Below are positions 1 through 64,000 of a stretch of DNA of 64,000 nt, one piece after another (positions within the stretch are counted from its first letter, which is position 1; each line of letters starts with the position of its first letter). A model generated the notes under the pieces. It was not told where the DNA came from. It saw nothing but the letters and a program-made list of their open reading frames with translations, and ran no database searches. The DNA is from Deltaproteobacteria bacterium IMCC39524 (GTDB lineage Bacteria > Desulfobacterota > Desulfuromonadia > Desulfuromonadales > BM103): the NCBI GenBank assembly GCA_029667085.1, contig JARUHJ010000002.1, positions 1-64,000 on the forward strand. The letters run 5' to 3'. Made by a program: the position numbers and the translations under genes.

Positions 1-317
1 TGTTCCCCAGCACCAAGATCCTGGACGATTTGAACTACAAGGCGATCATGATCGGTTTCCCGATGCTGACCCTAGGTATCATCACCGGCGCTGCCTGGGC
101 CAACTATGCCTGGGGCACTTACTGGAGCTGGGACCCGAAAGAGACCTGGAGCCTGATCGTCTGGTTTATCTATGCTGCCTTCCTGCACGCCCGCTTTACC
201 CGTGGCTGGGTGGGTCGTCGCGTGGCCTGGCTGTCGATCTTCGGCTTCGCCGCCACCATCTTCTGCTACCTTGGTGTGAACCTGGTGCTTTCCGGGCTAC
301 ACTCTTACGGCGGTTAA
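1..317 (+). CDS. ccsB: Cytochrome c biogenesis protein CcsB/ResC type, 3' end only
   Basis: C-terminal part of a membrane protein that handles heme for c-type cytochrome maturation (System II, CcsA/CcsB family). The reading frame is open from base 3, so the gene starts upstream of the window. The visible ~104 residues carry the family's heme-handling WGxYWxWDPKE tryptophan-rich motif ([18 protein letters not shown]), followed by a His in HARF and two further hydrophobic segments ending in GLHSYGG, a usual CcsB C-terminus. Its position right before multiheme cytochrome genes fits its job: heme attachment to the many CXXCH motifs encoded downstream. Family assignment is firm; whether it is fused to a ResB-like part cannot be seen. 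Confidence 0.9.
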
Positions 318-682
318 TTGGGACTATCCGGAGTCGTTGGGTGACCCTCATGCCGTGATGATGGTATTGGAATCTTGACGTTAATTTTCCAAAATCCTCG
401 CGGGTAAATATTCGTATCAACAAGTTTGTCATCGGGGGATGGACATTGTGTTCTGTCCCCCGATTTAAGTTTGGTCTAACAAGGCAGAAAACTTGCATAT
501 GTGCAGAGGTTAGCTCTTTGTGTGCAATGCGGTTACGTGCTTTTCTTTAGCACCTTTGGCAAGTTAACCCCTGAAAAGTGAGCCTCTTAATTAGGGTATC
601 TCACTGATTGGGTACCGTCAAAGGGCGATAATGATTGTTTGACTTCTTATAAGTTTATCCGGCTAATGGGAATTGATAAGAG
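318..682. other. Intergenic region between ccsB and the cytochrome cluster
   Basis: About 365 bases without a credible gene. It holds one G/C-rich hairpin (431-463, listed separately) that probably ends the ccsB transcript. Downstream of it must lie the promoter for the 683-3877 genes, but I see no convincing sigma-70 or sigma-54 match. Confidence 0.6.
431..463 (+). terminator. Probable terminator hairpin after ccsB
   Basis: Perfect 9-bp arms ATCGGGGGA / TCCCCCGAT separated by a 15-base loop. The following T-tract is weak (ttaagtttgg), so the hairpin is clear but intrinsic termination is only likely. Confidence 0.45.
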
Positions 683-1717
683 ATGCGTTTCGGACTGCTC
701 TGCACCCTGACAATACTTCTATGTGCTTTGGCACGGCCTGGCTTTGCTGTCGAAACGGCAGGTAAAAGTTTTGTGCTTTGGGCCGGGTCAGGGTCAGCGG
801 AGACTTGTCTGACCGCTGAATGTCACGCAGATCTTGGTCGAGCGAAATATGTCCATGCGCCGGTTGCCGAAGGTGATTGCCTGATTTGTCACGGCACGAC
901 GGATCAGCCACATCCCGGCGCGGGTTCCATCGTCTTGCTTGAAGAGGAGCCAGGTCTCTGTTTTCAGTGTCATGAAAACCCGGCGGCGGGGATGGCCTAT
1001 CCCCATTCCGCCGTTGCCGAAGGTTGTACCGGTTGCCATAGCCCGCACCAGGGAGGGTTGCCGCAGCTCGTTGTTCAATCAGGCGGCCAGCTCTGCCTGC
1101 TTTGCCATGAAGACGTCGATGATGGTAAATATATTCACGGGCCGGTCAGGGCGATGAACTGCAAGATGTGTCACGGCATTCATGGCGGAGATAACCTTGC
1201 CATGTTGAATCAGCCAGGCAATGGTAATTGTCTGGGCTGTCACTCCGGTATCCAGGCCATCATGGATAATGCGGTTTCCCAGCATGAGCCGGTCGTTAAT
1301 GGTTTTTGCTGGGATTGCCATACGCCACATGCCTCAGAATATAGGCCTTTTTTGCAGGAGTATTACCCTGAAGAGTTTTACACGTCTTACAAAAAAGAGA
1401 ACTTTGGGCTCTGCTTTCGCTGTCACGACGAGACGGCCTTCACTTACGAGCTCACTTCGGAGGCGACCGCGTTTCGTAACCATAATGACAACCTGCACTA
1501 TTTTCATGTTAACAGGAAAAGTAAGGGTAGGGTTTGTAAGGCGTGCCATGGTGTTCATGGTGCCGTTCAGGATAAGCTCTTGGTGGCGAAGTCCCCAGGG
1601 TTTGGCCGCTGGGCCATTCCTCTAACCTGGATTAGTGATGGTGAACGTTCGACCTGCTATGTCGGATGCCATAATCCCAAAACGTATATTCGAAACAAGA
1701 AATTCGGTAATCTATGA
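683..1717 (+). CDS. Secreted multiheme c-type cytochrome (9 CXXCH plus two variant motifs)
   Basis: Periplasmic or outer-membrane-associated electron carrier. The 344-residue product has a signal peptide (MRFGLLCTLTILLCALARPGFA). Nine canonical CXXCH motifs are visible (CLICH, CFQCH, CTGCH, CLLCH, CKMCH, CLGCH, CWDCH, CFRCH, CKACH). Two more look like expanded heme sites: CLTAECH near residue 42 (CX4CH) and CYVGCH near residue 327 (CX3CH), giving up to 11 hemes. Several motifs are followed by xxH (CHSPH, CHGIH, CHTPH, CHGVH), the doubled-motif pattern of the NrfB/DmsE-like and Geobacter multiheme families. The stop overlaps the next start as ATGA, so it is translationally coupled to the NHL lipoprotein. 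No exact known homologue is claimed; the role as cytochrome is firm, heme count of the variants is inference. Confidence 0.9.
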   Translation: MRFGLLCTLTILLCALARPGFAVETAGKSFVLWAGSGSAETCLTAECHADLGRAKYVHAPVAEGDCLICHGTTDQPHPGAGSIVLLEEEPGLCFQCHENPAAGMAYPHSAVAEGCTGCHSPHQGGLPQLVVQSGGQLCLLCHEDVDDGKYIHGPVRAMNCKMCHGIHGGDNLAMLNQPGNGNCLGCHSGIQAIMDNAVSQHEPVVNGFCWDCHTPHASEYRPFLQEYYPEEFYTSYKKENFGLCFRCHDETAFTYELTSEATAFRNHNDNLHYFHVNRKSKGRVCKACHGVHGAVQDKLLVAKSPGFGRWAIPLTWISDGERSTCYVGCHNPKTYIRNKKFGNL

Positions 1718-2901
1718 GTGTCGAAAAAAACTTTAAATGTCTCAGCTGTTTGCTCTTTTACGGCTTACTTGCGAGTCTCTTGCTCGCGGGTTGTGCTCCT
1801 GTAGAAGGGGTAGTAAAGCAAAGGTTCTTTTGGCCTCTTCCTGTGGATGGGGTTGAGCCAAAAATCGAGTACCTCGGTTTTTATCAGTCGGATAAAGATC
1901 TGGAAGTTCATGGGCCAGGATGGGTCGAGTCTGCGGTTCTGGGTGAATATCCCCCGTTTGAACTGTTTCAGTCACCTTATTATATTGCTACCCTCACAGG
2001 GGGGCGACTTGCGGTTTCAGACACGGTTGCGCGTAAGGTGAAAATTCTTGATCTGAAAAAAGGGGTCGTTCGTGAGCTCATGGGCAACGAAGGTTCGCCC
2101 TTTGCTTTTTCCCTGCCTATGGGTGTCGTTGGTGATGAGTCGGGGGCTGTTCTCGTGGTTGACTCACTGAGGGGGGAAATTTTCAAGTTTGGTGCTGACG
2201 AAAAGTATGTCGAGACTTTTGGCGGCAAATCAATTCTTGGACATCCGCTCGGCATCTCATTGGATGAACGAGGCAAGCGGTTCTGTGTGACTGATGTCGT
2301 GGAGCATAACATCGCTTTTTTTGATCTATGGGGAAATCTGCTTTACAAGATTGGCGAGCGGGGAGCAGGCCCTGGCCAGTTTAACTTCCCAACGGATGTT
2401 AGCTTTGACGAAGCAGGCAATGTCTTTGTGCTTGATGCCCTGAATTACAGGGTGCAGGTGCTTGATGACGCCTTGCAGTTTAAGCGTGAATTCGGGGAGC
2501 TGGGTACCGCCGCGGGTTCGTTCCGTTTGCCAAAAGGGTTGGCCGTGAGTCCTCACGGTCAGGTATACATCACAGATGGCCTTGCTCATAAGGTTGTAGT
2601 GTTTGACCACCAGGGCGCTTTTTTGCTCAGCCTTGGGGATAAAACATACTCACGGCAAAGTGGTGAGATAACTCCGGGTGGTTTTTTTGCACCGCGTGGT
2701 GTTGCCGTCGATGCAGCAGGCGAGGTTCTGGTCGTTGACGGGATCAACAGAATGGTGCAGCGCTTTCAATATTTGACAGAAGACTATCTCCAGGGGCATC
2801 CGGTTCGTGATGAGGAGATTTATTTGCCTCCGGCCTTAAGGCAGCAACCGCGTACCCCCTTTGCCCCGGTGTCAAGTCCATCGGAGAAAAGTAATGACTA
2901 A
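1714..2901 (+). CDS. NHL-repeat beta-propeller lipoprotein
   Basis: Predicted lipoprotein of 395 residues: the N-terminal hydrophobic stretch ends in a lipobox (LLLAGC, Cys at ~27). The rest is made of NHL-type repeats, recognisable by recurring G-x-F-x-x-P-x-x-[IVL]-[AS]-[VF]-D and [VL]-x-V-x-D-x-x-N-x-R-[VI] segments, e.g. GPGQFNFPTDVSFDEAG then VFVLDALNYRVQVL, and GSFRLPKGLAVSPHG. NHL propellers bind proteins or surfaces; in this setting it may help assemble or anchor cytochromes at the outer membrane, which is inference. It overlaps the upstream cytochrome (ATGA) and the downstream octaheme gene by 8 bases, so the three form one translational unit. It resembles the second NHL lipoprotein at 4029. 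Confidence 0.85.
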   Translation: MSVEKNFKCLSCLLFYGLLASLLLAGCAPVEGVVKQRFFWPLPVDGVEPKIEYLGFYQSDKDLEVHGPGWVESAVLGEYPPFELFQSPYYIATLTGGRLAVSDTVARKVKILDLKKGVVRELMGNEGSPFAFSLPMGVVGDESGAVLVVDSLRGEIFKFGADEKYVETFGGKSILGHPLGISLDERGKRFCVTDVVEHNIAFFDLWGNLLYKIGERGAGPGQFNFPTDVSFDEAGNVFVLDALNYRVQVLDDALQFKREFGELGTAAGSFRLPKGLAVSPHGQVYITDGLAHKVVVFDHQGAFLLSLGDKTYSRQSGEITPGGFFAPRGVAVDAAGEVLVVDGINRMVQRFQYLTEDYLQGHPVRDEEIYLPPALRQQPRTPFAPVSSPSEKSND

Positions 2902-3877
2902 CTTCTTGAAGCCTGCGATGCTGCTTATCTTTCTGCTGTCCTTGATGGGAGACTTTTCCAGAGTCTGGGCCCTGGAGATTCTTTATCCCCGGGATGGCAC
3001 CTATGTCACCAAATCCAATTATTTGATTATACAGGGCGGTGGGGAACAGCTTCTTGACGGCATGCTGATTGAGATCGATGGTGTCAGGAGTGACCTGATC
3101 GATTTGAGCCCTGATGCGTATCGAAGCCTTTATGCGGATAAGCTGGTGGTCGAGCCCCTCTTTGATCCAGGAGAAAATAAAATTACCGTCGAGGGTTATC
3201 TTCAGGGCAAAAAAGTGGCGTCTTCCAATGCCAGCGTTTATTATCTTGCTGATGAGACCGAGTCCCCGCCGACTGGCTACCGCAGGGAAATTTTTCATCT
3301 GGCAGAGCGAGAGGACGTCTGTGCAGCTTGTCATAATATGCAGCCCTCTGTAAATCAACTGCAAAACCCGACTATAAATAATCCTTGTGCCAGTTGTCAT
3401 GCGCGAATGCTGGCGAAAGCTCATGTCCATGGACCTGCGGGTGTTTATGATTGTTCCTACTGCCATGATGCGGAGAGCCGGCCGGCAAAGTACGCTCTTA
3501 GACTTGATGAAGGGGCCCTGTGCCTGGAGTGTCATGAAGAACAGCGTTCGCTGCCCCTGTTGCATGGGCCTGTTGATGCTTCGATGTGTGTCATCTGTCA
3601 CGATCCTCATGCCAGTGATCACCCTGCACAGTTGACCTCAGAATTGAACCAGGGTTGTCTGGAGTGTCATGCAAGTTTGATCGGTAAGCCACATGTGGCA
3701 AGCGGTATGAGCTCTTCTAGAGCCCATCCTTTGCAGGGGCCTGAAAATCCAAGAGAACCGCAAAAAAAATTAAACTGCAGTAGTTGTCATAACCCGCATG
3801 GAGGGGCGTATGCAAAATATTTCGTCGGCGATGTACAATCGCCTATGCAGCTCTGCGCCGAGTGCCACAGGAAATAA
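2894..3877 (+). CDS. Secreted octaheme c-type cytochrome
   Basis: A 327-residue exported cytochrome. I choose ATG 2894 over an upstream alternative at 2861 because it has GGAGA 7 bases ahead and gives a clean signal peptide (MTNFLKPAMLLIFLLSLMGDFSRVWA). Residues ~27-130 are heme-free and start with ILYPRDGTYV, looking like an Ig-like or cohesin-like adhesion domain. The C-terminal part has eight CXXCH motifs (CAACH, CASCH, CSYCH, CLECH, CVICH, CLECH, CSSCH, CAECH), with CHDPH and CHNPH doubled forms. The heme-free front domain could contact the barrel or NHL partners; that is inference. It overlaps the upstream lipoprotein gene by 8 bases and is followed by a 151-base gap before the next gene. 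Confidence 0.88.
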   Translation: MTNFLKPAMLLIFLLSLMGDFSRVWALEILYPRDGTYVTKSNYLIIQGGGEQLLDGMLIEIDGVRSDLIDLSPDAYRSLYADKLVVEPLFDPGENKITVEGYLQGKKVASSNASVYYLADETESPPTGYRREIFHLAEREDVCAACHNMQPSVNQLQNPTINNPCASCHARMLAKAHVHGPAGVYDCSYCHDAESRPAKYALRLDEGALCLECHEEQRSLPLLHGPVDASMCVICHDPHASDHPAQLTSELNQGCLECHASLIGKPHVASGMSSSRAHPLQGPENPREPQKKLNCSSCHNPHGGAYAKYFVGDVQSPMQLCAECHRK

Positions 3878-4028
3878 CAGGGCCTGGGTCCACAATAAGT
3901 TGATTGAAGGATCGCGTCTCGGCAGAATTCTGAAAGTCGCTAAGCTTTGTTTCTGCTGATTTCATTGGGTTGCTGGTTTAAACGCGGATTGTAGCTTGCA
4001 GCGTTATTTTTTTATTAAGGAGTCTAGA

Positions 4029-5072
4029 ATGCAAGACAAAGGATTGATTAGAAAACTTATTATGGCGGTGCTCTTGTTCAGCCTGTTTGGCTGTTCGGCG
4101 GCAATTCAGGAAAAGGTTGTCTATCCCGTTCCACCGGAGACCGCAAGATTTGAGTGGGTGGGGACATACGCCTCAGTCGCCGATTTCAGGGGCAAGTTCT
4201 CCCAGTTTATGATTGGTGAAGGCGGGGTGAGCGGGGGATTTTTTGCCGGTGTGATGGGTGTGGGGGGGGACGCGGACGACCGCCTTCTGGTCTGTGATCT
4301 CGCCGGCCAGAAGCTCAGAGTTCTGGACCTGGCAAACCAAACAATCGAGAATTTTACAAGTTATGCCTTCCGTAATCCGATCGATGTTGATGTCGACCGG
4401 CAGGGGCAAGTCTATGTCAGCGATGCCGCCGCTAAAGAGGTTCTGGTGTTTTCACCTGAGGGCTCCTTGGTGCGCACCATTGGCAGCGAGGATGTGTTCA
4501 AGAAGGCTTCATTCCTCACGGTCAATGATGATTTGGGCCGGCTTTATGTCAGTGATCCGCTGGCTAATGATATCAAGGTGTTCAGCCTGGAGGGAGAGCT
4601 TCTGTTCAAGTTCGGTCAGAGAGGTGTAGAGGGTGGAGCCTTTCATGTCCCCCAGGGCCTCGAGTTTGACTCCTCCGGGCAGCTGTTTGTCGCTGACTCC
4701 CTGAATGCCAGGATCCAGGTGCTCAGTGCCGATGGCGAGTTTATAAGACAATTTGGAGAGCGTGGCACATTTAACCACCAGTTGGAAGCCCCCAAGGACC
4801 TGGCGTTTGATAGCGAGGGCCATTTGTACGTAACCGATTCCCGTAAGCCAAGTTTTCGAGTTTTCGATCCTGAAGCAGGGCAGCTTCTGTTGATGATTGG
4901 GGGGTCAGTAACCTCCGATCACAAACTTGGCTTTACGGTGCCAACAGGCATTTACGTTGACAGCCAGGATCGCGTCTATATTGGGGATTTGATGTTGGGT
5001 CGCGTCACCGTATGGCAGTACCTGTCAGAGGCCTACAAGCAGCGCGTTAAAGAGGCCGCTAAGCAGCAATAA
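4029..5072 (+). CDS. NHL-repeat beta-propeller lipoprotein, second copy
   Basis: Predicted lipoprotein of 347 residues. ATG 4029 is preferred because AAGGAG lies 6 bases upstream and the product then starts with a short basic n-region and a lipobox (LLFSLFGCS, Cys ~18). Repeats of the NHL type fill the mature part: FRNPIDVDVDRQGQVYVSDA, GAFHVPQGLEFDSSGQLFVA and LEAPKDLAFDSEGHLYVTDS style segments, each followed by a short beta-strand with R-[VI]-[QR]-V. It is a paralogue of the propeller at 1714 and sits immediately upstream of the sigma-54-driven tetraheme gene. Two propellers interleaved with two multiheme cytochromes suggest paired assembly or docking factors; no enzyme activity is indicated. 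Confidence 0.85.
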   Translation: MQDKGLIRKLIMAVLLFSLFGCSAAIQEKVVYPVPPETARFEWVGTYASVADFRGKFSQFMIGEGGVSGGFFAGVMGVGGDADDRLLVCDLAGQKLRVLDLANQTIENFTSYAFRNPIDVDVDRQGQVYVSDAAAKEVLVFSPEGSLVRTIGSEDVFKKASFLTVNDDLGRLYVSDPLANDIKVFSLEGELLFKFGQRGVEGGAFHVPQGLEFDSSGQLFVADSLNARIQVLSADGEFIRQFGERGTFNHQLEAPKDLAFDSEGHLYVTDSRKPSFRVFDPEAGQLLLMIGGSVTSDHKLGFTVPTGIYVDSQDRVYIGDLMLGRVTVWQYLSEAYKQRVKEAAKQQ

Positions 5073-5136
5073 GCGTTATTGGTGATATGGCTTAGGTGTG
5101 GCTGGTTTTATGGCTAAGACTGAAACGCAAAAGGCG

Positions 5137-5154
5137 ACTGTGCAAATGCACAGT
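5137..5154. promoter_or_regulatory. Perfect palindrome upstream of the sigma-54 promoter
   Basis: ACTGTGCA-AA-TGCACAGT is an 18-base perfect inverted repeat, ~27 bases ahead of the -24 element at 5181 and flanked by GGC/GCC that could extend it. It has no T-tract on the + strand, so it is not a normal terminator for the 4029 gene. It could be a binding site for a sigma-54 activator or a repressor. The site is seen; the role is inference. Confidence 0.4.
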
Positions 5155-5180
5155 GCCGAAAAATAGGCGTTTGGTTGTTT

Positions 5181-5196
5181 TGGCATTGCTCTTGCT
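5181..5196 (+). promoter_or_regulatory. Sigma-54 (RpoN) -24/-12 promoter of the tetraheme cytochrome
   Basis: TGGCATTGCTCTTGCT matches the sigma-54 consensus TGGCAC-N5-TTGC[AT], with the required GG-N10-GC spacing (GG 5182-5183, GC 5194-5195). It predicts transcription from about 5207 and a ~100-base leader before the ATG at 5307. Transcription would need an activator ATPase not encoded in this window. Confidence 0.75.
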
Positions 5197-5206
5197 AGTA
5201 TAGGAA

Positions 5207-5306
5207 ATCATGTCCAGCAGGACAAACAAGTTTAAGATGGAGAGACTAAAAACTCTCTGTCTCAATTCAAACCGGGGATGAGCCCCAAATTAACGGAGGT
5301 AGGAAA
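5207..5306 (+). promoter_or_regulatory. Structured 5' leader of the tetraheme cytochrome mRNA
   Basis: Between the predicted start site and the gene lie three short hairpins: TGTCC-AGCA-GGACA (5211-5224), a GAGAG...CTCTC stem (about 5240-5258), and GGGG-ATGAG-CCCC (5274-5286). A strong ribosome site GGAGGT follows at 5295-5300, 6 bases from the ATG. A leader of this kind could stabilise a highly expressed mRNA. I do not recognise a riboswitch class. Confidence 0.4.
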
Positions 5307-5888
5307 ATGAAGAAGATTATTGTAATGGTAGCACTGGTAACCCTGGCGGCAACTTCAGCTTTCGCTGGTATCCAGAACACAGCTCATGACCTGTCCGGTC
5401 GTGGCACAGGCGTCGACGAGATTTGTGCTTTCTGTCACACTCCTCACAGTGGCGGTACTCAGGCTCCTCTGTGGAACCGTGGTAATGGCCCAGCAGTAAC
5501 CCAGCAGTACAGCAGCATCAGCATGGACGCGACCCCAGGTTCCGGTACTTCTGACGCTCCTCTCTGTCTCTCTTGCCATGACTCGGCTACAATTGACACT
5601 CTTGTCATCACCAACACCCCGAACAGCAAGACTTACAACCCAGCTGGCCTGACTCTGAACGCCAATGCTGACCTCGGCACAGACCTCTCTAACGACCATC
5701 CTGTCGGTTTCGACATCACGACTGCTGGTCTTGAGATTAACGCTACTCCTGCTAACGCTCCTCTGTTTGGCGCTGGCAACGACGTATGGTGCTCTAGCTG
5801 CCACGACGTACACAACAACACCAACGCACCGTTCCTGATCATGACCAACACCAACTCAGCTCTGTGCTTGGACTGCCACAACAAGTAA
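5307..5888 (+). CDS. Secreted tetraheme cytochrome, OmcE-like (candidate nanowire subunit)
   Basis: A 193-residue exported cytochrome with signal peptide MKKIIVMVALVTLAATSAFA and four CXXCH motifs: C40AFCH, C87LSCH, C162SSCH, C187LDCH. Apart from the four heme-attached histidines there are exactly four others (27, 47, 131, 169), just enough for bis-His ligation of every heme. The layout (an early T-x-H-D-L, then CxFCHTPHSG, long beta-rich linker, last heme at the very C-terminus) is that of the tetraheme OmcE family, whose Geobacter member polymerises into extracellular filaments. Codon use is strongly biased (ctg, ggt, aac, gct), as in highly expressed genes. It has its own sigma-54 promoter and terminator, so it is a monocistronic unit. 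Membership of the nanowire class is inference from layout and neighbours. Confidence 0.85.
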   Translation: MKKIIVMVALVTLAATSAFAGIQNTAHDLSGRGTGVDEICAFCHTPHSGGTQAPLWNRGNGPAVTQQYSSISMDATPGSGTSDAPLCLSCHDSATIDTLVITNTPNSKTYNPAGLTLNANADLGTDLSNDHPVGFDITTAGLEINATPANAPLFGAGNDVWCSSCHDVHNNTNAPFLIMTNTNSALCLDCHNK

Positions 5889-5928
5889 GACTTTGAGTAC
5901 TTTGATCGCATCTCTTTTGTGATCCTGA

Positions 5929-5958
5929 GGGGGACGGCTTGCCGTCCCCCTTTTTTTT
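5929..5958 (+). terminator. Strong intrinsic terminator after the tetraheme cytochrome
   Basis: A 10-bp perfect stem GGGGGACGGC / GCCGTCCCCC with a TT loop is followed at once by eight T. It isolates the tetraheme transcript from the barrel gene. Confidence 0.93.
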
Positions 5959-6373
5959 CGAGTCGGATGGTGCGAATAAATTAACAGGCCAGCCACAATT
6001 GTGTTAAAAAGTTTAAAGCAAAATCCTTGTGGGATAAGCGCTGCCGGTATCAAGGGACTCGACGTCTTTTCTGGGAAGGTCCTGATGTAAAAGTTTCAGG
6101 GTCGATTTTCTCGGCTTTACAACCCTTTAAAGTAAAAAAATAATCGATTTCTCGGCTCTCTTTGTGGGGGCTTTGTTTTCTTTGTGGTATTCGTATCGCC
6201 CCCTTATGTATGAGCGGACTTTTCCTGCTCGATGCTTTCTGGGGAGCGGGTTGCGTTTGCACTTTGTGTAATCGCGGGATGTCTGGTCTTTTCGCTTGGC
6301 GATCTTATTGTTGTTTTCGTGTCTTTGGGCCACTGTCTCCATGTTCGGGAGGGTAGTTAGCGCACTTTCTGCT
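5959..6373. other. Long intergenic region before the barrel gene
   Basis: About 415 bases between the terminator and the sigma-54 promoter at 6374. No credible gene is seen on either strand; short open frames here lack ribosome sites and protein-like composition. The length would accommodate activator binding sites for the downstream promoter. A weak TTGCAC-TTT-GTGTAA near-palindrome lies around 6257-6271. Confidence 0.5.
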
Positions 6374-6389
6374 TGGTATAAAAATTGCT
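6374..6389 (+). promoter_or_regulatory. Sigma-54 (RpoN) promoter of the beta-barrel gene
   Basis: TGGTATAAAAATTGCT has the -24 GG (6375-6376) and -12 GC (6387-6388) with exact N10 spacing and a full TTGCT -12 element. Transcription would start near 6400, which rules out a TTG start at 6385 for the following gene and favours an ATG at or after 6412. Confidence 0.65.
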
Positions 6390-6447
6390 TGTTTTTGTAT
6401 TGAGTACAAAGATGGTTATGTTTTTTTTATGCCCGTGTTTCGATGTG

Positions 6448-8772
6448 ATGGCGAGAATGGTAATAAACCTCAAATATCAATTGTCAGTTAACCAAACTAA
6501 GCTGGCACAGTTGTGTCTGTTGGTTGTTATGGTTCTGACTTGTCTTGCCTCCACAGCGGAGGCGCGGATATCCGGTGAAGTTGCATTGCTTTACACAGAC
6601 TACTCTGCCAAAGAGGATGGCGAAAAGGTAAGTGACTTTTCCTCTTTTTCCCAAAATTACTCTCTCTACTATAGCAAGTCTGGTTTTGTCGGCGATCAGA
6701 GGTTGGGTAAGTATAATTTCGGACTGGGCTATCAATGGGCGTCTACGTCCGCGACTCTTGATACAAGCCACGGAACTGAGGATTTCGATCTCGAAAACTC
6801 CGATGGCAAGTTTCTTTTCAACGGCGATATAACCATCGCCCCTGGAGCTTTGCCGTTCCGTTTTCACGCCTTCAGCTATGATAACCAGGCTCCAATATCT
6901 AATTACGCTCGGACTCGAGGTGTTTTGGACCGAACCCTGATCACCGGCACGCGAACTCGTGAAGAGGTGGTCTCCGGATTTACTTTGATGGCAGGTATTC
7001 GCAACGGTTCATATCTAGGCAAATATCGTAAGCTCCTTAGCAGCTTGCCCCGCGCTTATGTCGACTACAGCCAGACTTTTATCCGCGACCTTGACACTCT
7101 CAACAAAGTTCATAGCCTGGAGCGTGACTTGGCTTTTGTCTCCTTGAATAAGAAAGACAATTGGTTCCATTTTCGCGCATCTGACTATAAAGATTACCTC
7201 GATAGCAGGAATAATACGTATACAAAAACGATTCTCATTGGCACTATCAATCAGAATCTTGCCCGCCAGTGGATTAATATGACCAACTGGATCAAACTTT
7301 CTGTCGATGCCAGTTATACGGAAGAAGAGAGCGAAGAGACTCTTGAAACAGCATATGACCCTAAGGTCTTTTCTTTAAATCTCTATAGTCAGGCCGATTA
7401 TGGGAAAAATCACGTTTCCGTATTTAATAACTACAGTCGATTGAGGGATTCAGACAAATTTGAAAGACGTTATGAAATACCTGTTTTCGCCCGGGGTGTG
7501 ATTGATCATAAGCGGTCCTGGAGTCTTCAGCTCCGCAGGTATGCTGATCAGGAAGACTGGTACAACACAAATTTTGTTGGTGTGGATGAAGAAGGTGAAT
7601 ACCTCGCAGCACGCTTCAATAATCAGAGGAGCACTTACACTTTCGCATCGACGCTGGAGCTGGAGAGGAGCAAGCAAATTCCTACAGAAGCGTTTGCTGC
7701 TCGACTTCGCCAGGAGATCAGCCAAACAAGGTCTTATGGTGTCGCGAACCCTTGGTTGTTGGGTTATACTGCGGTCTTTGTCCATACTGATGGTGACTAC
7801 GAGGCTACTGGTGGCACGGGAGATATCTTTGAGCATGAGCTCTATGGATCCTCCCAGTGGGCCTTATCACCACGCAACACTTTAGAGCTCAGGCAGAACT
7901 TCCGCCACGCAACCGCAAACGGTTCCGGCTACTCGACAATTTATATCTCACCCAAGGGGTATGATGTTACCTTCGATAACGTGGGACCAATCGCTTCTGA
8001 GGAGGCCCTTTACGCTTCAGAGACGACCCTTAGCCTTGAATCACTTTGGGGGGCAAAGCTGAAAAACCGACTGGTATTATCGAACCAGGTTTATTATGGC
8101 GGGGCTGAAGATAAAAGAGATTCCTCTCTGGTGGATTTCCTGACCTACCGATCCCGTAATTGGCGGCTTGAGATGATGAATGGGGTTTATGTGGGTGATG
8201 ATCCTCCTGATATAACGGTGAGTCAATCGAGCTCAGCCAGGTCTTTCTCAAACTCAACAGCTGGAGGTCTGGATACTCGTGATGTGAATTATATTCTGGG
8301 CCACAGTACAAAAGTGGAATATTTCAGCAGTCGGAATTTCAAGAGCAAGGCGAACTTTAAATTCGCCCTGAAGGACACAGATAACGGTAAGGTTTACCAA
8401 GGATCATTCTTTGAAGAGAGTGAATATTCCTTGTTCTCAAGGACTGGTCGTAGAAGGGCCTTGGGAAGGCTATACCAGCAATTCGAGTACGAAAAGTATT
8501 CCAGCGATTTCAATACTGCGAGCTATCTCAAATTGTTGCTTGGAGCCACTTATTATCCCATGTCATATTTCGAGCTCGGCGGAGATATTTATTATGAAAC
8601 ATACGACCAGCTAGGGATTGATCAAATAGCATTAAGCGTTTTGGCCAGACTTACTTTTTCCAGATTGACGTGTGAAACTCGTTACTCTTATGCCCTTGGT
8701 AAGTTGGACGATGGTAACTATGATAAACGAACAGAACATTTGTTTGAGGCAAAGGTCATAAAAACCTTTTGA
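6448..8772 (+). CDS. Outer-membrane beta-barrel protein, candidate porin of an electron conduit
   Basis: Large predicted outer-membrane protein, about 774 residues. Start is uncertain: ATG 6448 or 6457 (6412 also possible), all downstream of the sigma-54 start site. A hydrophobic export signal (LAQLCLLVVMVLTCLASTAEA) is followed by a mature part rich in alternating aromatic/polar strands, such as GEVALLYTDYS, YSLYYSKS, YNFGLGYQWAS, LRLYSQADYG-like and EMMNGVYVGDD stretches, and it ends in a terminal Phe (AKVIKTF), the usual barrel-assembly signal. There is no CXXCH. This is the pattern of the porin subunits that sheath cytochromes in porin-cytochrome complexes. With the multiheme genes upstream it could be the outer-membrane channel of this locus; that link is inference. 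Confidence 0.78.
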   Translation: MARMVINLKYQLSVNQTKLAQLCLLVVMVLTCLASTAEARISGEVALLYTDYSAKEDGEKVSDFSSFSQNYSLYYSKSGFVGDQRLGKYNFGLGYQWASTSATLDTSHGTEDFDLENSDGKFLFNGDITIAPGALPFRFHAFSYDNQAPISNYARTRGVLDRTLITGTRTREEVVSGFTLMAGIRNGSYLGKYRKLLSSLPRAYVDYSQTFIRDLDTLNKVHSLERDLAFVSLNKKDNWFHFRASDYKDYLDSRNNTYTKTILIGTINQNLARQWINMTNWIKLSVDASYTEEESEETLETAYDPKVFSLNLYSQADYGKNHVSVFNNYSRLRDSDKFERRYEIPVFARGVIDHKRSWSLQLRRYADQEDWYNTNFVGVDEEGEYLAARFNNQRSTYTFASTLELERSKQIPTEAFAARLRQEISQTRSYGVANPWLLGYTAVFVHTDGDYEATGGTGDIFEHELYGSSQWALSPRNTLELRQNFRHATANGSGYSTIYISPKGYDVTFDNVGPIASEEALYASETTLSLESLWGAKLKNRLVLSNQVYYGGAEDKRDSSLVDFLTYRSRNWRLEMMNGVYVGDDPPDITVSQSSSARSFSNSTAGGLDTRDVNYILGHSTKVEYFSSRNFKSKANFKFALKDTDNGKVYQGSFFEESEYSLFSRTGRRRALGRLYQQFEYEKYSSDFNTASYLKLLLGATYYPMSYFELGGDIYYETYDQLGIDQIALSVLARLTFSRLTCETRYSYALGKLDDGNYDKRTEHLFEAKVIKTF

Positions 8773-8878
8773 ATCGCGCCTCCAAGTTGTGCCCCTTCAA
8801 TTATTCTTTTTGATCGCTTCCCTGGTAGAAATCGCTTAACATCGGTACCTAACATCTCTTTATCGAAAGAAGCTTGAT

Positions 8879-9835
8879 ATGAATAACCTTCAGATTAAGA
8901 TTTCCGTGGTGGTTCCGATTTTTAATGAAAAAGAGAATCTGCGTGTCCTGGTCGATGAGGTGCGGGCGGCTCTGGTCGAAACCGGCCTGAGCTATGAACT
9001 GCTCCTGGTTGATGACGGCAGCACCGATTGCTCCCCCGCTCTGCTCGAAGAATTAGCCTCTGAATCAAAATCCACAAAAGTGATCCTTCTCCGGCGTAAC
9101 TTTGGCCAGACGGCTGCGATGGCTGCAGGCTTTGACCACGCCCAGGGAGAGGTGATTGTTCCCATGGACGGCGATCTGCAGAATGATCCCCGGGATATCC
9201 CCCGTCTCCTGAAAAAACTGGATGAAGGCTACGATGTTGTCTCCGGTTGGCGCAAAGACCGCAAAGATAATTTCTTCTTCCGAAAAATCCCCTCGATTCT
9301 TGCCAATGCACTGATTTCACGTATGACCGATGTGTCACTTCGCGATTATGGCTGCAGCCTCAAGGCTTATCGGCGAGAGGTTTTGTCCGGAATTAACCTC
9401 TACGGTGAGTTGCACCGTTTTGTGCCTGCCCTGGCCAGCCAGTTTGGTGCCAAGGTCGCAGAAATAACCGTGAACCACAGGCCGCGTGTGGCCGGGGCCA
9501 GCAAGTACGGTATCGATCGAACCTTGCGGGTCGTTCTGGATCTGGTCACCGTTAAATTCCTGCTTAAATATTCGACCCGCCCTATGCAGCTGTTTGGCCG
9601 TTGGGGAGTATGGACTTTCCTGCTGGGTGGAGTGAGCGGCTTGACGACCCTTTATATGAAGATGTTTGAAGGTTTGTCTATGAACCGTAACCCCTTAATG
9701 GTTCTCACTGCCTTCCTGCTCTTCAGTGGTGTTCAATTCCTGGTGTTGGGGCTGGTTGCTGAACTGGTGACCCGAACCTATCACGAGGCACAAAATAAGC
9801 CTGTCTATGTTGTCCGCGATAAACTGAACTTCTGA
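8879..9835 (+). CDS. GT2 polyprenol-phosphate glycosyltransferase (DPM1/GtrB/ArnC type)
   Basis: A 318-residue membrane-bound family 2 glycosyltransferase. The catalytic domain occupies ~1-230: VVVPIFNEKEN at the nucleotide site, LLVDDGSTD (first Asp motif), and VPMDGDLQNDP (the DxD-like metal site). Two C-terminal membrane helices (~240-262, 278-302) match the GtrB/ArnC class that transfers a sugar from a nucleotide to undecaprenyl phosphate on the cytoplasmic side. Such lipid-linked sugars feed GT-C transferases, of which this island has seven. GAAAGAAG lies upstream of the ATG. It opens the glycoconjugate island, 106 bases after the barrel gene. Confidence 0.88.
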   Translation: MNNLQIKISVVVPIFNEKENLRVLVDEVRAALVETGLSYELLLVDDGSTDCSPALLEELASESKSTKVILLRRNFGQTAAMAAGFDHAQGEVIVPMDGDLQNDPRDIPRLLKKLDEGYDVVSGWRKDRKDNFFFRKIPSILANALISRMTDVSLRDYGCSLKAYRREVLSGINLYGELHRFVPALASQFGAKVAEITVNHRPRVAGASKYGIDRTLRVVLDLVTVKFLLKYSTRPMQLFGRWGVWTFLLGGVSGLTTLYMKMFEGLSMNRNPLMVLTAFLLFSGVQFLVLGLVAELVTRTYHEAQNKPVYVVRDKLNF

Positions 9836-9915
9836 GCTTGTTTGACCTTGACTGCGCTGCATTGATGGTGTTTGCCAAGTATTCATTGAGCGTGTATCAT
9901 TCTCCTGACATTTAT

Positions 9916-9951
9916 TGAGTTGGCTATAAAACATCAATAAACTCATTTTTT
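9916..9951 (+). terminator. Weak terminator-like hairpin
   Basis: TGAGTT / AACTCA arms around a long AT-rich loop, followed by six T. The stem is only 6 bp, so termination after the GT2 gene would be partial at best. Confidence 0.3.
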
Positions 9952-10007
9952 CCCAGCGCTAAAATATAAACAACACTACACTCTCTCACCCCTGACTTAG
10001 CGAGTCG

Positions 10008-11171
10008 ATGCGCATACTTTTTCTCAATTATGAATTTCCGCCGATCGGAGGCGGAGGTGCCAACGCCAACGCCTATCTATTCCAGCAGTATGCGAACAAC
10101 CCGGACTTTGTTGTTGATTGTGTCACCAGCACTCTTGACAAGCAGGACCAGGTTGAGAGCTTTGCGGAGAATATCACTTTGCATCGGCTTGCGGTGGGTA
10201 AGCGGGAACTGCATTTCTGGACACAGCGTGAGGTTTTATCATGGTTGCGGCAGGCGCATCGAAAAGTTCGAGAGCTTGTCAGCCAACATGATTATGATGT
10301 CTGCCATGCTTTTTTCGGTTTTCCATCCGGGTTAGTCGCCTGGTGGTACAGAGCTCAGGTCCCCTACGTACTGTCCTTGCGTGGCTCTGATGTCCCTGGT
10401 TTTAATCCCCGTTTTGCGTTCCAGTATGTTTTTCTGAAACCGCTTTTTCGCCATATCTGGCAGCAGGCCTCCTCGGTTATCGCTAATAGCCAGGGACTTA
10501 AAGTTTTGGCCAACAAGTTCATGCCGAAGCTTTCCATCGGAGTCATTCCGAATGGCATTGATACTCAGCAGTTTAAGCCGGCGACCGCTGGCACGAGGGT
10601 GCCGCAACGGATTTTGTGTGTCTCCCGCCTGGTCGAACGCAAGGGCGTCCAGCATTTGATCGGGGCGATGCCTGCGATTGTCGCCAGCTTCCCAGATGTC
10701 AGTCTTCAGGTCGTGGGCGAGGGGAACTTGTTGGACGAACTGGCTGCACAGTGTGTTGCACTGGGAGTGCATGAGCATGTTGATTTTTTGGGCTATGTTC
10801 CCCACGAGCAACTGCCTGAGTTTTACCAAAAGGCCGAGCTCTTTGTGCAACCGTCATTTTATGAAGGGATGAGCAATACCGTGCTCGAAGCTATGGCTTG
10901 CGGTTTGCCGGTTATCGCATCCGGTGAGGGAGGGCGCGAAGAGCTGCTCCGGGACAACGCATTGCTGGCACCCTACGGCGACCCCACTGCTTTGGCAGAA
11001 GGGGTCACTGCCCTTTTGTTGAATCCAGAAAAGCTGACAGACATGGGACAAGTCTCACGCGAGATTGCCCAATACTACTCCTGGGCTGCCGTGGCCAAAA
11101 GTTATCTCAATGTTTACCATGATTTGCTCGACTCCAGCCACGCGCCACGCGCCGCGCGCCACGGATTATAG
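10008..11171 (+). CDS. GT4-family glycosyltransferase
   Basis: A 387-residue GT-B fold glycosyltransferase. The N-terminal half starts NYEFPPIGGGGANAN, the glycine-rich acceptor-side loop of GT4 enzymes. The C-terminal Rossmann half has ILCVSRLVERKGVQHLI, the GEG loop, HVDFLGYV, and the donor-binding E-x7-E region (PSFYEGMSNTVLEAMACGLPVIAS). It most likely extends a glycan from a nucleotide sugar in the cytoplasm; sugar identity cannot be read. The last ~12 codons (around 11140-11163) consist of a CACGCGC-type GC-rich repeat that encodes an odd HAPRAARHG tail, perhaps a repeat inserted at the gene end. The stop is 2 bases from the asparagine synthase ATG. Confidence 0.88.
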   Translation: MRILFLNYEFPPIGGGGANANAYLFQQYANNPDFVVDCVTSTLDKQDQVESFAENITLHRLAVGKRELHFWTQREVLSWLRQAHRKVRELVSQHDYDVCHAFFGFPSGLVAWWYRAQVPYVLSLRGSDVPGFNPRFAFQYVFLKPLFRHIWQQASSVIANSQGLKVLANKFMPKLSIGVIPNGIDTQQFKPATAGTRVPQRILCVSRLVERKGVQHLIGAMPAIVASFPDVSLQVVGEGNLLDELAAQCVALGVHEHVDFLGYVPHEQLPEFYQKAELFVQPSFYEGMSNTVLEAMACGLPVIASGEGGREELLRDNALLAPYGDPTALAEGVTALLLNPEKLTDMGQVSREIAQYYSWAAVAKSYLNVYHDLLDSSHAPRAARHGL

Positions 11172-11173
11172 CT

Positions 11174-13003
11174 ATGTGTGGCCTTTGCGGATACCTGGGA
11201 CCAGGCAACGAAGACGTGTTGCAGGCTATGTCAGAGGCTATTGTCCACCGTGGCCCAGATGATTCCGGAATTCACGTCGGTGATGGTTTCGGTTTGGCCC
11301 ATCGTCGCCTGTCGATCATCGACCTGGCTGGTGGCCATCAGCCGATGTTTTCGCCCGAAGGCGATGTGCTGGTCTTTAACGGCGAGATCTACAATTTCCA
11401 GGAAATGCGTGGTGATCTAGAAAAACTCGGCCACCGTTTCTCGACCCATAGTGATACCGAGGTCCTGTTGCGCGCTTATCGACAGTGGGGCGCCGACTGT
11501 CTGCAACGGTTGCGTGGGATGTTCGCTTTTGCCCTGTGGGATAATGTTCGCCGTGAGCTCTTGATCGCCCGGGATAGAGTTGGCATCAAGCCACTCTACT
11601 ATACAGAACACCGGGGGACTTTCTACTTTGCCTCCGAAATCAAGGCACTGCTTGAAATCCCGGATTTCCCGCGTCGTCTCAACCGTGAGGCCCTGCCGCT
11701 ATTCCTGACTTTCCGTTATACGCCGGGTGAACCGACTCTGTTCGATGGAGTTAACAAGCTTCTTCCCGGACACAGCATGACTCTGAAAAAAGGTCAACCT
11801 GCGCAGATCAATCGCTATTGGCAGCTCGAATTCGAGCCGGATGAGGGGCCAAGTGAAACCGCATGGAAAGAACAGTTCTGGGAAACCTTTGAAGAATCGG
11901 TTCGTCTGCGCATGATCAGCGATGTGCCTCTTGGCGCCTACCTCTCGGGTGGTCTTGATTCAAGCTTGATCGTCGCCGGGATGAGTGGCCTGTCTAGCTC
12001 GCCGGTAGAGACCTTCTCGGTTGGCTTTCGCGACCAGAAATTCGACGAATCCCCCTATGCCAAAGAGGTTGCTGCGCAGTTCAACTGCAATCATCATCAA
12101 CTCTCAGCAGAAGAGGAAACGGGCGATCTGCTTGATAAGGTTATTTACCACCTTGATGAACCCTTGGCTGACTTGGCAACACTCCCTACTTATCTCATGG
12201 CACGTGAAACCAAGCCGCATGTAACTGTCGCCTTGTCCGGTGAAGGTGCTGATGAAATTCTTGCCGGTTATCCCAAGTACCGGGCTTTTCTCATGAGCCG
12301 CAAGGCGGCGAATATGTTGCCAACATCTCTTTGCCACGTGGGGGGCCGCATGGCAAACAATATCACTCTGCAACGGGCTTTTGCTTCAATCGGTGAACGG
12401 GATCGAGCCCGGGCCTATCTCAATTTAGCTGCTGTCTATTCAGGTGGCGAGCTCTCTCAATTGCTGAATAACCAGGTGCTTGCAGGAGGCAATGCTGCGG
12501 AGTTGATCGTCAAGTCCTTCTTTTCTCCCGGGTTGGATGGCTTGAGTCAGCTACTCAACCTCGATTTCCATACCTGGCTGCCCGATGACCTGCTGCTCAA
12601 GAACGACAAGATGACCATGGCGCACGGTGTTGAAGCCCGAGTGCCATATCTCGATCACAAGTTGGTGGAGCTCTGCGCCCGGATTCCGTCTCGATATAAA
12701 CTTAAGTGGAATCAGGAGAAGGTCCTGCTGCGCAAGGTCATGCAGGGGCGATTGCCAGAACGGATCCGGACGCGCAAAAAGACAGGATTCACTGTTCCTT
12801 TGGAGCAGTGGATGAAAGGGCCGATGGGCAAACAGGTCAAAGGATTTTTTGAGCCTGAACAAGTTGCTGAACAGGGGCTGTTCCGTCCTGATTTTCTGCA
12901 GGAATTGGCACGCAAACCTTTGAATGACCAATATTACCGGCGGCAATTCTGGAGTGTTGCGGCTTTGGGGCTTTGGCAGCGGCGTTTTGGTGTCTGGTCT
13001 TGA
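11174..13003 (+). CDS. asnB: Asparagine synthase (glutamine-hydrolysing), AsnB type
   Basis: A 609-residue class II amidotransferase. Met is followed by the catalytic Cys2 (MCGLCGYLG), with FNGEIYN and the RGMFAFALWD segment of the Ntn glutaminase domain (~1-200). The synthetase domain holds the ATP pyrophosphatase loop SGGLDSS at ~258-264 and the substrate segment LSGEGADE near 355. Full length for the family. Copies in polysaccharide islands of this group often amidate a sugar acid or precursor rather than free aspartate; both are possible here. It is tightly coupled to the GT4 gene upstream and followed by repeat copy A. Confidence 0.92.
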   Translation: MCGLCGYLGPGNEDVLQAMSEAIVHRGPDDSGIHVGDGFGLAHRRLSIIDLAGGHQPMFSPEGDVLVFNGEIYNFQEMRGDLEKLGHRFSTHSDTEVLLRAYRQWGADCLQRLRGMFAFALWDNVRRELLIARDRVGIKPLYYTEHRGTFYFASEIKALLEIPDFPRRLNREALPLFLTFRYTPGEPTLFDGVNKLLPGHSMTLKKGQPAQINRYWQLEFEPDEGPSETAWKEQFWETFEESVRLRMISDVPLGAYLSGGLDSSLIVAGMSGLSSSPVETFSVGFRDQKFDESPYAKEVAAQFNCNHHQLSAEEETGDLLDKVIYHLDEPLADLATLPTYLMARETKPHVTVALSGEGADEILAGYPKYRAFLMSRKAANMLPTSLCHVGGRMANNITLQRAFASIGERDRARAYLNLAAVYSGGELSQLLNNQVLAGGNAAELIVKSFFSPGLDGLSQLLNLDFHTWLPDDLLLKNDKMTMAHGVEARVPYLDHKLVELCARIPSRYKLKWNQEKVLLRKVMQGRLPERIRTRKKTGFTVPLEQWMKGPMGKQVKGFFEPEQVAEQGLFRPDFLQELARKPLNDQYYRRQFWSVAALGLWQRRFGVWS

Positions 13004-13020
13004 TGGGAAAAAGACAATTT

Positions 13021-13116
13021 GGCCGCGATGAAGGTCTATCAAGATCTATGGTTAAATCCAAACACAAGGTCATGCTCTTTGGCCACATAGATTTTCATAG
13101 ATTCTGATAGCGGCTA
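13021..13116. repeat. MITE-like repeat core, copy A (left of the GxxExxY gene)
   Basis: About 97 bases with imperfect terminal inverted repeats: the left end GCCGCGATGAAGGTCTAT pairs with the reverse complement of the right end (TAGCCGCTATCAGAATCTAT). It is nearly the same as copy B (13554-13649), in the same orientation. The interior aaacacaaggtcatgc is shared only by A and B, defining a subfamily distinct from copies at 21720, 43288 and 51925. Confidence 0.85.
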
Positions 13117-13159
13117 AATATAGATTGTTGCTTTTGTTTTGTGTGCTCAGGAGGGGAAG

Positions 13160-13543
13160 ATGGTTAGAGATAAAGTGTATTATGATGCATTGGCCGAAGT
13201 GATTGTCGGTAGTGCATACAAGGTTGGCGGTACTCTGGGGTGTGGCTTTCTCGAAAAGGTTTACGAGAATTCACTGGCCATAGAACTTGTCGCGTCTGGT
13301 CTGAATGTCGAAACACAGAAACCAATCAAGGTTCGTTATGCAGGCGAGGTCGTTGGCGAGTATTTTGCTGACATGCTTGTTGAGAACGATATCGTCGTCG
13401 AGTTGAAGGCTGTTAGGGCAATTGAGAATATTCACTTTGCGCAATGCCAGAATTATCTGAAGGCCACAGGGAAAAAGCTTGCATTGCTCATCAATTTTGG
13501 CGAAGAGAAGGTCAAGATCAGGCGAGTAGCAAACGGCATTTAA
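13160..13543 (+). CDS. GxxExxY family protein (PD-(D/E)XK_3-like)
   Basis: A 127-residue protein of the GxxExxY family, related to the PD-(D/E)XK nuclease superfamily but without known function. The naming motif is G29-F-L-E32-K-V-Y35. The nuclease-like core is D71 followed by E81-L-K83 at a beta-hairpin, with the later QCQNYL helix typical of the fold. I choose ATG 13160 because CAGGAGGGG lies just upstream; a TTG at 13139 is less likely. The gene stands alone, bracketed by two direct copies of the 97-bp repeat (A 44 bases before, B 11 bases after), so it looks like an inserted cassette within the glycan island. A role in mobilising or acting on the repeat is only a hypothesis. Confidence 0.88.
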   Translation: MVRDKVYYDALAEVIVGSAYKVGGTLGCGFLEKVYENSLAIELVASGLNVETQKPIKVRYAGEVVGEYFADMLVENDIVVELKAVRAIENIHFAQCQNYLKATGKKLALLINFGEEKVKIRRVANGI

Positions 13544-13553
13544 AGACCAGTTT

Positions 13554-13649
13554 GCCGCGATGAAGGTCTATCTAGGTCTATGGTTTACCCCAAACACAAG
13601 GTCATGCTTTTTGCCCTTATAGATTTTCATAGATTTTGATCGCGGCTAA
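13554..13649. repeat. MITE-like repeat core, copy B (right of the GxxExxY gene)
   Basis: Direct repeat of copy A with about a dozen differences and intact GCCGCGAT...ATCGCGGC termini. It begins 11 bases after the stop of the GxxExxY gene and ends before the operator region of the winged-helix gene. Confidence 0.85.
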
Positions 13650-13684
13650 ACAAAGGTTTTTGTTTTAGCTTGATCACAATGGCC

Positions 13685-13699
13685 GTTCAAAAAATGAAC
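13685..13699. promoter_or_regulatory. Operator-like palindrome 1 (GTTCA-N5-TGAAC)
   Basis: Perfect 5-bp arms GTTCA and TGAAC around five A. The same pattern recurs exactly 60 bases downstream, about six helical turns, so one protein dimer pair could bind the same DNA face. Lies upstream of the winged-helix regulator gene. Confidence 0.65.
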
Positions 13700-13744
13700 A
13701 AGAAACATAAATACCCTTGATTTATATGGAGTCTTTGTTGTAGC

Positions 13745-13759
13745 GTTCATAATATGAAC
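13745..13759. promoter_or_regulatory. Operator-like palindrome 2, overlapping the regulator start codon
   Basis: GTTCA-TAATA-TGAAC; the ATG of the regulator (13754-13756) lies within it. A protein bound here would block transcription or translation start, which points to autorepression by the gene product. No clear -35/-10 pair could be fixed between the two sites. Confidence 0.65.
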
Positions 13760-14368
13760 AATAAATCCACCGATCAGGAATCATTCCGTACCCTGCAGTT
13801 GATGACAGAACTCGAAGAGGGTTCGACGGTTTCCCAGCGGGAGCTGGCCGGGCGTCTCGGGGTTGCTGTCGGTCTGGTCAACTCCTATCTGAAGAATTTT
13901 GTTTCCAAAGGCTATGTGCGGGTTAAGAATTACCCGCGCAACCGCTATGCCTACCTGCTTACTCCTAAAGGTTTTGCCGAAAAAAGCCGCCTCGCACTAC
14001 ATCACCTTAACTACTTCACCAATCTCTACACCATCACCCGTCAGGAATATCTGGAGCTGTTCCGGCAACTCAAAGCCGATGGCGTTGTGGAGGTGGTGTT
14101 CTGCGGTGTAGATGAGGTGGCGGAAATCGCCTATATGTCGTTGCAGGAAGCCGGGCTCAAGTTGTCGTCTGTGATCGACGAGAGCTATGAGCGCCGGGAA
14201 CTGTTCGGCCAGCCGATTCGTTCGTTTCCGGAAAACTGGAGTGATATCTCTGGAGAAATCGTCCTGACGACTCTTAAGCGCGGTGCTGACTTAAGGAAAA
14301 AACTACGCGAGCATGGCTGGCAACATGATATCTATGCGCCGCCTGCTTTACTAAATGGTGACATGTGA
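13754..14368 (+). CDS. Winged-helix regulator with C-terminal Rossmann-like sensor domain
   Basis: A 204-residue DNA-binding protein. Residues ~10-75 form a MarR-like winged helix (TVSQRELAGRLGVAVGLVNSYLKNFVSKGYVRV, with the wing YPRNRYAYLLTPKG). Residues ~105-200 look like a small Rossmann unit: VEVVFCGVDEVAEIAYMSLQEAG, then a VIDES strand end and IVLTTLKRGADLRKKL, similar in plan to the N-terminal domain of NeuD/PglD sugar acyltransferases. It may sense a sugar nucleotide or related ligand and control the island. The two GTTCA-N5-TGAAC palindromes at its start suggest self-regulation. It is followed after 13 bases by a methyltransferase gene. Domain call is firm for the N-terminus, moderate for the C-terminus. 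Confidence 0.8.
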   Translation: MNNKSTDQESFRTLQLMTELEEGSTVSQRELAGRLGVAVGLVNSYLKNFVSKGYVRVKNYPRNRYAYLLTPKGFAEKSRLALHHLNYFTNLYTITRQEYLELFRQLKADGVVEVVFCGVDEVAEIAYMSLQEAGLKLSSVIDESYERRELFGQPIRSFPENWSDISGEIVLTTLKRGADLRKKLREHGWQHDIYAPPALLNGDM

Positions 14369-14381
14369 AAGCGAGACATAA

Positions 14382-15161
14382 TTGAAGCAATTTGATTTTG
14401 GCCAGAACTGGCAGGATTTCTCCACGAGTCGCCTTGATGACCTCCATATCGAACAGGCTCGGCAACATTTCCGCGAATTGATGGCAGATGTCGACCTTAC
14501 AGGGAAAACCTTTTTAGATGTCGGCTTCGGTCAAGGTTTGAGCCTTTTGATTGCTTATCAAGAGGGGGCAATAGTCACGGGTCTGGATATCAACCCGAAG
14601 TGTGCCCAGGTTGTTGAGAGGAACAAGCAGGTCCTTGGTGTCGAGGAAGATATCGAGACGATTGTGGGTTCAGTGTTGAACCAGGCTGACTTGGCTAAGT
14701 TGCAAGGTCGACAGTTTGATATCGTCCATTCCTGGGGAGTACTGCACCATACCGGTGATATGGCGAGCGCCATCAACAATGTTTGCAGGTTCGTTAAACC
14801 TGATGGACTCCTGGTCCTGGCGATCTATAATCGGCACTGGAGTTCTTTGCCCTGGCTTTGGATCAAGTGGTTCTATTGCCATGTGCCGGTAGTTTTGCAA
14901 AAAATCATGATTGGTCTGTTTTATCCGGTAATCATGCTGGCAAAGTTCCTTGTCACTGGAAAGAACCCTTTTCGCATGAGCCGGGGAATGGATTTTTATT
15001 ACAATGTCGTCGATTGGGTCGGCGGCTACCCTTATGAGTATGCTTCACGGCAAGAGCTGGAGAATGTTTTGAAGCTCAAGGGGTTTTCCCTTGAAAGCTT
15101 TTCTCCTTGCCGCCTCCCGACCGGCTGCAATGAGTTCATCTTTCGGAGAAATAACGCTTAA
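14382..15161 (+). CDS. Class I SAM-dependent methyltransferase (first of six)
   Basis: A 259-residue methyltransferase starting at TTG 14382 with a GAAAGCGAGA site ahead. SAM-binding motif I is FLDVGFGQGLSLLIA (~48-62), acidic motif II is VTGLDINPKCAQ, and motif IV/post is FDIVHSWGVLHHTGD. A hydrophobic stretch around 155-190 (LWIKWFYCHVPVVLQKIMIGLFYPV) suggests membrane contact, perhaps with a lipid-linked substrate. The stop shares one base with the next ATG (TAATG), so it is coupled to the second methyltransferase. Substrate unknown. Confidence 0.85.
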   Translation: MKQFDFGQNWQDFSTSRLDDLHIEQARQHFRELMADVDLTGKTFLDVGFGQGLSLLIAYQEGAIVTGLDINPKCAQVVERNKQVLGVEEDIETIVGSVLNQADLAKLQGRQFDIVHSWGVLHHTGDMASAINNVCRFVKPDGLLVLAIYNRHWSSLPWLWIKWFYCHVPVVLQKIMIGLFYPVIMLAKFLVTGKNPFRMSRGMDFYYNVVDWVGGYPYEYASRQELENVLKLKGFSLESFSPCRLPTGCNEFIFRRNNA

Positions 15162-15901
15162 TGTACCGTTTGTTGAAAGAGCGCGGTCGTGCCGCCTCCG
15201 ATTACTATGCCGGTAGTCGCGAGTATTTTTTCTTGTCACCGGCAGGGCTGTCGTTGTTGCAGTCACTAAAGCCAGCAATTGAAAGCTGTTGCCGGGGTCG
15301 AGTCCTGGACGCTGGAGCCGGCCGTGGGGCCTACCGGGAGTTATTGGACGGATTTGCTGAAAGTTATGTCGGTATGGATGTTTCAGCGACACCGTCGACC
15401 GATGTTGTTGGGGATGCGCAAAAGCTCCCCTTCGTTGATGAGACTTTCGATGCGGTTTTCAGTTCGCAGGTTTTGGAGCATGTACCACAGCCCGAGGCAG
15501 CTTTAAAGGAGTTTCAGCGAGTACTGAAACCGGGCGGATATCTGATTCTCACGGTTCCGCACCTGTCGTGGTTACACAATGAGCCCCACGATTATTACCG
15601 CTATACGCCGCATGGACTACGTTTCCTCTTAGCCAGGGCAGGATTTCAGGATAAATACATTGTTCCAGCAGGAGGTCTTTTGTCATTTTTAGGTCACATA
15701 CCTTCCACGGTCATGGTGAATTCAACTTTTGGCATCCCTGTCGTGCATCGTCTTGTGTTGGCGTTAAATTCCATTTGGTGTCGGCTAGTTACGTCATTGG
15801 ACCGTCTAATAGAAAAGAATAAAATTTACGCTCTAAATTATGTTTGCCTCGCTGAAAAAAATAGAGTTTTTCAGCAACGGAAACCAGATGATAGAAGCTA
15901 A
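15161..15901 (+). CDS. Class I SAM-dependent methyltransferase (second)
   Basis: A 246-residue Methyltransf_11-type protein. Motif I reads RVLDAGAGRGAYRELL (~46-61), then YVGMDVSATPSTDVVGDAQKLPF, FDAVFSSQVLEHVPQP, and LKPGGYLILTVPH. The HDYYRYTPHGLRFLLARAGF segment is typical of methyltransferases in surface-glycan clusters. It is translationally coupled to the gene before it and overlaps the following GT4 gene by 14 bases. The target, probably a sugar or lipid intermediate, is not known. Confidence 0.85.
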   Translation: MYRLLKERGRAASDYYAGSREYFFLSPAGLSLLQSLKPAIESCCRGRVLDAGAGRGAYRELLDGFAESYVGMDVSATPSTDVVGDAQKLPFVDETFDAVFSSQVLEHVPQPEAALKEFQRVLKPGGYLILTVPHLSWLHNEPHDYYRYTPHGLRFLLARAGFQDKYIVPAGGLLSFLGHIPSTVMVNSTFGIPVVHRLVLALNSIWCRLVTSLDRLIEKNKIYALNYVCLAEKNRVFQQRKPDDRS

Positions 15902-17027
15902 GTGTAAAATTCTGATGCTCATCGATAACTTTGATCCCGGTGGTGCGCAGACTCTGCTGATTGATTTAGTTAAGGGCCTGGATAAAAATAGGTTTGAGGT
16001 GTTCATTGCCCCTTTGCGAAAACCTGAAGCCTTTGCCGATGCTTTAGCGAATTCCGGGGCAAGGATCGTGAATCTTTCCGGAGGGAAATACAACCCATTC
16101 AAGATGTTGAGTTTGGTCAGGCTGATTCGTAGAGAGCGTGTGGACGTGGTGCATACCCACCTTACTGCTTCGCGATTTTTAGGAGTGCTCGCAGGTTTTT
16201 TTGGCGGAGCAAAAAAAATCTTAAGTCATGACCACAGTGGTGATGAGTACCTGCGTAAAAGAAAATGGGCTGCTAAACTTGTACTTTATCCCTTAGATCG
16301 AATGCTCATGAGTTGTACCGATCAGGTTCTGGCTGTTTCAGAAGCGATCGCTGCTTTTAATATCGATTATAAAAAAATCCCCGAGCAAAAAGTTACAATC
16401 TGCCACAACTGGATTGATGTTGGCCGATTTTCCCCCGACCCAAGTGACCGCAGGGAATTACGCCTGATATTGCAGATTCCAGAAAGTGCATTTGTGGTGG
16501 GTGCAGTCGGCCGATTGAGTTCTCAAAAAGGCTATCGTTATTTTGTGGAGGCTGCTGCTGAGATTTTAGCCGGGGCACCCAAAACTGTTTTTGTTGTTGT
16601 TGGTTCTGGAGAAGAGTTTTTACCTCTTAAACAGATGGTGCAGGCTCTCGATATCGATCATGCGTTCCGCTTCCCGGGGTTTGTTCCCGAAGTAGAGAGG
16701 GTTTATCCGGTTTTCGATATTTTTGTCCTGCCTTCCGTGTACGAACCTTTTGGCCTGGTCGTATTGGAGGCGATGGCTGCGGGCTTGCCGGTCGTGGCCT
16801 CCGCAACAGGTGGTGTCGTTGAAATCATCGAAGATAAACTCAACGGTCTTCTCGTCCCTCCTGGGGACTCAAAAGCTTTGGCTCAAGGGATTGTCAACTT
16901 GATGGAGAATATGGAGGCGTTGGCCAAACCAATGGCTGCCAGGGCAAAACAGTTGGTCAGGGACAGGTTCGATCGCAACACCGCGATTTCCCGAATTGAA
17001 TCACTTTACCTGGAAGAGGGTGTATGA
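15888..17027 (+). CDS. GT4-family glycosyltransferase (second)
   Basis: A 379-residue GT-B glycosyltransferase. The N-terminal acceptor domain begins KILMLIDNFDPGGAQTLLIDL, the classic GGAE-like loop. The donor domain has VVGAVGRLSSQKGYRYFVEAA, FRFPGFVPEVERVYPVFDIF, and the E-x7-E site PSVYEPFGLVVLEAMAAGLPVVAS. I choose ATG 15888 because the alternative at 15840 would overlap the upstream methyltransferase by 62 bases; the ribosome site is weak for both. The stop overlaps a 36-codon frame (ATGA at 17024). Confidence 0.88.
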   Translation: MIEAKCKILMLIDNFDPGGAQTLLIDLVKGLDKNRFEVFIAPLRKPEAFADALANSGARIVNLSGGKYNPFKMLSLVRLIRRERVDVVHTHLTASRFLGVLAGFFGGAKKILSHDHSGDEYLRKRKWAAKLVLYPLDRMLMSCTDQVLAVSEAIAAFNIDYKKIPEQKVTICHNWIDVGRFSPDPSDRRELRLILQIPESAFVVGAVGRLSSQKGYRYFVEAAAEILAGAPKTVFVVVGSGEEFLPLKQMVQALDIDHAFRFPGFVPEVERVYPVFDIFVLPSVYEPFGLVVLEAMAAGLPVVASATGGVVEIIEDKLNGLLVPPGDSKALAQGIVNLMENMEALAKPMAARAKQLVRDRFDRNTAISRIESLYLEEGV

Positions 17028-17134
17028 AACCAGGAACCTTGCAAATCCAGAGAAGGAAATTTCACTTCAAAATAATGGAATTCTTTCAACCGACAGGGTT
17101 GGAGAGGTTGATGGAGGCGGCTGTTAAACAATGA
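17024..17134 (+). CDS. Possible small ORF, 36 residues, coupled at both ends
   Basis: Starts ATGA-overlapped with the GT4 stop and ends TGA inside the ATGATG that opens the radical SAM gene. GAAGAGGG lies ahead of its start. The product (MKPGTLQIQRRKFHFK... LMEAAVKQ) is basic with a short amphipathic middle and no recognised domain. It fills what would otherwise be a ~100-base gap and may serve mainly to carry ribosomes into the next gene, or be the remnant of a larger gene. Real translation is uncertain. Confidence 0.4.
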   Translation: MKPGTLQIQRRKFHFKIMEFFQPTGLERLMEAAVKQ

Positions 17135-18648
17135 TGGCTCAGGAAAATAAAAGACTTCGAACTGATATATTGTTTGTGTCGATGCCCTCCCGTGCTAACT
17201 CGGTGCTGCCTCCCCTTGGTTTTCTTGTCTTGGGTGGTTTTTTGGATAAGCATACGGAATTCACCTCGGCAATTTTTGAGAAGAAGATTTCTAGTCTTCG
17301 AGAGGTCACTCCTGCCCGTAAGGTTGAAATTGAAAAGACTATTCTCGATCAAATTGAACTTCAAAAACCCCGGTTTGTCGGTTTCTCTCTCTTCCCTGGC
17401 GATCTGAGTGAGTTTTATTCTCTGGCGCGGCAAATCAAAACTCGATTTGCAGAGATTAAAGTAGTTGTTGGTGGAGTGCTGCCAACCATTGATCCTGAAT
17501 CACTTCTGTGTGATGAGTCCCCTGCCGATATATTGATCCGTGGAGATGGCGAAACACCACTGAGTCATCTTCTTTCTGGAGGGATTCTATCCGAAGTGCC
17601 AGGTCTTGCATGGCGAGAAGAGAGAGAAGTCTGTGACACGGGTGTGGCTTGTTATGTCGGTGAATTGGACTATATGCCAAGTTATCACAAGATCGATATG
17701 GGATATTACTGCCGTGTCTCCACTGAAATCATCAGGCCCTATTACAGCAAGGGAATGTTCGTTTTCTCAGCGGTAGGATGCCCTCATCGGTGTTCTTTTT
17801 GTTTTAATCCAAAGACGAAACTCAAATACAAAGACTTGGACGTATTTATTGAAGAATTGCGACTGCTCAAAGAAACTTACGGGATTAATTCATTTTTTGT
17901 TTTGGATGAGTGCTTCCTTGCTAACAAATCAAGAGTTGCCAAATTCTGTACCAGGTACAAAGAATCTGGTCTTGGTATGCCTTGGGCGATGCAGACCCGG
18001 TCCAACCTGCTTAAGGAAGAAAACATCGTGACACTAAAGGATGCCGGTTGTGTCCATATCAGTTTTGGTGTGGAAACGGGGTCTCCTGGACTACTTAAAG
18101 CCATTACCAAGGGACTTACCGTTGATGACAACCTGTCAGCGTTCAAATTATGTAGAAAACACGGGATCAAAACTTTTGCCAATATGTTGTTTAACCTGCC
18201 CGGGGAAACCGTTGAGGACGTCGAATTGAGCAGGCAGTTCCTCAAAAAAGCCAAGCCGAACCATGTCGCACTCAGCCTGACAGTTCCTCTCCTGGGGACC
18301 CAGCTTTACAATGAGCTTGTCAAACCGCCGCTGGAGAAAGAAGAATATGTATTGTTTGGCTCAAACGATCCCTATACAAGGATTGTCGATCCACGTTTCC
18401 GCTTGGCAGCGCACGACTTGGCCCTTGATAAGTTGTTGGCCCGCGAATCAATAAGATACTATATAAAGACGTCCTTTGGCTTGTTGAGCATGGACAAGTG
18501 GTACGTGCAAGGGGTCTTGCGGAAGATGGCTCTGTCTGAGTTGGCTTGGGCCATCTGCAAAAAAACAGTTAAACAGGGGCGCTCTTACTTCAAAGGTGGC
18601 GTAAGTCTCTTTCGCAGCACCCTTGGAGTGAAAAGGAGAAAGTGTTAG
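17131..18648 (+). CDS. Radical SAM protein with B12-binding-like N-terminal domain
   Basis: A 505-residue BchE/P-methylase-like radical SAM enzyme. The N-terminal ~150 residues form a cobalamin-binding-type Rossmann fold (DILFVSMPS, VGFSLFPGD, IKVVVGGVLPTIDPE, ADILIRGDGE), but the His of the DxHxxG B12 motif is not evident. The [4Fe-4S] motif C217-PHR-C221-SF-C224 is intact, followed by FFVLDECFLANKS and FGVETGSPGLLKAITKG typical of the TIM-barrel. Members methylate or rearrange unactivated carbons in cofactors, lipids and sugars. Set among glycosyl- and methyltransferases, it may modify a sugar or lipid carrier; substrate not readable. It starts at ATG 17131 or 17134. Confidence 0.85.
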   Translation: MMAQENKRLRTDILFVSMPSRANSVLPPLGFLVLGGFLDKHTEFTSAIFEKKISSLREVTPARKVEIEKTILDQIELQKPRFVGFSLFPGDLSEFYSLARQIKTRFAEIKVVVGGVLPTIDPESLLCDESPADILIRGDGETPLSHLLSGGILSEVPGLAWREEREVCDTGVACYVGELDYMPSYHKIDMGYYCRVSTEIIRPYYSKGMFVFSAVGCPHRCSFCFNPKTKLKYKDLDVFIEELRLLKETYGINSFFVLDECFLANKSRVAKFCTRYKESGLGMPWAMQTRSNLLKEENIVTLKDAGCVHISFGVETGSPGLLKAITKGLTVDDNLSAFKLCRKHGIKTFANMLFNLPGETVEDVELSRQFLKKAKPNHVALSLTVPLLGTQLYNELVKPPLEKEEYVLFGSNDPYTRIVDPRFRLAAHDLALDKLLARESIRYYIKTSFGLLSMDKWYVQGVLRKMALSELAWAICKKTVKQGRSYFKGGVSLFRSTLGVKRRKC

Positions 18649-18731
18649 TCCTCTCTTTATTTAGGCTCATACCTTTGTTAGACAAAAGGCTCTCTGTTCC
18701 CTCGTGCCCTTATTCTTTGGAGAACTGAAAA

Positions 18732-19565
18732 GTGAAAGAGGTCAACTCAGATTTAGCGGAGGAGGTGCGCCAAGAAAACATCAAGATGCACGACCGCGAC
18801 AGTCAGATTTATGATATGCGCCACCCATACATGCGGGACAAGAAGTTTCAGGAAAGCTTTAAGGCTGATCTCGCATTGATGGCTTCGTTGCTAGGGCTTG
18901 TTAAGTCGGTCAGGGTCCTTGATTGTGGGGCCGGCACAGGAAATCTGACTCTCAAGTTCCTGGATTTTGGCTGGCGGGTGACAGCGCTCGATATCTCCGG
19001 TGGTATGTTGGAGGCCCTTCGTGCCAAGGTGACCGATGGTGATGATCGTCTCGAAACCGTAAAAGCCGACGCTGAAGATTATTTGCGTAGCCAGGAGGGG
19101 ACCTTTGATGTTGTGGCTTTTGGGGCCACGCTTCACCATCTTCCTGACTACATAACCGCGTTGGAACTGGCGTGCAAGGCTCTGAAGCCTGGCGGTATCC
19201 TCTATATCACTGGAGAGCCTGCCTTGGTTGATCAGGTCAGCCCATTGGAGCATCGACTGCTTCGTCTCGACGAATACTTCAATGTCTTTTACAAAGTCGT
19301 GAGTCGGCCTCAGCACGGTTTGACTGTGCTGGGAAAGCTGTTGAGTCTGTCCAGACCTGAGGAAGTCGACGAGACCTTGGCCGAGTTTCACGTTGAAGCC
19401 GGCATCGATCAGGGTCGCTGCCAAGCTGTTCTTGAAAACTCGGGTCTAACACTGGTCAAATTAGAATTGTTTGGTTATTTCGGGTTTCGCTTCAACCGAT
19501 TTTTGGCGAGGCTTGGTGGGATTGATCTTCGTTCTCAGTTTAAGCTGATAGCCCGTAGGTGTTGA
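18732..19565 (+). CDS. Class I SAM-dependent methyltransferase (third)
   Basis: A 277-residue methyltransferase starting at GTG 18732 with GGAGA 8 bases ahead. SAM motifs: VRVLDCGAGTGNLTLKFLDFG (~58-78), VTALDISGGMLEAL, FDVVAFGATLHHLPDY, LKPGGILYITGEPA. The FDVVAFGATLHHLPD type places it near UbiE/Methyltransf_25 enzymes. Upstream gap of 83 bases after the radical SAM gene; downstream 286 bases without a gene. Substrate unknown. Confidence 0.83.
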   Translation: MKEVNSDLAEEVRQENIKMHDRDSQIYDMRHPYMRDKKFQESFKADLALMASLLGLVKSVRVLDCGAGTGNLTLKFLDFGWRVTALDISGGMLEALRAKVTDGDDRLETVKADAEDYLRSQEGTFDVVAFGATLHHLPDYITALELACKALKPGGILYITGEPALVDQVSPLEHRLLRLDEYFNVFYKVVSRPQHGLTVLGKLLSLSRPEEVDETLAEFHVEAGIDQGRCQAVLENSGLTLVKLELFGYFGFRFNRFLARLGGIDLRSQFKLIARRC

Positions 19566-19851
19566 GTGCCAGTTTCCTGTCGACTGGATAGCGTGTCCTG
19601 AATATGCCTTAGGTAAAGGCATGTCCCTCGATCTCCGGGGATGAACTGATCTAAAAAGTCTTTGTCGTTTTCGGTGATCTGGTTGCTGGAATTAGAGCTA
19701 CGAGTGGCTAAAAAGTCAAGAACCACGTGGTTGTTTTGGTTTCTACGCGATTTTAAGTAAATGCAGTGTTTTGATCAGTCACTCGGACTTAGGCATGAAA
19801 GGTTCGATTTCTCTTGCGTGTTAAATTCGGCCAATAAGAGGTCTTTGTGTT
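19566..19851. other. Gap between two methyltransferase genes
   Basis: No credible gene; a minus-strand 63-codon frame here has no ribosome site or recognisable motif. A perfect 12-base palindrome AACCACGTGGTT lies at about 19720-19731. A ribosome site AAGAGGT precedes the next gene. Confidence 0.5.
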
Positions 19852-20556
19852 ATGGCATTTTTTGATCATTATTCTTCAGATAAAGCAACCTCTCTTGGTA
19901 GGGGCTTTGTCAGAAAATCTGCACAGATGTTGTATCTAAACATAAAAAAAGTGCAGCCTGAAGCTAAAGCGGCTCTTGAAATTGGCCCTGGTAAGGGTGA
20001 TTTCTGTGACCTCTGGTTGAGTCATGGCGGGGAGATTGCCGCTATGGAAGCCAATCCTGGAATGGGACATGCGTTGTCAAGAAAAGGTGTTCGGGTTGTC
20101 GAGGCTTTTGCGCCGCCTCTTCCGTTCGATTCCGCCGAGTTTGATGTTGTTGTTGCATCACATGTTATTGAACATATGCCTACCGTTACTAAGGCTGTCG
20201 AGCTTGTTGAGGAGATGGCAAGGGTTTGCAGGCCGGGTGGCTTGGTCTGTGTTGTTGCGCCAGACGTCCGTGCCTGGAAATCTGATTTCTGGAATGCCGA
20301 TTACACGCATAATTATGTGACAAGCCCCAGGCGCGTCGAGCAACTATTTCTCAATGCAGGATTACACGTTGAATCTCATGTGTTGTTTTCCGCTTATTTT
20401 AGTGGCTTCAGGGGGAGACTTCTGAGCCTGTTGGCGAGCATCTTCCCGGTAAGGTTGCTCGATTGGTTGCCCTTTTGCCGATTCCTGCAAGTCAAGCTTT
20501 ACAAGTTGAAACTGACTTTTTTAGGTAATTTTCTGTTGATAGGACGTAAGGAATAG
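19852..20556 (+). CDS. Class I SAM-dependent methyltransferase (fourth)
   Basis: A 234-residue methyltransferase with motif I ALEIGPGKGDFCDLW (~41-55), IAAMEANPGMG, FDVVVASHVIEHMPT, and CRPGGLVCVVAPDVRAWKS. The C-terminal ~45 residues are hydrophobic and basic (LLSLLASIFPVRLLDWLPF... LKLTFLGNFLLIGRK), suggesting attachment to the membrane. It is 4 bases from the flippase-like membrane protein, so the two are likely co-translated. Confidence 0.82.
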   Translation: MAFFDHYSSDKATSLGRGFVRKSAQMLYLNIKKVQPEAKAALEIGPGKGDFCDLWLSHGGEIAAMEANPGMGHALSRKGVRVVEAFAPPLPFDSAEFDVVVASHVIEHMPTVTKAVELVEEMARVCRPGGLVCVVAPDVRAWKSDFWNADYTHNYVTSPRRVEQLFLNAGLHVESHVLFSAYFSGFRGRLLSLLASIFPVRLLDWLPFCRFLQVKLYKLKLTFLGNFLLIGRKE

Positions 20557-20560
20557 AAGA

Positions 20561-21532
20561 TTGTTCTCCGGTTATTGGAAATTTATTGCAAAACTTGTTG
20601 CCTCAATCACTTTGTTGGGAGTCCTTTTTGTCTTTGTAGATTGGCGAGAGGGGTTGAGCTTGTTGTTAGAAGTGGAATTGAAGCCACTTGTTCTGGTCTT
20701 TGTCCTCTATGCGATTGGTTTATGGCTGTGTTCTGTAAAATGGCTAATGTTACTGAATGTTCATGACGTTTCTGTTCCTGTTGCTAAGCTTTTTCGCTTT
20801 TATTGGATAGGGGCTTTTATCAGTAATTTTTTGCCATCAACCGTCGGGGGTGATTTCTCACGACTGTCATTCCTTCGCTCTACCAATCGTCTGGCAGAGG
20901 TCGCTGCCAGTATTGTCCTGGAGCGAATGACTGGCATGTTCATGCTTATTGTCTTTTCAGGTTTCTCCCTGTCGTTACGGGCTCATTATTTTGGGGGTAG
21001 TTTTTTACTCCTGGTCCTATGGTTAATCTTTGGTTTGAGTTTGGGAGCCTTGTTAGTGTCTTTTATTTACAACAGAAATATAGTTGGTTGGCTGGGAAAG
21101 TTATCGTTAGACGAAAATGGGTTTACATGTAATCTTTTAGTGAAAGCAAAAAAAGTTCTTGTTGCTTTGCTCTTTTGCCAAGAGCAGAAACTGGTTTTAT
21201 TTAATTGTTTAGCATTATCCTTTGTTTTTTATTGCCTTTCTTTTTTGGCACAACAGCTAATCTTTCTTTCCTTGGGTTTGTCTGTTCCTTTCACTGAAAT
21301 TATGTTTATACTCCCTCTGGTAAGTTTGATTTCTTTAGTTCCTTTTTCTCTTAATTCTATTGGCCTAACCGAAAGTGCTTTTGTCTTTTTTTTCGTTCAG
21401 GCGGGCCTTCAGCCATCAGAGGCACTTGCTGCCGCCTTGCTTGGGCGGATTCTCATGGTTTTGTTTTCTTCCTTTGGAGGTGTCTTGTTGCTCATAGAAA
21501 ATAACACCATTGCAAAAACGCCAGCAAACTGA
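20561..21532 (+). CDS. Polytopic membrane protein, LPG-synthase-TM/UPF0104 family (flippase-like)
   Basis: A 323-residue integral membrane protein starting at TTG 20561 with AAGGA 8 bases ahead. About eight hydrophobic segments are seen, with the family signature around SNFLPSTVGGDFSRLSFLRST (~88-108) and LVPFSLNSIGLTESAFVFFF (~265-285). The family (AglD/MprF membrane part) includes proteins implicated in moving lipid-linked sugars or charged lipids across membranes. With no Wzx in view it is a candidate translocator for this island, by inference. The gene is visibly T-rich compared with its neighbours, in keeping with separate acquisition. Confidence 0.78.
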   Translation: MFSGYWKFIAKLVASITLLGVLFVFVDWREGLSLLLEVELKPLVLVFVLYAIGLWLCSVKWLMLLNVHDVSVPVAKLFRFYWIGAFISNFLPSTVGGDFSRLSFLRSTNRLAEVAASIVLERMTGMFMLIVFSGFSLSLRAHYFGGSFLLLVLWLIFGLSLGALLVSFIYNRNIVGWLGKLSLDENGFTCNLLVKAKKVLVALLFCQEQKLVLFNCLALSFVFYCLSFLAQQLIFLSLGLSVPFTEIMFILPLVSLISLVPFSLNSIGLTESAFVFFFVQAGLQPSEALAAALLGRILMVLFSSFGGVLLLIENNTIAKTPAN

Positions 21533-21574
21533 GGTGGGTTGGAAAAAGTGGACACCAATCTTTTTTAACCTATG

Positions 21575-21593
21575 CGCCTTAAGAAGGCGTTTG
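21575..21593 (+). terminator. Weak terminator-like hairpin after the flippase-like gene
   Basis: CGCCTT-AAG-AAGGCG perfect 6-bp stem with only three T following. Likely limited termination. Confidence 0.35.
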
Positions 21594-21663
21594 GTTGTAA
21601 CCTCCTTAATGTGGAAAATTAGATGATCAGAATTGGTAATATTGCTAAATTAAATAATTGGGT

Positions 21664-21890
21664 CTTATTCCCCGCAGCTTGCTGCATTGTTTAACTTTAA
21701 AGAGGCAACCTTTGTTTGGCCGCGATGAAAGTCTATTAAGATCTATGGTTAGAACCAAACCTAGAGCATCTCTTTTTAGCTTGTACAGATTTTCATAGAT
21801 TCTGATCGCGGCTAAAAATAGACTCCCATTGTGTTGACAACAAAAGTTACACGCTGTTGATACTTCGAAGCTTGCTGCGAGGTAGTTCAT
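21664..21890. repeat. Composite structured repeat, copy C
   Basis: About 227 bases. It opens with a GCAGCTTGCTGC hairpin, continues ...tttaacttTaaag...caacctttgttt, contains the 97-bp core (about 21719-21815), then ...gtgttgacaacaaaagttaca... and closes with a second hairpin AGCTTGCTGCGAGGTAGTT. The same order is seen at 43231 and 51870, so the whole unit, not only the core, is repeated. Confidence 0.85.
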
Positions 21891-21934
21891 TATGATGGAA
21901 TGATAATTCTCAAATCAATGGAAGGGACTCCACC

Positions 21935-23704
21935 TTGACGTTTCTGCGCGTAATCAAATATGTGAGCATTCTTACTCTTGGCACCATGGCCTTCGCCGTT
22001 CTCGCTGTTGCAATTTCAGAGGTGCATTCCTTTGATGTCTTCTGGCAATTGCAGTCCGGCAAGTATATCTGGCAAACCAAAAGTATGATCCACAGTGACC
22101 TGTTCACGCTTGCCAAAGATGTTCCGAGAAGCGAGCATTCCTGGCTCCATAGTCTAATTTTATTCGGTCTGTATTCAATGGGTGGCTATGCCACGATCAG
22201 CGTGCTTAAGGGCCTCCTGGTGACGGCAACCTTGGCTTGTCTGGTCTTGGTCGCGCGGCGCCGCTCTGCGAGCTGGACGGCTATCCTTTTAGTTCTGCCG
22301 GTTTTTCTGCTGACCAGCGGTGGATGGCTGGAACGACCGCAGCTGTGGACGTTTTTGTTCTTTGCCCTGTTCTTGCTTGTGCTGCAGCAGTTCCTTGAGC
22401 AACAGAGCTGGTCGGTTCTATGGCTTTTTCCCATAGCGATTTTCTGGGCCAATGTCCATGCCGGCTCGGTGCTTGCTGCCGCGCTTCTGGTCGCTTTTCT
22501 TGTTGGCGGGGTTGGTGACCAGTTTCTGCCTGGAACGCGAACTCCTTTTCAACTTCGCAAATTGCTGGTTGCCTCGGGCCTGGTCGCTTTGGCGAGTTTT
22601 ATAAGTCCTTACCCGGGCTACCTGATGAATGTTCTCCTTAATGTTTCCAAGCTGGGTGGCTCGACAGATAGCTCTGGCAATTATACCGTTTCGATGGCAC
22701 AGAAGTTCAACATGGACTGGACGCTGACGACGTTCAGTAACGAGCCGTTGTTCTTTTACCTGATGGCGGCAACTGCTCTCATCGTCCTTCTTGGTTGGCG
22801 CAGGGTCAGCCTGGTGGATCTTTGCCTGCTGGCTGGTCTGGCCATGATGGGGATGAAGCTTGTGCGCCACATCCCGTTCTTTTACATGGGAGCGATCGCC
22901 ATCCTGCCAGCTTACCTCGACCAGCTTGCAGAACCGGTGCGCGTGCGACTGCCCGAGCTTTATCGCAAGCTCGCTGCACTGGTTCTCTGCTGCGTGGCTG
23001 TTGTTCTGTTCTGGACTCTCTGGCAGCCGATCTATAAAGTTTATGGCACCTTCAAAACGGGCTTGCGCGAGTGGCATTACCCGATTGCCGCAACCGAGTT
23101 CGTCCAGAAACACAAACTCACGAAAAACATCTACAACACCTACGATTGGGGCGGATACATGGCGTTCAAGCTGTATCCCGAATACCTGATGTTCTGGGAC
23201 GGTCGTCAGAATTCTGCTGAGATGTTCCAGCTCGGTTGGAACGTGATGGCCGGCAAGCCTAATTGGAAGGAAATTCTCCAGCGCTTTGATGTCAATACCA
23301 TTGTCACAAGAGCGTCGACCATAGACACCGGCCAAAAATATCCGTTGCTGGACCGCCTGAGTGCAAGTGACGACTGGCACCTGGTCTTCAATTCGGAATC
23401 ATCCATGATTTTTGTCCGTTCCGGAAGTGTTCACCCTCTCTGGTTGAAACGGCATGAACGACCCAAGGAGCAGATTGACAACACGGTTCTGTCTGAAGCC
23501 AACTTGATGGTTCGCTACAATGCGGGCCGTTACATGGCCTGGTGGGAAATGGCGCAGATTTACATGAAGCGTAAACATTATGCTCGAGCAAAGTTTGCTT
23601 TGGAACAACATATGTCAAGAACTCCGCAACGCAACCCCAATGCCGAACGTATGTATAACCAACTGTTGCGGAGGTTGAATACCACTTCTCATGAAAGAAA
23701 GTAA
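21935..23704 (+). CDS. GT-C-like polytopic membrane protein, paralogue 1 of 5
   Basis: A 589-residue membrane protein starting at TTG 21935. About ten to twelve hydrophobic segments span ~10-385, followed by a soluble C-terminus. Family signature: SFDVFWQLQSGKYIWQ in the first outside loop (Asp as candidate metal/substrate site), RPQLWTF, FWANVHAGS, and after the last helix NTYDWGGYMAFKLYPE then FWDGRQNSAE. The C-terminal ~80 residues are helical and TPR-like (AQIYMKRKHYARAKFALEQHM). Fold and loop Asp suggest a GT-C enzyme using lipid-linked sugar, but no characterised homologue is known to me. Related genes: 33893, 35771, 37532, 43468. Confidence 0.7.
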   Translation: MTFLRVIKYVSILTLGTMAFAVLAVAISEVHSFDVFWQLQSGKYIWQTKSMIHSDLFTLAKDVPRSEHSWLHSLILFGLYSMGGYATISVLKGLLVTATLACLVLVARRRSASWTAILLVLPVFLLTSGGWLERPQLWTFLFFALFLLVLQQFLEQQSWSVLWLFPIAIFWANVHAGSVLAAALLVAFLVGGVGDQFLPGTRTPFQLRKLLVASGLVALASFISPYPGYLMNVLLNVSKLGGSTDSSGNYTVSMAQKFNMDWTLTTFSNEPLFFYLMAATALIVLLGWRRVSLVDLCLLAGLAMMGMKLVRHIPFFYMGAIAILPAYLDQLAEPVRVRLPELYRKLAALVLCCVAVVLFWTLWQPIYKVYGTFKTGLREWHYPIAATEFVQKHKLTKNIYNTYDWGGYMAFKLYPEYLMFWDGRQNSAEMFQLGWNVMAGKPNWKEILQRFDVNTIVTRASTIDTGQKYPLLDRLSASDDWHLVFNSESSMIFVRSGSVHPLWLKRHERPKEQIDNTVLSEANLMVRYNAGRYMAWWEMAQIYMKRKHYARAKFALEQHMSRTPQRNPNAERMYNQLLRRLNTTSHERK

Positions 23705-24005
23705 CCTGTTTGTGCAAGGGGCGCTATAAAACAATCCTCACGCCATCTTTCTAATATTGCTAACTATTCCGTATCGGTCCCGAAGTTGATTTCTGCTTTG
23801 ATGCTTGTCATGTATGTGCTCTGTTACCTTCCTCATGCAGGAATAAGAAACTTGTAACAATAAGCTTTAATCGTTAGAATGACTGCCTAAACCTTGGTTA
23901 GGATTCCTGTGTCGCTGAAAGGGATGTTAAGTCTGCTGGTTGCTGTGTTTAGCAAGGAAGCGTTCACTCCAAACTCTTGATTTCTTACTGTTAATAGGCT
24001 CTGTT
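23705..24005. other. Gap before wbqC-like gene
   Basis: About 300 bases with no gene or clear promoter. A short imperfect hairpin CCTAAaCC-TT-GGttAGG is visible near 23888-23904. A start further upstream (23940) for the next gene is possible but lacks family similarity. Confidence 0.5.
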
Positions 24006-24701
24006 ATGAAGAAAGTCGCTATTGTTCAGTCAAATTATATCCCTTGGAAGGGGTACTTCGACATGATCGCCTCGGTCGATGAGTTTATCCTTTACGATGA
24101 TATGCAATATACCCGACGTGATTGGCGCAATCGTAACAAAGTAAAGACGCCCCAAGGGTTGATGTGGCTGACAGTTCCAGTGAAAGTGAAAGGCAAATAC
24201 CACCAGAAGATTCGCGAAACGGAAATTGATGGCAATGATTGGTGTGAGTCTCATTGGAAGTCTATCTCACAGAACTATCGAAAAGCTAATTACTATGAGG
24301 AAATCGCTCATTTAATTGAACCCTTATATTCAAAGGGTACTTACAGGTCTTTGTCTGAACTCAATCGGACTTTCATAGAGGTTATCTGTGGTTATCTGGG
24401 AGTCGATACCAAAATAAGCAATTCATGGGACTACGATCTTGTCGATGGCAAAACGGAGCGTCTGGTCGATTTGACTTTGCAGGCAGGCGGGGGGGAGTAT
24501 GTCTCCGGGCCTGCCGCTAAAGGTTATGTTGAGGAACATCTATTTGCAGATGTCGGGGTTGAGTTGACCTGGTTCAATTATGACGAATACCCTGAATATC
24601 CTCAACTTTGGGTTGGTTTCGAGCATGGAGTGAGCATTCTGGATCTCTTGTTTAACTGCGGCAAGCAATCGCCTCGTTACATGAAATACGTCACGATATG
24701 A
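24006..24701 (+). CDS. WbqC family protein
   Basis: A 231-residue WbqC-like protein (PF08889 type), found in O-antigen and flagellin-glycan clusters; its reaction is not established. The family start [19 protein letters not shown] is intact, with [25 protein letters not shown], and the C-terminal [14 protein letters not shown] choose ATG 24006 since the family begins at that Met. Its TGA overlaps the next ATG (ATGA at 24698), coupling it to a glycosyltransferase. In other clusters WbqC accompanies amino-sugar transferases and aminotransferases, in keeping with the WecE-like gene here. Confidence 0.88.
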
Positions 24702-25627
24702 AACTTTCAATTGTTGCAACTCTGTACAACTCAGCCGGCTACATTGAAGAGTTCTGCCTTCGGGCTGCAGATGCGGCGGTCCAACTTGTAGAGGACAGCT
24801 ACGAAATCGTTTTGGTCAATGATGGTTCTCCAGATAACAGCCTTGATGTTGCCGTTCGGTTAAGTGAGCAGAACCCTCATCTGAAGGTCGTTGACCTGTC
24901 CAGAAACTTTGGTCATCACAAGGCAATGATGGCCGGGCTGACTTATGCGCGTGGCGAGAAGGTCTTTCTGCTCGATGTCGATCTGGAAGAGTCGCCGGAG
25001 TGGTTGCCCGATTTTTCTGCGCAAATGGAGCAAGAGAAATGCGATGTCGTCTATGGGGTGCAGGAGAGCCGTAAAGGGGGGTGGTTCGAAAGGTGGAGCG
25101 GCGAGCTTTATTATCGTTTTTTAGACCAATTGCTGAGCTTCAAACACCCCAGGAATATTACCACCGCCAGATTGATGACCAGGAGATACCTGGATTCTCT
25201 TTTGCTGCACCATGAATGTGAGATTGTTATTTCCGGCTTGTGGCTCATAACGGGTTTCAAACAATCTCAGCAGATTGTTCAAAAACAATCGACCAGCAAG
25301 ACGACCTATAGCTTTTATCGCAAGTTATCTCATCTGGTGAATGTTGTTACGTCGTTCAGCAGCAAGCCACTCAAAACAATATTTCTCAGCGGAGTCGCAA
25401 TTTTTTCTTGTTCTTTGGCTTATACAACATATTTGGTCTTAAGAAGACTGTTTTTTTTAATACCTGTAGACGGCTATACCTCGATCATGGTTTCTGTTTG
25501 GTTGTTGGGGGGGCTGACGATTTTATTTGTCGGGATTGTAGGTATTTATCTGTCAAAAGTGTTCTCTGAGACAAAACAAAGGCCACTGTTTATCGTAAGG
25601 AGTGTCTATGGCGGCAATAAAGGGTGA
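24698..25627 (+). CDS. GT2 polyprenol-phosphate glycosyltransferase (second)
   Basis: A 309-residue membrane-bound GT2. Catalytic motifs: [25 protein letters not shown], and [13 protein letters not shown] (DxD-like). The C-terminal ~80 residues hold two membrane helices (~230-252, 265-290) and the [20 protein letters not shown] ending typical of GtrB/YfdH-like polyprenyl-phosphate glucosyltransferases. With the GtrA protein at 31292 it could supply undecaprenyl-phosphate sugar to the GT-C enzymes. It is coupled to the WbqC gene before it and overlaps the methyltransferase after it. Confidence 0.88.
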
Positions 25628-26306
25628 TATTGATTCGAGTTATTCAAAATTCTACGCCGATCGGGTTCACAGGCGCGTTTATCCAACCGAGTTCGTAGTA
25701 CGGACTTTTTTGGCTGACTACCCTGGATTGCATTACAAGAAGCCGCAACCTGGTGATTCGGTTCTTGATGTTGCCTTTGGTGATGGCAGGAATACGGTTT
25801 TATTGTGCGACCTCGGTCTTGATGTTTCTGGCATAGAAATTACCGCTGATATTGTTCAGCAGACCGGTACTCGATTGGCAGAGATGGGATACCACCCCGA
25901 TTTGCGCGTCGGCCGCAATAGCAGCATTCCATACGAGGATGGGTCTTTTGATTATATCCTCGCTTGCCACTGCTGTTACTATTGCGATGAAGGGGAAACG
26001 CTCATCGATAATCTCAAGGAATACCAACGTGTTTTGAAACCGGGCGGGGCTTTGATAGCTTCTGTTGCAGATAGGAAATCTTATATTTTTCAAGAGGCTG
26101 AAGAGTTGCACGATGGCACAATGCGGATAAAAAATGACCCCTACTGCAACAGGGATGGATACCGGTTGCATGGGTTTCATTCAAATAGAGAAATTGAAGA
26201 ATATTTTTCGGGTTATTTTGGTAACTTTTCATTTGGCCATGCGAATAATGAATATTTTGGAATTCAGGAGCAGGTGTTCTGGGTTGTTTGTGAGAAGAAG
26301 CTTTAG
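25608..26306 (+). CDS. Class I SAM-dependent methyltransferase (fifth)
   Basis: A 232-residue methyltransferase. ATG 25608 follows AAGGAG by 5 bases and overlaps the GT2 gene by 20. SAM motifs: VLDVAFGDGRNTVLLCDLG (~51-69), VSGIEITADIV, FDYILACHCCYYCDEGE, LKPGGALIASVAD. A tellurite/Methyltransf_11 style fold. Its late residues (HGFHSNREIEEYFSGYFGN) are common in glycan-cluster enzymes. Substrate unknown. Confidence 0.83.
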   Translation: MAAIKGDIDSSYSKFYADRVHRRVYPTEFVVRTFLADYPGLHYKKPQPGDSVLDVAFGDGRNTVLLCDLGLDVSGIEITADIVQQTGTRLAEMGYHPDLRVGRNSSIPYEDGSFDYILACHCCYYCDEGETLIDNLKEYQRVLKPGGALIASVADRKSYIFQEAEELHDGTMRIKNDPYCNRDGYRLHGFHSNREIEEYFSGYFGNFSFGHANNEYFGIQEQVFWVVCEKKL

Positions 26307-26333
26307 CCGTTAATCTATCCGAGAGGTGTCGGG

Positions 26334-27260
26334 ATGAAGTGGACTAAGCTCGGTCGTGTTTTTTGTGCCGATAGCGAAAGCGAATGGATGGTTACCGGAG
26401 GGCGGGCACCCGTCCCGCTACATATAGACAACAACTTGTATCGAATTTATTTTGCCTCGTACGATAAGACAGGACGTGGCAGAATCTTTTCGCTCGAACT
26501 GGATATTTGCGAGCCCTCAACAATTCAAGGGTTAACCACCTCCCCAATCATCGACCTCGGTCAGGTGGGGTATTATGATGACAATGGGATAATCCCCTCA
26601 TCATTGGTAACGCTTGGTGGAATGGTGTACTTGTACACAATTGGGTTCAGTCTGAAAAACAAAATTATTTTTGATGCAGCTTCTGGTTTAGCTGTCTCTC
26701 GTGATCAGGGTAAAACTTTTGATAAATACCCTGGTCCGATCCTTGACAGAGGGGTTGATGACCCATGTTTTGCGGCTTCTCCAACTGTTCTCAGGGAGGG
26801 GGATACATGGCGTATGTGGTATGTTTCATGTGACCGTTGGGAACCTGAGGGCCAAGGTTACAAGCATTACTACAATATTAAACATCGTACCTCCCATGAT
26901 GGCGTATACTGGGGGCCCAAGGCGTCGGTATGTATTGACTATGCTAACGAATATGAGTATGCGATTTCTCGCCCGTCTGTGCTCCAAGAAAAAAATGGGT
27001 TGTACAGGATGTGGTACTCATTCCGGGCTCAAAAGAATGTAGAGACTTATAGAATTGGTTATGCCGAATCATATGACGGCCTCGATTGGGTGCGTTTGGA
27101 TGACCAGGTCGGCATTGACGTGTCTGATGCTGGCTGGGACTCTGAAATGATCTGCTACCCCTGTGTTTTTGAGCATAAGGGGCGTAAATATATGCTATAC
27201 AACGGCAACGGCTATGGCCGAACAGGTTTTGGTCTTGCGGTCCTAAATGAGGAGCTATGA
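26334..27260 (+). CDS. Five-bladed beta-propeller protein, glycosidase-like (GH43/GH130-type fold)
   Basis: A 308-residue cytoplasmic protein with repeated blade motifs: DDNGIIPSSLV, DDPCFAASPTVLREGDTWRMWYVS, YAISRPSVLQEKNGLYRMWYS, GWDSEMICYPCVFEHKGRKYMLYNG. The W-R-M-W-Y / Y-R-M-W-Y repeats and DD/SE blade acids are those of GH32/43/68/130-like propellers. No signal peptide, so it would act on cytoplasmic sugars or as a binding scaffold. It lies next to WbqC, NeuD-like and carrier protein genes; a role in making an unusual sugar substituent is inference. Its stop overlaps the next start (ATGA). Confidence 0.72.
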   Translation: MKWTKLGRVFCADSESEWMVTGGRAPVPLHIDNNLYRIYFASYDKTGRGRIFSLELDICEPSTIQGLTTSPIIDLGQVGYYDDNGIIPSSLVTLGGMVYLYTIGFSLKNKIIFDAASGLAVSRDQGKTFDKYPGPILDRGVDDPCFAASPTVLREGDTWRMWYVSCDRWEPEGQGYKHYYNIKHRTSHDGVYWGPKASVCIDYANEYEYAISRPSVLQEKNGLYRMWYSFRAQKNVETYRIGYAESYDGLDWVRLDDQVGIDVSDAGWDSEMICYPCVFEHKGRKYMLYNGNGYGRTGFGLAVLNEEL

Positions 27261-27928
27261 AAAAAGTCATACTTGCAGGAAATGCAGTTACTGCAGATAT
27301 TCTCAATGAGTACCTGATGCGGGACACACGTTATGAAGTGGTGGCCTTGACTGTTGACGATGAATACGTTAACCAAGGCGGCATCGTGGGTTTGGAAACG
27401 ATCCCTTTGTCAAAATTACAGCAGCGTTATGACGTTGCCGACTGTGTCATTATTATGGCGGTTGGTTACAACGGCCTCAACCGTAACCGGGAAGCTCTGT
27501 TTGGTCGGATCAAAGCCATGGGTTACATCATGGAAACTTACATTCATCCCGACGCGAAAATTTATACGGAGTCTCCTCTTGGAGAGGGAAGTGTCGTCCT
27601 GGCCAATGCCGTGTTGGAGCCGCATGCCAAACTCGGTGCTGATACCCTGGTGTGGTGCAACACCACGCTGGCCCATCATTCCGAGGTGGGTGATCATTGC
27701 TGGATTGCTTCGGGCTCTGTCATCTCTGGTCACGCCGTCGTCAAGAACAATGTTTTTTTGGGTGTTAATGCGACCGTTGTCAATAAGGTTATAGTCGATG
27801 AATTCTGTATCATCGGTGGCGGTGCCTTGATAACCAAATCGACCAAGCCTTCAAGCGTCCACCTGGCACGATCCGCAGAAGAATTGCGGTTTACTTCTGA
27901 AGATTACGATAAACATTTCGGGATTTAA
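27257..27928 (+). CDS. NeuD/PglD-like sugar O/N-acyltransferase
   Basis: A 223-residue acyltransferase. An N-terminal Rossmann-like domain (VILAGNAVTADILNEYLM... VALTVDDEYV) is followed by a left-handed beta-helix built of hexapeptide repeats (~100-200: LGEGSVVLANAVLEPHAKLGAD, CWIASGSVISGHAVVKNNVFLG). The His in NTTLAHHSEVGDHC matches the catalytic/basic His region of PglD/NeuD. It would acylate an amino or hydroxyl group of a sugar. Its place between the propeller protein and the carrier protein fits the idea that an acyl group from the ACP or CoA is passed to a sugar. Confidence 0.85.
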   Translation: MKKVILAGNAVTADILNEYLMRDTRYEVVALTVDDEYVNQGGIVGLETIPLSKLQQRYDVADCVIIMAVGYNGLNRNREALFGRIKAMGYIMETYIHPDAKIYTESPLGEGSVVLANAVLEPHAKLGADTLVWCNTTLAHHSEVGDHCWIASGSVISGHAVVKNNVFLGVNATVVNKVIVDEFCIIGGGALITKSTKPSSVHLARSAEELRFTSEDYDKHFGI

Positions 27929-27929
27929 T

Positions 27930-28169
27930 ATGAATGAGCGTTTAGTTGCAGTTTTGTCGTCAGTATTTGGCCTTCGCCAAGAGCAGATTGTCCCTGAATT
28001 GACTAAGGACATGGTCAGCAAGTGGGACTCTCTGACACAAATGGATCTGGTTGTCTCAATAGAGCAGGAGTTCTCCATAACACTTGAAATTGAGGATATC
28101 CTCAAGATGAGTTCTGTGGCGGGTATCTTTGAGGTGTTGCAGGGTAAGGGGGTTGATCTTGGACATTAA
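27930..28169 (+). CDS. Stand-alone acyl/aminoacyl carrier protein
   Basis: A 79-residue carrier protein. The phosphopantetheine attachment Ser is Ser34 in WDSLTQMDLV, preceded by the acidic helix I and followed by EQEFSITLEIEDILKMSSV, the usual helix II-III of ACPs. The pattern is DltC-like/PP-binding rather than fatty-acid AcpP. The nearby amino-acid adenylation enzyme (29752) is the likely loader. It overlaps the SDR gene by 11 bases. Confidence 0.88.
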   Translation: MNERLVAVLSSVFGLRQEQIVPELTKDMVSKWDSLTQMDLVVSIEQEFSITLEIEDILKMSSVAGIFEVLQGKGVDLGH

Positions 28170-28899
28170 CGATGCCCTCGCATTGGTGACTGGAGGTGGC
28201 AAAGGTTTGGGTTTGGCCATAGCCGAGCACCTGCAGGCCAAAGGTGCGCGGGTGATTGTCGTTGACCTCGATCAGGGGGCTCTTGACCGTTTGCCAGAGG
28301 GTATGATCGGTTATCTGCTCGATGTCACTGACCCCGATAGTGCCAAGAGGGTGGTGCAGACCGTTGTTGATAAGCACGGTTGCATCGACATCCTCGTCAA
28401 TAATGCCGGGGTCATATACAGTGAGCCTTTGCTGAATATGATGAACCCGGCTTCGATGATGCACGATTACGAGCGCTTCCGTAAGTATGTAACCCTGAAT
28501 ATGGATTCAGTTTTTATCATGTCCACGGCCGTTGTTGAGCAGATGGTTATGAAGCGTTGCAAAGGTGTTATCGTCAACATCAGTTCGATCAGTGCCCGTG
28601 GCAATGAGGGGCAAACGGCTTATTCCGCTGCCAAGGCCGGTGTAGAAGCCATGACAGTCACCTGGTCGAAAGAGTTGGGCCGTCTCGGGATTCGATGTAA
28701 TGCTGTCGCCCCAGGTTTTATTGGCACAGAATCGACAAGTGCCGCACTGAGTGAAGCGATCATCGAGCATGTGCGTTCGAATACTCCGCTGCGGCGACTG
28801 GGTGTGGCGGGTGAAGTGGCCCATGCCGTTGCGGCCTTGGTTGAGAATGATTTTATGAATGGTGTGATTCTGGATGTGAATGGCGGTCTGACTATTTAG
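28159..28899 (+). CDS. Short-chain dehydrogenase/reductase (SDR)
   Basis: A 246-residue classical SDR. The start is TTG 28159, preceded by AAGGGGG and giving DINDALALVTGGGKGLGLAIAEHL, the normal SDR N-terminus; upstream TTGs would extend it unnaturally into the ACP gene. TGGGKGLG is the nucleotide-binding glycine motif, ILVNNAG the structural motif, Ser in NISSISARG and Y-SAAK the catalytic pair. The DLD after strand 2 suggests NAD(H) preference. FabG-like reduction of a carrier-bound or free 3-oxo compound is plausible given the adjoining ACP. Confidence 0.88.
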   Translation: MDINDALALVTGGGKGLGLAIAEHLQAKGARVIVVDLDQGALDRLPEGMIGYLLDVTDPDSAKRVVQTVVDKHGCIDILVNNAGVIYSEPLLNMMNPASMMHDYERFRKYVTLNMDSVFIMSTAVVEQMVMKRCKGVIVNISSISARGNEGQTAYSAAKAGVEAMTVTWSKELGRLGIRCNAVAPGFIGTESTSAALSEAIIEHVRSNTPLRRLGVAGEVAHAVAALVENDFMNGVILDVNGGLTI

Positions 28900-28933
28900 A
28901 CCGTGGCGGTTTTAGATAGCTTACGAGTGATCA

Positions 28934-29722
28934 ATGATTCTTCTAAATAAAAACAAGTACTTGAAAGTACTCGACGTCTATCGTAAAAACGAACTTTTCT
29001 TCCCTCTAGTTGCTGCGGTGTTGCAGGAAACCCAGGGCGGTGTCGTCTATGCCGACAGTGCTGAAACACCAGGGCAGTTTTATGTCGAGCACTCGTTCGG
29101 TTTTGCTCAAGTCTTTGGCGAGCCGAACCCGTCTTTCGAACAAAACCTTGAAGCTTATTTGCTGAGGGAAGGTCGCTTTCATGCCAGTAAAGTAAGACTT
29201 TATGCTCCTTATGTACCTGGTTTTTTATTGGTAGAAAATGACAAGGTGTCGCTGTCCACGCGGCAAAGGTTTGCGCTGGATAAGATGCAGATGACGTCCG
29301 AAGATATTCTAACGGCTATGCCGCATCGAGGAGACATCTCTTGTGTCGGAGCGAGCCAGACCAATATTGCTTTGATCGATGAAAAATTCGGGGTCGTCAC
29401 CCGCTTCTGGGGGAGTCCGGCAGAGTTTATAGCAAAATCAAATATGGTTGCTGTCATGTTCAAAGGGGAGGCGGCCGCGATCTGTTATTCCGCAGCCACG
29501 GCTGACAGTTTTGCTGAGATCGACGTCATGACCTTGCCAGAGTTCAGGAAACTCGGCCTGGCGAAGCTGGCTGTTTGTGGCTTTGTTGAACATTGTTTCA
29601 ATCAGAATATCTCGCCTTTATGGGATTGTTTTACCAATAATGCCCCTTCTATGCTACTGGCAGAATCTGTCGGCTATTCGCCGGTTGGCAAGCCTTACAG
29701 CTTTTATACAATCAATCGTTGA
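28934..29722 (+). CDS. GNAT-type acetyltransferase
   Basis: A 262-residue protein. The C-terminal ~110 residues form a GNAT fold: VVAVMFKGEAAAICYSAATADSFAEIDVMTLPEFRKLGLAKLAV carries beta4 plus the acetyl-CoA pyrophosphate loop (xxRKLGLAK), then CFTNNAPSMLLAESVGYSPVG matches motif B. The N-terminal ~130 residues are unassigned, possibly a second degenerate GNAT unit. It sits between the SDR and adenylation genes and may acylate an amino sugar or amino acid intermediate. The similarity is motif-based. Confidence 0.75.
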   Translation: MILLNKNKYLKVLDVYRKNELFFPLVAAVLQETQGGVVYADSAETPGQFYVEHSFGFAQVFGEPNPSFEQNLEAYLLREGRFHASKVRLYAPYVPGFLLVENDKVSLSTRQRFALDKMQMTSEDILTAMPHRGDISCVGASQTNIALIDEKFGVVTRFWGSPAEFIAKSNMVAVMFKGEAAAICYSAATADSFAEIDVMTLPEFRKLGLAKLAVCGFVEHCFNQNISPLWDCFTNNAPSMLLAESVGYSPVGKPYSFYTINR

Positions 29723-29751
29723 TTTGGCTCTGATTAGTTAGGAAAAGTCTC

Positions 29752-31290
29752 TTGTATTACTTCAATCTAGGTTCTCTCTTCGCGGAAGTTGTATCCGGAA
29801 ACCCTGCTTGCCCTGCTTTGCGTTATCCTGAAGGGGATGTTAGGTATGCCGATTTGCAGGCCACTGCGAATCAGCTTGCTCAACTGCTTTTGGACAAAGG
29901 GTGCCAGCGTGGTGATGTTATCGCTATCGGCCATACAAAAAAAACACTCTCCTACGCGTTGATGTTGGCCGGTTTAAAATTGGGTATTCCTTATGTGAAT
30001 GTTGATGTGACCTCACCTGTGGCCAGGAACGCGCGGATTATTGCTGTGAGCAACCCGCGACTTATTTTTTTCGATGACATGCAGTTTGCAAGCAGTATGC
30101 AAGAGCTGTCTGAGACGAGCAGTTGTGATGCCATCTATCTCGATGGAGAGGTGTTACCGCAGCTCTCTGTTCGGCAACTTGAGAACCAGGAGCGTTTGCT
30201 CTCGCACGTGGACGGAGCATGTATCGCATATATCATGTTTACTTCCGGCTCTACAGGCGATCCTAAAGGGGTAGCTGTTACCCATCAGAATGTGTTGCAT
30301 TTTATCGAGTGGGGGCAAAAACGCTTTGACGTGAGTACACAAACAAATTTTGCCAATTTGAGCCCGATGTATTTCGATAACTCGGTCTTTGATTTTTATG
30401 TTGGTCTTTTTTCGGGTGCTTGCCTGTCTCCAGTTCCCAGGGAATTGATGACCAGTCCTTATGAACTGGTCGAGCATGTTGGGAAAATGCAGTGCAACCT
30501 CTGGTTTTCCGTACCATCTCTACTGATCTATTTGACAACCATGAAAGCAATGAAGGCGAACAGCATGTCGGCATTGCGCTGCATCGTGTTCGGAGGGGAA
30601 GGTTATCCGAAAACCGAGCTGAAGAAACTTTATGACGAGTTCAGTGCGCAAGCGATGCTGGTCAATGTTTACGGCCCCACGGAATGTACTTGCATCTGCA
30701 GTGCCTACGATATCGTGCAAACAGACTTTGACGATATGCAGGGCTTGCCGACACTCGGGCACCTGAATCAAAATTTCGATTACCGGATTCTTGATGAGGA
30801 AGAGAACGCTTCGGATTGCGGCGAGCTCTGTTTGATCGGACCCAATGTGGCCAGTGGCTATTTCAATGATTTAGAGCGAACTTCAGCCGCATTTTATACC
30901 TTGACTGAGCCCAACCGTTATATGAAGAGAATGTACCGGACCGGCGATCTGGTAAAGGAAATCGATGGCCGTCTCTATTTCAATGGCCGCAAGGATAACC
31001 AGATCAAACACATGGGATACCGGATTGAACTGGAGGAAATCGAGCATGCTCTAGTCAAACTTCCGCAGGTCAACCAGGCTGCTGCAGTTTACCAGCGCGG
31101 TAATGTGACCCACGGCAAGATCATTGGCTTTGTCGCTTGTCAGGGTTCGGTTGAGGAAGAGGAACTCCTGGCCTGTTTGGCCAATTTCTTGCCGGACTAC
31201 ATGATCCCCAGCAAGATTGTCGTTGTGGAAGTGTTGCCCAAAAACCCCAATGGCAAGGTTGACCGTCAGCAATTGAAGGCTTTGATCTAA
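29752..31290 (+). CDS. Amino-acid adenylation enzyme (DltA/NRPS A-domain type)
   Basis: A 512-residue free-standing adenylation enzyme starting at TTG 29752. The ATP loop FTSGSTGDPKG lies at ~163-173. The A4-like motif MYFDNSVFDFY (~207-216) keeps the Asp that binds the alpha-amino group of an amino acid in NRPS/DltA enzymes, so an amino acid, not a fatty acid, is the expected substrate. YGPTECTC, YRTGDLV and the C-terminal lysine in NPNGKVDRQQL are present. It would activate an amino acid and load the carrier protein at 27930. No condensation or thioesterase domain is attached, so the acyl product should pass to a separate transferase nearby. Confidence 0.88.
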   Translation: MYYFNLGSLFAEVVSGNPACPALRYPEGDVRYADLQATANQLAQLLLDKGCQRGDVIAIGHTKKTLSYALMLAGLKLGIPYVNVDVTSPVARNARIIAVSNPRLIFFDDMQFASSMQELSETSSCDAIYLDGEVLPQLSVRQLENQERLLSHVDGACIAYIMFTSGSTGDPKGVAVTHQNVLHFIEWGQKRFDVSTQTNFANLSPMYFDNSVFDFYVGLFSGACLSPVPRELMTSPYELVEHVGKMQCNLWFSVPSLLIYLTTMKAMKANSMSALRCIVFGGEGYPKTELKKLYDEFSAQAMLVNVYGPTECTCICSAYDIVQTDFDDMQGLPTLGHLNQNFDYRILDEEENASDCGELCLIGPNVASGYFNDLERTSAAFYTLTEPNRYMKRMYRTGDLVKEIDGRLYFNGRKDNQIKHMGYRIELEEIEHALVKLPQVNQAAAVYQRGNVTHGKIIGFVACQGSVEEEELLACLANFLPDYMIPSKIVVVEVLPKNPNGKVDRQQLKALI

Positions 31291-31291
31291 T

Positions 31292-31711
31292 ATGGTGTTA
31301 AATCAAGAAAATTGGGGTGGCAGCCTTCGGCAACTCATTCGCTATGGTGTTGTTGGCTTGCTGAGCAATCTCCTTGGTTATCTGGTCTACTTGCTGATTA
31401 CCTGGCTGGGCGTGGACCCTAAGCTCACAGTGACTTTATTTTACCCTCTTGCCGCAACCATAGCTTACTCTGGCCATGCCCAATACTCCTTCGCGTATAA
31501 AGGAGGGCATGCCAGTGGTTTTTCGAGGTATGTTGTTGCCCATGTCTTTGGATACCTTTTGAATATCGCGTCTCTTTACTTTTTCGTTGATGTTCTTCTC
31601 TACCCACACCAACTTGTACAGTTATGTAATATTTTTCTGGTGGCCGGTTTTTTGTTTGTTGCCTTCAAATACTTTGCATTTCAATCAGGTAAGGAGGAGG
31701 CCCGACTATGA
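31292..31711 (+). CDS. GtrA-family membrane protein
   Basis: A 139-residue GtrA-like (PF04138) protein with four predicted helices. The first carries RYGVVGLLSNLLGYLVYLLI; the mid-region HAQYSFAYKG and FSRYVVAHVFGYLLNIA are typical. GtrA proteins are thought to help flip undecaprenyl-phosphate sugar made by GtrB. With the GT2s at 8879 and 24698 it would complete lipid-sugar supply. Its TGA overlaps the next ATG (ATGA 31708). Confidence 0.88.
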   Translation: MVLNQENWGGSLRQLIRYGVVGLLSNLLGYLVYLLITWLGVDPKLTVTLFYPLAATIAYSGHAQYSFAYKGGHASGFSRYVVAHVFGYLLNIASLYFFVDVLLYPHQLVQLCNIFLVAGFLFVAFKYFAFQSGKEEARL

Positions 31712-32589
31712 TTGTGTGCCCTTCTTGCTCGGCAAGCCTTGAAACCATCTCACGGGAATGCACGACCTGTGGCTTTAGTCCTGAAGTGCATGAAGGCTTT
31801 GAGTGTTGGGCACCCGAACTTGCCTTTGCGGGTGATGGCTTTAATCCGGAGTGTTTCTCTGGATTGGCCCGCAATGAAGAGGGTCATTTCTGGTTTAATG
31901 GCCGGAATCGGTTGATCGTCTGGGCGTTGAAAAAGTATTTCTCGCAGATGACGTCATATCTGGAGGTGGGTTGCGGTACTGGATATGTTCTGCGGGGGGT
32001 TGCGGAAAACTTTCCAGCTGTGAAACTCTTCGGCAGTGAGCTTTTTGTTTCCGGGCTGAAGTTTGCGTCGGCGAGATTGCCTGATGCAACTTTAGTCCAA
32101 ATGGATGCCAGGAAGATGCCTTATTGCAACGAATTTGATGTGGTTGCGGCCTTTGATGTCCTGGAGCATATTGAAGACGATGAGAGGGCTCTGCAAGGGT
32201 TGTTTTCGGCTGTGAAACCCGGTGGCGGGGTTGTTCTGACTGTCCCGCAGCATGCCTGGCTGTGGAGCGCGGTCGATGAGTGCGCCTGCCATCAACGACG
32301 CTATTCATCCCACGACCTGCACAAGTTGGTGAAGAGTGCGGGCTTTCAGATAATGAGAAGCACATCGTTCGTTTCTTTTTTGCTTCCTGCTATGCTAGCC
32401 TCTCGCGTGTTTGGCCGGAAAGAGAATGCACAGGAAATCGACAACTCCAATGAATTTAACTTGCACCCCCTTTTGAATTCAATATTCAGCAGTATCCTGC
32501 GGTTAGAATCATGTCTGATTCAACTTGGTGTCAACTTGCCGGTGGGGGGGTCTCGACTCCTGGTCGCCAGAAAGCCGCTAGCTTCCTGA
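31708..32589 (+). CDS. Class I SAM-dependent methyltransferase with zinc-ribbon N-terminus (sixth)
   Basis: A 293-residue methyltransferase. The first 20 residues include CPSC and CTTC pairs, a zinc-ribbon often seen fused to glycan-cluster methyltransferases. SAM motifs: SYLEVGCGTGYVLRGVAENFP, LFGSELFVSGLKFASA, FDVVAAFDVLEHIEDDERAL, VKPGGGVVLTVPQHAWLWS. The HAWLWSAVDECACHQRRYSSHDL segment is the family's conserved middle. Coupled to gtrA-like gene upstream. Substrate unknown. Confidence 0.86.
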   Translation: MIVCPSCSASLETISRECTTCGFSPEVHEGFECWAPELAFAGDGFNPECFSGLARNEEGHFWFNGRNRLIVWALKKYFSQMTSYLEVGCGTGYVLRGVAENFPAVKLFGSELFVSGLKFASARLPDATLVQMDARKMPYCNEFDVVAAFDVLEHIEDDERALQGLFSAVKPGGGVVLTVPQHAWLWSAVDECACHQRRYSSHDLHKLVKSAGFQIMRSTSFVSFLLPAMLASRVFGRKENAQEIDNSNEFNLHPLLNSIFSSILRLESCLIQLGVNLPVGGSRLLVARKPLAS

Positions 32590-32652
32590 ATTTATCTTTT
32601 TCCTGATCTGCCGGTTCCTGAGAAATTTCGATTGCTTCTGGAGTACAAGATT

Positions 32653-33792
32653 ATGAAAGTACCATTTAACAAACCTTATATGACCGGCAAGGAACTTTGG
32701 TACATCAGTCAAGCTCATCATCGTGGGATGCTGGCTGGTGATGGATATTTTACCAAGCAATGTCACAGCTGGCTGGAAAGACAGACTGGCTGTCACAAGG
32801 CGCTATTGACTCACAGCTGTACGGCGGCTCTTGAAATGGCGGCTTTGTTGGCCGATATCGGGCCGGGCGACGAGGTGATCATGCCGTCTTATACGTTTGT
32901 CTCCACCGCAAATGCCTTTGTGCTACGAGGTGGTGTGCCGGTTTTTGTGGATATCCGTTCTGATACACTCAACCTTGATGAAAAAAAAATCGAAGAGGCA
33001 ATTACCGAAAAGACTAAAGCCATTGTTCCCGTTCACTACGCCGGAGTAGGTTGTAGCATGGAAGCAATTATGGACATCTCTAATAAGTACGATTTGCTGG
33101 TGATTGAAGATGCTGCCCAGGGGTTGATGGCAAAGTGTGAGGACAAGGCTCTCGGTACGATTGGACATCTAGGAGCCTTTAGTTTTCATGAGACCAAAAA
33201 TGTGATTTCCGGCGAGGGTGGAGCCTTGCTGGTCAATGATCATCGTTTCCTTGATCGAGCTGAAATTATTCGCGAAAAAGGGACCAATCGCAGCCAGTTT
33301 TTGCGGGGCCAGATTGATAAATACACATGGGTTGATGTCGGCTCCTCCTATCTTCCTGGTGAAGTGATTTCCGCTTTTCTTCTTGCTCAGTTGGAAGCTG
33401 CCGATGAAATTACACAAAGACGTTTGTTCCTGTGGGAACAGTATCATCAGGGATTCTCCAATCTTGAAACTTTAGGGCATGTCCGTCGTCCGATCCTCCC
33501 CGAAAATTGCCAGCATAATGCGCATATGTATTACCTGCTTGTTGAGAGCCTTGAAGTAAGAACAAACCTTTTGGCCTTCCTGAACGATCGCGGTGTAAAT
33601 GCGGTTTTTCATTATGTCCCTTTACATTCCTCTCCGACCGGTCAAATGTATGGCCGTGCCTCGCAGGGGGCGCTGCCTGTCACTGACTCCCTCAGTGGAA
33701 GGCTTTTGCGACTACCCTTATTCGTTGAACTTGAGGATGCCCCTGAGATTGTCGATTTGGTTTGTGATTTTTTTTCAGGGAAAGAACCTTAA
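32653..33792 (+). CDS. wecE: dTDP-4-amino-4,6-dideoxyhexose aminotransferase (WecE/RffA type)
   Basis: A 379-residue PLP-dependent DegT/DnrJ/EryC1/StrS aminotransferase very similar in layout to WecE (dTDP-4-dehydro-6-deoxy-D-glucose to dTDP-Fuc4N). ATG 32653 gives the family start VPFNKPYMTGKEL. Motifs: LLTHSCTAALEMAALL, VIMPSYTFVSTANAFVLRG, VIEDAAQG (cofactor Asp), and PLP Lys182 in SFHETKN. EKGTNRSQFLRGQIDKYTW is also the WecE signature. It would make a 4-amino-4,6-dideoxy sugar, the natural acceptor for the acyl groups prepared by the neighbouring carrier and transferase genes. The dTDP-sugar 4,6-dehydratase is not in the window. Confidence 0.93.
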   Translation: MKVPFNKPYMTGKELWYISQAHHRGMLAGDGYFTKQCHSWLERQTGCHKALLTHSCTAALEMAALLADIGPGDEVIMPSYTFVSTANAFVLRGGVPVFVDIRSDTLNLDEKKIEEAITEKTKAIVPVHYAGVGCSMEAIMDISNKYDLLVIEDAAQGLMAKCEDKALGTIGHLGAFSFHETKNVISGEGGALLVNDHRFLDRAEIIREKGTNRSQFLRGQIDKYTWVDVGSSYLPGEVISAFLLAQLEAADEITQRRLFLWEQYHQGFSNLETLGHVRRPILPENCQHNAHMYYLLVESLEVRTNLLAFLNDRGVNAVFHYVPLHSSPTGQMYGRASQGALPVTDSLSGRLLRLPLFVELEDAPEIVDLVCDFFSGKEP

Positions 33793-33892
33793 AAGAAGCT
33801 TTTTATGTCAGTCTTGGTTTTTTTTCTCTCCGAAGTTTAATTCATGAACAGAATTCTTGTGGTGTTTTATTTTATATGGAAAGCCTCTGATC

Positions 33893-35665
33893 ATGTCTTT
33901 TGCTAACAAAACGTGGCAAGATAAAATACATTTTATTCTTGCCGCTCTTTTTATTCTTGCTTTTGCTATAACCCTCTTTTTCCAGGCATCAAAACCGATT
34001 TATGACCCAGATTTTTGGTGGCATCTCAAAACCGGGGAGCTGATTGTTGATAAAGGGGGGCTATTAGAGACTGATCCCTTCTCTTTTCATGATAATAGCG
34101 AACATTCCTTCAGGGAAAAGAATGCCCTGCAGGGCTATTGGCTGTGGCAAGTCTCCGTGTCAACGCTCTACGAAATTTTGGGTCTTAACGGAATCTTACT
34201 CCATAATGTCCTCATCTCTTTTGCCATTGTATCCTTATTAGTTTGGCAGTTTTACCGCCAGCGCATCAATATCTGTTTGGCAGCTCCCCTTTTATTGTCT
34301 GGCTTTTTGCTGACAAGATATTTTCCTTTGGAGAGACCTCAGGTCTTTTCATTTTTCTTTGCGATCTTTCTTGTCGGGATGCTCTTGTCCGTGCGTCGAG
34401 GCGGTCGACTCGGTTTTGCTCTGCCCATAATAATGTGTATTTGGGCCAATGTTCATGGCGGCTTCGTGTTTGGTAGTTTGATTCTGTTATGCTTCAGCGC
34501 TGGAGTTGTCGTCGAATACCGTCAAAACCCGGTAAAAATGAAAAGCTTGCTAGCCTGGATAGCTGCTGGCTTGGCTGCTACTCTTGTGACCCCAAATGTA
34601 GGGGGAATATATCTAGAGCTGTTCCGTTTCCACGGAAGCGATTTGATGAACCTGGTCCCCGAATACCAGAGCACGTGGGTATCGTTTGTTAAAGGAAGAC
34701 AGATATATTCGCTATTATGGGTCCTGATAGCTCTTTACTTTACGACAGTGCTTATTTTGAGAAAGATTTACTGGCCAGAATTGCTGATTGCTATTTTTCT
34801 CGCTTATATTTCTGTTCGATATACTCGTAATGTTCCCTTCTTTGCCTTGGCTATGTTGCCTGCTATAGGCTCTTCATGCAGTGCAGTGTTGCAACGCTGG
34901 AAACCCCATGGTTCTCAACTGGTGGGCTTTATTTCAACAATCCTTGCAATTTCAGTGACACTGTGGCTGGCAACCTCTTATTGGAAGATTTGGCAGCCAG
35001 GTGAAAAAATGAGAATGTTTTATCCTGTAGAGGCCGCCGATTTTCTCGCTACAAGTGGGCTTGATGGGAAGGTCTTTAATGATTATGCCTTAGGTGGTTA
35101 TTTGTTGTGGCGCCTTTCCCCTGAATTCCGGTTTTTTATAGATGGTCGCGCTATAAACCCCGATGTTTTTGAGGAGTATCACAGGATTTACAAGGCCTCA
35201 ACCAATGCAATCAGCGGGCAAAGTGACTATCTGACGTTAATTAATTCATACAAAATAGACTATGTCCTGCAGCCGAGTTATGACCCTTATACAGGGAACG
35301 TTCAACCTCTGATGACCAGGTTGCTCGAAAGGCCGGAATGGGTGCCCATCTATCTTGATAGAAAAGTATTTATTCTTGCAAAGCTGGATGATCGCAATAA
35401 AAGCATTCTTGAGAGACATCAGATTGAGAAGGATGAATTTAAAAACAGACTTCTTCTGATCTACAATCAACTTCAACAAGCCAACCCACGGCAAATTCGT
35501 TTTCGGGTTGCGCGTGCCGGAATGCTTATTTATATGGGCTATTACGATGAAGCCAGGAAGGAGGTTGATACAATTGCTACTATTGCACCAGGCAACAGCT
35601 CATTGCCTTCTTTGCGGCAAGGCTTGCAAATTCTGTCCTGGCGTCGCAGCAGGTCCTTGAATTAA
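33893..35665 (+). CDS. GT-C-like polytopic membrane protein, paralogue 2 of 5
   Basis: A 590-residue membrane protein. ATG 33893 is preferred because GGAAAG lies ahead and the 33857 alternative adds a non-homologous tail. It shows the clearest family signature: DPDFWWHLKTGELIVDKGG, then LERPQVFSFFF, IWANVHGGFVFG, and after ~10 membrane segments VEAADFLATSGLDGKVFNDY, ALGGYLLWRLSPEFRFFIDG. The C-terminal ~100 residues are TPR-like (YMGYYDEARKEVDTIATIAPG). The DxDxWWHLxxG loop follows helix 1 and would lie on the periplasmic side, where GT-C enzymes keep their catalytic Asp. T-rich and followed by two relatives. Confidence 0.72.
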   Translation: MSFANKTWQDKIHFILAALFILAFAITLFFQASKPIYDPDFWWHLKTGELIVDKGGLLETDPFSFHDNSEHSFREKNALQGYWLWQVSVSTLYEILGLNGILLHNVLISFAIVSLLVWQFYRQRINICLAAPLLLSGFLLTRYFPLERPQVFSFFFAIFLVGMLLSVRRGGRLGFALPIIMCIWANVHGGFVFGSLILLCFSAGVVVEYRQNPVKMKSLLAWIAAGLAATLVTPNVGGIYLELFRFHGSDLMNLVPEYQSTWVSFVKGRQIYSLLWVLIALYFTTVLILRKIYWPELLIAIFLAYISVRYTRNVPFFALAMLPAIGSSCSAVLQRWKPHGSQLVGFISTILAISVTLWLATSYWKIWQPGEKMRMFYPVEAADFLATSGLDGKVFNDYALGGYLLWRLSPEFRFFIDGRAINPDVFEEYHRIYKASTNAISGQSDYLTLINSYKIDYVLQPSYDPYTGNVQPLMTRLLERPEWVPIYLDRKVFILAKLDDRNKSILERHQIEKDEFKNRLLLIYNQLQQANPRQIRFRVARAGMLIYMGYYDEARKEVDTIATIAPGNSSLPSLRQGLQILSWRRSRSLN

Positions 35666-35770
35666 AGAGTGGATTTAACGGCTGTCGTATACAGAATGAG
35701 AGAATGTTTGCTCGTCGAGTCTGTGCAATAATACATCAAAATAACAAATTGATAGGTTGGAATCATTGAA

Positions 35771-37474
35771 ATGATAGAGTTCATGAAAACAAATAAAATA
35801 AGCTTCGGGCTGTTTACATTTGTTTTGTTTTGCGTCCTTTTTGTTTTGAACACATTTGCCGTGTTTGATGGAGATTATTTCTGGCACGTCAACACTGGCC
35901 AATGGATATGGGAGAACCATGCGCTTCCCGTTTCAGACCCTTTTTCTTTTACTGTTAAAGATTCTAATCCTTTCCGCCCAGAATCCGTACACGTACAGTT
36001 CGTTCTCAAGCAATATTGGCTCGGTCAGCTAGCGCTCTACGCGCTTTGGGAGGTATGGGGAGAGACCAGTGCTGTTGTTCTAAGGGCTCTGATTAATTCG
36101 GGGCTGATTCTGGCCGTCTTTGTTGTCTGTTGGCATCGTTCGAATTTACACAAGGCCATTATTTTCGGTGTGCTAACTCTGTGTCAATTGCAATCACTCG
36201 GTAGTGAACGCCCGGTTTTATTCACTTATCTTTTTGTTTTTTTGTTGCTCTGCCTTCTTGAAAAAATAATTGATAATCGTCCATTGGCAAAGAGTGTTGT
36301 AATTTGTTTGCCACTGATTATGATCATATGGGCCAATATGCACGGCGGCTACATCTTGGGCCTGTGTCTTATTGCTGCTTATATTGTTGGTATTGCTTTT
36401 GACAGCTTTAGATCAAAGGAGAGCTTTCCTGTTAAAAGAATCTGCTTGCTTTTTGGCTCTGGCTTGCTAGCAACAGCAAACCCTGCGGGCCTTCCCGAGC
36501 TCATTGCCGGCTTTTTTCAAGTTCAGTCCAGTTATGCCTCTCAAGTTACTGAGGCCAGGAGTACTGTTGAGTATTTTATTGCAACAAGAGACTTTGGCCA
36601 CCCCTACTTTATTCTCGCTTTATTGACCGTACTTACCCTGGCTGTTTCATTCAAGAAGATGCGAACAGCACATCTGTTGTCTATCGGAGGGGTATTGACC
36701 CTCTCTTTATTGGCTGTACGGTATAAACTTTTTCTTTTTCTTTTGGCTCCTTTGATTACTCTCTATCTGCCCTTTTCTCCCCGAAAAAAATGGTCTATTC
36801 CGGTCACTGTGACGCTCGTATTGATCCCACTGCTTCATACCAATTTCCAATCACCGTTGGCCTTCAAGGAAAGTGATAGCTTCCCTGCTGCTGCAGTTGA
36901 TTTTATGCATATTACGAAACCGGCGCCCAATCTGTTCAATTATTATGACTGGGGCGGGTACCTGGCTAACAAGATACCTGAATATCAAGTTTTCATTGAT
37001 GGACGAGCCCTTGTTGAGGAGCATTATGTCCAGCATAACGAAGTCGTCTACCTTGAAAATCTCTCAACTTTGGATGCCTATAATATCAATACGGCTATTT
37101 TCCCAACTCACAACCTGTCTTCGGGAGGTGTCATTCCTCTGGCCGTTGTATTAACTTATCACCCGGATTGGGTGGCCGTTTTTGTTAGAGATCATAGTAT
37201 GGTCTTTGTTCGTAATGTCCCGGAGAATAAATCTGTCATTGACAGGTATGCAATCCCCGTGAAGACAATGTTCAAAATACTTATTGATAATTATGACGGG
37301 ATGCTTAAGCTCTATCCCGACCACTATCGTGCCTTGGTAACAAAGGCTCAGTTGCAAGAGGACATGGGTGACTTTGAAGGTGCAATCAGCTCTCTGCAGA
37401 GGGCGCGGGCTGTCAATCCAGAGTCAGTCTACACGAAGCAATCTCTCCAGCGCCTTACGCGCAAAAAAAACTAG
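35771..37474 (+). CDS. GT-C-like polytopic membrane protein, paralogue 3 of 5
   Basis: A 567-residue membrane protein (ATG 35771; 35783 also possible). Signature: FDGDYFWHVNTGQWIWENHALPVSDPFSF, then SERPVLFTYLF, IWANMHGGYILG, and FNYYDWGGYLANKIPEYQVF followed by IDGRALVEE. The C-terminus is a TPR pair (ALVTKAQLQEDMGDFEGAISSLQRARAVNPES). Same fold and likely the same kind of activity as 33893. Direct neighbours are relatives, so this is a tandem array. Visibly A/T-rich. Confidence 0.72.
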   Translation: MIEFMKTNKISFGLFTFVLFCVLFVLNTFAVFDGDYFWHVNTGQWIWENHALPVSDPFSFTVKDSNPFRPESVHVQFVLKQYWLGQLALYALWEVWGETSAVVLRALINSGLILAVFVVCWHRSNLHKAIIFGVLTLCQLQSLGSERPVLFTYLFVFLLLCLLEKIIDNRPLAKSVVICLPLIMIIWANMHGGYILGLCLIAAYIVGIAFDSFRSKESFPVKRICLLFGSGLLATANPAGLPELIAGFFQVQSSYASQVTEARSTVEYFIATRDFGHPYFILALLTVLTLAVSFKKMRTAHLLSIGGVLTLSLLAVRYKLFLFLLAPLITLYLPFSPRKKWSIPVTVTLVLIPLLHTNFQSPLAFKESDSFPAAAVDFMHITKPAPNLFNYYDWGGYLANKIPEYQVFIDGRALVEEHYVQHNEVVYLENLSTLDAYNINTAIFPTHNLSSGGVIPLAVVLTYHPDWVAVFVRDHSMVFVRNVPENKSVIDRYAIPVKTMFKILIDNYDGMLKLYPDHYRALVTKAQLQEDMGDFEGAISSLQRARAVNPESVYTKQSLQRLTRKKN

Positions 37475-37531
37475 TCCAGGTTCATGGTGAGAGGTAGCAA
37501 CGCGGCTCAATTGATAAGGAGGTTTCTGCGC

Positions 37532-39604
37532 GTGATGTCGAAGTATCTTAGTTATGAACATGCAATAAATTATACAGTCATGATTCTCTGCGCTGTAATG
37601 ACCCTCTATGTTCTTACCTACCCGTTACAGGATCCAGATACCTTCTGGCACTTGGCTTATGGGCGGGCCATGGTGGAACAGGGGGCGTTCATTAACCATG
37701 AAATTTTCTCTTATACTTCGCAAGGGGTTCCTCTTGCCAGCCATTCGCAGCTGGCACAAGTCCTCCTCTACCTGATTTGGTCTGCTGGTGGGGTGACCGG
37801 CCTCTTGGCTTTTAAATTGTCGATCGGCCTGGCGACTTTTGCAATCATTGTGGTCACAGCTCGTTTCTTCTCCGTCAATAAGCTGTTCGCACCATTCTTG
37901 GCTATGATCGTCATAACTGCAGGTATGGGGCGATTTGTAGAGAGACCAGAACTTTTCTCTATTCTTTTTCAAGCCTTAATAATCTGTTGTCTTTTTGGTT
38001 ATAGTCGGGGGTTCTTTACACACCGGGCGCTATGGGTACTCCCCCCGGTTTTGGTTGTGTGGGATTATCTCCATGGTGCCATCTTTGGCTTGGTCATCCT
38101 TTTAGTTTTTGTTGCCGTGGAGACCTTGAAGAGCGTCGTGCTTGCGAAAATTGATAGAGTAAAATCTGGGTGGGGCGGTTGTGTAATCGAACCTAAAAGG
38201 TTGAAAGAACTCTGGCTTTGGACTGGAATTACTTTGTTTTCAATGGCTCTTCACCCAAATGGCCTTCTTGTTTATAGACGTTTTTTTCGTGTTACAAGTA
38301 ATACACAAGAATATTCTGTCTTTGCCGAATGGAGCCCAACACTCTCCTCTGGTCTGCAGTTCTTCTGGTACTGGTTCTGTCTGGCAGCTCTATTGGTTCT
38401 GGTGCTGCTGACTCTTAGAAGGATTGATCTTACGGCTCTGGCCATTGTCCTTCCTTTTCTCTATCTCTCTCTTAAGTTCAATCGCGCGACCCTGGCTTTT
38501 TGCCTGGCAGCGGTCCCCTTGGCCGCTCACTGTATGGCGCTGGTGTATGAGAACTTACCTCGATCTTCTTGGAAGAGATGGGCCGCTGGTTTAGCAGGGG
38601 GGGTATTATTGCTCGCGCCACCGATCTACAAAGAAGTCTATGCCCCTAACGCGCAAAAGTTTGGCGTTGGGCTGAATGAAAATGCTTATCCTGTCGGTTC
38701 AACGCGTTTTGTCCGTGACCTTGGTCTCAAAGGCAACATGTTTAACACGGACCATTCGGGGGGCTATCTGGCATTCTTTGCGGCCCCGGAACAAAAGATT
38801 TTTCACTACAATCAGCCCGGCGAATTTACAGCTTTGAGCGAATATATCCATAAGCCGGAAACGCGTTCACGTTGGAATATCTCTTATGCCATCGTTAGAG
38901 AGCTTATGGAATACAAGATGTTCGAGCCCGAAGGTTTTGTCCCGGTTTATCGTGAACCGAGCGGTATGGTCCTGCTGAAGCCGGGCGGAGAGAACGATGT
39001 TCTCATCAAAAAGTACCGGATTCGTTACTTTGATCCGACCCTGTCGACAGAAAAACTTGAGACTCTGAGCAAAAGCCCGCTCGCGGGACGTCGTTTGCTG
39101 GAGGAAATGTCGATTTATCTCACTTACCGGGCCGACGCAAGGATTGCGTGGTTGCTTGGGAAGCTATTGAACACAAAAAACCCGGAAACGAAGATGGGCT
39201 TTTTGGAGCGGCGCCCCCTGTTGGAAAATGCTCTTCGGCAGAATCGCGATAGTGTTGCTCTCTTGCTGTCGCTCGGTAATCTTGATTACCGCATGCAAAA
39301 CCTGGACAAGGCGGCTATCCTTTTTGATGAAGTGCTCACTCTTGATGGGAAGAACCTCTCGGCATTACTGAGCCGCGGTTATATCCATTACGATCGAAAG
39401 GAGTACCTTGATGCCCTTGAGCTGTTCAGGGTGGCGATTGATGCTGCTCCAAAGGAACCTGACGCCTATTATGCCTTAGGCCTGGCGGCCTATCGTTATG
39501 GGGATTCAGCTCTAGCCAATAACAGTTTTAAAACTTTTGTGCAACTTGCACCCACCAGCCCTTACGTCGGTAAGGCAAAAGGTTTTCTTGAAAAATTGCG
39601 TTGA
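37532..39604 (+). CDS. GT-C-like polytopic membrane protein with TPR tail, paralogue 4 of 5
   Basis: A 690-residue membrane protein. The strong ribosome site AAGGAGG at 37516-37522 sets the start at GTG 37532 (or ATG 37535), not ATG 37484. Signature: DPDTFWHLAYGRAMVEQGAFINHEIFSY, FVERPELFSILF, VWDYLHGAIFG, and FNTDHSGGYLAFFAAPEQKIFHY; here the DGR of the relatives is absent. The C-terminal ~120 residues form three clear TPRs (SLGNLDYRMQNLDKAAILFDEVL, SRGYIHYDRKEYLDALELFRVAI, ALGLAAYRYGDSALANNSFKTF). The lost DGR may indicate a different substrate or loss of activity. Confidence 0.74.
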   Translation: MMSKYLSYEHAINYTVMILCAVMTLYVLTYPLQDPDTFWHLAYGRAMVEQGAFINHEIFSYTSQGVPLASHSQLAQVLLYLIWSAGGVTGLLAFKLSIGLATFAIIVVTARFFSVNKLFAPFLAMIVITAGMGRFVERPELFSILFQALIICCLFGYSRGFFTHRALWVLPPVLVVWDYLHGAIFGLVILLVFVAVETLKSVVLAKIDRVKSGWGGCVIEPKRLKELWLWTGITLFSMALHPNGLLVYRRFFRVTSNTQEYSVFAEWSPTLSSGLQFFWYWFCLAALLVLVLLTLRRIDLTALAIVLPFLYLSLKFNRATLAFCLAAVPLAAHCMALVYENLPRSSWKRWAAGLAGGVLLLAPPIYKEVYAPNAQKFGVGLNENAYPVGSTRFVRDLGLKGNMFNTDHSGGYLAFFAAPEQKIFHYNQPGEFTALSEYIHKPETRSRWNISYAIVRELMEYKMFEPEGFVPVYREPSGMVLLKPGGENDVLIKKYRIRYFDPTLSTEKLETLSKSPLAGRRLLEEMSIYLTYRADARIAWLLGKLLNTKNPETKMGFLERRPLLENALRQNRDSVALLLSLGNLDYRMQNLDKAAILFDEVLTLDGKNLSALLSRGYIHYDRKEYLDALELFRVAIDAAPKEPDAYYALGLAAYRYGDSALANNSFKTFVQLAPTSPYVGKAKGFLEKLR

Positions 39605-39820
39605 TGCTTTCTTGGATTTAACAGTGAAGAGCAGTGCAACGATGATGATAGCGGCAAATGTTAAGTTGCTTTTCGGTTAACTCGAAGCCCTGCCAACCGA
39701 TTTAGTGGTTTGAAAATTCCTCCTGCTTGTGACTCTATGGTTTACTCTCTCTCCACCGGGTCCGTGCTTGAGCTGAGTGGTTTGGGGCCGCGATACTGAA
39801 TTTTAGGGTTGAAAGTGCTT
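39605..39820. other. Gap before the TMTC-like gene
   Basis: About 215 bases; I see no gene, promoter or terminator that I can support. Confidence 0.5.
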
Positions 39821-41476
39821 ATGTCCGAATACTTAAAATCTAATGCTGAGAAAGGAGACTTAGTTCAACGATCCTATGAGTATATTACTCGGCATTCGGT
39901 TCTTTTCGCTTCAGCTCTCCTAATGCTTTTCTCTTTGAGTATTTATTCCAATGCTTTGGATCATGAGCTCGTCTGGGACGATGCAGGGGTTATTGTCGAA
40001 GATCATAAAATCCGAGACTTTTCCAATATCCCTTCTTTCTTTGTGAACCCTCTCGTCCTCGGGGATCAGGACGCTCATGACGCTGTTGGGTCTAAGGGGA
40101 TTCGCTATTACCGGCCTTTAATCAGTACTCTGCACACCTTTGAATACAGCGTTTTCGGCATTAACCCGCTGGGCTATAAAATAATTAATCTGTTATTGAA
40201 TGGACTGGTTGTTGTCTGCGCATTTCTGTTGGTGCGCGCATTGACAGGTGAGGCTTGGCTTTCTTTTCTCGCTGCCCTTCTCTATGCCGCCAATCCAGTG
40301 CGAAGCGAGGTAGTTTATTGGGTATATTCTGATTCGCATTTGTTGGGTACGCTCTTCTTTCTTGTTGCCTTGTTAGCTTACCATTACGGTCGGACAGTTT
40401 TAGCTTTTATGGTGCTGGCTGCTGGACTGCTCTGTTTGGAGAGCGTTATCCTCTTTCCTGTTGTACTTCTGATCTACCATCTAACCGTTGTCTCAGCAAA
40501 GGGTTGGAGGTGGCAGAGGTTCGTGCCGTTTGCTGCATTGGTGGTGCTTTATCTTGTGATTCGTCAGCAGGTTGCTGGTGTCGTTTCGTTCACAGATTTA
40601 TCTTTTATGGAGATATTTCGGGCACTTGCTTACCTGAGTGTCAAATACATCAAGATTCTTATCGTTACAGATGCGCCTGTGACTATGTATCGCTTTGTGC
40701 CCGGGATGTTTTCGGCGGGTGGGGCTGTGACAGTCACGACCTACGTTATTGCTGGATTTTGTCTTGTTCTGGGGGGTGCGCTCTTCTGGTTCCGTAGAGC
40801 TTGGTTTTTCTGGTTCGCCTGGTTTTTTGTTTTGCTCTCTATTTACTTTAACGTGGGCGGTGTTTCCTCTGATTATTTTATGGCTGAAAAATCTCTTTAT
40901 TTAGCCGCTCTTGGGCCGTGTGTTCTTGTTTCTGCTCTTGTGTTGAGAATGCGTCGTCTCCAGTGGGTCTCTCTTTTGTTTCTACTGGCGCTGGTTGGGT
41001 ACCAGGCCTGGACAACAGTTGATCGCGGCCGATATTGGACGGACACGGTGACCTATCTTGAAAAGCTGCTGGAGTTTGAGCCAGACTATCATGTTGCCCA
41101 ATACCAGCTTGGGGTCGAATATCTGCAACTGGAACGCTACGATGATGCAATACATCAGTTTGATATCTTCCTGACTCTTCGCCCGGGTTGGCATACGAGA
41201 ATCACTGAATTGAAAGTGTCTATCTATGAGCAGTGGGGCAAATCTTTGGCTGATCAGGATGACCTTGCTGGTGCCCTGAAGGCGTTTAATCATGCCAGGG
41301 AACTATCGCCGCGGAAATCGACGCTTTATAATGGCTTGGGAATTATCCATTTTTTACGGGGGGAACAATCAAAGGCTGCGGAAAATTGGCGAAAGGCTCT
41401 TCGGTTGGATCCCGGCAACAAAGAGGCACTTTCAAACCTGGAGTTGCTTGGGGAAGGGGCTGGAGTGCTGAAATAG
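39821..41476 (+). CDS. TMTC-like membrane glycosyltransferase with TPR tail
   Basis: A 551-residue membrane protein (ATG 39821; TTG 39809 possible) of the GT-C/TMTC O-mannosyltransferase-like type, distinct from the five-member family. The first outside loop has HELVWDDAGVIVEDHKI, where the WDD holds the likely catalytic Asp pair. YYRPLISTLHTFEY, INPLGYKIINLLLNG and NPVRSEVVYWVYSDSHLL match the TMTC pattern. About ten helices, then C-terminal TPRs (AQYQLGVEYLQLERYDDAIHQFDIFL, LYNGLGIIHFLRGEQSKAAENWRKAL). Such proteins transfer a lipid-linked hexose to protein or glycan acceptors outside the cytoplasm; acceptor not known. Confidence 0.82.
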   Translation: MSEYLKSNAEKGDLVQRSYEYITRHSVLFASALLMLFSLSIYSNALDHELVWDDAGVIVEDHKIRDFSNIPSFFVNPLVLGDQDAHDAVGSKGIRYYRPLISTLHTFEYSVFGINPLGYKIINLLLNGLVVVCAFLLVRALTGEAWLSFLAALLYAANPVRSEVVYWVYSDSHLLGTLFFLVALLAYHYGRTVLAFMVLAAGLLCLESVILFPVVLLIYHLTVVSAKGWRWQRFVPFAALVVLYLVIRQQVAGVVSFTDLSFMEIFRALAYLSVKYIKILIVTDAPVTMYRFVPGMFSAGGAVTVTTYVIAGFCLVLGGALFWFRRAWFFWFAWFFVLLSIYFNVGGVSSDYFMAEKSLYLAALGPCVLVSALVLRMRRLQWVSLLFLLALVGYQAWTTVDRGRYWTDTVTYLEKLLEFEPDYHVAQYQLGVEYLQLERYDDAIHQFDIFLTLRPGWHTRITELKVSIYEQWGKSLADQDDLAGALKAFNHARELSPRKSTLYNGLGIIHFLRGEQSKAAENWRKALRLDPGNKEALSNLELLGEGAGVLK

Positions 41477-41641
41477 CTTTCCCTCAAAGACTCAATGGTT
41501 TTGTTATTCGTTCAGTACAGGTCTTTTCTACTACAAATGTTACACCGGGAATCATTGTTTGTAAGAGGGAGATTTGTATGTACATGAGGGACCCTTCATG
41601 GTCCGCAGAGCGATGATCCTCTATGTATTGGAATTAATTCT

Positions 41642-43213
41642 ATGGCAATCTTTACCGAAAACAAAAGATATATAATTGCTTTCCTGGTCGTAATGACATC
41701 TCTCTCATGGCTTCCTTATCTCCTGGAAGTTAACCCTCGAATATCCTTTGGTGACGAAGGTGTCGTCGCTCAAGGAGCCCTGCGAATATTCAGAGGAGAA
41801 ATCCCATATAAAGACTTTTTTATAAGCTCGACACCAGGAGTTCTTTATTGGACCGCAATCTTTTTTGAAATTTTTGGCCCAACTTTCCTGGCACTGAGAT
41901 TAAGCGCCTTTTTTTCAATGTTTCTCGTATTATCTTTGTCCACCCTCATCTTATGGCGGGTTGGGGTTCGTAATACCTCTTCAATCCTTTGTGTTATCTC
42001 TTTTTTGGCTTTTTTCGGAGGTCCGTACTGGTTTATAGCCAGTCATCATTGGGTCTCTAATGCCTTTTGCTTGATGAGCTTGTTGTTCCTGCTTACTGAG
42101 ACAGGCGCAAAGCACCAAGCCCTTAGCTGGTTTTTGGCAGGGGCTACCGGTGGATTAGCCGCTTTAACCATACAGCATAAAGGCTTTTTTTGGGTTATTT
42201 TTGCAAGCGCTGCCCTGCTTTTATATAGACAGGAGTGTAAAGCTTCACGCCTGCTTTTGTTTTGGGCGGGGGTTTTGGTTGTAATGCTTCCTGTGCTGGC
42301 TTTCTTTTCTTTTCAGGTTGGTCCGCAGGAGCTCTTTTATGATCTGGTTTCTCATAATTTGCTGAATTACAATAAGCTTGATGCTCACAAAGGTGGTGCT
42401 ATATTCAGAGACCTGGTTACTAATTTTAAGAATATCAACAATTTTGATTCCCAACGCTTAACTTTCAATTCGTTCTTTAATATCCTTGTTTGGAATGTCG
42501 GTTACGTTGCGAGAGTCCTTGTTCATTTGCTGCCGTTTTTTACTCTTCTTGCTTTAATCGCCTGGATAGCTCGTGTGAAGAAAGTGAATTTTAAAGCGGT
42601 GTTGTTAATCTGTTTTTTTGGAGCATTTTATTTTTCATCCTTGCATAGAATTCATGAGACGACTTTTGTCTTCGCTGCACCATCAGCGCTACTTTTGTTG
42701 GTTTATTTAAAGCACAACCTGGGATATCAAGGTTCCTCAATTATAAAAGCGACGGTTAATATTTCACTTGTTTTTGCAACGATCGTCTTTTGCATAACTG
42801 CAGCAGGTTTTGAGTTGAAGACTGTGATATCGCGTAAAACAGTTGTTGCGACTCATGTAGGGAATTTGCATTTTGTCTATCCGAATGAAGCAAAATCAGT
42901 GCAGACGGTGGTCGATTTCTTTAGTGACAGGTTAAATGGTGAGTATCTTTTTGCTTATAAATATCTAGCCTTCTATTATTTCCTGTTAGATGCGAAAAAT
43001 CCCACTCCCTACGATCTTTTAGTGTACCCCGCAAGCTCGCAAGAACAGTTAGACAGAGCTGAGTCTCTGCTCAAAGATTCAAATTGTCGTTGGATTCTAT
43101 GGGATATGTCAACGATGTTGGATACTTCAATTGGTCGGTATATTGCCACGCAATATGCCATACGTGAGAGCTTGGGAGATGTTTCAATCCTTGAAAGAAA
43201 ATATTCTCGTTGA
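41642..43213 (+). CDS. GT39-like (PMT_2/ArnT family) membrane glycosyltransferase
   Basis: A 523-residue polytopic protein. ISFGDEGVVAQGALRIFRGEIPYKDFFISSTPG contains the catalytic DE of family 39 in the first periplasmic loop; PYKDFF and STPGVLYW follow in the standard order. About ten helices, ending in a soluble C-terminus ~80 residues. It probably transfers a sugar from undecaprenyl phosphate to a periplasmic acceptor. The gene is clearly more A/T-rich than housekeeping genes at 50-60 kb. It ends before repeat copy D, and the next gene is convergent. Confidence 0.84.
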   Translation: MAIFTENKRYIIAFLVVMTSLSWLPYLLEVNPRISFGDEGVVAQGALRIFRGEIPYKDFFISSTPGVLYWTAIFFEIFGPTFLALRLSAFFSMFLVLSLSTLILWRVGVRNTSSILCVISFLAFFGGPYWFIASHHWVSNAFCLMSLLFLLTETGAKHQALSWFLAGATGGLAALTIQHKGFFWVIFASAALLLYRQECKASRLLLFWAGVLVVMLPVLAFFSFQVGPQELFYDLVSHNLLNYNKLDAHKGGAIFRDLVTNFKNINNFDSQRLTFNSFFNILVWNVGYVARVLVHLLPFFTLLALIAWIARVKKVNFKAVLLICFFGAFYFSSLHRIHETTFVFAAPSALLLLVYLKHNLGYQGSSIIKATVNISLVFATIVFCITAAGFELKTVISRKTVVATHVGNLHFVYPNEAKSVQTVVDFFSDRLNGEYLFAYKYLAFYYFLLDAKNPTPYDLLVYPASSQEQLDRAESLLKDSNCRWILWDMSTMLDTSIGRYIATQYAIRESLGDVSILERKYSR

Positions 43214-43230
43214 TTTAAATGAAAAAGAGC

Positions 43231-43456
43231 CTTATCCCCCGCAGCTTGCTGCGTTGTTTAACTTCAAAGCAACAACCTTTGTTTATCCGCGATGAAAGTC
43301 TATCAAGGTCTATGGTTAGAACCAAAACCAAGCGCATCTCTTTCTAGATTTACAGCTTTTTATAGGTTCTGATCGTGGCTAAAAAATAGAACCCTACAGT
43401 GTTGGCAACAAAAGTTACAGGCTGTTGCTACCTCGCAGCAAGTTAAGAGGGAGTTC
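43231..43456. repeat. Composite structured repeat, copy D
   Basis: About 226 bases with the same order as copies C and E: GCAGCTTGCTGCG hairpin, core (about 43288-43382) and a CCTC...GAGG hairpin at the end, which has diverged to CCTCGCAGCAAGttaaGAGG. It lies between two convergent genes and may act as a bidirectional barrier to transcription. Confidence 0.85.
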
Positions 43457-43467
43457 GTTTTCTCTAG

Positions 43468-45714
43468 CTATTGAGTTTCTGCATATTTTTCAATGTACGC
43501 CTTGGCTTTATCGTAATACGGCCCGCTTCTCTTGACTTCAATGTATTTGTTGAAGCTGGCGACGGCTAAGTCAGGCCGGCCCTGACGTACCCCTGTAAGA
43601 CCGAGACCATAGAGGGCCACATCGTAATCAGGCTTGATGGATAGTGCAGCATCAAACCGTTTTTTCGCCTCCTCAAAGTTTCCGCCATCAAGTTCGCAAT
43701 AACCGAGATTTGCCAAAACAGCAACATTTCTTGAGTCGAGTTCAAGGGCCTGAAGGAGGATTTTACGGGCACCAGTGTAGTCCTTTCGATTCATTCTTGC
43801 ACCCGCCTGCTGCAGCAAGTCGGTAATTTCCGTGCTTTCCATAAGTCCAGATAGTGCACTGTGAAAATTTTGTGTTTGGTAGCGACGTGCGCCTTCCTCA
43901 TAAATGGCTTTTGCCTCTTGAGTGCGACCTAAATTCTTGAGCACATGCCCGTAGTAGAGCAAGGCTATACCTGAAGCTCTTTTGACAGGGCCAAGGACTT
44001 GTTCAGCTTTATTATTGTCACCAATAGTGTAGTAGCAAATTCCCATGAGAAGTTTGTCGATCGGAGTATTCGTTGCTGCACGCATCAGATCATTCAGTAA
44101 GCCTTTGGCATAGCCGGGGTTGGTTTTAAAAAACTGCTCATATGCTCCGGGCCCTGCAAATGGGATCACGTAACGGTAAGTATTTTGGGTGACGAGATTG
44201 GCGTAAGGGCCTTTTTTGCGCAGAAAAACGTAACTGTTCTTGTCGAAGTAAACGAGGGACCAGTCGGGGTTAAAGAAGTAGCTTTCCATGCCGTGCGGGT
44301 TGATTTCCATGGACTGGTTTCTGCCAAACAGTAGAACCTCAAACCCATATTGAGCCTGTAATCTACTCATTTCCTCAGGATCTTGAAAAGCTTTTGAGTA
44401 GGCTTTGAGCGACTGTTCCGGAATCGCCCCACGACCATCTATGAAGACTGTCAGGTCTGGCCAGCCATACCAGATAATGGATTGACCATCCTCGAAAACG
44501 TTGAATACCCTGCCGGAAATACCATTTGCTTGCAGGAAGTTGACTGCTTTTCCATGGTCGACCTTGAGGTTGTAACCAAAGCCAAAGCGTTCAGAGGAAA
44601 TCACATCCCTCTCAAAAGGAGCAACACTGCCAGCTTTCATGCCAGCCAAAACTACTATTAAGAGCGCAGCAGCGACTGTGATGATTTTCCCCTGGCTTAA
44701 TTTCTTCCAGCGTTGTGGCACTAGAACCGTTATGGAACGGGCAAGGATCGGCGCTTGCATGAGACAAAAGAACTCGAAAAATCGAATTGCCTGGAGTGAG
44801 ACGTACAGTAGTGCAATGCTGATCAACACGTAAGGAATCGCTCGGCGCCGCAAAGCCAGTATGGAAAGAATGACTGATGCGGCAAACACTGGCGCGATAA
44901 CGAGGAGTTCCTTGGTGCGTGGTGGTTGCAGTTCGATGATCGACTGTTTGTACCAGCTATTCGACATCACGTCCTGGGCAAGTAGAAACTGATCCATGAA
45001 ATTAGGGTTAAAAAGCGCAGCGAGAAGCGACAGGACAAAGAAGGAGCACAGCCCTGTCAGGCGACTTTCCTTTTCCTTGCGAGAGATTGTATCTACAGAT
45101 CTACGAATAAGGATCCATTCTGAGAAATGATAGGCCGCGAAAGCCCCGAACGGTACGAACATGAGAGTGATACTGGAATGGCTATTTGCCCATAGCAGAC
45201 ATATGGGTGGCAGCAGCCACAAGACTTTTCGATCACCATTGAAGGCGTGTCGGCCCAATATCCAGATGACTAAGGAAAAAACAAGAGCGAGTACAATTTC
45301 GGGGCGGAAAACAAAGCGGTCTTCTGCCAGCATCAAAGCAATGAAAACTACTCCCGCTCTTATTGCCTGGCCATCTCCCGCCGATAACACTCCTGAGTCT
45401 CGGAACAGCACCCAAGCGGTTAGCACAGTAAAAAAGACAACAAGAAGAGATAAACCATAAATACCGAGTAATTTCCATACCAGGAAGCTACCAAGAGCAA
45501 ATAGCCAGGAAGTATATAAAAATGGTGATTCTTTTGCTGGGTAGCAGAACACCTCATAGTCCGGGAACCCCTGCATTGTCCAGAAAAGCTTGCCCATACT
45601 CAGGTGAAGCAGGGCATCAACGTCGGCGATCTGTTTTAGTGATAAAATCAAAGCGCTGACGAGAAGAGCGGCAAGTAGCACTCGGCCACCGAGTCTTTTG
45701 AAAAGGTTTTCCAT
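43468..45714 (-). CDS. GT-C-like polytopic membrane protein with TPR tail, paralogue 5 of 5
   Basis: A 748-residue membrane protein on the minus strand. Signature: DVDALLHLSMGKLFWTMQGFPDYEVFCY, FVFRPEIVLALVF, LWANSHSSITLM, and RVFNVFEDGQSIIWYGWPDLTVFIDGRG. The FWHL motif is altered to ALLHL but the preceding Asp and the His remain. It has the longest TPR tail of the five (at least four repeats, ~540-740, e.g. LANLGYCELDGGNFEEAKKRFDAAL, LYGLGLTGVRQGRPDLAVASFNKYI). Its ATG overlaps the stop of the GT2 gene (TAATG), so it is coupled to that glycosyltransferase. Confidence 0.74.
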   Translation of the reverse strand: MENLFKRLGGRVLLAALLVSALILSLKQIADVDALLHLSMGKLFWTMQGFPDYEVFCYPAKESPFLYTSWLFALGSFLVWKLLGIYGLSLLVVFFTVLTAWVLFRDSGVLSAGDGQAIRAGVVFIALMLAEDRFVFRPEIVLALVFSLVIWILGRHAFNGDRKVLWLLPPICLLWANSHSSITLMFVPFGAFAAYHFSEWILIRRSVDTISRKEKESRLTGLCSFFVLSLLAALFNPNFMDQFLLAQDVMSNSWYKQSIIELQPPRTKELLVIAPVFAASVILSILALRRRAIPYVLISIALLYVSLQAIRFFEFFCLMQAPILARSITVLVPQRWKKLSQGKIITVAAALLIVVLAGMKAGSVAPFERDVISSERFGFGYNLKVDHGKAVNFLQANGISGRVFNVFEDGQSIIWYGWPDLTVFIDGRGAIPEQSLKAYSKAFQDPEEMSRLQAQYGFEVLLFGRNQSMEINPHGMESYFFNPDWSLVYFDKNSYVFLRKKGPYANLVTQNTYRYVIPFAGPGAYEQFFKTNPGYAKGLLNDLMRAATNTPIDKLLMGICYYTIGDNNKAEQVLGPVKRASGIALLYYGHVLKNLGRTQEAKAIYEEGARRYQTQNFHSALSGLMESTEITDLLQQAGARMNRKDYTGARKILLQALELDSRNVAVLANLGYCELDGGNFEEAKKRFDAALSIKPDYDVALYGLGLTGVRQGRPDLAVASFNKYIEVKRSGPYYDKAKAYIEKYAETQ

Positions 45715-46667
45715 TATTTTGGAGTTCCGTCGTGTTCAGGATATTTGTTCATCTCAATCTCGAATAGCTGGTGATGGTAATTGGCGATAGAGTCCATCAT
45801 GACCCCCAAACTGAGGAAGTGTCCAGACAGCAGCATCATTCCGGTGGCGAGAATTGCCGACGGGATTTTATAAACCAGGCCTGTACGGACAAACTCAATG
45901 ACCACTGGAATCCCCGTGGCGAGTCCGAGAAGAAAAAACACCACTGACAGAGTTCCAAAAAATTTGAGAGGACGATAGTTCTTAAACAGAAATAAGATCA
46001 GTCTCAAAACCTTGAAGCCGTCGCGGTAGGTGCTCAGCTTCGAGAAACTTCCCTCTGGCCTGCTCAGGTAGTCGACGGGATGCTCGATAATGCTGAACCT
46101 TCGTTCCAGGGTAAAGATCGAGAGTTCGGTTTCCAGTTCGAACCCACTATTAAGGGAGGGGAAATGCTTGACCAGTCTTTTGCGCATCACCCTGTAGCCG
46201 GACATGATATCGCGAAGATCGCCTTTGAAAAGAAAATTGATCAGAAATCGAACCAGGTTGTTGCCGCTGCGATGGAAAAGACGTCGGGTCGATTCCATGT
46301 AATGGCCTTTCGTGAGACGATCACCCACGACCATGTCAGCTCCCGTTTCCTGAAGCAGGTCTATCATGTGCGGTAGCTCTGAAGCCGGATAGGTCGAGTC
46401 GGCATCACACATTATGTAGATATCCGCTTCGATGGCCCGGAACGCCTTGCGCACCGCAAAGGACTTCCCTTGTTGACGTTCTGATAACACGCCTCCAGGG
46501 ATTCGTTTCTCACTGAAAAGGGCTCTTGCAATCTCCCCTGTAGCATCCTGGGAGTTGTTATCAATGACCCAGATTTCGGCTTGCGGGAGAACCGCATGGA
46601 AATCAGCAATGACCTTGGCGATGGTCAAAGATTCATTGTAGGCCGGAAGGATAATGGCAAATTTCAT
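45714..46667 (-). CDS. GT2 glycosyltransferase with C-terminal membrane helices
   Basis: A 317-residue GT2 on the minus strand, the first gene of a two-gene unit with 43468. Catalytic motifs: IILPAYNESLTI, WVIDNNSQDATG, and YIMCDADSTYP (DxD). MSGYRVMRKRLVKHFPSLNSGFELETELSIF is typical of polyprenyl-phosphate hexosyltransferases; two helices follow (~230-255, 262-290). It likely makes an undecaprenyl-phosphate sugar for the GT-C protein encoded next. Confidence 0.88.
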   Translation of the reverse strand: MKFAIILPAYNESLTIAKVIADFHAVLPQAEIWVIDNNSQDATGEIARALFSEKRIPGGVLSERQQGKSFAVRKAFRAIEADIYIMCDADSTYPASELPHMIDLLQETGADMVVGDRLTKGHYMESTRRLFHRSGNNLVRFLINFLFKGDLRDIMSGYRVMRKRLVKHFPSLNSGFELETELSIFTLERRFSIIEHPVDYLSRPEGSFSKLSTYRDGFKVLRLILFLFKNYRPLKFFGTLSVVFFLLGLATGIPVVIEFVRTGLVYKIPSAILATGMMLLSGHFLSLGVMMDSIANYHHQLFEIEMNKYPEHDGTPK

Positions 46668-47119
46668 GAGTTCCTTAATTACCTTTGTTAGCTCTAGTTC
46701 GATTGGACTCAGCTGTTAAGAAAATACTAATCCTGAATCTCAAGAGTGGTATCTGTTACATTGATAATAGTTATCCTTGCGTTCGGTAAAATAACGTACA
46801 ACCCCGCTGGCAATCAAGAACTTATGAAGCTCCAAGCCTTGCATGCGCCGATTGCCTGTAAAATTGGTTGATCCAATGAAGAATCTTTTCTTGTTAACCT
46901 AGTATTTGAAAATTTTCCCATGATGAGATATGGTCTCGGATAATTTCGTCAAGGGAATCTTGTTTGCGGAAACTTGCTCGAATTTTGGGTGTCAATATTG
47001 TTTTTGACGCCTTGTTGTTTGCTGTGGAGTCTTCCCTTTGAGGCCATAGCGGAGCGACCAGGGAAATGTCAAATTTGAACAAATCTTGAACATTATAAAA
47101 GGACTTAAAAGGTTTTCTT
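46668..47119. other. Divergent intergenic region
   Basis: About 450 A/T-rich bases between oppositely directed genes, so it must contain promoters both ways. No convincing sigma-70, sigma-54 or operator motif could be fixed. A minus-strand 104-codon frame (46894-47208) overlaps the start of the next gene and has no recognisable motif, so it is not listed. Repeats are not visible. Confidence 0.5.
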
Positions 47120-48709
47120 ATGAATGAACAGCAATCCAACACGCCACATTCGAAAATGTTTGTCTGTTTTTTAATCTTGACTTCTTTGACCGGCGGGTCG
47201 CTGATCATGGTCGTTGAAGTGCTTGGTTCAAAAGTTATCGGTCCTTTCTTCGGGGCCAGTTTGTTTGTCTGGACGTCGCTGATATCTGTGGCGATGATCG
47301 CTCTGGCAGCAGGCTACGCGTTCGGCGGATTCATGTCAGATCGTCGGGGGCACGCCGATTATCTCTATGGCATTATCGCGTTGTCGGGGATTGCTGTGCT
47401 GCTGATCCCTTCGCTGACGCCACCTGTACTTAAACTCTGTATGCCGCTTGGCTTGCGTACAGGGGCTTTCTTGAGCAGTTGCATGCTTTTCGGACCGTCG
47501 CTCTTTCTGATGGGATGCATCTCCCCTTATGTGATTAAAATTGCGGCAAAGGAATTGCACAGTATTGGCCGAACGGTGGGCAGTTTCTATGCAATTTCCA
47601 CTATCGGTAGCGTTCTCGGAACGATCTCCACTGGCTTTGTTCTGATTGCTTTTTTGGGTGTAAAGCAGATATTTTTCCTGGTTGGCTGCCTATTGCTGCT
47701 TCTGTCAGTACTCTATTTTACTCTGTTCAGGAAGAAGGCTGCTGCTGTTTTGGTGCTGCTGCCTCTGTTCTTTTTCTGGCCGGCTGATCGGGTGATTGAT
47801 AAGGTCATGGAGAATGGTACGCGCGTCCAGGTCGTTGCGAGCGAGAAAAGTTACTATGGAGATGTCAAGGTGGTTGATTACAGCTACCGTGAAAAGCATA
47901 CGCGCGAGCTTGTAATTGACGGCCTGGTGCATAGCGGGGTTGATATGAAAAGTGGTCGGTCAATTTACCCTTATACTTATATCTTGCCGCATTATGTCAT
48001 GGAGATGAACCCGCAGGGTAAAGACTGTCTCATGTTGGGGCTGGGCGCAGGGACTATACCTGGGATTTTCCAGGCGCATGGAGTGATGACCGATGTCCTT
48101 GATATTGATCCTGTTGTTTTTGATGTTGCTGAGACGTACTTCAACTTCCGTAATAACGGCAAATCTATCGTTGAAGATGCTCGATATTACTTGATAAATA
48201 CACCCCGAAAATACGATTTTGTTGTCCTCGACGTCTTCAGCGGAGACACGATGCCTGCCCACTTGCTTAGTCTCGAAGCTTATGAATTGATTAATCAGGT
48301 TCTTTCCCCAGGTGGTATTATGGCTTTTAATCTTTTTGGCAGCCTCGACAAAGACAGCTATATGACGGCCTCGATCATCAAGACCTTGCAACAGGTTTTT
48401 GAGAATGTGGATATCTTCCCAAACTTTAACCCGGTTGGCCCGACTGGCTCTGGGAATATCTCGGTTTTTGCTTACAACGGAGCTTCGCGAACCATTCAAA
48501 AAAATCTGTTCTCCGACGTGGCCTCACATCCTTTTGTTGCCAACACCCTGAATTTTCAGCACCTTTGGAAGTGGCGGTTCTCTGCAGATGACAAAGCGAT
48601 TATTCTGACGGATAACTATATTCCTCTGGAGTTCTATAATGCATGGATCAGCGAGCAGGTGCGCAAGAATATTGTTGAAACAACCGATTGGGATGTGCTT
48701 TCATCTTGA
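47120..48709 (+). CDS. Fused MFS-like / spermidine-synthase-like membrane protein
   Basis: A 529-residue protein. Residues ~10-215 form about seven membrane helices of the fused MFS/spermidine synthase type (LTGGSLIMVVEVLGSKVIGPFFGASLFVWTSLI). The C-terminal domain is SpeE-like: CLMLGLGAGTIPGIFQAHG (SAM-type glycine loop), VLDIDPVVFDVAETYF, and VVLDVFSGDTMPAHLLSLEAYE with the catalytic-region Asp. Whether it makes polyamines is unproven for this family. ATG 47120 has AAAGGA ahead. The last bases overlap the next gene's TTG (TTGA). Confidence 0.86.
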   Translation: MNEQQSNTPHSKMFVCFLILTSLTGGSLIMVVEVLGSKVIGPFFGASLFVWTSLISVAMIALAAGYAFGGFMSDRRGHADYLYGIIALSGIAVLLIPSLTPPVLKLCMPLGLRTGAFLSSCMLFGPSLFLMGCISPYVIKIAAKELHSIGRTVGSFYAISTIGSVLGTISTGFVLIAFLGVKQIFFLVGCLLLLLSVLYFTLFRKKAAAVLVLLPLFFFWPADRVIDKVMENGTRVQVVASEKSYYGDVKVVDYSYREKHTRELVIDGLVHSGVDMKSGRSIYPYTYILPHYVMEMNPQGKDCLMLGLGAGTIPGIFQAHGVMTDVLDIDPVVFDVAETYFNFRNNGKSIVEDARYYLINTPRKYDFVVLDVFSGDTMPAHLLSLEAYELINQVLSPGGIMAFNLFGSLDKDSYMTASIIKTLQQVFENVDIFPNFNPVGPTGSGNISVFAYNGASRTIQKNLFSDVASHPFVANTLNFQHLWKWRFSADDKAIILTDNYIPLEFYNAWISEQVRKNIVETTDWDVLSS

Positions 48710-49494
48710 CCACGCCAGTTGCTAATGATGAAACTCTTGATGAATTGATAGCTACTGGATTTAAGGTTCTGCAGGCGAAAAAAGGTTATCGTTATTCCCT
48801 TGATCCAGTTCTTCTTTGCGCGTTCATCTCAAGTGTAAAAAATAGTCGAGTGGTGGACCTTGGCACCGGAAATGGTGTCATCCCGTTTCTTTTGTCGTCC
48901 CGGAAGGAAGCGGTGTCGATAATCGGTGTTGAGCTTCAACGGCAAATGATTGAACGTGCTCGACGTTCCGTTGAGTTGAATGGCCTGGGAGAGTCTATTC
49001 AACTTGTTCATGCTGATATCCGCGAATTGGACGAAGTTCTATCTGCCGGGAGTTGCGATGTTGTCACGGCGAATCCTCCATACAGAGTGGAAAGCTCTGG
49101 ACGAAATGCGGAAAATGGAGAACGATGTATTGCACGGCATGAACGTTATGGAGGGCTGAGAGATTTTTTGAGAGCGGCTGCATTTTTGCTCACTTCCGGT
49201 GGCCGGTTCTATGTGGTTTATCTTGCTGAACGTTTGCCGGAACTTCTGGCGGAGATGCGAGGTTCCAAAATCGAGCCAAAGCGGCTGCGTTTGGTCCAGT
49301 CGCGTATCGATGAGCCCGCCCGAATGGTCTTGGTCGAAGGGCGTAAAAATGGTAACCCCGGAATGAGGGTTGAGCCTTCTCTGGTCATTTACAAAGGGGA
49401 GGGGCGAGTTTACTCGGATGAAGTCCTGGCGATGTATAGACCGACAGTGGCAGTAATCACTAACCAGCAACCAGCTTCTCGCCCTCAGCCTTAA
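48706..49494 (+). CDS. tRNA1(Val) adenine-N6-methyltransferase-like (TrmN6 family)
   Basis: A 262-residue methyltransferase. I choose TTG 48706, which overlaps the upstream TGA; a TTG at 48688 is possible. The family start ETLDELIATGFKVLQAKKGYRYSLDPVLL is present, then VVDLGTGNGVIPFLL and the catalytic NPPY in DVVTANPPYRVESSG. Related to YfiC/TrmN6, which methylates A37 of tRNA1(Val). The 3' end overlaps the minus-strand DciA-like gene by 35 bases. Confidence 0.86.
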   Translation: MTTPVANDETLDELIATGFKVLQAKKGYRYSLDPVLLCAFISSVKNSRVVDLGTGNGVIPFLLSSRKEAVSIIGVELQRQMIERARRSVELNGLGESIQLVHADIRELDEVLSAGSCDVVTANPPYRVESSGRNAENGERCIARHERYGGLRDFLRAAAFLLTSGGRFYVVYLAERLPELLAEMRGSKIEPKRLRLVQSRIDEPARMVLVEGRKNGNPGMRVEPSLVIYKGEGRVYSDEVLAMYRPTVAVITNQQPASRPQP

Positions 49495-49972
49495 GCAGCC
49501 GCGATTGTTTTACCAAAAACTTTTCCATCTCATCTCGTAGCTCAGGATTTTCAATTCCAGTCAGCAGTTCTTTTATCTTTGTTTTTTCACTATCGTCTAA
49601 CTGCACCATCCTCCATTTCGGCGGTGGCTCCACTTCTTTGTCAACACGAACATGAACCTTGCCACGCTTGAGGAACAGGTCCTTGATGGTGGCTTTGCCG
49701 AGTTCCGCGTTTAGTTGAGCGAGGATTTTGGGCTTCATCAGCTGCAACTGCTGCATCCAGGTCGGTTGGTCGACGTTGACTTCAAGAATCCCCTCGCGAA
49801 TTCTGATCGGGCGGGTGCGGGCTGCGATCTGTGGTCCGACGACTTCTTCCCAGATAATCAGAGCGCGGTATTGTTGCAGGCGCTCATCAAGACCGAACCC
49901 TTTGAGCAGCTTTTCAACCAGATCACCGGCAAGAGCTGCCTTCTTCATTTTCGGCCTGCGAGGCTTTCTCAC
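49460..49972 (-). CDS. DciA-like protein (DUF721)
   Basis: A 170-residue DUF721 protein, related to DciA, the ancestral helper that loads replicative helicase DnaB. Start GTG 49972 is set by GTGA overlap with the stop of the upstream small membrane gene and a GGAGT site. The KH-like domain lies at ~10-110 (LEKLLKGFGLDERLQQYRALIIWEEVVGPQIAARTRPIRIREGILEVNVDQPTWMQQL-type segment). The C-terminal half is lysine-rich and helical. Function as helicase loader here is inference from the family. Confidence 0.82.
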   Translation of the reverse strand: MRKPRRPKMKKAALAGDLVEKLLKGFGLDERLQQYRALIIWEEVVGPQIAARTRPIRIREGILEVNVDQPTWMQQLQLMKPKILAQLNAELGKATIKDLFLKRGKVHVRVDKEVEPPPKWRMVQLDDSEKTKIKELLTGIENPELRDEMEKFLVKQSRLLKAEGEKLVAG

Positions 49973-50226
49973 CGTTGACTCCGACGATAAAGGCGACTGC
50001 CGACCATTTGGCCGGCAACGGCCAGCGCGATGGAGAATGGAATGACTTGCCAGCTGATATTGTTGGAAATACGCAGTCCGATTATGAAAGGTACGGAGAG
50101 GTGAATATAGACAAACCACCGCACCGAATACTTTTGCGTGCCCATACGCAGGTAGCCGAGGGGGATGTTGCTGAATACTGCGAAGGCCAGCAGACTGATC
50201 AGGGCGATGTTGAATTCAAGGTTCAA
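49969..50226 (-). CDS. Small membrane protein, function unknown
   Basis: An 85-residue protein with three hydrophobic segments (~7-24, 36-54, 60-77): IALISLLAFAVFSNIPLGYLR, FVYIHLSVPFIIGLRI, VIPFSIALAVAGQMVGSRLY. Start TTG 50226 has AAGGAAA ahead. It is coupled to the DciA-like gene by a GTGA overlap. Similar hypothetical proteins seem to accompany DUF721 genes in related genomes, from memory. No function proposed. Confidence 0.7.
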   Translation of the reverse strand: MNLEFNIALISLLAFAVFSNIPLGYLRMGTQKYSVRWFVYIHLSVPFIIGLRISNNISWQVIPFSIALAVAGQMVGSRLYRRSQR

Positions 50227-50328
50227 AAGATTTCCTTAGGAAATGGAGACGGTCCGTACAGTGACAGCCCCTTAATTTGTGAGATTAAATGACAGTTTAT
50301 GCTCTGCGTTTCGCTAAAGTCAACCGTG

Positions 50329-50420
50329 GAGGTTAAGGGTTCAGGGCGCAGGAGTAAGGGATAAGGGATGAATGTGTTTCCCTGGACCCTTAGCCCAGAA
50401 CCTTGAACCTTTGACACTGA
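50329..50420. repeat. Imperfect inverted repeat in the mgtE upstream gap
   Basis: GGTTAAGGGTTCAGGGC at the left and GCCCAGAACCTTGAACC at the right are imperfect reverse complements, with AAGGG-rich sequence between. It resembles dispersed intergenic repeats but only one copy is in this window. Confidence 0.4.
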
Positions 50421-50499
50421 TTCTTTGATAAATTGACACCCGAAAACCCCAAGTGCTAAACTTCTCAGGTTTTAGCCAACCTTTTCCCGGGATTTTGCC

Positions 50500-51855
50500 A
50501 TGGATCAGAAACAACAGCTTTTGCTCGATGCTACCAGGCGCCTGATCCGGCGCGGGGCTTTTCCTAATCTGGCGAAACTCCTTGCTAAATCTCATCCTGC
50601 TGATATCGCACATCTCTTCCGCTACCTTGACCTTAAGGATCAGCGTATTCTCTTCAACCTGATTGAAGATGCGGAGAAGAGCGCCTACGTACTGGCTGAG
50701 CTTGATCACAGCACGGGCGCGCAACTGCTTGAACAGCTCGATAAAGAAACCATTACTGAAGTTCTTCAGGAAATGTCTTCAGATGATGCGGCTGATATTA
50801 TCGGTAACATGCCGCAAGAGCTTGCGGACGAAATCCTCGATATTATGCACGATGAGGATTCTGAAGAGATTGAGCATCTGCTTCAATATGATGAGGACAC
50901 GGCCGGCGGTATCATGTCGACCGAAATTTTCTCCCTCGATGAAGATCTCACCGTTAAGGATGCCATCGAAGCGATTCAACAGGCCGGAGATGTGGAGATG
51001 GTCTTCTATCTCTACGTGGTCAATGAGGCCGGGCAGCTCGTTGGTGTTCTTTCTCTTCGCCAGTTGTTGACGGTTCTGCCAACGAAAAAACTTTCGGAAA
51101 TCATGATCACCGATGTTTTGAGTGTGCGCACCGACGTGGACCAGGAAGAGGTTGCGAGGATTGTTGAAAAATATAATATTCTTGCGATACCGGTTGTCGA
51201 TGAGATGAACAGCCTGAAGGGTATTATCACCGTAGATGATATTATCGATGTTATTCGGCAAGAGGCGACTGAAGATATCTACAAGATGGCCGGTGCCAGC
51301 GAGGAAGAGCTCCTCTATGGCTACAAAGCGTTCAAAATCGCCCGACTTCGTTTGCCCTGGCTGTTGGTTAACTTGTTCGGTGGCGTTGCGACCGGTTACC
51401 TGATGTGGCTTTTCAAGGTGACCCTCAAGGAAGTGATCGCTCTGCTCGTTTTTATTCCTGTTATTACCGGTATGGGCGGTAACGTTGGAGGCCAGTCGGC
51501 GACGATTATGGTGCGAGGCTTTGCCACCGGGCGCATTGATTTCACAATGCTGCGTCAAGTTTTTTTCAAAGAAGTCCGGGTTGGTATGATCATGGGAAGT
51601 GTTTGTGGTTTCACTGTCGGCCTGGTTGCCTGGTTCTGGCATGGCAACCCCTATCTGGGGATGGTCGTTGGCCTGGCGATGTTTGTCGCGATGATTGTCG
51701 CTGCCTCGATGGGTGTGATTGCTCCCGCCGCCTTTAAGCGACTTGGTATTGACCCTGCGATTGCTTCAACGCCTTTTGTTCAAACTGCTAATGATATCAC
51801 TGGTATCCTCATCTACTTTGCGACTGCGACCGCATTTATCTCTTATTTGCGTTGA
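50500..51855 (+). CDS. mgtE: Magnesium transporter MgtE
   Basis: A 451-residue Mg2+ channel/transporter. N domain (~10-130) has LAKSHPADIAHLFRYLDLKDQRILFNLIE and EMSSDDAADIIGNMP, the superhelical MgtE_N repeats. Two CBS domains follow (~135-255), with TAGGIMSTEIFSLDEDLTVKDAIE. The membrane part (~285-450, five helices) has FIPVITGMGGNVGGQSATIMVRG, the conserved GNVGxQ pore motif, and PFVQTANDITGILIYF. Cytoplasmic Mg2+ binding to N-CBS gates the pore. Repeat copy E follows. Confidence 0.95.
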   Translation: MDQKQQLLLDATRRLIRRGAFPNLAKLLAKSHPADIAHLFRYLDLKDQRILFNLIEDAEKSAYVLAELDHSTGAQLLEQLDKETITEVLQEMSSDDAADIIGNMPQELADEILDIMHDEDSEEIEHLLQYDEDTAGGIMSTEIFSLDEDLTVKDAIEAIQQAGDVEMVFYLYVVNEAGQLVGVLSLRQLLTVLPTKKLSEIMITDVLSVRTDVDQEEVARIVEKYNILAIPVVDEMNSLKGIITVDDIIDVIRQEATEDIYKMAGASEEELLYGYKAFKIARLRLPWLLVNLFGGVATGYLMWLFKVTLKEVIALLVFIPVITGMGGNVGGQSATIMVRGFATGRIDFTMLRQVFFKEVRVGMIMGSVCGFTVGLVAWFWHGNPYLGMVVGLAMFVAMIVAASMGVIAPAAFKRLGIDPAIASTPFVQTANDITGILIYFATATAFISYLR

Positions 51856-51869
51856 AACACAATATAGTT

Positions 51870-52096
51870 CTTATTCCCCGCAGCTTGCTGCGTTGTTTAA
51901 CTTCAAAGCGACAACCTTTGTTTAGCCGCGATGAAAGTCTATCAAGATCTATAGTTAGAACCAAAACCAAGCGCATCTCTTTTTAGATTTACAGATTTTC
52001 GTAGATTCTGATCGCGGCTAATAATAGATTTCAATTGTGTTGACTACAAAGGTTGCAGGCTGTTGATACCTCGTAGCTTGCTGCGAGGTAGTTCAT
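51870..52096. repeat. Composite structured repeat, copy E
   Basis: Best-preserved copy, about 227 bases. Left hairpin CGCAGC-TT-GCTGCG, core at about 51923-52020 with TAGCCGCGAT / ATCGCGGCTA termini, and right hairpin CCTCGTAGC-TT-GCTGCGAGG. It lies between mgtE and recO and occupies most of the gap. Confidence 0.88.
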
Positions 52097-52141
52097 TCCA
52101 AAAAGAGACTAGGGTCTTATGCAATCATCTAACCCATTTCT

Positions 52142-52903
52142 ATGAATTTACTTGTCTCCCCAGCAATCATCCTTCATCACACCGATTACGGTGAAGCCGA
52201 CCGTATCGTCACCTTCCTCACGCCTGAACATGGACGTCTCAAAGGCTTTGCTCGGGCTGCACGGAAAAGTCGTAAGCGTTTCGGCGCCTCTCTGGAGCCC
52301 TGCGCTGAAGTTCAGCTGCATTGGACAGCACGCGGTTCTGGAGATCTGGTCAGCTTGCGCGATGCGGAGCTGGTCGACCTCCATTCCGGATTGCGTCGTG
52401 ATCTGGAGACCCTGACGCTGGCCAGTTATGGCTGTGAGCTGGCTGATGTGCTTTTTGACGAGTCGGGCGTTGGGGTTGAGGTCTTTCAGCTTTTACAGGC
52501 CTTTCTCAACCATCTTGATAGCGAAGGTTATTCCGTTGAAGCACGACTCCTCCTGGAAATTCGCATGCTCTCTGTTGCCGGCTATCTCCCCCATCTTCAG
52601 CATTGTGCAGATTGTTTCGGACCCCTGCCGAATGGAGCTGTTAGTTTCTCGGCAGCCCTTGATGGGAGTCTTTGTTCTGACTGCGACGCTGGGCGGGCGA
52701 CACTGAAAGTCGATCGTATGACACTCGGAACCTTGGGTCGAATCATGCATACCCCTCTGACCAGTTTTGCTGATTTCAAGCTCAGCCCTCTCTCTCGTAA
52801 AGAAGGTCAGCTGTTGTTGAGTGACGCCTTGCACTGTCACTTACACAGACCTCTGAGGAGCCTCGAATTTCTCAATCGGTTCAGCCCGGACGAGACACCT
52901 TGA
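52142..52903 (+). CDS. recO: DNA repair protein RecO
   Basis: A 253-residue RecO. N-terminal OB fold has AIILHHTDYGEADRIVTFLTPEHGRLKGFARAARKSRKRFGASLEP (~8-55), typical for binding single-stranded DNA and loading RecA with RecR. The C-terminal zinc site is formed by CADCFGPLPNG and CSDC (~158-185). Full length for the family. It stands before glyQ, separated by a repeat. Confidence 0.93.
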   Translation: MNLLVSPAIILHHTDYGEADRIVTFLTPEHGRLKGFARAARKSRKRFGASLEPCAEVQLHWTARGSGDLVSLRDAELVDLHSGLRRDLETLTLASYGCELADVLFDESGVGVEVFQLLQAFLNHLDSEGYSVEARLLLEIRMLSVAGYLPHLQHCADCFGPLPNGAVSFSAALDGSLCSDCDAGRATLKVDRMTLGTLGRIMHTPLTSFADFKLSPLSRKEGQLLLSDALHCHLHRPLRSLEFLNRFSPDETP

Positions 52904-53043
52904 ATGTCGCCTCTGAAAGAGAGTTTAGAAGAAGGGAAATCTTGACAGCTCATAGGTGTCAAGCTAAGATGCCAAGCCTGTTGCCTGTATACAGTATACG
53001 GCTTTCAGGCTCGTTGAAGTCGGTTCATTTTGACTAAATGTTT

Positions 53044-53178
53044 TAACCCGAAAGACACTAACGCAAAGACGCAAAGGGTAAAGAAAGGCGCAAAGAAAAA
53101 CTTTAGAGGGTTTTAAAACTTTCTTTTTTCTTGCTTTGTTTTTCTTGGCGTCTTGAGTGAGTAAAACGAACGGGCGTT
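53044..53178. repeat. Dispersed repeat family 2, copy upstream of glyQ
   Basis: Contains CGCAAAGACGCAAAGGGTAA then ttttaaaactttcttttttct and ends ttgagtgagtaaaacgaacgggcgtt. The left and right parts are partly inverted (gcaaagacgc / gcgtcttgag). The same order is repeated between glyQ and glyS (54152). Confidence 0.8.
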
Positions 53179-53233
53179 GAATGTTTTTGTTTGACCTTAT
53201 TGACATGATGGGCAAACTGCCCCTGGAGGCATT

Positions 53234-54103
53234 GTGAATTTTCAAGAACTCATCCTGGCACTACAGAACTACTGGGCCAACCACGGCTGCATTCTTCAGC
53301 AGCCCTATGATACGGAAAAGGGCGCGGGTACTTTTCATCCTGCAACTTTTTTGCGCGCGCTTGGCCCTGAGCCGTGGAACGTCGCATATGTAGAGCCGTC
53401 CCGTCGTCCTACTGATGGGCGCTACGGTGAAAACCCGAATCGTCTGCAACACTATTACCAGTTCCAGGTTCTCCTCAAGCCTTCGCCGATGAATATTCAG
53501 GAGCTTTATCTCGACTCTCTCAAGAGCTTTGGGATTGATCCTGCCAAGCACGACATTCGTTTTGTTGAGGATGATTGGGAGTCACCGACTCTTGGTGCCT
53601 GGGGTCTTGGCTGGGAAGTCTGGCTGGATGGTATGGAGATTACCCAGTTCACTTATTTCCAGCAATGTGGTGGTATTGACCTCAAACCGATTCCAGGCGA
53701 GTTGACTTACGGTATTGAGCGTATCGCCATGTATATCCAGGGCGTTGATAATGTCTACGACCTCGATTGGGGCGGCGGGCTTAAGTATGGCGACGTTCAT
53801 CATCAGACCGAAGTTGAATTCTCCACTTATAACTTCGAAGAGGCCGACACCGGCATGATGCTGCAACTTTTCGATATGTACGAAAAAGAATGCACGCGTC
53901 TGGCGGAAAGAGAGCTGGTCTTCCCGGCTTACGACTACGTACTGAAGTGCTCACACGCGTTTAACATGCTTGATGCCCGTGGCGCTATCTCGGTCACCGA
54001 GCGTGCACACTACATCGGCCGGGTTCGTAACCTGTCCAAGCTTTGCGCGGAGTTGTATGTGGCTCAGCGAGAGAAGATGGGTTTTCCGCTTCTGAAAAAA
54101 TGA
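53234..54103 (+). CDS. glyQ: Glycyl-tRNA synthetase alpha subunit
   Basis: A 289-residue catalytic alpha subunit of the alpha2-beta2 bacterial GlyRS, starting at GTG 53234. Family landmarks: [91 protein letters not shown]. It charges tRNA-Gly together with GlyS. A ~216-base spacer holding a dispersed repeat separates it from glyS, unlike the usual close spacing. Confidence 0.97.
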
Positions 54104-54151
54104 GGCGGGTAGCGGGTGGCGGGAAAAATCGTGAACAAAAAAATATACCTT

Positions 54152-54302
54152 AAGACCGAAAGCGTAACGCAAAGACGCAAAGGGTAAAGAAAGACGCAAA
54201 GAAATTCTTCAAGTTGGTTTTAAAACTTTCTTTTTTCTTTCTTAGCTTTCCTCTGCGTCTTGAGTGAGTAAAGCGAACGGGCGTTAAGCGAACGGGCGTT
54301 AA
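54152..54302. repeat. Dispersed repeat family 2, copy between glyQ and glyS
   Basis: Same as the 53044 copy (ACGCAAAGACGCAAAGGGTA ... TTTTAAAACTTTC ... CTTGAGTGAGTAAAGCGAA). At its end a 15-base unit AAGCGAACGGGCGTT is present twice in tandem (54271-54300), 10 bases before the glyS ribosome site. Confidence 0.82.
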
Positions 54303-54319
54303 AATAATTGGAGTTATAC

Positions 54320-56386
54320 ATGTCCAAAGACATATTTCTTGAAATAGGGACCGAAGAGATCCCAGCAGGATTTCTTCCCAAGGCTATGGCCGATCTCGAG
54401 CGCATGATTCGTAAAGAGCTTGAGACTGCGCGCCTGGAGTTTGGCGAGATCAAAACCTTTGCCACGCCTCGCCGCCTGGCTTTGGCCGTTAGTGACGTTG
54501 CCGAAGATCAGCCGACCTTGCGCACTGAGGCGATGGGTCCAGCCAAGCAGATTGCTTACGATGCCGACGGCAATCCTACCAAGGCCGCGATCGGTTTCGC
54601 CCGTGGCCAAGGTGTTGATGTTGCTGAGCTGAAGCTGGTTGAGACAGAAAAGGGTGAGTATCTTTTTATTGAAAAGGAAGAGCCTGGTCGTCCAACACGA
54701 GAGCTGTTAGCTACCGTTCTGCCTCGCCTGGTCGCTGCACTCTCTTTCAAAAAGTCGATGCGTTGGGAGACTCAGGATATTCGCTTTGCTCGCCCGATGC
54801 ATTGGATCGTCGCTCTTTACGGGGGAGACGTGATCTCCTTTACCCATGGCAACCTGACCAGCGGCTATCAATCGCGCGGGCACCGCTTCATGGCTCCACA
54901 GGAGTTTACCGTAACCGATATGGGCGATTGGCTGGAAGGTTGTCGCAAACATTTTGTAACGGCCGACCACATCGAGCGCAAGGCAACGATTCGTGAGCAA
55001 GTTGTTGCCACAGGCAAGGCTGCAGGTGGAAATACCGTTGTTGATGAAAAGTTGCTCGAAGAGGTGACCTACCTGCTCGAAGATTCGACTCCGCTATGCG
55101 GCACCTTTGAAGAAAAATATCTGCAACTGCCGCGTGAACTTCTGGTGACCTCGATGCGGGAGCATCAGCGCTATTTCACCATCGAAGATGCGCAGGGCAA
55201 ACTGCTCAACAAGTTTATTACCGTATCCAACACCCGCCCGGAAGATGAGCAGGTTGTCGTTAAGGGTAATGAGAAAGTAATCCGCGCACGTCTTGCCGAC
55301 GCAATGTTCTTCTGGGAAGAAGATCAGAAGATCAAATTTGAGAGCAATCTGGAGACTCTGAAAAATGTGATCTACCAGGCCAAGCTCGGCAGCAGCTTCG
55401 AAAAGGTTGAGCGTTTCACGCAGATTGCCAAGGGGCTGGCTGAACGCTTTGAGCCCACAGCCGTAGCCCTGACCGAGCGGGCGGCTCGTTTGGCCAAGTG
55501 TGATCTCGAATCAAAGATGGTTTACGAGTTCCCAGAGTTACAAGGCATCATGGGCCGGGAGTATTCCCGTCTCGAAGGTGAGGACCCACGGGTTTCAATT
55601 GCCATCTTTGAGCATTACCTGCCCACAGAAGCTGGCGGCACCTTGCCTTCCGATAATCTCGGCGCTTTCGTCTCTATTGCCGACAAGATCGATACCATCT
55701 GCGGTTGTTTCGGTGTCGGGCTGATCCCCACCGGATCGGCAGATCCTTATGCCTTGCGGCGCTGTGCGATCGGTGTTCTCAATATTATCCTTGATCGTGG
55801 CTACCAGGTCAGCATCCCTGAGTTGATTGAGCAGAGTCTTGGCCTGTTGGAAGAAAAGTTGACTCGGCCACGCGCCGAGGTGCAGGCCGACGTGGTGGAT
55901 TTCATCCGTTTGCGTCTGGCCAACATGTTGACAAGCCGTGATTTTGCTTCCGACGTCGTTGATGCTGTTCTGGCCGCCCGCTTCGATGAGCCCGGTGATG
56001 CCGTGGCCAGAGTCGAGGCGTTGGCCGCTCTTAAAACCGCGGCTGATTTTGAGCCGCTGGCGGTCGCTTTCAAACGTGTCGGCAACATCATCAAGGGCGG
56101 TGTTGATAACCCGGTGCAGGCGGATCTTTTTGAAGCCGATTGCGAAAGAGCCCTGGCCGCAGCAATTGAGTCAGCGAGGCAGCACATTGTCGACCAGGTT
56201 AACAAGGGTGACTATGGTGCGGCGCTACAAACGATCGCCGCGTTACGCGAACCGGTCGATGCTTTTTTCGACGGGGTCATGGTTATGGCCGACGATGAAA
56301 AGGTTAAGACCAACAGACTGGCCTTGCTGACACAGGTCGCCGGCTTGTTCGCCGACATCGCAGACTTTACACGCATCGCCGCTTAG
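54320..56386 (+). CDS. glyS: Glycyl-tRNA synthetase beta subunit
   Basis: A 688-residue beta subunit. ATG 54320 follows GGAG at 54310-54313 and gives the family start DIFLEIGTEEIPAGF. Landmarks: MRWETQDIRFARPMHWIVALYG, TSMREHQRYFTIEDAQGKLLNKFITVSN, NEKVIRARLADAMFFWEEDQK, SIADKIDTICGCFGVGLIPTGSADPYALRR. The C-terminal anticodon-binding domain (DALR-like) is at ~570-680. The stop codon lies within the terminator stem at 56378. Confidence 0.96.
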   Translation: MSKDIFLEIGTEEIPAGFLPKAMADLERMIRKELETARLEFGEIKTFATPRRLALAVSDVAEDQPTLRTEAMGPAKQIAYDADGNPTKAAIGFARGQGVDVAELKLVETEKGEYLFIEKEEPGRPTRELLATVLPRLVAALSFKKSMRWETQDIRFARPMHWIVALYGGDVISFTHGNLTSGYQSRGHRFMAPQEFTVTDMGDWLEGCRKHFVTADHIERKATIREQVVATGKAAGGNTVVDEKLLEEVTYLLEDSTPLCGTFEEKYLQLPRELLVTSMREHQRYFTIEDAQGKLLNKFITVSNTRPEDEQVVVKGNEKVIRARLADAMFFWEEDQKIKFESNLETLKNVIYQAKLGSSFEKVERFTQIAKGLAERFEPTAVALTERAARLAKCDLESKMVYEFPELQGIMGREYSRLEGEDPRVSIAIFEHYLPTEAGGTLPSDNLGAFVSIADKIDTICGCFGVGLIPTGSADPYALRRCAIGVLNIILDRGYQVSIPELIEQSLGLLEEKLTRPRAEVQADVVDFIRLRLANMLTSRDFASDVVDAVLAARFDEPGDAVARVEALAALKTAADFEPLAVAFKRVGNIIKGGVDNPVQADLFEADCERALAAAIESARQHIVDQVNKGDYGAALQTIAALREPVDAFFDGVMVMADDEKVKTNRLALLTQVAGLFADIADFTRIAA

Positions 56387-56408
56387 GAAACTAAGCGGCG
56401 GTTTTATT
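56378..56408 (+). terminator. Intrinsic terminator at the end of glyS
   Basis: GCCGCTTAG-GAAA-CTAAGCGGC, a 9-bp stem with a stable GNRA-type loop, then GGTTTTATTTT. The glyS TAG stop is inside the left arm. Confidence 0.85.
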
Positions 56409-56570
56409 TTGGCTGAAAAGACCAAGCATTTTTTCCGGTGTACTGTAAAAATTTGGACGTATCTCTAAAAACAAGCTTTAAAGAAAAGAGGCAAAAACAT
56501 TAGGGGAACGGATTTGCACAGAAAGAACAGATTCAGATTTTCATTTCTCTTTTAAGATTATATCCTGTTT

Positions 56571-56634
56571 ATCCTGCATATCCCTGTAAATGTTTTTCAG
56601 GTTTTAAAGACTTTTTAACAGGGATGTGCAGGAT
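56571..56634. repeat. Large inverted repeat before ppdK
   Basis: ATCCTGCATATCCCTGT (56571-56587) and ACAGGGATGTGCAGGAT (56618-56634) are reverse complements at 16 of 17 positions; the further tatcctgttt / ggatagttag ends extend it. Similar 'atcctg' inverted repeats are common in intergenic DNA of many bacteria. The rest of the 56409-56733 gap holds no gene. Confidence 0.7.
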
Positions 56635-56733
56635 AGTTAGGATGGATAAAGTCGGTTCTTTTTAGATTTGATGAGTGGCCAATTATAGATTCTTTGAACA
56701 TAAACTATCAATTTCAACGGGGAGGATGGATCA

Positions 56734-59394
56734 ATGGCAAAGTATGTTTATTTCTTCGGCGCCGGAGAGGCCGAAGGGCGCGGCGACATGAAGAATCTGC
56801 TCGGAGGCAAGGGCGCCAACCTGGCGGAAATGACCAGCATCGGTTTGCCTGTTCCAGCCGGTTTTACGGTCACGACGGAAGTTTGTACAGAATTCTACAA
56901 GAACGACCGCAATTATCCTGCCGGGTTGGAAGAGGAGGTCAATCAGCATCTGGCCAAGGTTGAGACGTTGATGGACAAGAAGTTCGGCGACTCACAGAAT
57001 CCATTGCTGGTTTCGGTGCGTTCCGGGGCCAGGGCCTCGATGCCGGGCATGATGGATACGGTCCTTAATCTTGGCCTCAACGACGAGACTGTTCAAGGCG
57101 TTATAGCCCAGAGTGGCGACGAACGCTTTGCCTACGATTCTTACCGCCGCTTCATCCAGATGTACGCCAACGTTGTGCTCAATATGGATGGCGATATTCT
57201 CGAGCATATTCTGGTGAAGATGAAAGAAGATCGCGGCGTTGTGGAAGACACCGCTTTGACTGCCGCTGACCTGAAAGAAATGGTTGGTCTTTTCAAAAAC
57301 AAAGTTAAGGAAGAGCTTGGTCAAGATTTCCCCATGGACCCTAAAGAACAACTTTGGGGTGCCATTGGTGCTGTGTTCGGCTCCTGGATGAATTTCCGCG
57401 CGATCACCTACCGAAGGCTCAACAATATTCCTGCTGAGTGGGGTACTGCAGTGAACGTACAGTCGATGGTCTTTGGCAATATGGGTGATGATTGTGCGAC
57501 CGGCGTTGCCTTTACCCGCGACCCCTCTACCGGAGAAGATTACTTCTACGGAGAATACCTGGTTAATGCCCAGGGCGAAGACGTGGTTGCCGGTACACGG
57601 ACGCCACAGCCGATCAACAAGGCCAAACACCAGCCGGGCGACCTGCCCGCCATGGAAGACGTTCTGCCCGATTGCTACGAGCAGCTGGCCAAGATCCGTG
57701 ACCTCCTCGAGAAGCATTACAAGGATATGCAGGATATCGAGTTCACCATCGAGAAGCACAAGCTTTACATGCTGCAGACCCGTAATGGTAAACGCACTGC
57801 AAAAGCAGCTGTGAAGATTGCCGTTGATATGGTTGCCGAAGGCCTGATCAGTAAGAATGAAGCGATCATGCGGGTTGCTCCTGAGCAGCTCGATCAGTTG
57901 CTACACCCCTCGCTTGACCCTGATGCACAAAAGACTGTAGTTGCCAAGGGTTTGCCGGCTTCGCCAGGCGCGGCCTGTGGCGAGATAGTCTTTTCGGCTA
58001 ATGAAGCCGAAGAGGCTGCCAAGATCGGTCTCAAGGTGATTCTGGTGCGTGTTGAAACCAGCCCGGAAGATATCCACGGTATGCACGCCGCTCAAGGCAT
58101 TCTCACCGCTCGTGGCGGCATGACCTCGCACGCCGCTGTCGTTGCCCGTGGCATGGGCAAGAGCTGTGTGGCCGGCTGCAGCGATATCAAAGTTGATTAC
58201 GCCAATCAGCAGTTTACCGCCAGGAATGGCCAGGTTTTCAAGCAGGGTGATATCATCACCCTCGACGGGTCCACCGGCGAAGTCATGCGGGGAGAGGTGC
58301 CGACCGTACAACCAGAACTGACCGGTGAGTTCGGCCAGTTGATGGAATGGGTCGACGGCATCCGTCGCCTGCGCGTTCGCACCAACGCTGATACGCCGCA
58401 TGATTCCCAGGTCGCCCGCGACTTCGGCGCCGAAGGCATCGGCCTCTGTCGTACCGAGCACATGTTCTTCGAGGGAGACCGGATCGCGGCCGTCCGCGAG
58501 ATGATCCTTTCTGCTGATCTGGACGGTCGTAAGCGAGCATTGGCGAAAATCTTGCCGATGCAAAAAGGTGATTTCCTCGGCCTGTTCCAGGTCATGAAGG
58601 GGCTGCCTGTAACCATTCGCCTGCTTGATCCGCCGCTGCATGAGTTCCTACCACACACCGACAAGGAGATCGAAGCCTTGGCTGCCGAGATGAACGTCCC
58701 GGCGCAGACTCTGAAAGCCAAAGTCGAGTCTCTACATGAATTCAACCCGATGCTTGGTCATCGTGGTTGTCGTTTGGCGGTCACCTATCCTGAAATCTAC
58801 GACATGCAGGTACAGGCGATCATGGAAGCGGCCTGCGAACTGGTCAAGAACGAGGGCTTCAGTATTGTTCCCGAGATCATGATTCCTCTCGTCTGCGAAG
58901 TGAAGGAGTTGGCCATTCTGCGGGCTAATGCCATTCGCGTGGCTGATGAGGTCATCGCCCGTTACGGGGTTGAGGTGACTTACCTGATCGGTACCATGAT
59001 CGAGTTGCCTCGCGCGGCACTGACTGCTGATGTCATTGCCCACGAAGCAGAGTTCTTCTCCTTCGGTACCAATGACCTGACTCAAACCACCTACGGCTTG
59101 TCTCGTGATGATGCCGGCAAGTTTCTGCCCTTCTACGTCGAGCATGAGCTTTTCCCCACGGATCCTTTTGTTGCCATTGACCAGGAAGGTGTCGGCCAAC
59201 TGGTGAAGATGGGTTGTGAACTCGGACGCAAGACCCGCCCTGACATCAAGCTCGGCATCTGTGGTGAGCACGGCGGTGAAGCCTCCTCGGTGAAGTTCTG
59301 TCACCGTATCGGTCTCGATTATGTCTCCTGCTCGCCTTTCCGTGTACCTATCGCTCGTTTGGCTGCGGCACAGGCGGTGTTGGAACAGGCCTGA
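56734..59394 (+). CDS. ppdK: Pyruvate, phosphate dikinase
   Basis: An 886-residue enzyme that interconverts pyruvate + ATP + Pi and PEP + AMP + PPi. The N-terminal ATP-grasp domain begins YFFGAGEAEGRGDMKNLLGGKGANLAEM and includes SVRSGARASMPGMMDTVLNLGLN. The swivelling domain has the phosphorylated His466 in GGMTSHAAVVARGMG. The C-terminal TIM barrel holds GIGLCRTEHMFFEGDR, NPMLGHRGCRL, and FGTNDLTQTTYGLSRDD, with catalytic Cys in ICGEHGG. Full length. It feeds gluconeogenesis from acetate in this group. GGGGAGG lies ahead of the ATG. Confidence 0.97.
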   Translation: MAKYVYFFGAGEAEGRGDMKNLLGGKGANLAEMTSIGLPVPAGFTVTTEVCTEFYKNDRNYPAGLEEEVNQHLAKVETLMDKKFGDSQNPLLVSVRSGARASMPGMMDTVLNLGLNDETVQGVIAQSGDERFAYDSYRRFIQMYANVVLNMDGDILEHILVKMKEDRGVVEDTALTAADLKEMVGLFKNKVKEELGQDFPMDPKEQLWGAIGAVFGSWMNFRAITYRRLNNIPAEWGTAVNVQSMVFGNMGDDCATGVAFTRDPSTGEDYFYGEYLVNAQGEDVVAGTRTPQPINKAKHQPGDLPAMEDVLPDCYEQLAKIRDLLEKHYKDMQDIEFTIEKHKLYMLQTRNGKRTAKAAVKIAVDMVAEGLISKNEAIMRVAPEQLDQLLHPSLDPDAQKTVVAKGLPASPGAACGEIVFSANEAEEAAKIGLKVILVRVETSPEDIHGMHAAQGILTARGGMTSHAAVVARGMGKSCVAGCSDIKVDYANQQFTARNGQVFKQGDIITLDGSTGEVMRGEVPTVQPELTGEFGQLMEWVDGIRRLRVRTNADTPHDSQVARDFGAEGIGLCRTEHMFFEGDRIAAVREMILSADLDGRKRALAKILPMQKGDFLGLFQVMKGLPVTIRLLDPPLHEFLPHTDKEIEALAAEMNVPAQTLKAKVESLHEFNPMLGHRGCRLAVTYPEIYDMQVQAIMEAACELVKNEGFSIVPEIMIPLVCEVKELAILRANAIRVADEVIARYGVEVTYLIGTMIELPRAALTADVIAHEAEFFSFGTNDLTQTTYGLSRDDAGKFLPFYVEHELFPTDPFVAIDQEGVGQLVKMGCELGRKTRPDIKLGICGEHGGEASSVKFCHRIGLDYVSCSPFRVPIARLAAAQAVLEQA

Positions 59395-59420
59395 TCTTTA
59401 AGGAAATCCAGTTGCTCTCA

Positions 59421-59451
59421 GCGCCTCCGATCTGGTCGGAGGCGCTTTTTT
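59421..59451 (+). terminator. Intrinsic terminator after ppdK
   Basis: GCGCCTCCGA-TCTGG-TCGGAGGCGC, 10-bp perfect stem, followed by TTTTTTG. Strong. Confidence 0.93.
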
Positions 59452-59523
59452 GTTTTCTGGTGAACTCTTCCGCTCCAGTAAAGCGTCGAAAAAACTGAAA
59501 CAGGAAAAGCAAAAGACCTAATT

Positions 59524-59633
59524 TACGCCCGTTCGCTTTGCTCTCTTGAGACGCAGGGAGCGCAGAGTAAAAAAGTAGACAAAACTTTTCCATGAGCAGT
59601 CTTTCTCTGCAGTCTCCGCGCCTCTGCGTGAGG
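59524..59633. repeat. Dispersed repeat family 2, reverse-strand copy after ppdK
   Basis: Begins ACGCCCGTTCGCTTTGCTCT, the reverse complement of the AGCGAACGGGCGT ends seen at 53170 and 54290, and continues with agacgcagggagcgcagag ... tctccgcgcctctgcgtgagg. The rest of the gap up to 59903 has no gene. Confidence 0.7.
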
Positions 59634-59903
59634 CTGGTCTTGGTTGTGCTTTTGTATGGCAGGAATCACGGGGCAAAATTAATAGACTCCGTGGCCTCTT
59701 CGCATTATTGTTAGCTTAGTTGATTGCTTCCGGGGCACTACTGTTAAATTTTCCGGAATTAGCTACCTGGCAGCCAAAGTTGTCGTCATTGACGCTGTTT
59801 TTGTGTTTAACTTTGCACTGAAGAAGACAATATTGTCTCGTCATTAGTTTAAGTCGATTCTGAGTACATTTGCTTGTTACTAATATTGATAGGAGGAACC
59901 TGC

Positions 59904-60395
59904 ATGAAAGCGATTCTGCAAACCTGTGTTGATGTTGAAGAACGGGTGGGTGAGATTTACCAGCAACTCGTCAATCATCCTGATGCCAATGAGGAGTTAC
60001 GCGAGATCTGGCAGGAGATGGCTGACGATGAGATGCGCCATGCCCATCGCATTCGCCAGGTGAGTGACCGGTTCGATATGGCCGGGGTTATAGCGTGCGG
60101 TCTGTCTCGCGAAGGGGTGCAGGAGTTATTAGACCGCGCCGGCGAGCTTTTACTCGACGCTCAGGAGGGCAGTCTTTCCATTGATGAGGCTATCTATGCT
60201 TCCGTAGAACTTGAGGACGCGTTCCTGAAAACCCATATCGGTTTTGCCGAGTCGGGCAATCAGCCTGATCTGCAGACCATGTTCAAGGCCTTGGCCGAAG
60301 CTGACAGACAGCATACTGTCCGGCTCAAATCTTATCTCAATCGTATGAACGATGGTGATGGCCTGGTGTTCGGGAACGAAGGAAACCCAGAATGA
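59904..60395 (+). CDS. Ferritin-like / rubrerythrin-type four-helix protein
   Basis: A 163-residue protein. AGGAGGAA lies just upstream of ATG 59904. The four-helix metal ligands are visible: E (VEERVGEIYQQL, helix 1), E-x-x-H (MADDEMRHAHRI, helix 2), E (ASVELEDAFLKTH, helix 3) and E-A-x-x-x-H (KALAEADRQHTVRL, helix 4), the di-iron set of rubrerythrin-like domains, without a rubredoxin tail. It may use peroxide or store iron; function inferred. The stop overlaps the next ATG (ATGA 60392). Confidence 0.82.
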   Translation: MKAILQTCVDVEERVGEIYQQLVNHPDANEELREIWQEMADDEMRHAHRIRQVSDRFDMAGVIACGLSREGVQELLDRAGELLLDAQEGSLSIDEAIYASVELEDAFLKTHIGFAESGNQPDLQTMFKALAEADRQHTVRLKSYLNRMNDGDGLVFGNEGNPE

Positions 60396-61345
60396 AAATC
60401 GTTGTTCTCGATGGCTATGCAACAAACCCCGGTGATCTCTCCTGGGAGGGCTTGAAGGAATTCGGTGAACTGACGGTTTATGATCGCACCCCGGCCGAAT
60501 TGACTCTTGATCGTGCATCTGACGCTGAAATTCTAATCTCAAACAAAGTTTTTATCGGTGCGGCAGAAATGGCGGCTTTGCCTGCCTTGCGTTATATCGG
60601 TATCCAGGCGACCGGAGTGAATGTTGTCGACCTTGAGGCCGCCCGTAAACATGGTGTGGTCGTCACAAATGTGCCTGCATACAGTACCAACTCAGTGGCA
60701 CAGCACATCTTTGCCTTACTTCTGGAGCTAACTCGAGGCGTTGGCCGACATTCAGAGCTGGTCAAGCAGGGTGCCTGGACGAACTGTCCGGACTTTGCTT
60801 TTCAGGAGACGCCCCAGATTGAGCTGACGGATAAAACTTTTGGCATTATTGGCTTCGGTGATATCGGAAAGGCGACGGCGAAGATCGCCAAGGCCTTCGG
60901 TATGCAGGTCCTTGTGCATACACGCACGCCTGATCCACAAGCTTTCCCTGATGTGAAATTTGTTGCGCTCGACAATTTGTTGACAACAGCCGATTTTGTC
61001 AGCTTGAGCTGTCCGCTGACGCCGGTAACAGAAGCGTTGATAAATGCCGATCGTTTAGCCCTGATGAAAAACTCCTCTTATCTGATCAATACCGGGCGTG
61101 GACTGCTGATTGATGAAGAGGCTCTGGCCGCAGCGCTGAGTCATGGTGCCATCGCCGGGGCGGGGCTTGATGTCCTTTCCCAGGAGCCTCCGCCTGCGGA
61201 TAACCCCTTATTGCATGCTCCGAACTGTTTTGTTACACCCCATCTGGCTTGGGCGACCCGGGCTGCGCGGCAGCGATTGATTGATACCTTGGCGGCAAAC
61301 CTGCGGGCCTTTTTGGCAGGAGTACCTCAAAACCAGGTGAATTAA
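60392..61345 (+). CDS. D-2-hydroxyacid dehydrogenase (glycerate/hydroxypyruvate-type)
   Basis: A 317-residue NAD(P)H-dependent oxidoreductase. The cofactor loop is FGIIGFGDIGKATAKIAKAFGM (~149-170). LINTGRGLLIDEEAL holds the substrate Arg, LSQEPPPADNPL the Glu, and FVTPHLAWAT the catalytic His. IQATGVNVVDLEAARKHGVVVTNVPAYSTNSVAQ is typical of glycerate dehydrogenases (HprA). Coupled to the ferritin-like gene. Likely reduces glyoxylate or hydroxypyruvate. Confidence 0.9.
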   Translation: MKIVVLDGYATNPGDLSWEGLKEFGELTVYDRTPAELTLDRASDAEILISNKVFIGAAEMAALPALRYIGIQATGVNVVDLEAARKHGVVVTNVPAYSTNSVAQHIFALLLELTRGVGRHSELVKQGAWTNCPDFAFQETPQIELTDKTFGIIGFGDIGKATAKIAKAFGMQVLVHTRTPDPQAFPDVKFVALDNLLTTADFVSLSCPLTPVTEALINADRLALMKNSSYLINTGRGLLIDEEALAAALSHGAIAGAGLDVLSQEPPPADNPLLHAPNCFVTPHLAWATRAARQRLIDTLAANLRAFLAGVPQNQVN

Positions 61346-61377
61346 TCAAGCAAAGGGCTCGTGGGAGTTGAGCACCT

Positions 61378-62070
61378 ATGAAATTCTCTCCCTTGCATTC
61401 CTGGAATCTATCGACGAAAGAGGCGATTGCCTTGCAAAAGGAATTGGCAAAGCATATCGTCTTGCACGATTTTGTTCCGGTTGCACCGAGGGTGGTCGCC
61501 GGTGTTGATGTTTCTTATGCAAAAATCGCCACACAGTTCCACGCCGCTGTGGTGCTCCTTGACTACGCCTCCATGGAAATTTTGGAGACTGCTGCCGCCA
61601 GTGGTGATGTCAACTTTCCCTATGTCCCCGGCCTGCTCTCTTTTCGTGAGCTGCCGATCCTGCTGCAGGCCTTCCGCAAACTCAAAACAGTTCCGAATGT
61701 CATCCTGGTCGACGCACAGGGCATAGCGCATCCTCGCCGGCTGGGTTTGGCCAGTCACCTCGGTTTGTGGCTTGATTTGCCGACGATCGGCTGTGCCAAA
61801 AGTCGATTATGTGGAGAATTTGAGGAGCCGGCACCGGAAAAGGGTGCGTGGACGTCATTGCGCGATGGTGAAGAGTCCATTGGACGGGTGCTCAGGACGA
61901 AGAACCGGGTGAAGCCTCTTTACATTTCTCCCGGTCATAAGATCGATTGCCGACGTTCTGGCGAAATTGTTCTGCAGTGTGGTCGAGGATATCGACTGCC
62001 GGAGCCGACCCGCCAGGCCCACCTGTTGAGTAACCGGGTCCGGTTGCAAAAGGAGGCTTGTGGCGGGTAA
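61378..62070 (+). CDS. nfi: Endonuclease V
   Basis: A 230-residue deoxyinosine 3'-endonuclease for repair of deaminated bases. Landmarks: VVAGVDVSYAK (catalytic Asp), FPYVPGLLSFRELP (YPYIPG wedge), ILVDAQGIAHPRRLGLASHLG (DGxGxxHPRRxGxAxH catalytic), IGCAKSRL, LYISPGHKIDCRRS. Full length. It ends 10 bases from the convergent FAH-family gene. Confidence 0.95.
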   Translation: MKFSPLHSWNLSTKEAIALQKELAKHIVLHDFVPVAPRVVAGVDVSYAKIATQFHAAVVLLDYASMEILETAAASGDVNFPYVPGLLSFRELPILLQAFRKLKTVPNVILVDAQGIAHPRRLGLASHLGLWLDLPTIGCAKSRLCGEFEEPAPEKGAWTSLRDGEESIGRVLRTKNRVKPLYISPGHKIDCRRSGEIVLQCGRGYRLPEPTRQAHLLSNRVRLQKEACGG

Positions 62071-62080
62071 ATGGACACCG

Positions 62081-62731
62081 CTAGGCAACGGCAACGTTTA
62101 ACTTGCCGACCTGTTCAATACTCGCTTCGAGTTGATCTCCGCTGGCGATTCTGCCTACACCGGAGGGTGTTCCGGTCAGCAGGATGTCGCCTTCTTCCAG
62201 GGTGAAATACGAGGAGGCCGCGGCGATCAGTTCGGCGATACTTCTCATCATGTCACGGGTGTTGCCGTTTTGCCGAACTTCACCACTGACAGTTAATTTC
62301 AACTGCAGCTCTTGCGGATTGTCGACCTGGCTTGCTGGTACGAAGTCTGATAGAGGGCAGGAGGTGTCGAAGGCTTTGGCAATCTCCCAAGGCAGCCCCT
62401 TTGTCTTTTGTACGCCTTGCACATCCCGAAGCGTCAGATCCAGGGCAACCGCATATCCGTTCACATAATCAAGTGCTGCTTCTACGGTGACGTCTTTTGC
62501 TGTTTTACCGATTAACACTGCGAGTTCGATCTCATGGTGGCAGTCGTCCGAATAGTTTGGGATTACGATTGTACCCCCTGACGGTACAATGGCGCTGGCC
62601 GGCTTGATGAAGATGACCGGTTTGTCAGGAGTCTGATTGCCAAGTTCTTTGATATGCTCGGCATAGTTGCGGCCGATACAGACAACTTTGCCGACCGGAA
62701 TGTCACGACCATCGAGTTTTACAGTGTGCAT
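62081..62731 (-). CDS. Fumarylacetoacetate hydrolase family protein
   Basis: A 216-residue FAH-family enzyme on the minus strand. ATG 62731 is preceded by GGAGT at the right distance; 62743 is possible. Motifs: VCIGRNYAEHIKELGN, PVIFIKPASAIVPSGG, CHHEIELAVLIGKTAKDV (metal-binding HEIE and Glu), NGYAVALDLTLRDVQ, LLTGTPSGVG. Members cleave C-C bonds or decarboxylate oxaloacetate. Likely acylpyruvase/oxaloacetate decarboxylase type; substrate uncertain. Confidence 0.9.
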   Translation of the reverse strand: MHTVKLDGRDIPVGKVVCIGRNYAEHIKELGNQTPDKPVIFIKPASAIVPSGGTIVIPNYSDDCHHEIELAVLIGKTAKDVTVEAALDYVNGYAVALDLTLRDVQGVQKTKGLPWEIAKAFDTSCPLSDFVPASQVDNPQELQLKLTVSGEVRQNGNTRDMMRSIAELIAAASSYFTLEEGDILLTGTPSGVGRIASGDQLEASIEQVGKLNVAVA

Positions 62732-62790
62732 GTTTGACTCCATTTGCAGACGTTAGAGAAAAATCAACGATTCAATAACCCAAAAAAATA

Positions 62791-62894
62791 TTTAACGCAG
62801 AGGAGCAAAGAGCGCAGAGGGGAAACGCCTCAAAATTTTAAAAATGGCTCAAATCCGACTATTGCTCTCTGCGTCTCCGCATCTTTGCGTTAAT
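62791..62894. repeat. Dispersed inverted repeat of the 'gcgcagag' type
   Basis: TTAACGCAGAGGAGCAAAGA at left and GCGTCTCCGCATCTTTGCGTTAA-like right arm (to 62894) are imperfect reverse complements. Shares gcgcagag words with the copy at 59524. It fills much of the gap between the FAH gene and the rhomboid gene. Confidence 0.6.
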
Positions 62895-63024
62895 AAGTCG
62901 CCTTAGTTTGTCTTGTCTTTTTTTGATTATAGATCCTAAAATCCATAGTGTATGTAAAGAGAATACAGAAGACAGCAGAGAGAATACAGGGTATTTGTAA
63001 CAGGACGAAAATTCCACTGTAATA

Positions 63025-63033
63025 TGCTATAAT
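63025..63033 (+). promoter_or_regulatory. Extended -10 promoter for the rhomboid gene
   Basis: TGCTATAAT is a perfect sigma-70 -10 with the TGn extension, 45 bases before the ATG at 63078. No good -35 hexamer is seen, which an extended -10 tolerates. Confidence 0.5.
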
Positions 63034-63077
63034 GGAGCGGTTTTGTTGGTTAATTTAATCTTTTTACGAGAAGTTTG

Positions 63078-64000
63078 ATGCTCCTGCCCATCGGTGATGT
63101 TCCCAATCCCAGGACGACTCCCTATATCAACTGGTTGTTGATCGGGATTAATATTGCCGTATTTATCATCATCACCATCCCTTTGAGTTCCGCTCGTCCC
63201 GACCTTAATGATCCGGCTTTGCTGGAATATCTCAACATCCTGGGGGCCCGAGGCAATTGGACGCCGCAGATGGTCTACGATCATATCTCCGCATACGACC
63301 TGACAGTGTATCGATATGGTTTCAGGCCCGCCGCATTTTCGCCGCTCACTATGTTTACCGCAATGTTCATGCATGGCGGTTGGATGCACCTGGCCGGAAA
63401 CATGTTGTTTTTGTGGATTTACGGTGACAATGTAGAGCATCGCCTCGGCCATCTTGGTTATCTGCTGGCTTATCTGGCGGCCGGTGTCTCAGCGACCCTT
63501 TTCTTCAGTATGTTCTTACCGAACTCGCAAATCCCTATGCTTGGGGCCTCCGGCGCCATCTCAGGGGTGCTCGGATTTTACTTTCTGTGGTTTCCGCGCA
63601 ACCGGATCAAGGTGTTCATTTTTCTCTTCCCCCTGATCATGACCACCGTATTGATCCCGTCGCGCATTGTCCTCGGTGTTTACCTGGTGATCGACAATAT
63701 TCTGCCCTTTCTGACCGGGCCAGCAGAAGGCAGTGGCGTTGCTTACGGAGCACATATCGGTGGGTTTCTGGCCGGACTGGGGCTTGCACTGACTGTTGAT
63801 CGCTTGCCCACTTTGTTGAAGATGAAAGGAACCACTCCAAAGGTTGGTCGAAAGAGATCGAACCTTGTCGATGTGGTGACTGATATTGTCCGCGCCATCG
63901 ATCAGAATGATCTGGCACGTGCCGCTAAAGGGCTTCTGCAATTGGACAGCCGCAAACAGCGGGGCCAATTATCAACGCCAAATATTCTCACTATCGGAGA
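63078..64000 (+). CDS. Rhomboid family intramembrane serine protease, 3' truncated by window end
   Basis: The frame is open from ATG 63078 to the end of the window (at least 307 residues). ACGAGAAG lies ahead of the start. Rhomboid motifs: FMHGGWMHLAGNMLFLWIYGDNVE, GASGAISG with the catalytic Ser, and AYGAHIGGF with the catalytic His. About seven membrane segments to residue ~245, then a cytoplasmic/charged extension (LKMKGTTPKVGRKRS...) which continues past the window and may hold TPR-like helices. Larger rhomboids of this kind are common in the group. Substrate unknown. Confidence 0.9.
   Translation, partial: MLLPIGDVPNPRTTPYINWLLIGINIAVFIIITIPLSSARPDLNDPALLEYLNILGARGNWTPQMVYDHISAYDLTVYRYGFRPAAFSPLTMFTAMFMHGGWMHLAGNMLFLWIYGDNVEHRLGHLGYLLAYLAAGVSATLFFSMFLPNSQIPMLGASGAISGVLGFYFLWFPRNRIKVFIFLFPLIMTTVLIPSRIVLGVYLVIDNILPFLTGPAEGSGVAYGAHIGGFLAGLGLALTVDRLPTLLKMKGTTPKVGRKRSNLVDVVTDIVRAIDQNDLARAAKGLLQLDSRKQRGQLSTPNILTIG

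Follow-up and report, generated by a model that had tools for sequence, protein, structure and literature searches.

An OmcE-type cytochrome gene set with an MtrA-like cytochrome and a large outer-membrane barrel: a candidate conduit locus in Desulfuromonadia

Introduction

OmcE of Geobacter sulfurreducens (GSU0618; PDB 7tfs) is a tetraheme cytochrome with an interfacial heme for which the adjacent subunit supplies one of the histidine ligands (reviewed in PMC12307469; PMC12954529). Deletion of OmcE impairs ferrihydrite reduction in G. sulfurreducens while anodes are minimally affected (PMC10597711), and the protein has been described as not essential (PMC13194489). Its gene stands at the end of GSU0612-0618, with the order ppcA-resB-ccsB-cytochrome-cytochrome-x-omcE, where ppcA is GSU0612 and the maturation pair is GSU0613-0614. 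In Geoalkalibacter ferrihydriticus, the locus Ga0056053_02426-02431 encodes an MtoA-like cytochrome, further cytochromes, an OmcE homologue and two NHL proteins, and was described as lacking mtoB (PMC12016550). The OmcE locus has been partly described before, and its parts are known.

Two other described systems share features with such loci. In MtrCAB and related porin-cytochrome complexes (MtrA of Shewanella, 6r2q; Omb-Oma-Omc and Ext of Geobacter), the gene for an MtrA-like rod is accompanied by one for a large outer-membrane barrel; the OmcE locus is outside the set of five for which conduit function was tested in G. sulfurreducens (PMC12307469). For the wire cytochrome OmcS, the osc genes have been proposed to fold, secrete and shape the protein, with secretion assigned to OscEFG and shaping to OscD (Shen et al., 2025, as summarised in PMC13194489). 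Here, we compare these systems with a locus of Deltaproteobacteria bacterium IMCC39524, found in a window of 64,000 nucleotides that opens contig C2 in a genome of 3.78 Mb.

Results

Organization of the locus

Six genes on the + strand occupy positions 683-8772 of the window, in the order MHC1, NHL1, MHC2, NHL2, OmcE-type gene and barrel (Table 1). Overlaps of a few bases join MHC1, NHL1 and MHC2, and gaps of 151, 234 and 559 bp precede NHL2, the OmcE-type gene and the barrel, respectively. An initial annotation had proposed a single + strand run of these parts, and each was found in its place; the two NHL lipoproteins (PF01436 matches and lipoboxes), the octaheme and tetraheme proteins (8 and 4 CxxCH) and the barrel of 774 residues were likewise as described. 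The same annotation placed CcsB ahead of the run, which is correct as to position, but the gene is incomplete, a 104-residue fragment (3-317) that lies 365 bp from MHC1, because the window begins at a contig edge.

Window positions 1-316 have a counterpart at the start of contig C9 (G000:C9:1-316; L061), the two ccsB copies being 95% identical over 316 bp and fully identical over the first 127 bp. Since both near-identical copies stand at contig starts, the assembly was probably interrupted by a repeat at this point. Next to the C9 copy, on its 3' side, come thioredoxin-like, CcdA-like and DsbB-like genes. On the 3' side of the cluster, positions 8879-18648 hold a polysaccharide-type set (glycosyltransferases, an asparagine synthase-like protein, a methyltransferase and a radical SAM protein with a B12 domain), the first gene of which comes after the barrel in most relatives too.

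Table 1. Features of the OmcE-type locus, in window coordinates.
Feature	Position	Strand	Evidence
CcsB, C-terminal 104 residues (cytochrome c maturation, System II)	3..317	+	PF01578 E 4.7e-38; TIGR03144 E 2.4e-54
MHC1, MtrA/DmsE-like periplasmic multiheme cytochrome	683..1717	+	9 CxxCH + C-x4-CH + C-x3-CH; MtrA profile and fold matches
NHL1, NHL beta-propeller lipoprotein	1714..2901	+	PF01436 E 6.5e-19; lipobox LLAGC
MHC2, octaheme cytochrome	2894..3877	+	8 CxxCH; Paired_CXXCH E 1e-31; no lipobox
NHL2, NHL beta-propeller lipoprotein	4029..5072	+	PF01436 E 1.5e-22; lipobox LFGC
Sigma-54 type (-24/-12) promoter-like site upstream of OmcE, TGGCATTGCTCTTGCT	5181..5196	+	Consensus scan, 1 mismatch
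OmcE-type tetraheme cytochrome, predicted filament subunit, 193 residues	5307..5888	+	4 CxxCH; 9yuq and 7tfs matches
Intrinsic terminator-like hairpin and T-run, directly 3' of OmcE	5927..5964	+	11 pairs, 8 G-C, TTTTTT; consensus match only
Possible sigma-54 type site, 74 bp before barrel start, TGGTATAAAAATTGCT	6374..6389	+	Consensus scan, window only, 1 mismatch
Large outer-membrane beta-barrel of 774 aa, outside named families	6448 (ATG)..8772	+	AF2 model, Foldseek/VIA

The OmcE-type cytochrome

The tetraheme protein had been called OmcE-like, and it passed the sequence tests for this assignment. In a search of PDB sequences it matched 9yuq (E 4.5e-38 over residues 1-193, 52% identical) and OmcE of G. 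sulfurreducens (7tfs; E 1.9e-35, in two stretches), with homology over the full protein and its four CxxCH motifs. It contains exactly eight histidines, as required for four bis-His hemes; all are invariant in 38 of 38 aligned proteins, and the same eight are present in the G. sulfurreducens homologue. In genome G135, the protein encoded directly upstream of the barrel has exactly the 9yuq sequence (100% identity), and its locus shows the window's gene order and an MHC1 with 23 CxxCH, so that the OmcE of such a locus type has already been solved. We take this entry, which holds 16 chains, to represent a filament.

Further OmcE-like tetraheme genes occur in the same genome (C11:19407, C4:256336, C2:410315, C2:451857 and C2:513711; L062-L066), where they mostly adjoin NHL genes and have no barrel beside them; one on C4 is next to a gene for a 3032-residue protein with 42 CxxCH. 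Many class genomes (G107, G215, G108, G074, G250 and others) also carry, away from the barrel, open frames of ~550-650 residues with an OmcE-like stretch, possibly a larger OmcE-related cytochrome.

MHC1, MHC2 and the NHL propellers

Eleven heme motifs had been attributed to MHC1. Nine are canonical CxxCH, and the higher figure holds if the non-canonical sites CLTAECH and CYVGCH are counted; all 29 homologues examined keep the residues of the last site (C325, C329 and H330), a reason to include C-x3-CH in the count. The best match of the MHC1 profile was MtrA of the Mtr complex (6r2q_A, E 2.7e-23), a chain that carries a wrong molecule name in the database listing. MtrA 6r2q_A was also the sole PDB match of the MHC1 model in Foldseek (E 1.1e-4, 285 columns), the model itself being weak (pLDDT 63.5). 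MHC1 scores under the NCBIfam cut-offs for DmsE and GSU2203, and is therefore related to these subfamilies yet outside them. Long forms of MHC1, with 17 or 23 CxxCH and two odd motifs, occupy the same gene place in some relatives (L021, L026, L045, L050, L067), and on the barrel tree their distribution needs at least two changes.

An MtrA/DmsE-like periplasmic cytochrome is thus present, and neither MHC1 nor MHC2 is a surface lipoprotein cytochrome of the MtrC/OmcA type: a lipobox was found in none of 32 MHC2 homologues, and in a TIGR03507 search both proteins scored far under the cut-off. The N-terminal ~130 residues of MHC2 contain no heme motifs. By position, MHC2 is equivalent to GSU0616, and a mutant in that gene was no worse than wild type in Fe(III) and U(VI) reduction (PMC1829397). 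NHL2 matched solved NHL propellers with E values down to 4.8e-46.

The barrel

The single-chain AF2 model of the barrel (pLDDT 84.3, pTM 0.66) has ~34 long strands by our count. Its structural matches in Foldseek and VIA were generic large barrels of the outer membrane and not discriminating (LptD, SlpA, MtrB and porins); by VIA, MtrB had the top Z score, 17.1 for 425 residues, but was tied with porins. Neither single-sequence nor profile searches of PDB sequences gave a match, and no Pfam family matched any of 33 barrel members. Assignment to MtrB_PioB (PF11854) was rejected, because none of the 33 members matched it, even with E values as high as 1 admitted. When the organism's own genome was searched with PF11854, the barrel locus was not among the matches; barrels of that family were found elsewhere (G000:C5:93448, C3:357069 and C1:174624), and other conduits therefore probably exist.

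Putative signals around OmcE

In 34 of 37 relatives, sigma-54 type sites with no more than one mismatch precede OmcE, most of them at a distance of 90-190 bp from the start (which was probably misplaced for L049); for the window, 0.5% of shuffles reached such a match. Given this site and the strong terminator-like hairpin, OmcE looks monocistronic, as was predicted for omcE of G. sulfurreducens (PMC1829397). Riboswitch control was considered and rejected, since the sole Rfam match in window positions 1-13000 was a chance snoRNA far under the gathering score; in seven relatives, Rfam matched tRNAs only.

Conservation of the gene set

Searching with the barrel yielded 37 relatives, whose aligned barrels share as little as 21% identity with that of the window. 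In all 37 loci the barrel has OmcE, MHC2 and one or more NHL genes beside it, and MHC1 is kept in all 31 with enough upstream sequence; recurrence of the gene set over 37 loci is far beyond chance. Some relatives have the window's order (ccsB-MHC1-NHL-MHC2-NHL-OmcE-barrel), and a second order, ccsB-MHC1-MHC2-NHL-OmcE-(NHL)-barrel, lies on one side of a 100/100 branch in the barrel tree. Within the class, the barrel was found in 80 of 277 genomes and in 33 of 82 genera; the G. sulfurreducens genome was not among the 277, in which the best OmcE identity was 65%. The best OmcE matches in the class were encoded at most 5 kb upstream of a barrel and on the same strand in 27 of 28 and 39 of 43 cases, and those placed otherwise came from genomes with another copy beside the barrel. 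The initial annotation had mentioned similar gene content near OmcE genes, and this synteny is real and widespread, the gene set staying together in many related bacteria of sediments.

Several Geobacter-type loci begin with ppcA, as in G. sulfurreducens, and L025, which was read closely, has resB too; their order matches that of GSU0612-0618. The window differs from the G. sulfurreducens locus in gene order, NHL1 lying between MHC1 and MHC2. We presume that the corresponding G. sulfurreducens barrel is encoded near GSU0620. In a contig of Geoalkalibacter sp. (L042), the unclassified barrel found in the window also follows OmcE, so the pore missing from the G. ferrihydriticus locus, which otherwise has the same kinds of parts as the window, may belong to this barrel family.

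Resemblance to the OmcS loci is also evident, since the osc cluster, like the window, combines a wire cytochrome with an NHL propeller, a barrel of ~750 aa and a multiheme protein to which the MHC1 profile extends. Such a protein, with 22-26 CxxCH (in some cases truncated at the end of the stretch read), was present in five of six OmcS regions from relatives, and the barrel stands beside the wire cytochrome in 5/6, with an NHL protein in four of those. However, the window's wire cytochrome is not of the hexaheme OmcS family, and homology between the barrels is not established: hhalign gave 84-93% probability for OmcE- versus OmcS-locus barrels with signal peptides and 28% without them. No prolyl isomerase (OscH) is encoded in 683-8772, where every gene was assigned to another kind of protein.

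Discussion

The locus joins a predicted wire cytochrome, a modelled outer-membrane barrel, a periplasmic-type cytochrome and propellers, as had been suggested, on the strength of the OmcE sequence tests, the MtrA matches and the barrel model. We put at slightly better than even the chance that these parts form one outer-membrane electron pathway ending in an OmcE nanowire, in which a conduit of barrel and MHC1 feeds the filament. MHC1, as an MtrA-like rod of ~11 hemes, would accept electrons from periplasmic carriers such as PpcA, whose gene opens the Geobacter versions of the locus, and the barrel would hold it much as MtrB holds MtrA. MHC2 might connect the rod to the filament or to periplasmic carriers, while OmcE would polymerise outside the cell into a wire through the histidine shared by adjacent subunits. 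The NHL lipoproteins may sit at the outer membrane and help to place or shape the filament, and a promoter and terminator of its own could allow many wire subunits to be made per conduit. Our findings proper are gene content and order, protein families, conservation, ligand residues, solved OmcE relatives and the promoter-like and terminator-like sequences; a complex of barrel and MHC1, electron transfer from it to OmcE, the places of MHC2 and of the propellers, and the way in which electrons flow are what we infer. Because the fold match of MHC1 comes from a weak model, the barrel fold is generic and no Pfam family covers it, the conduit is a reasoned proposal. Unlike MtrCAB, the locus has a barrel outside PF11854 and includes a filament cytochrome and propellers, and no MtrC/OmcA-type surface cytochrome is in the set. 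Against the proposal count the barrel's place outside MtrB_PioB and its generic fold matches, the missing surface cytochrome, the weak MHC1 model, the unimpaired GSU0616 mutant, the description of OmcE as not essential (PMC13194489) and the fact that the five conduits already tested are others.

The main rival holds that the barrel may be a pore for OmcE export and assembly, with the NHL lipoproteins as assembly factors and MHC1 and MHC2 as periplasmic carriers that charge the wire or act elsewhere, which we consider somewhat unlikely. By analogy with the OmcS loci, where a barrel of ~750 aa and mostly also a propeller accompany the wire cytochrome and secretion has been proposed for osc genes, the OmcE barrel could export, and its large predicted strand number could admit a folded protein; but an MtrA-like cytochrome lies beside it in 31/31 testable loci, the prolyl isomerase gene is missing, and homology of the two barrel families is not established, at 28% hhalign probability without signal peptides. 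An MtrA-like partner that is always there speaks for a conduit, whereas so many strands would also allow export, and the barrel could do both. Coupling through shared maturation or regulation only, with OmcE working independently of the barrel and with barrel and MHC1 as a separate conduit, seems improbable: ccsB or resB does head the cluster, OmcE is flanked by a promoter-like and a terminator-like site of its own, and OmcE paralogues are found away from any barrel, yet the barrel and propellers, which bind no heme, stay with OmcE over 33 genera and in two gene orders. We judge it very improbable that this complex serves mainly for electron uptake, with Fe(II), Fe(0) or partner cells as donors. 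The G. ferrihydriticus locus has been read as the most probable Fe(II)-oxidising locus of that organism (PMC12016550), but the ferrihydrite phenotype of the OmcE deletion (PMC10597711) points to outward flow, and direction is not readable from sequence.

The conduit and export readings would merge if the barrel, with its ~34 modelled strands, were a combined socket, sufficiently wide to hold the MtrA-like rod and also to export and anchor the OmcE filament, joining the base of the wire electrically to the periplasm. We regard this as unlikely on present evidence; if it were true, the longer MHC1 forms would extend the rod further across the periplasm. The constant barrel and its pairing with an MtrA-like cytochrome appear to be new relative to the literature surveyed, in which Wang et al. 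(2022; OmcE) and Shen et al. (2025; osc) do not figure as primary reports. The route of nanowire exit, the anchoring site and the point of electron entry have been named as open questions (PMC12307469). A locus in which the wire subunit stays with an MtrA-like rod and a barrel of its own across 33 genera is a defined candidate for all three, and may show how protein nanowires plug into the cell.
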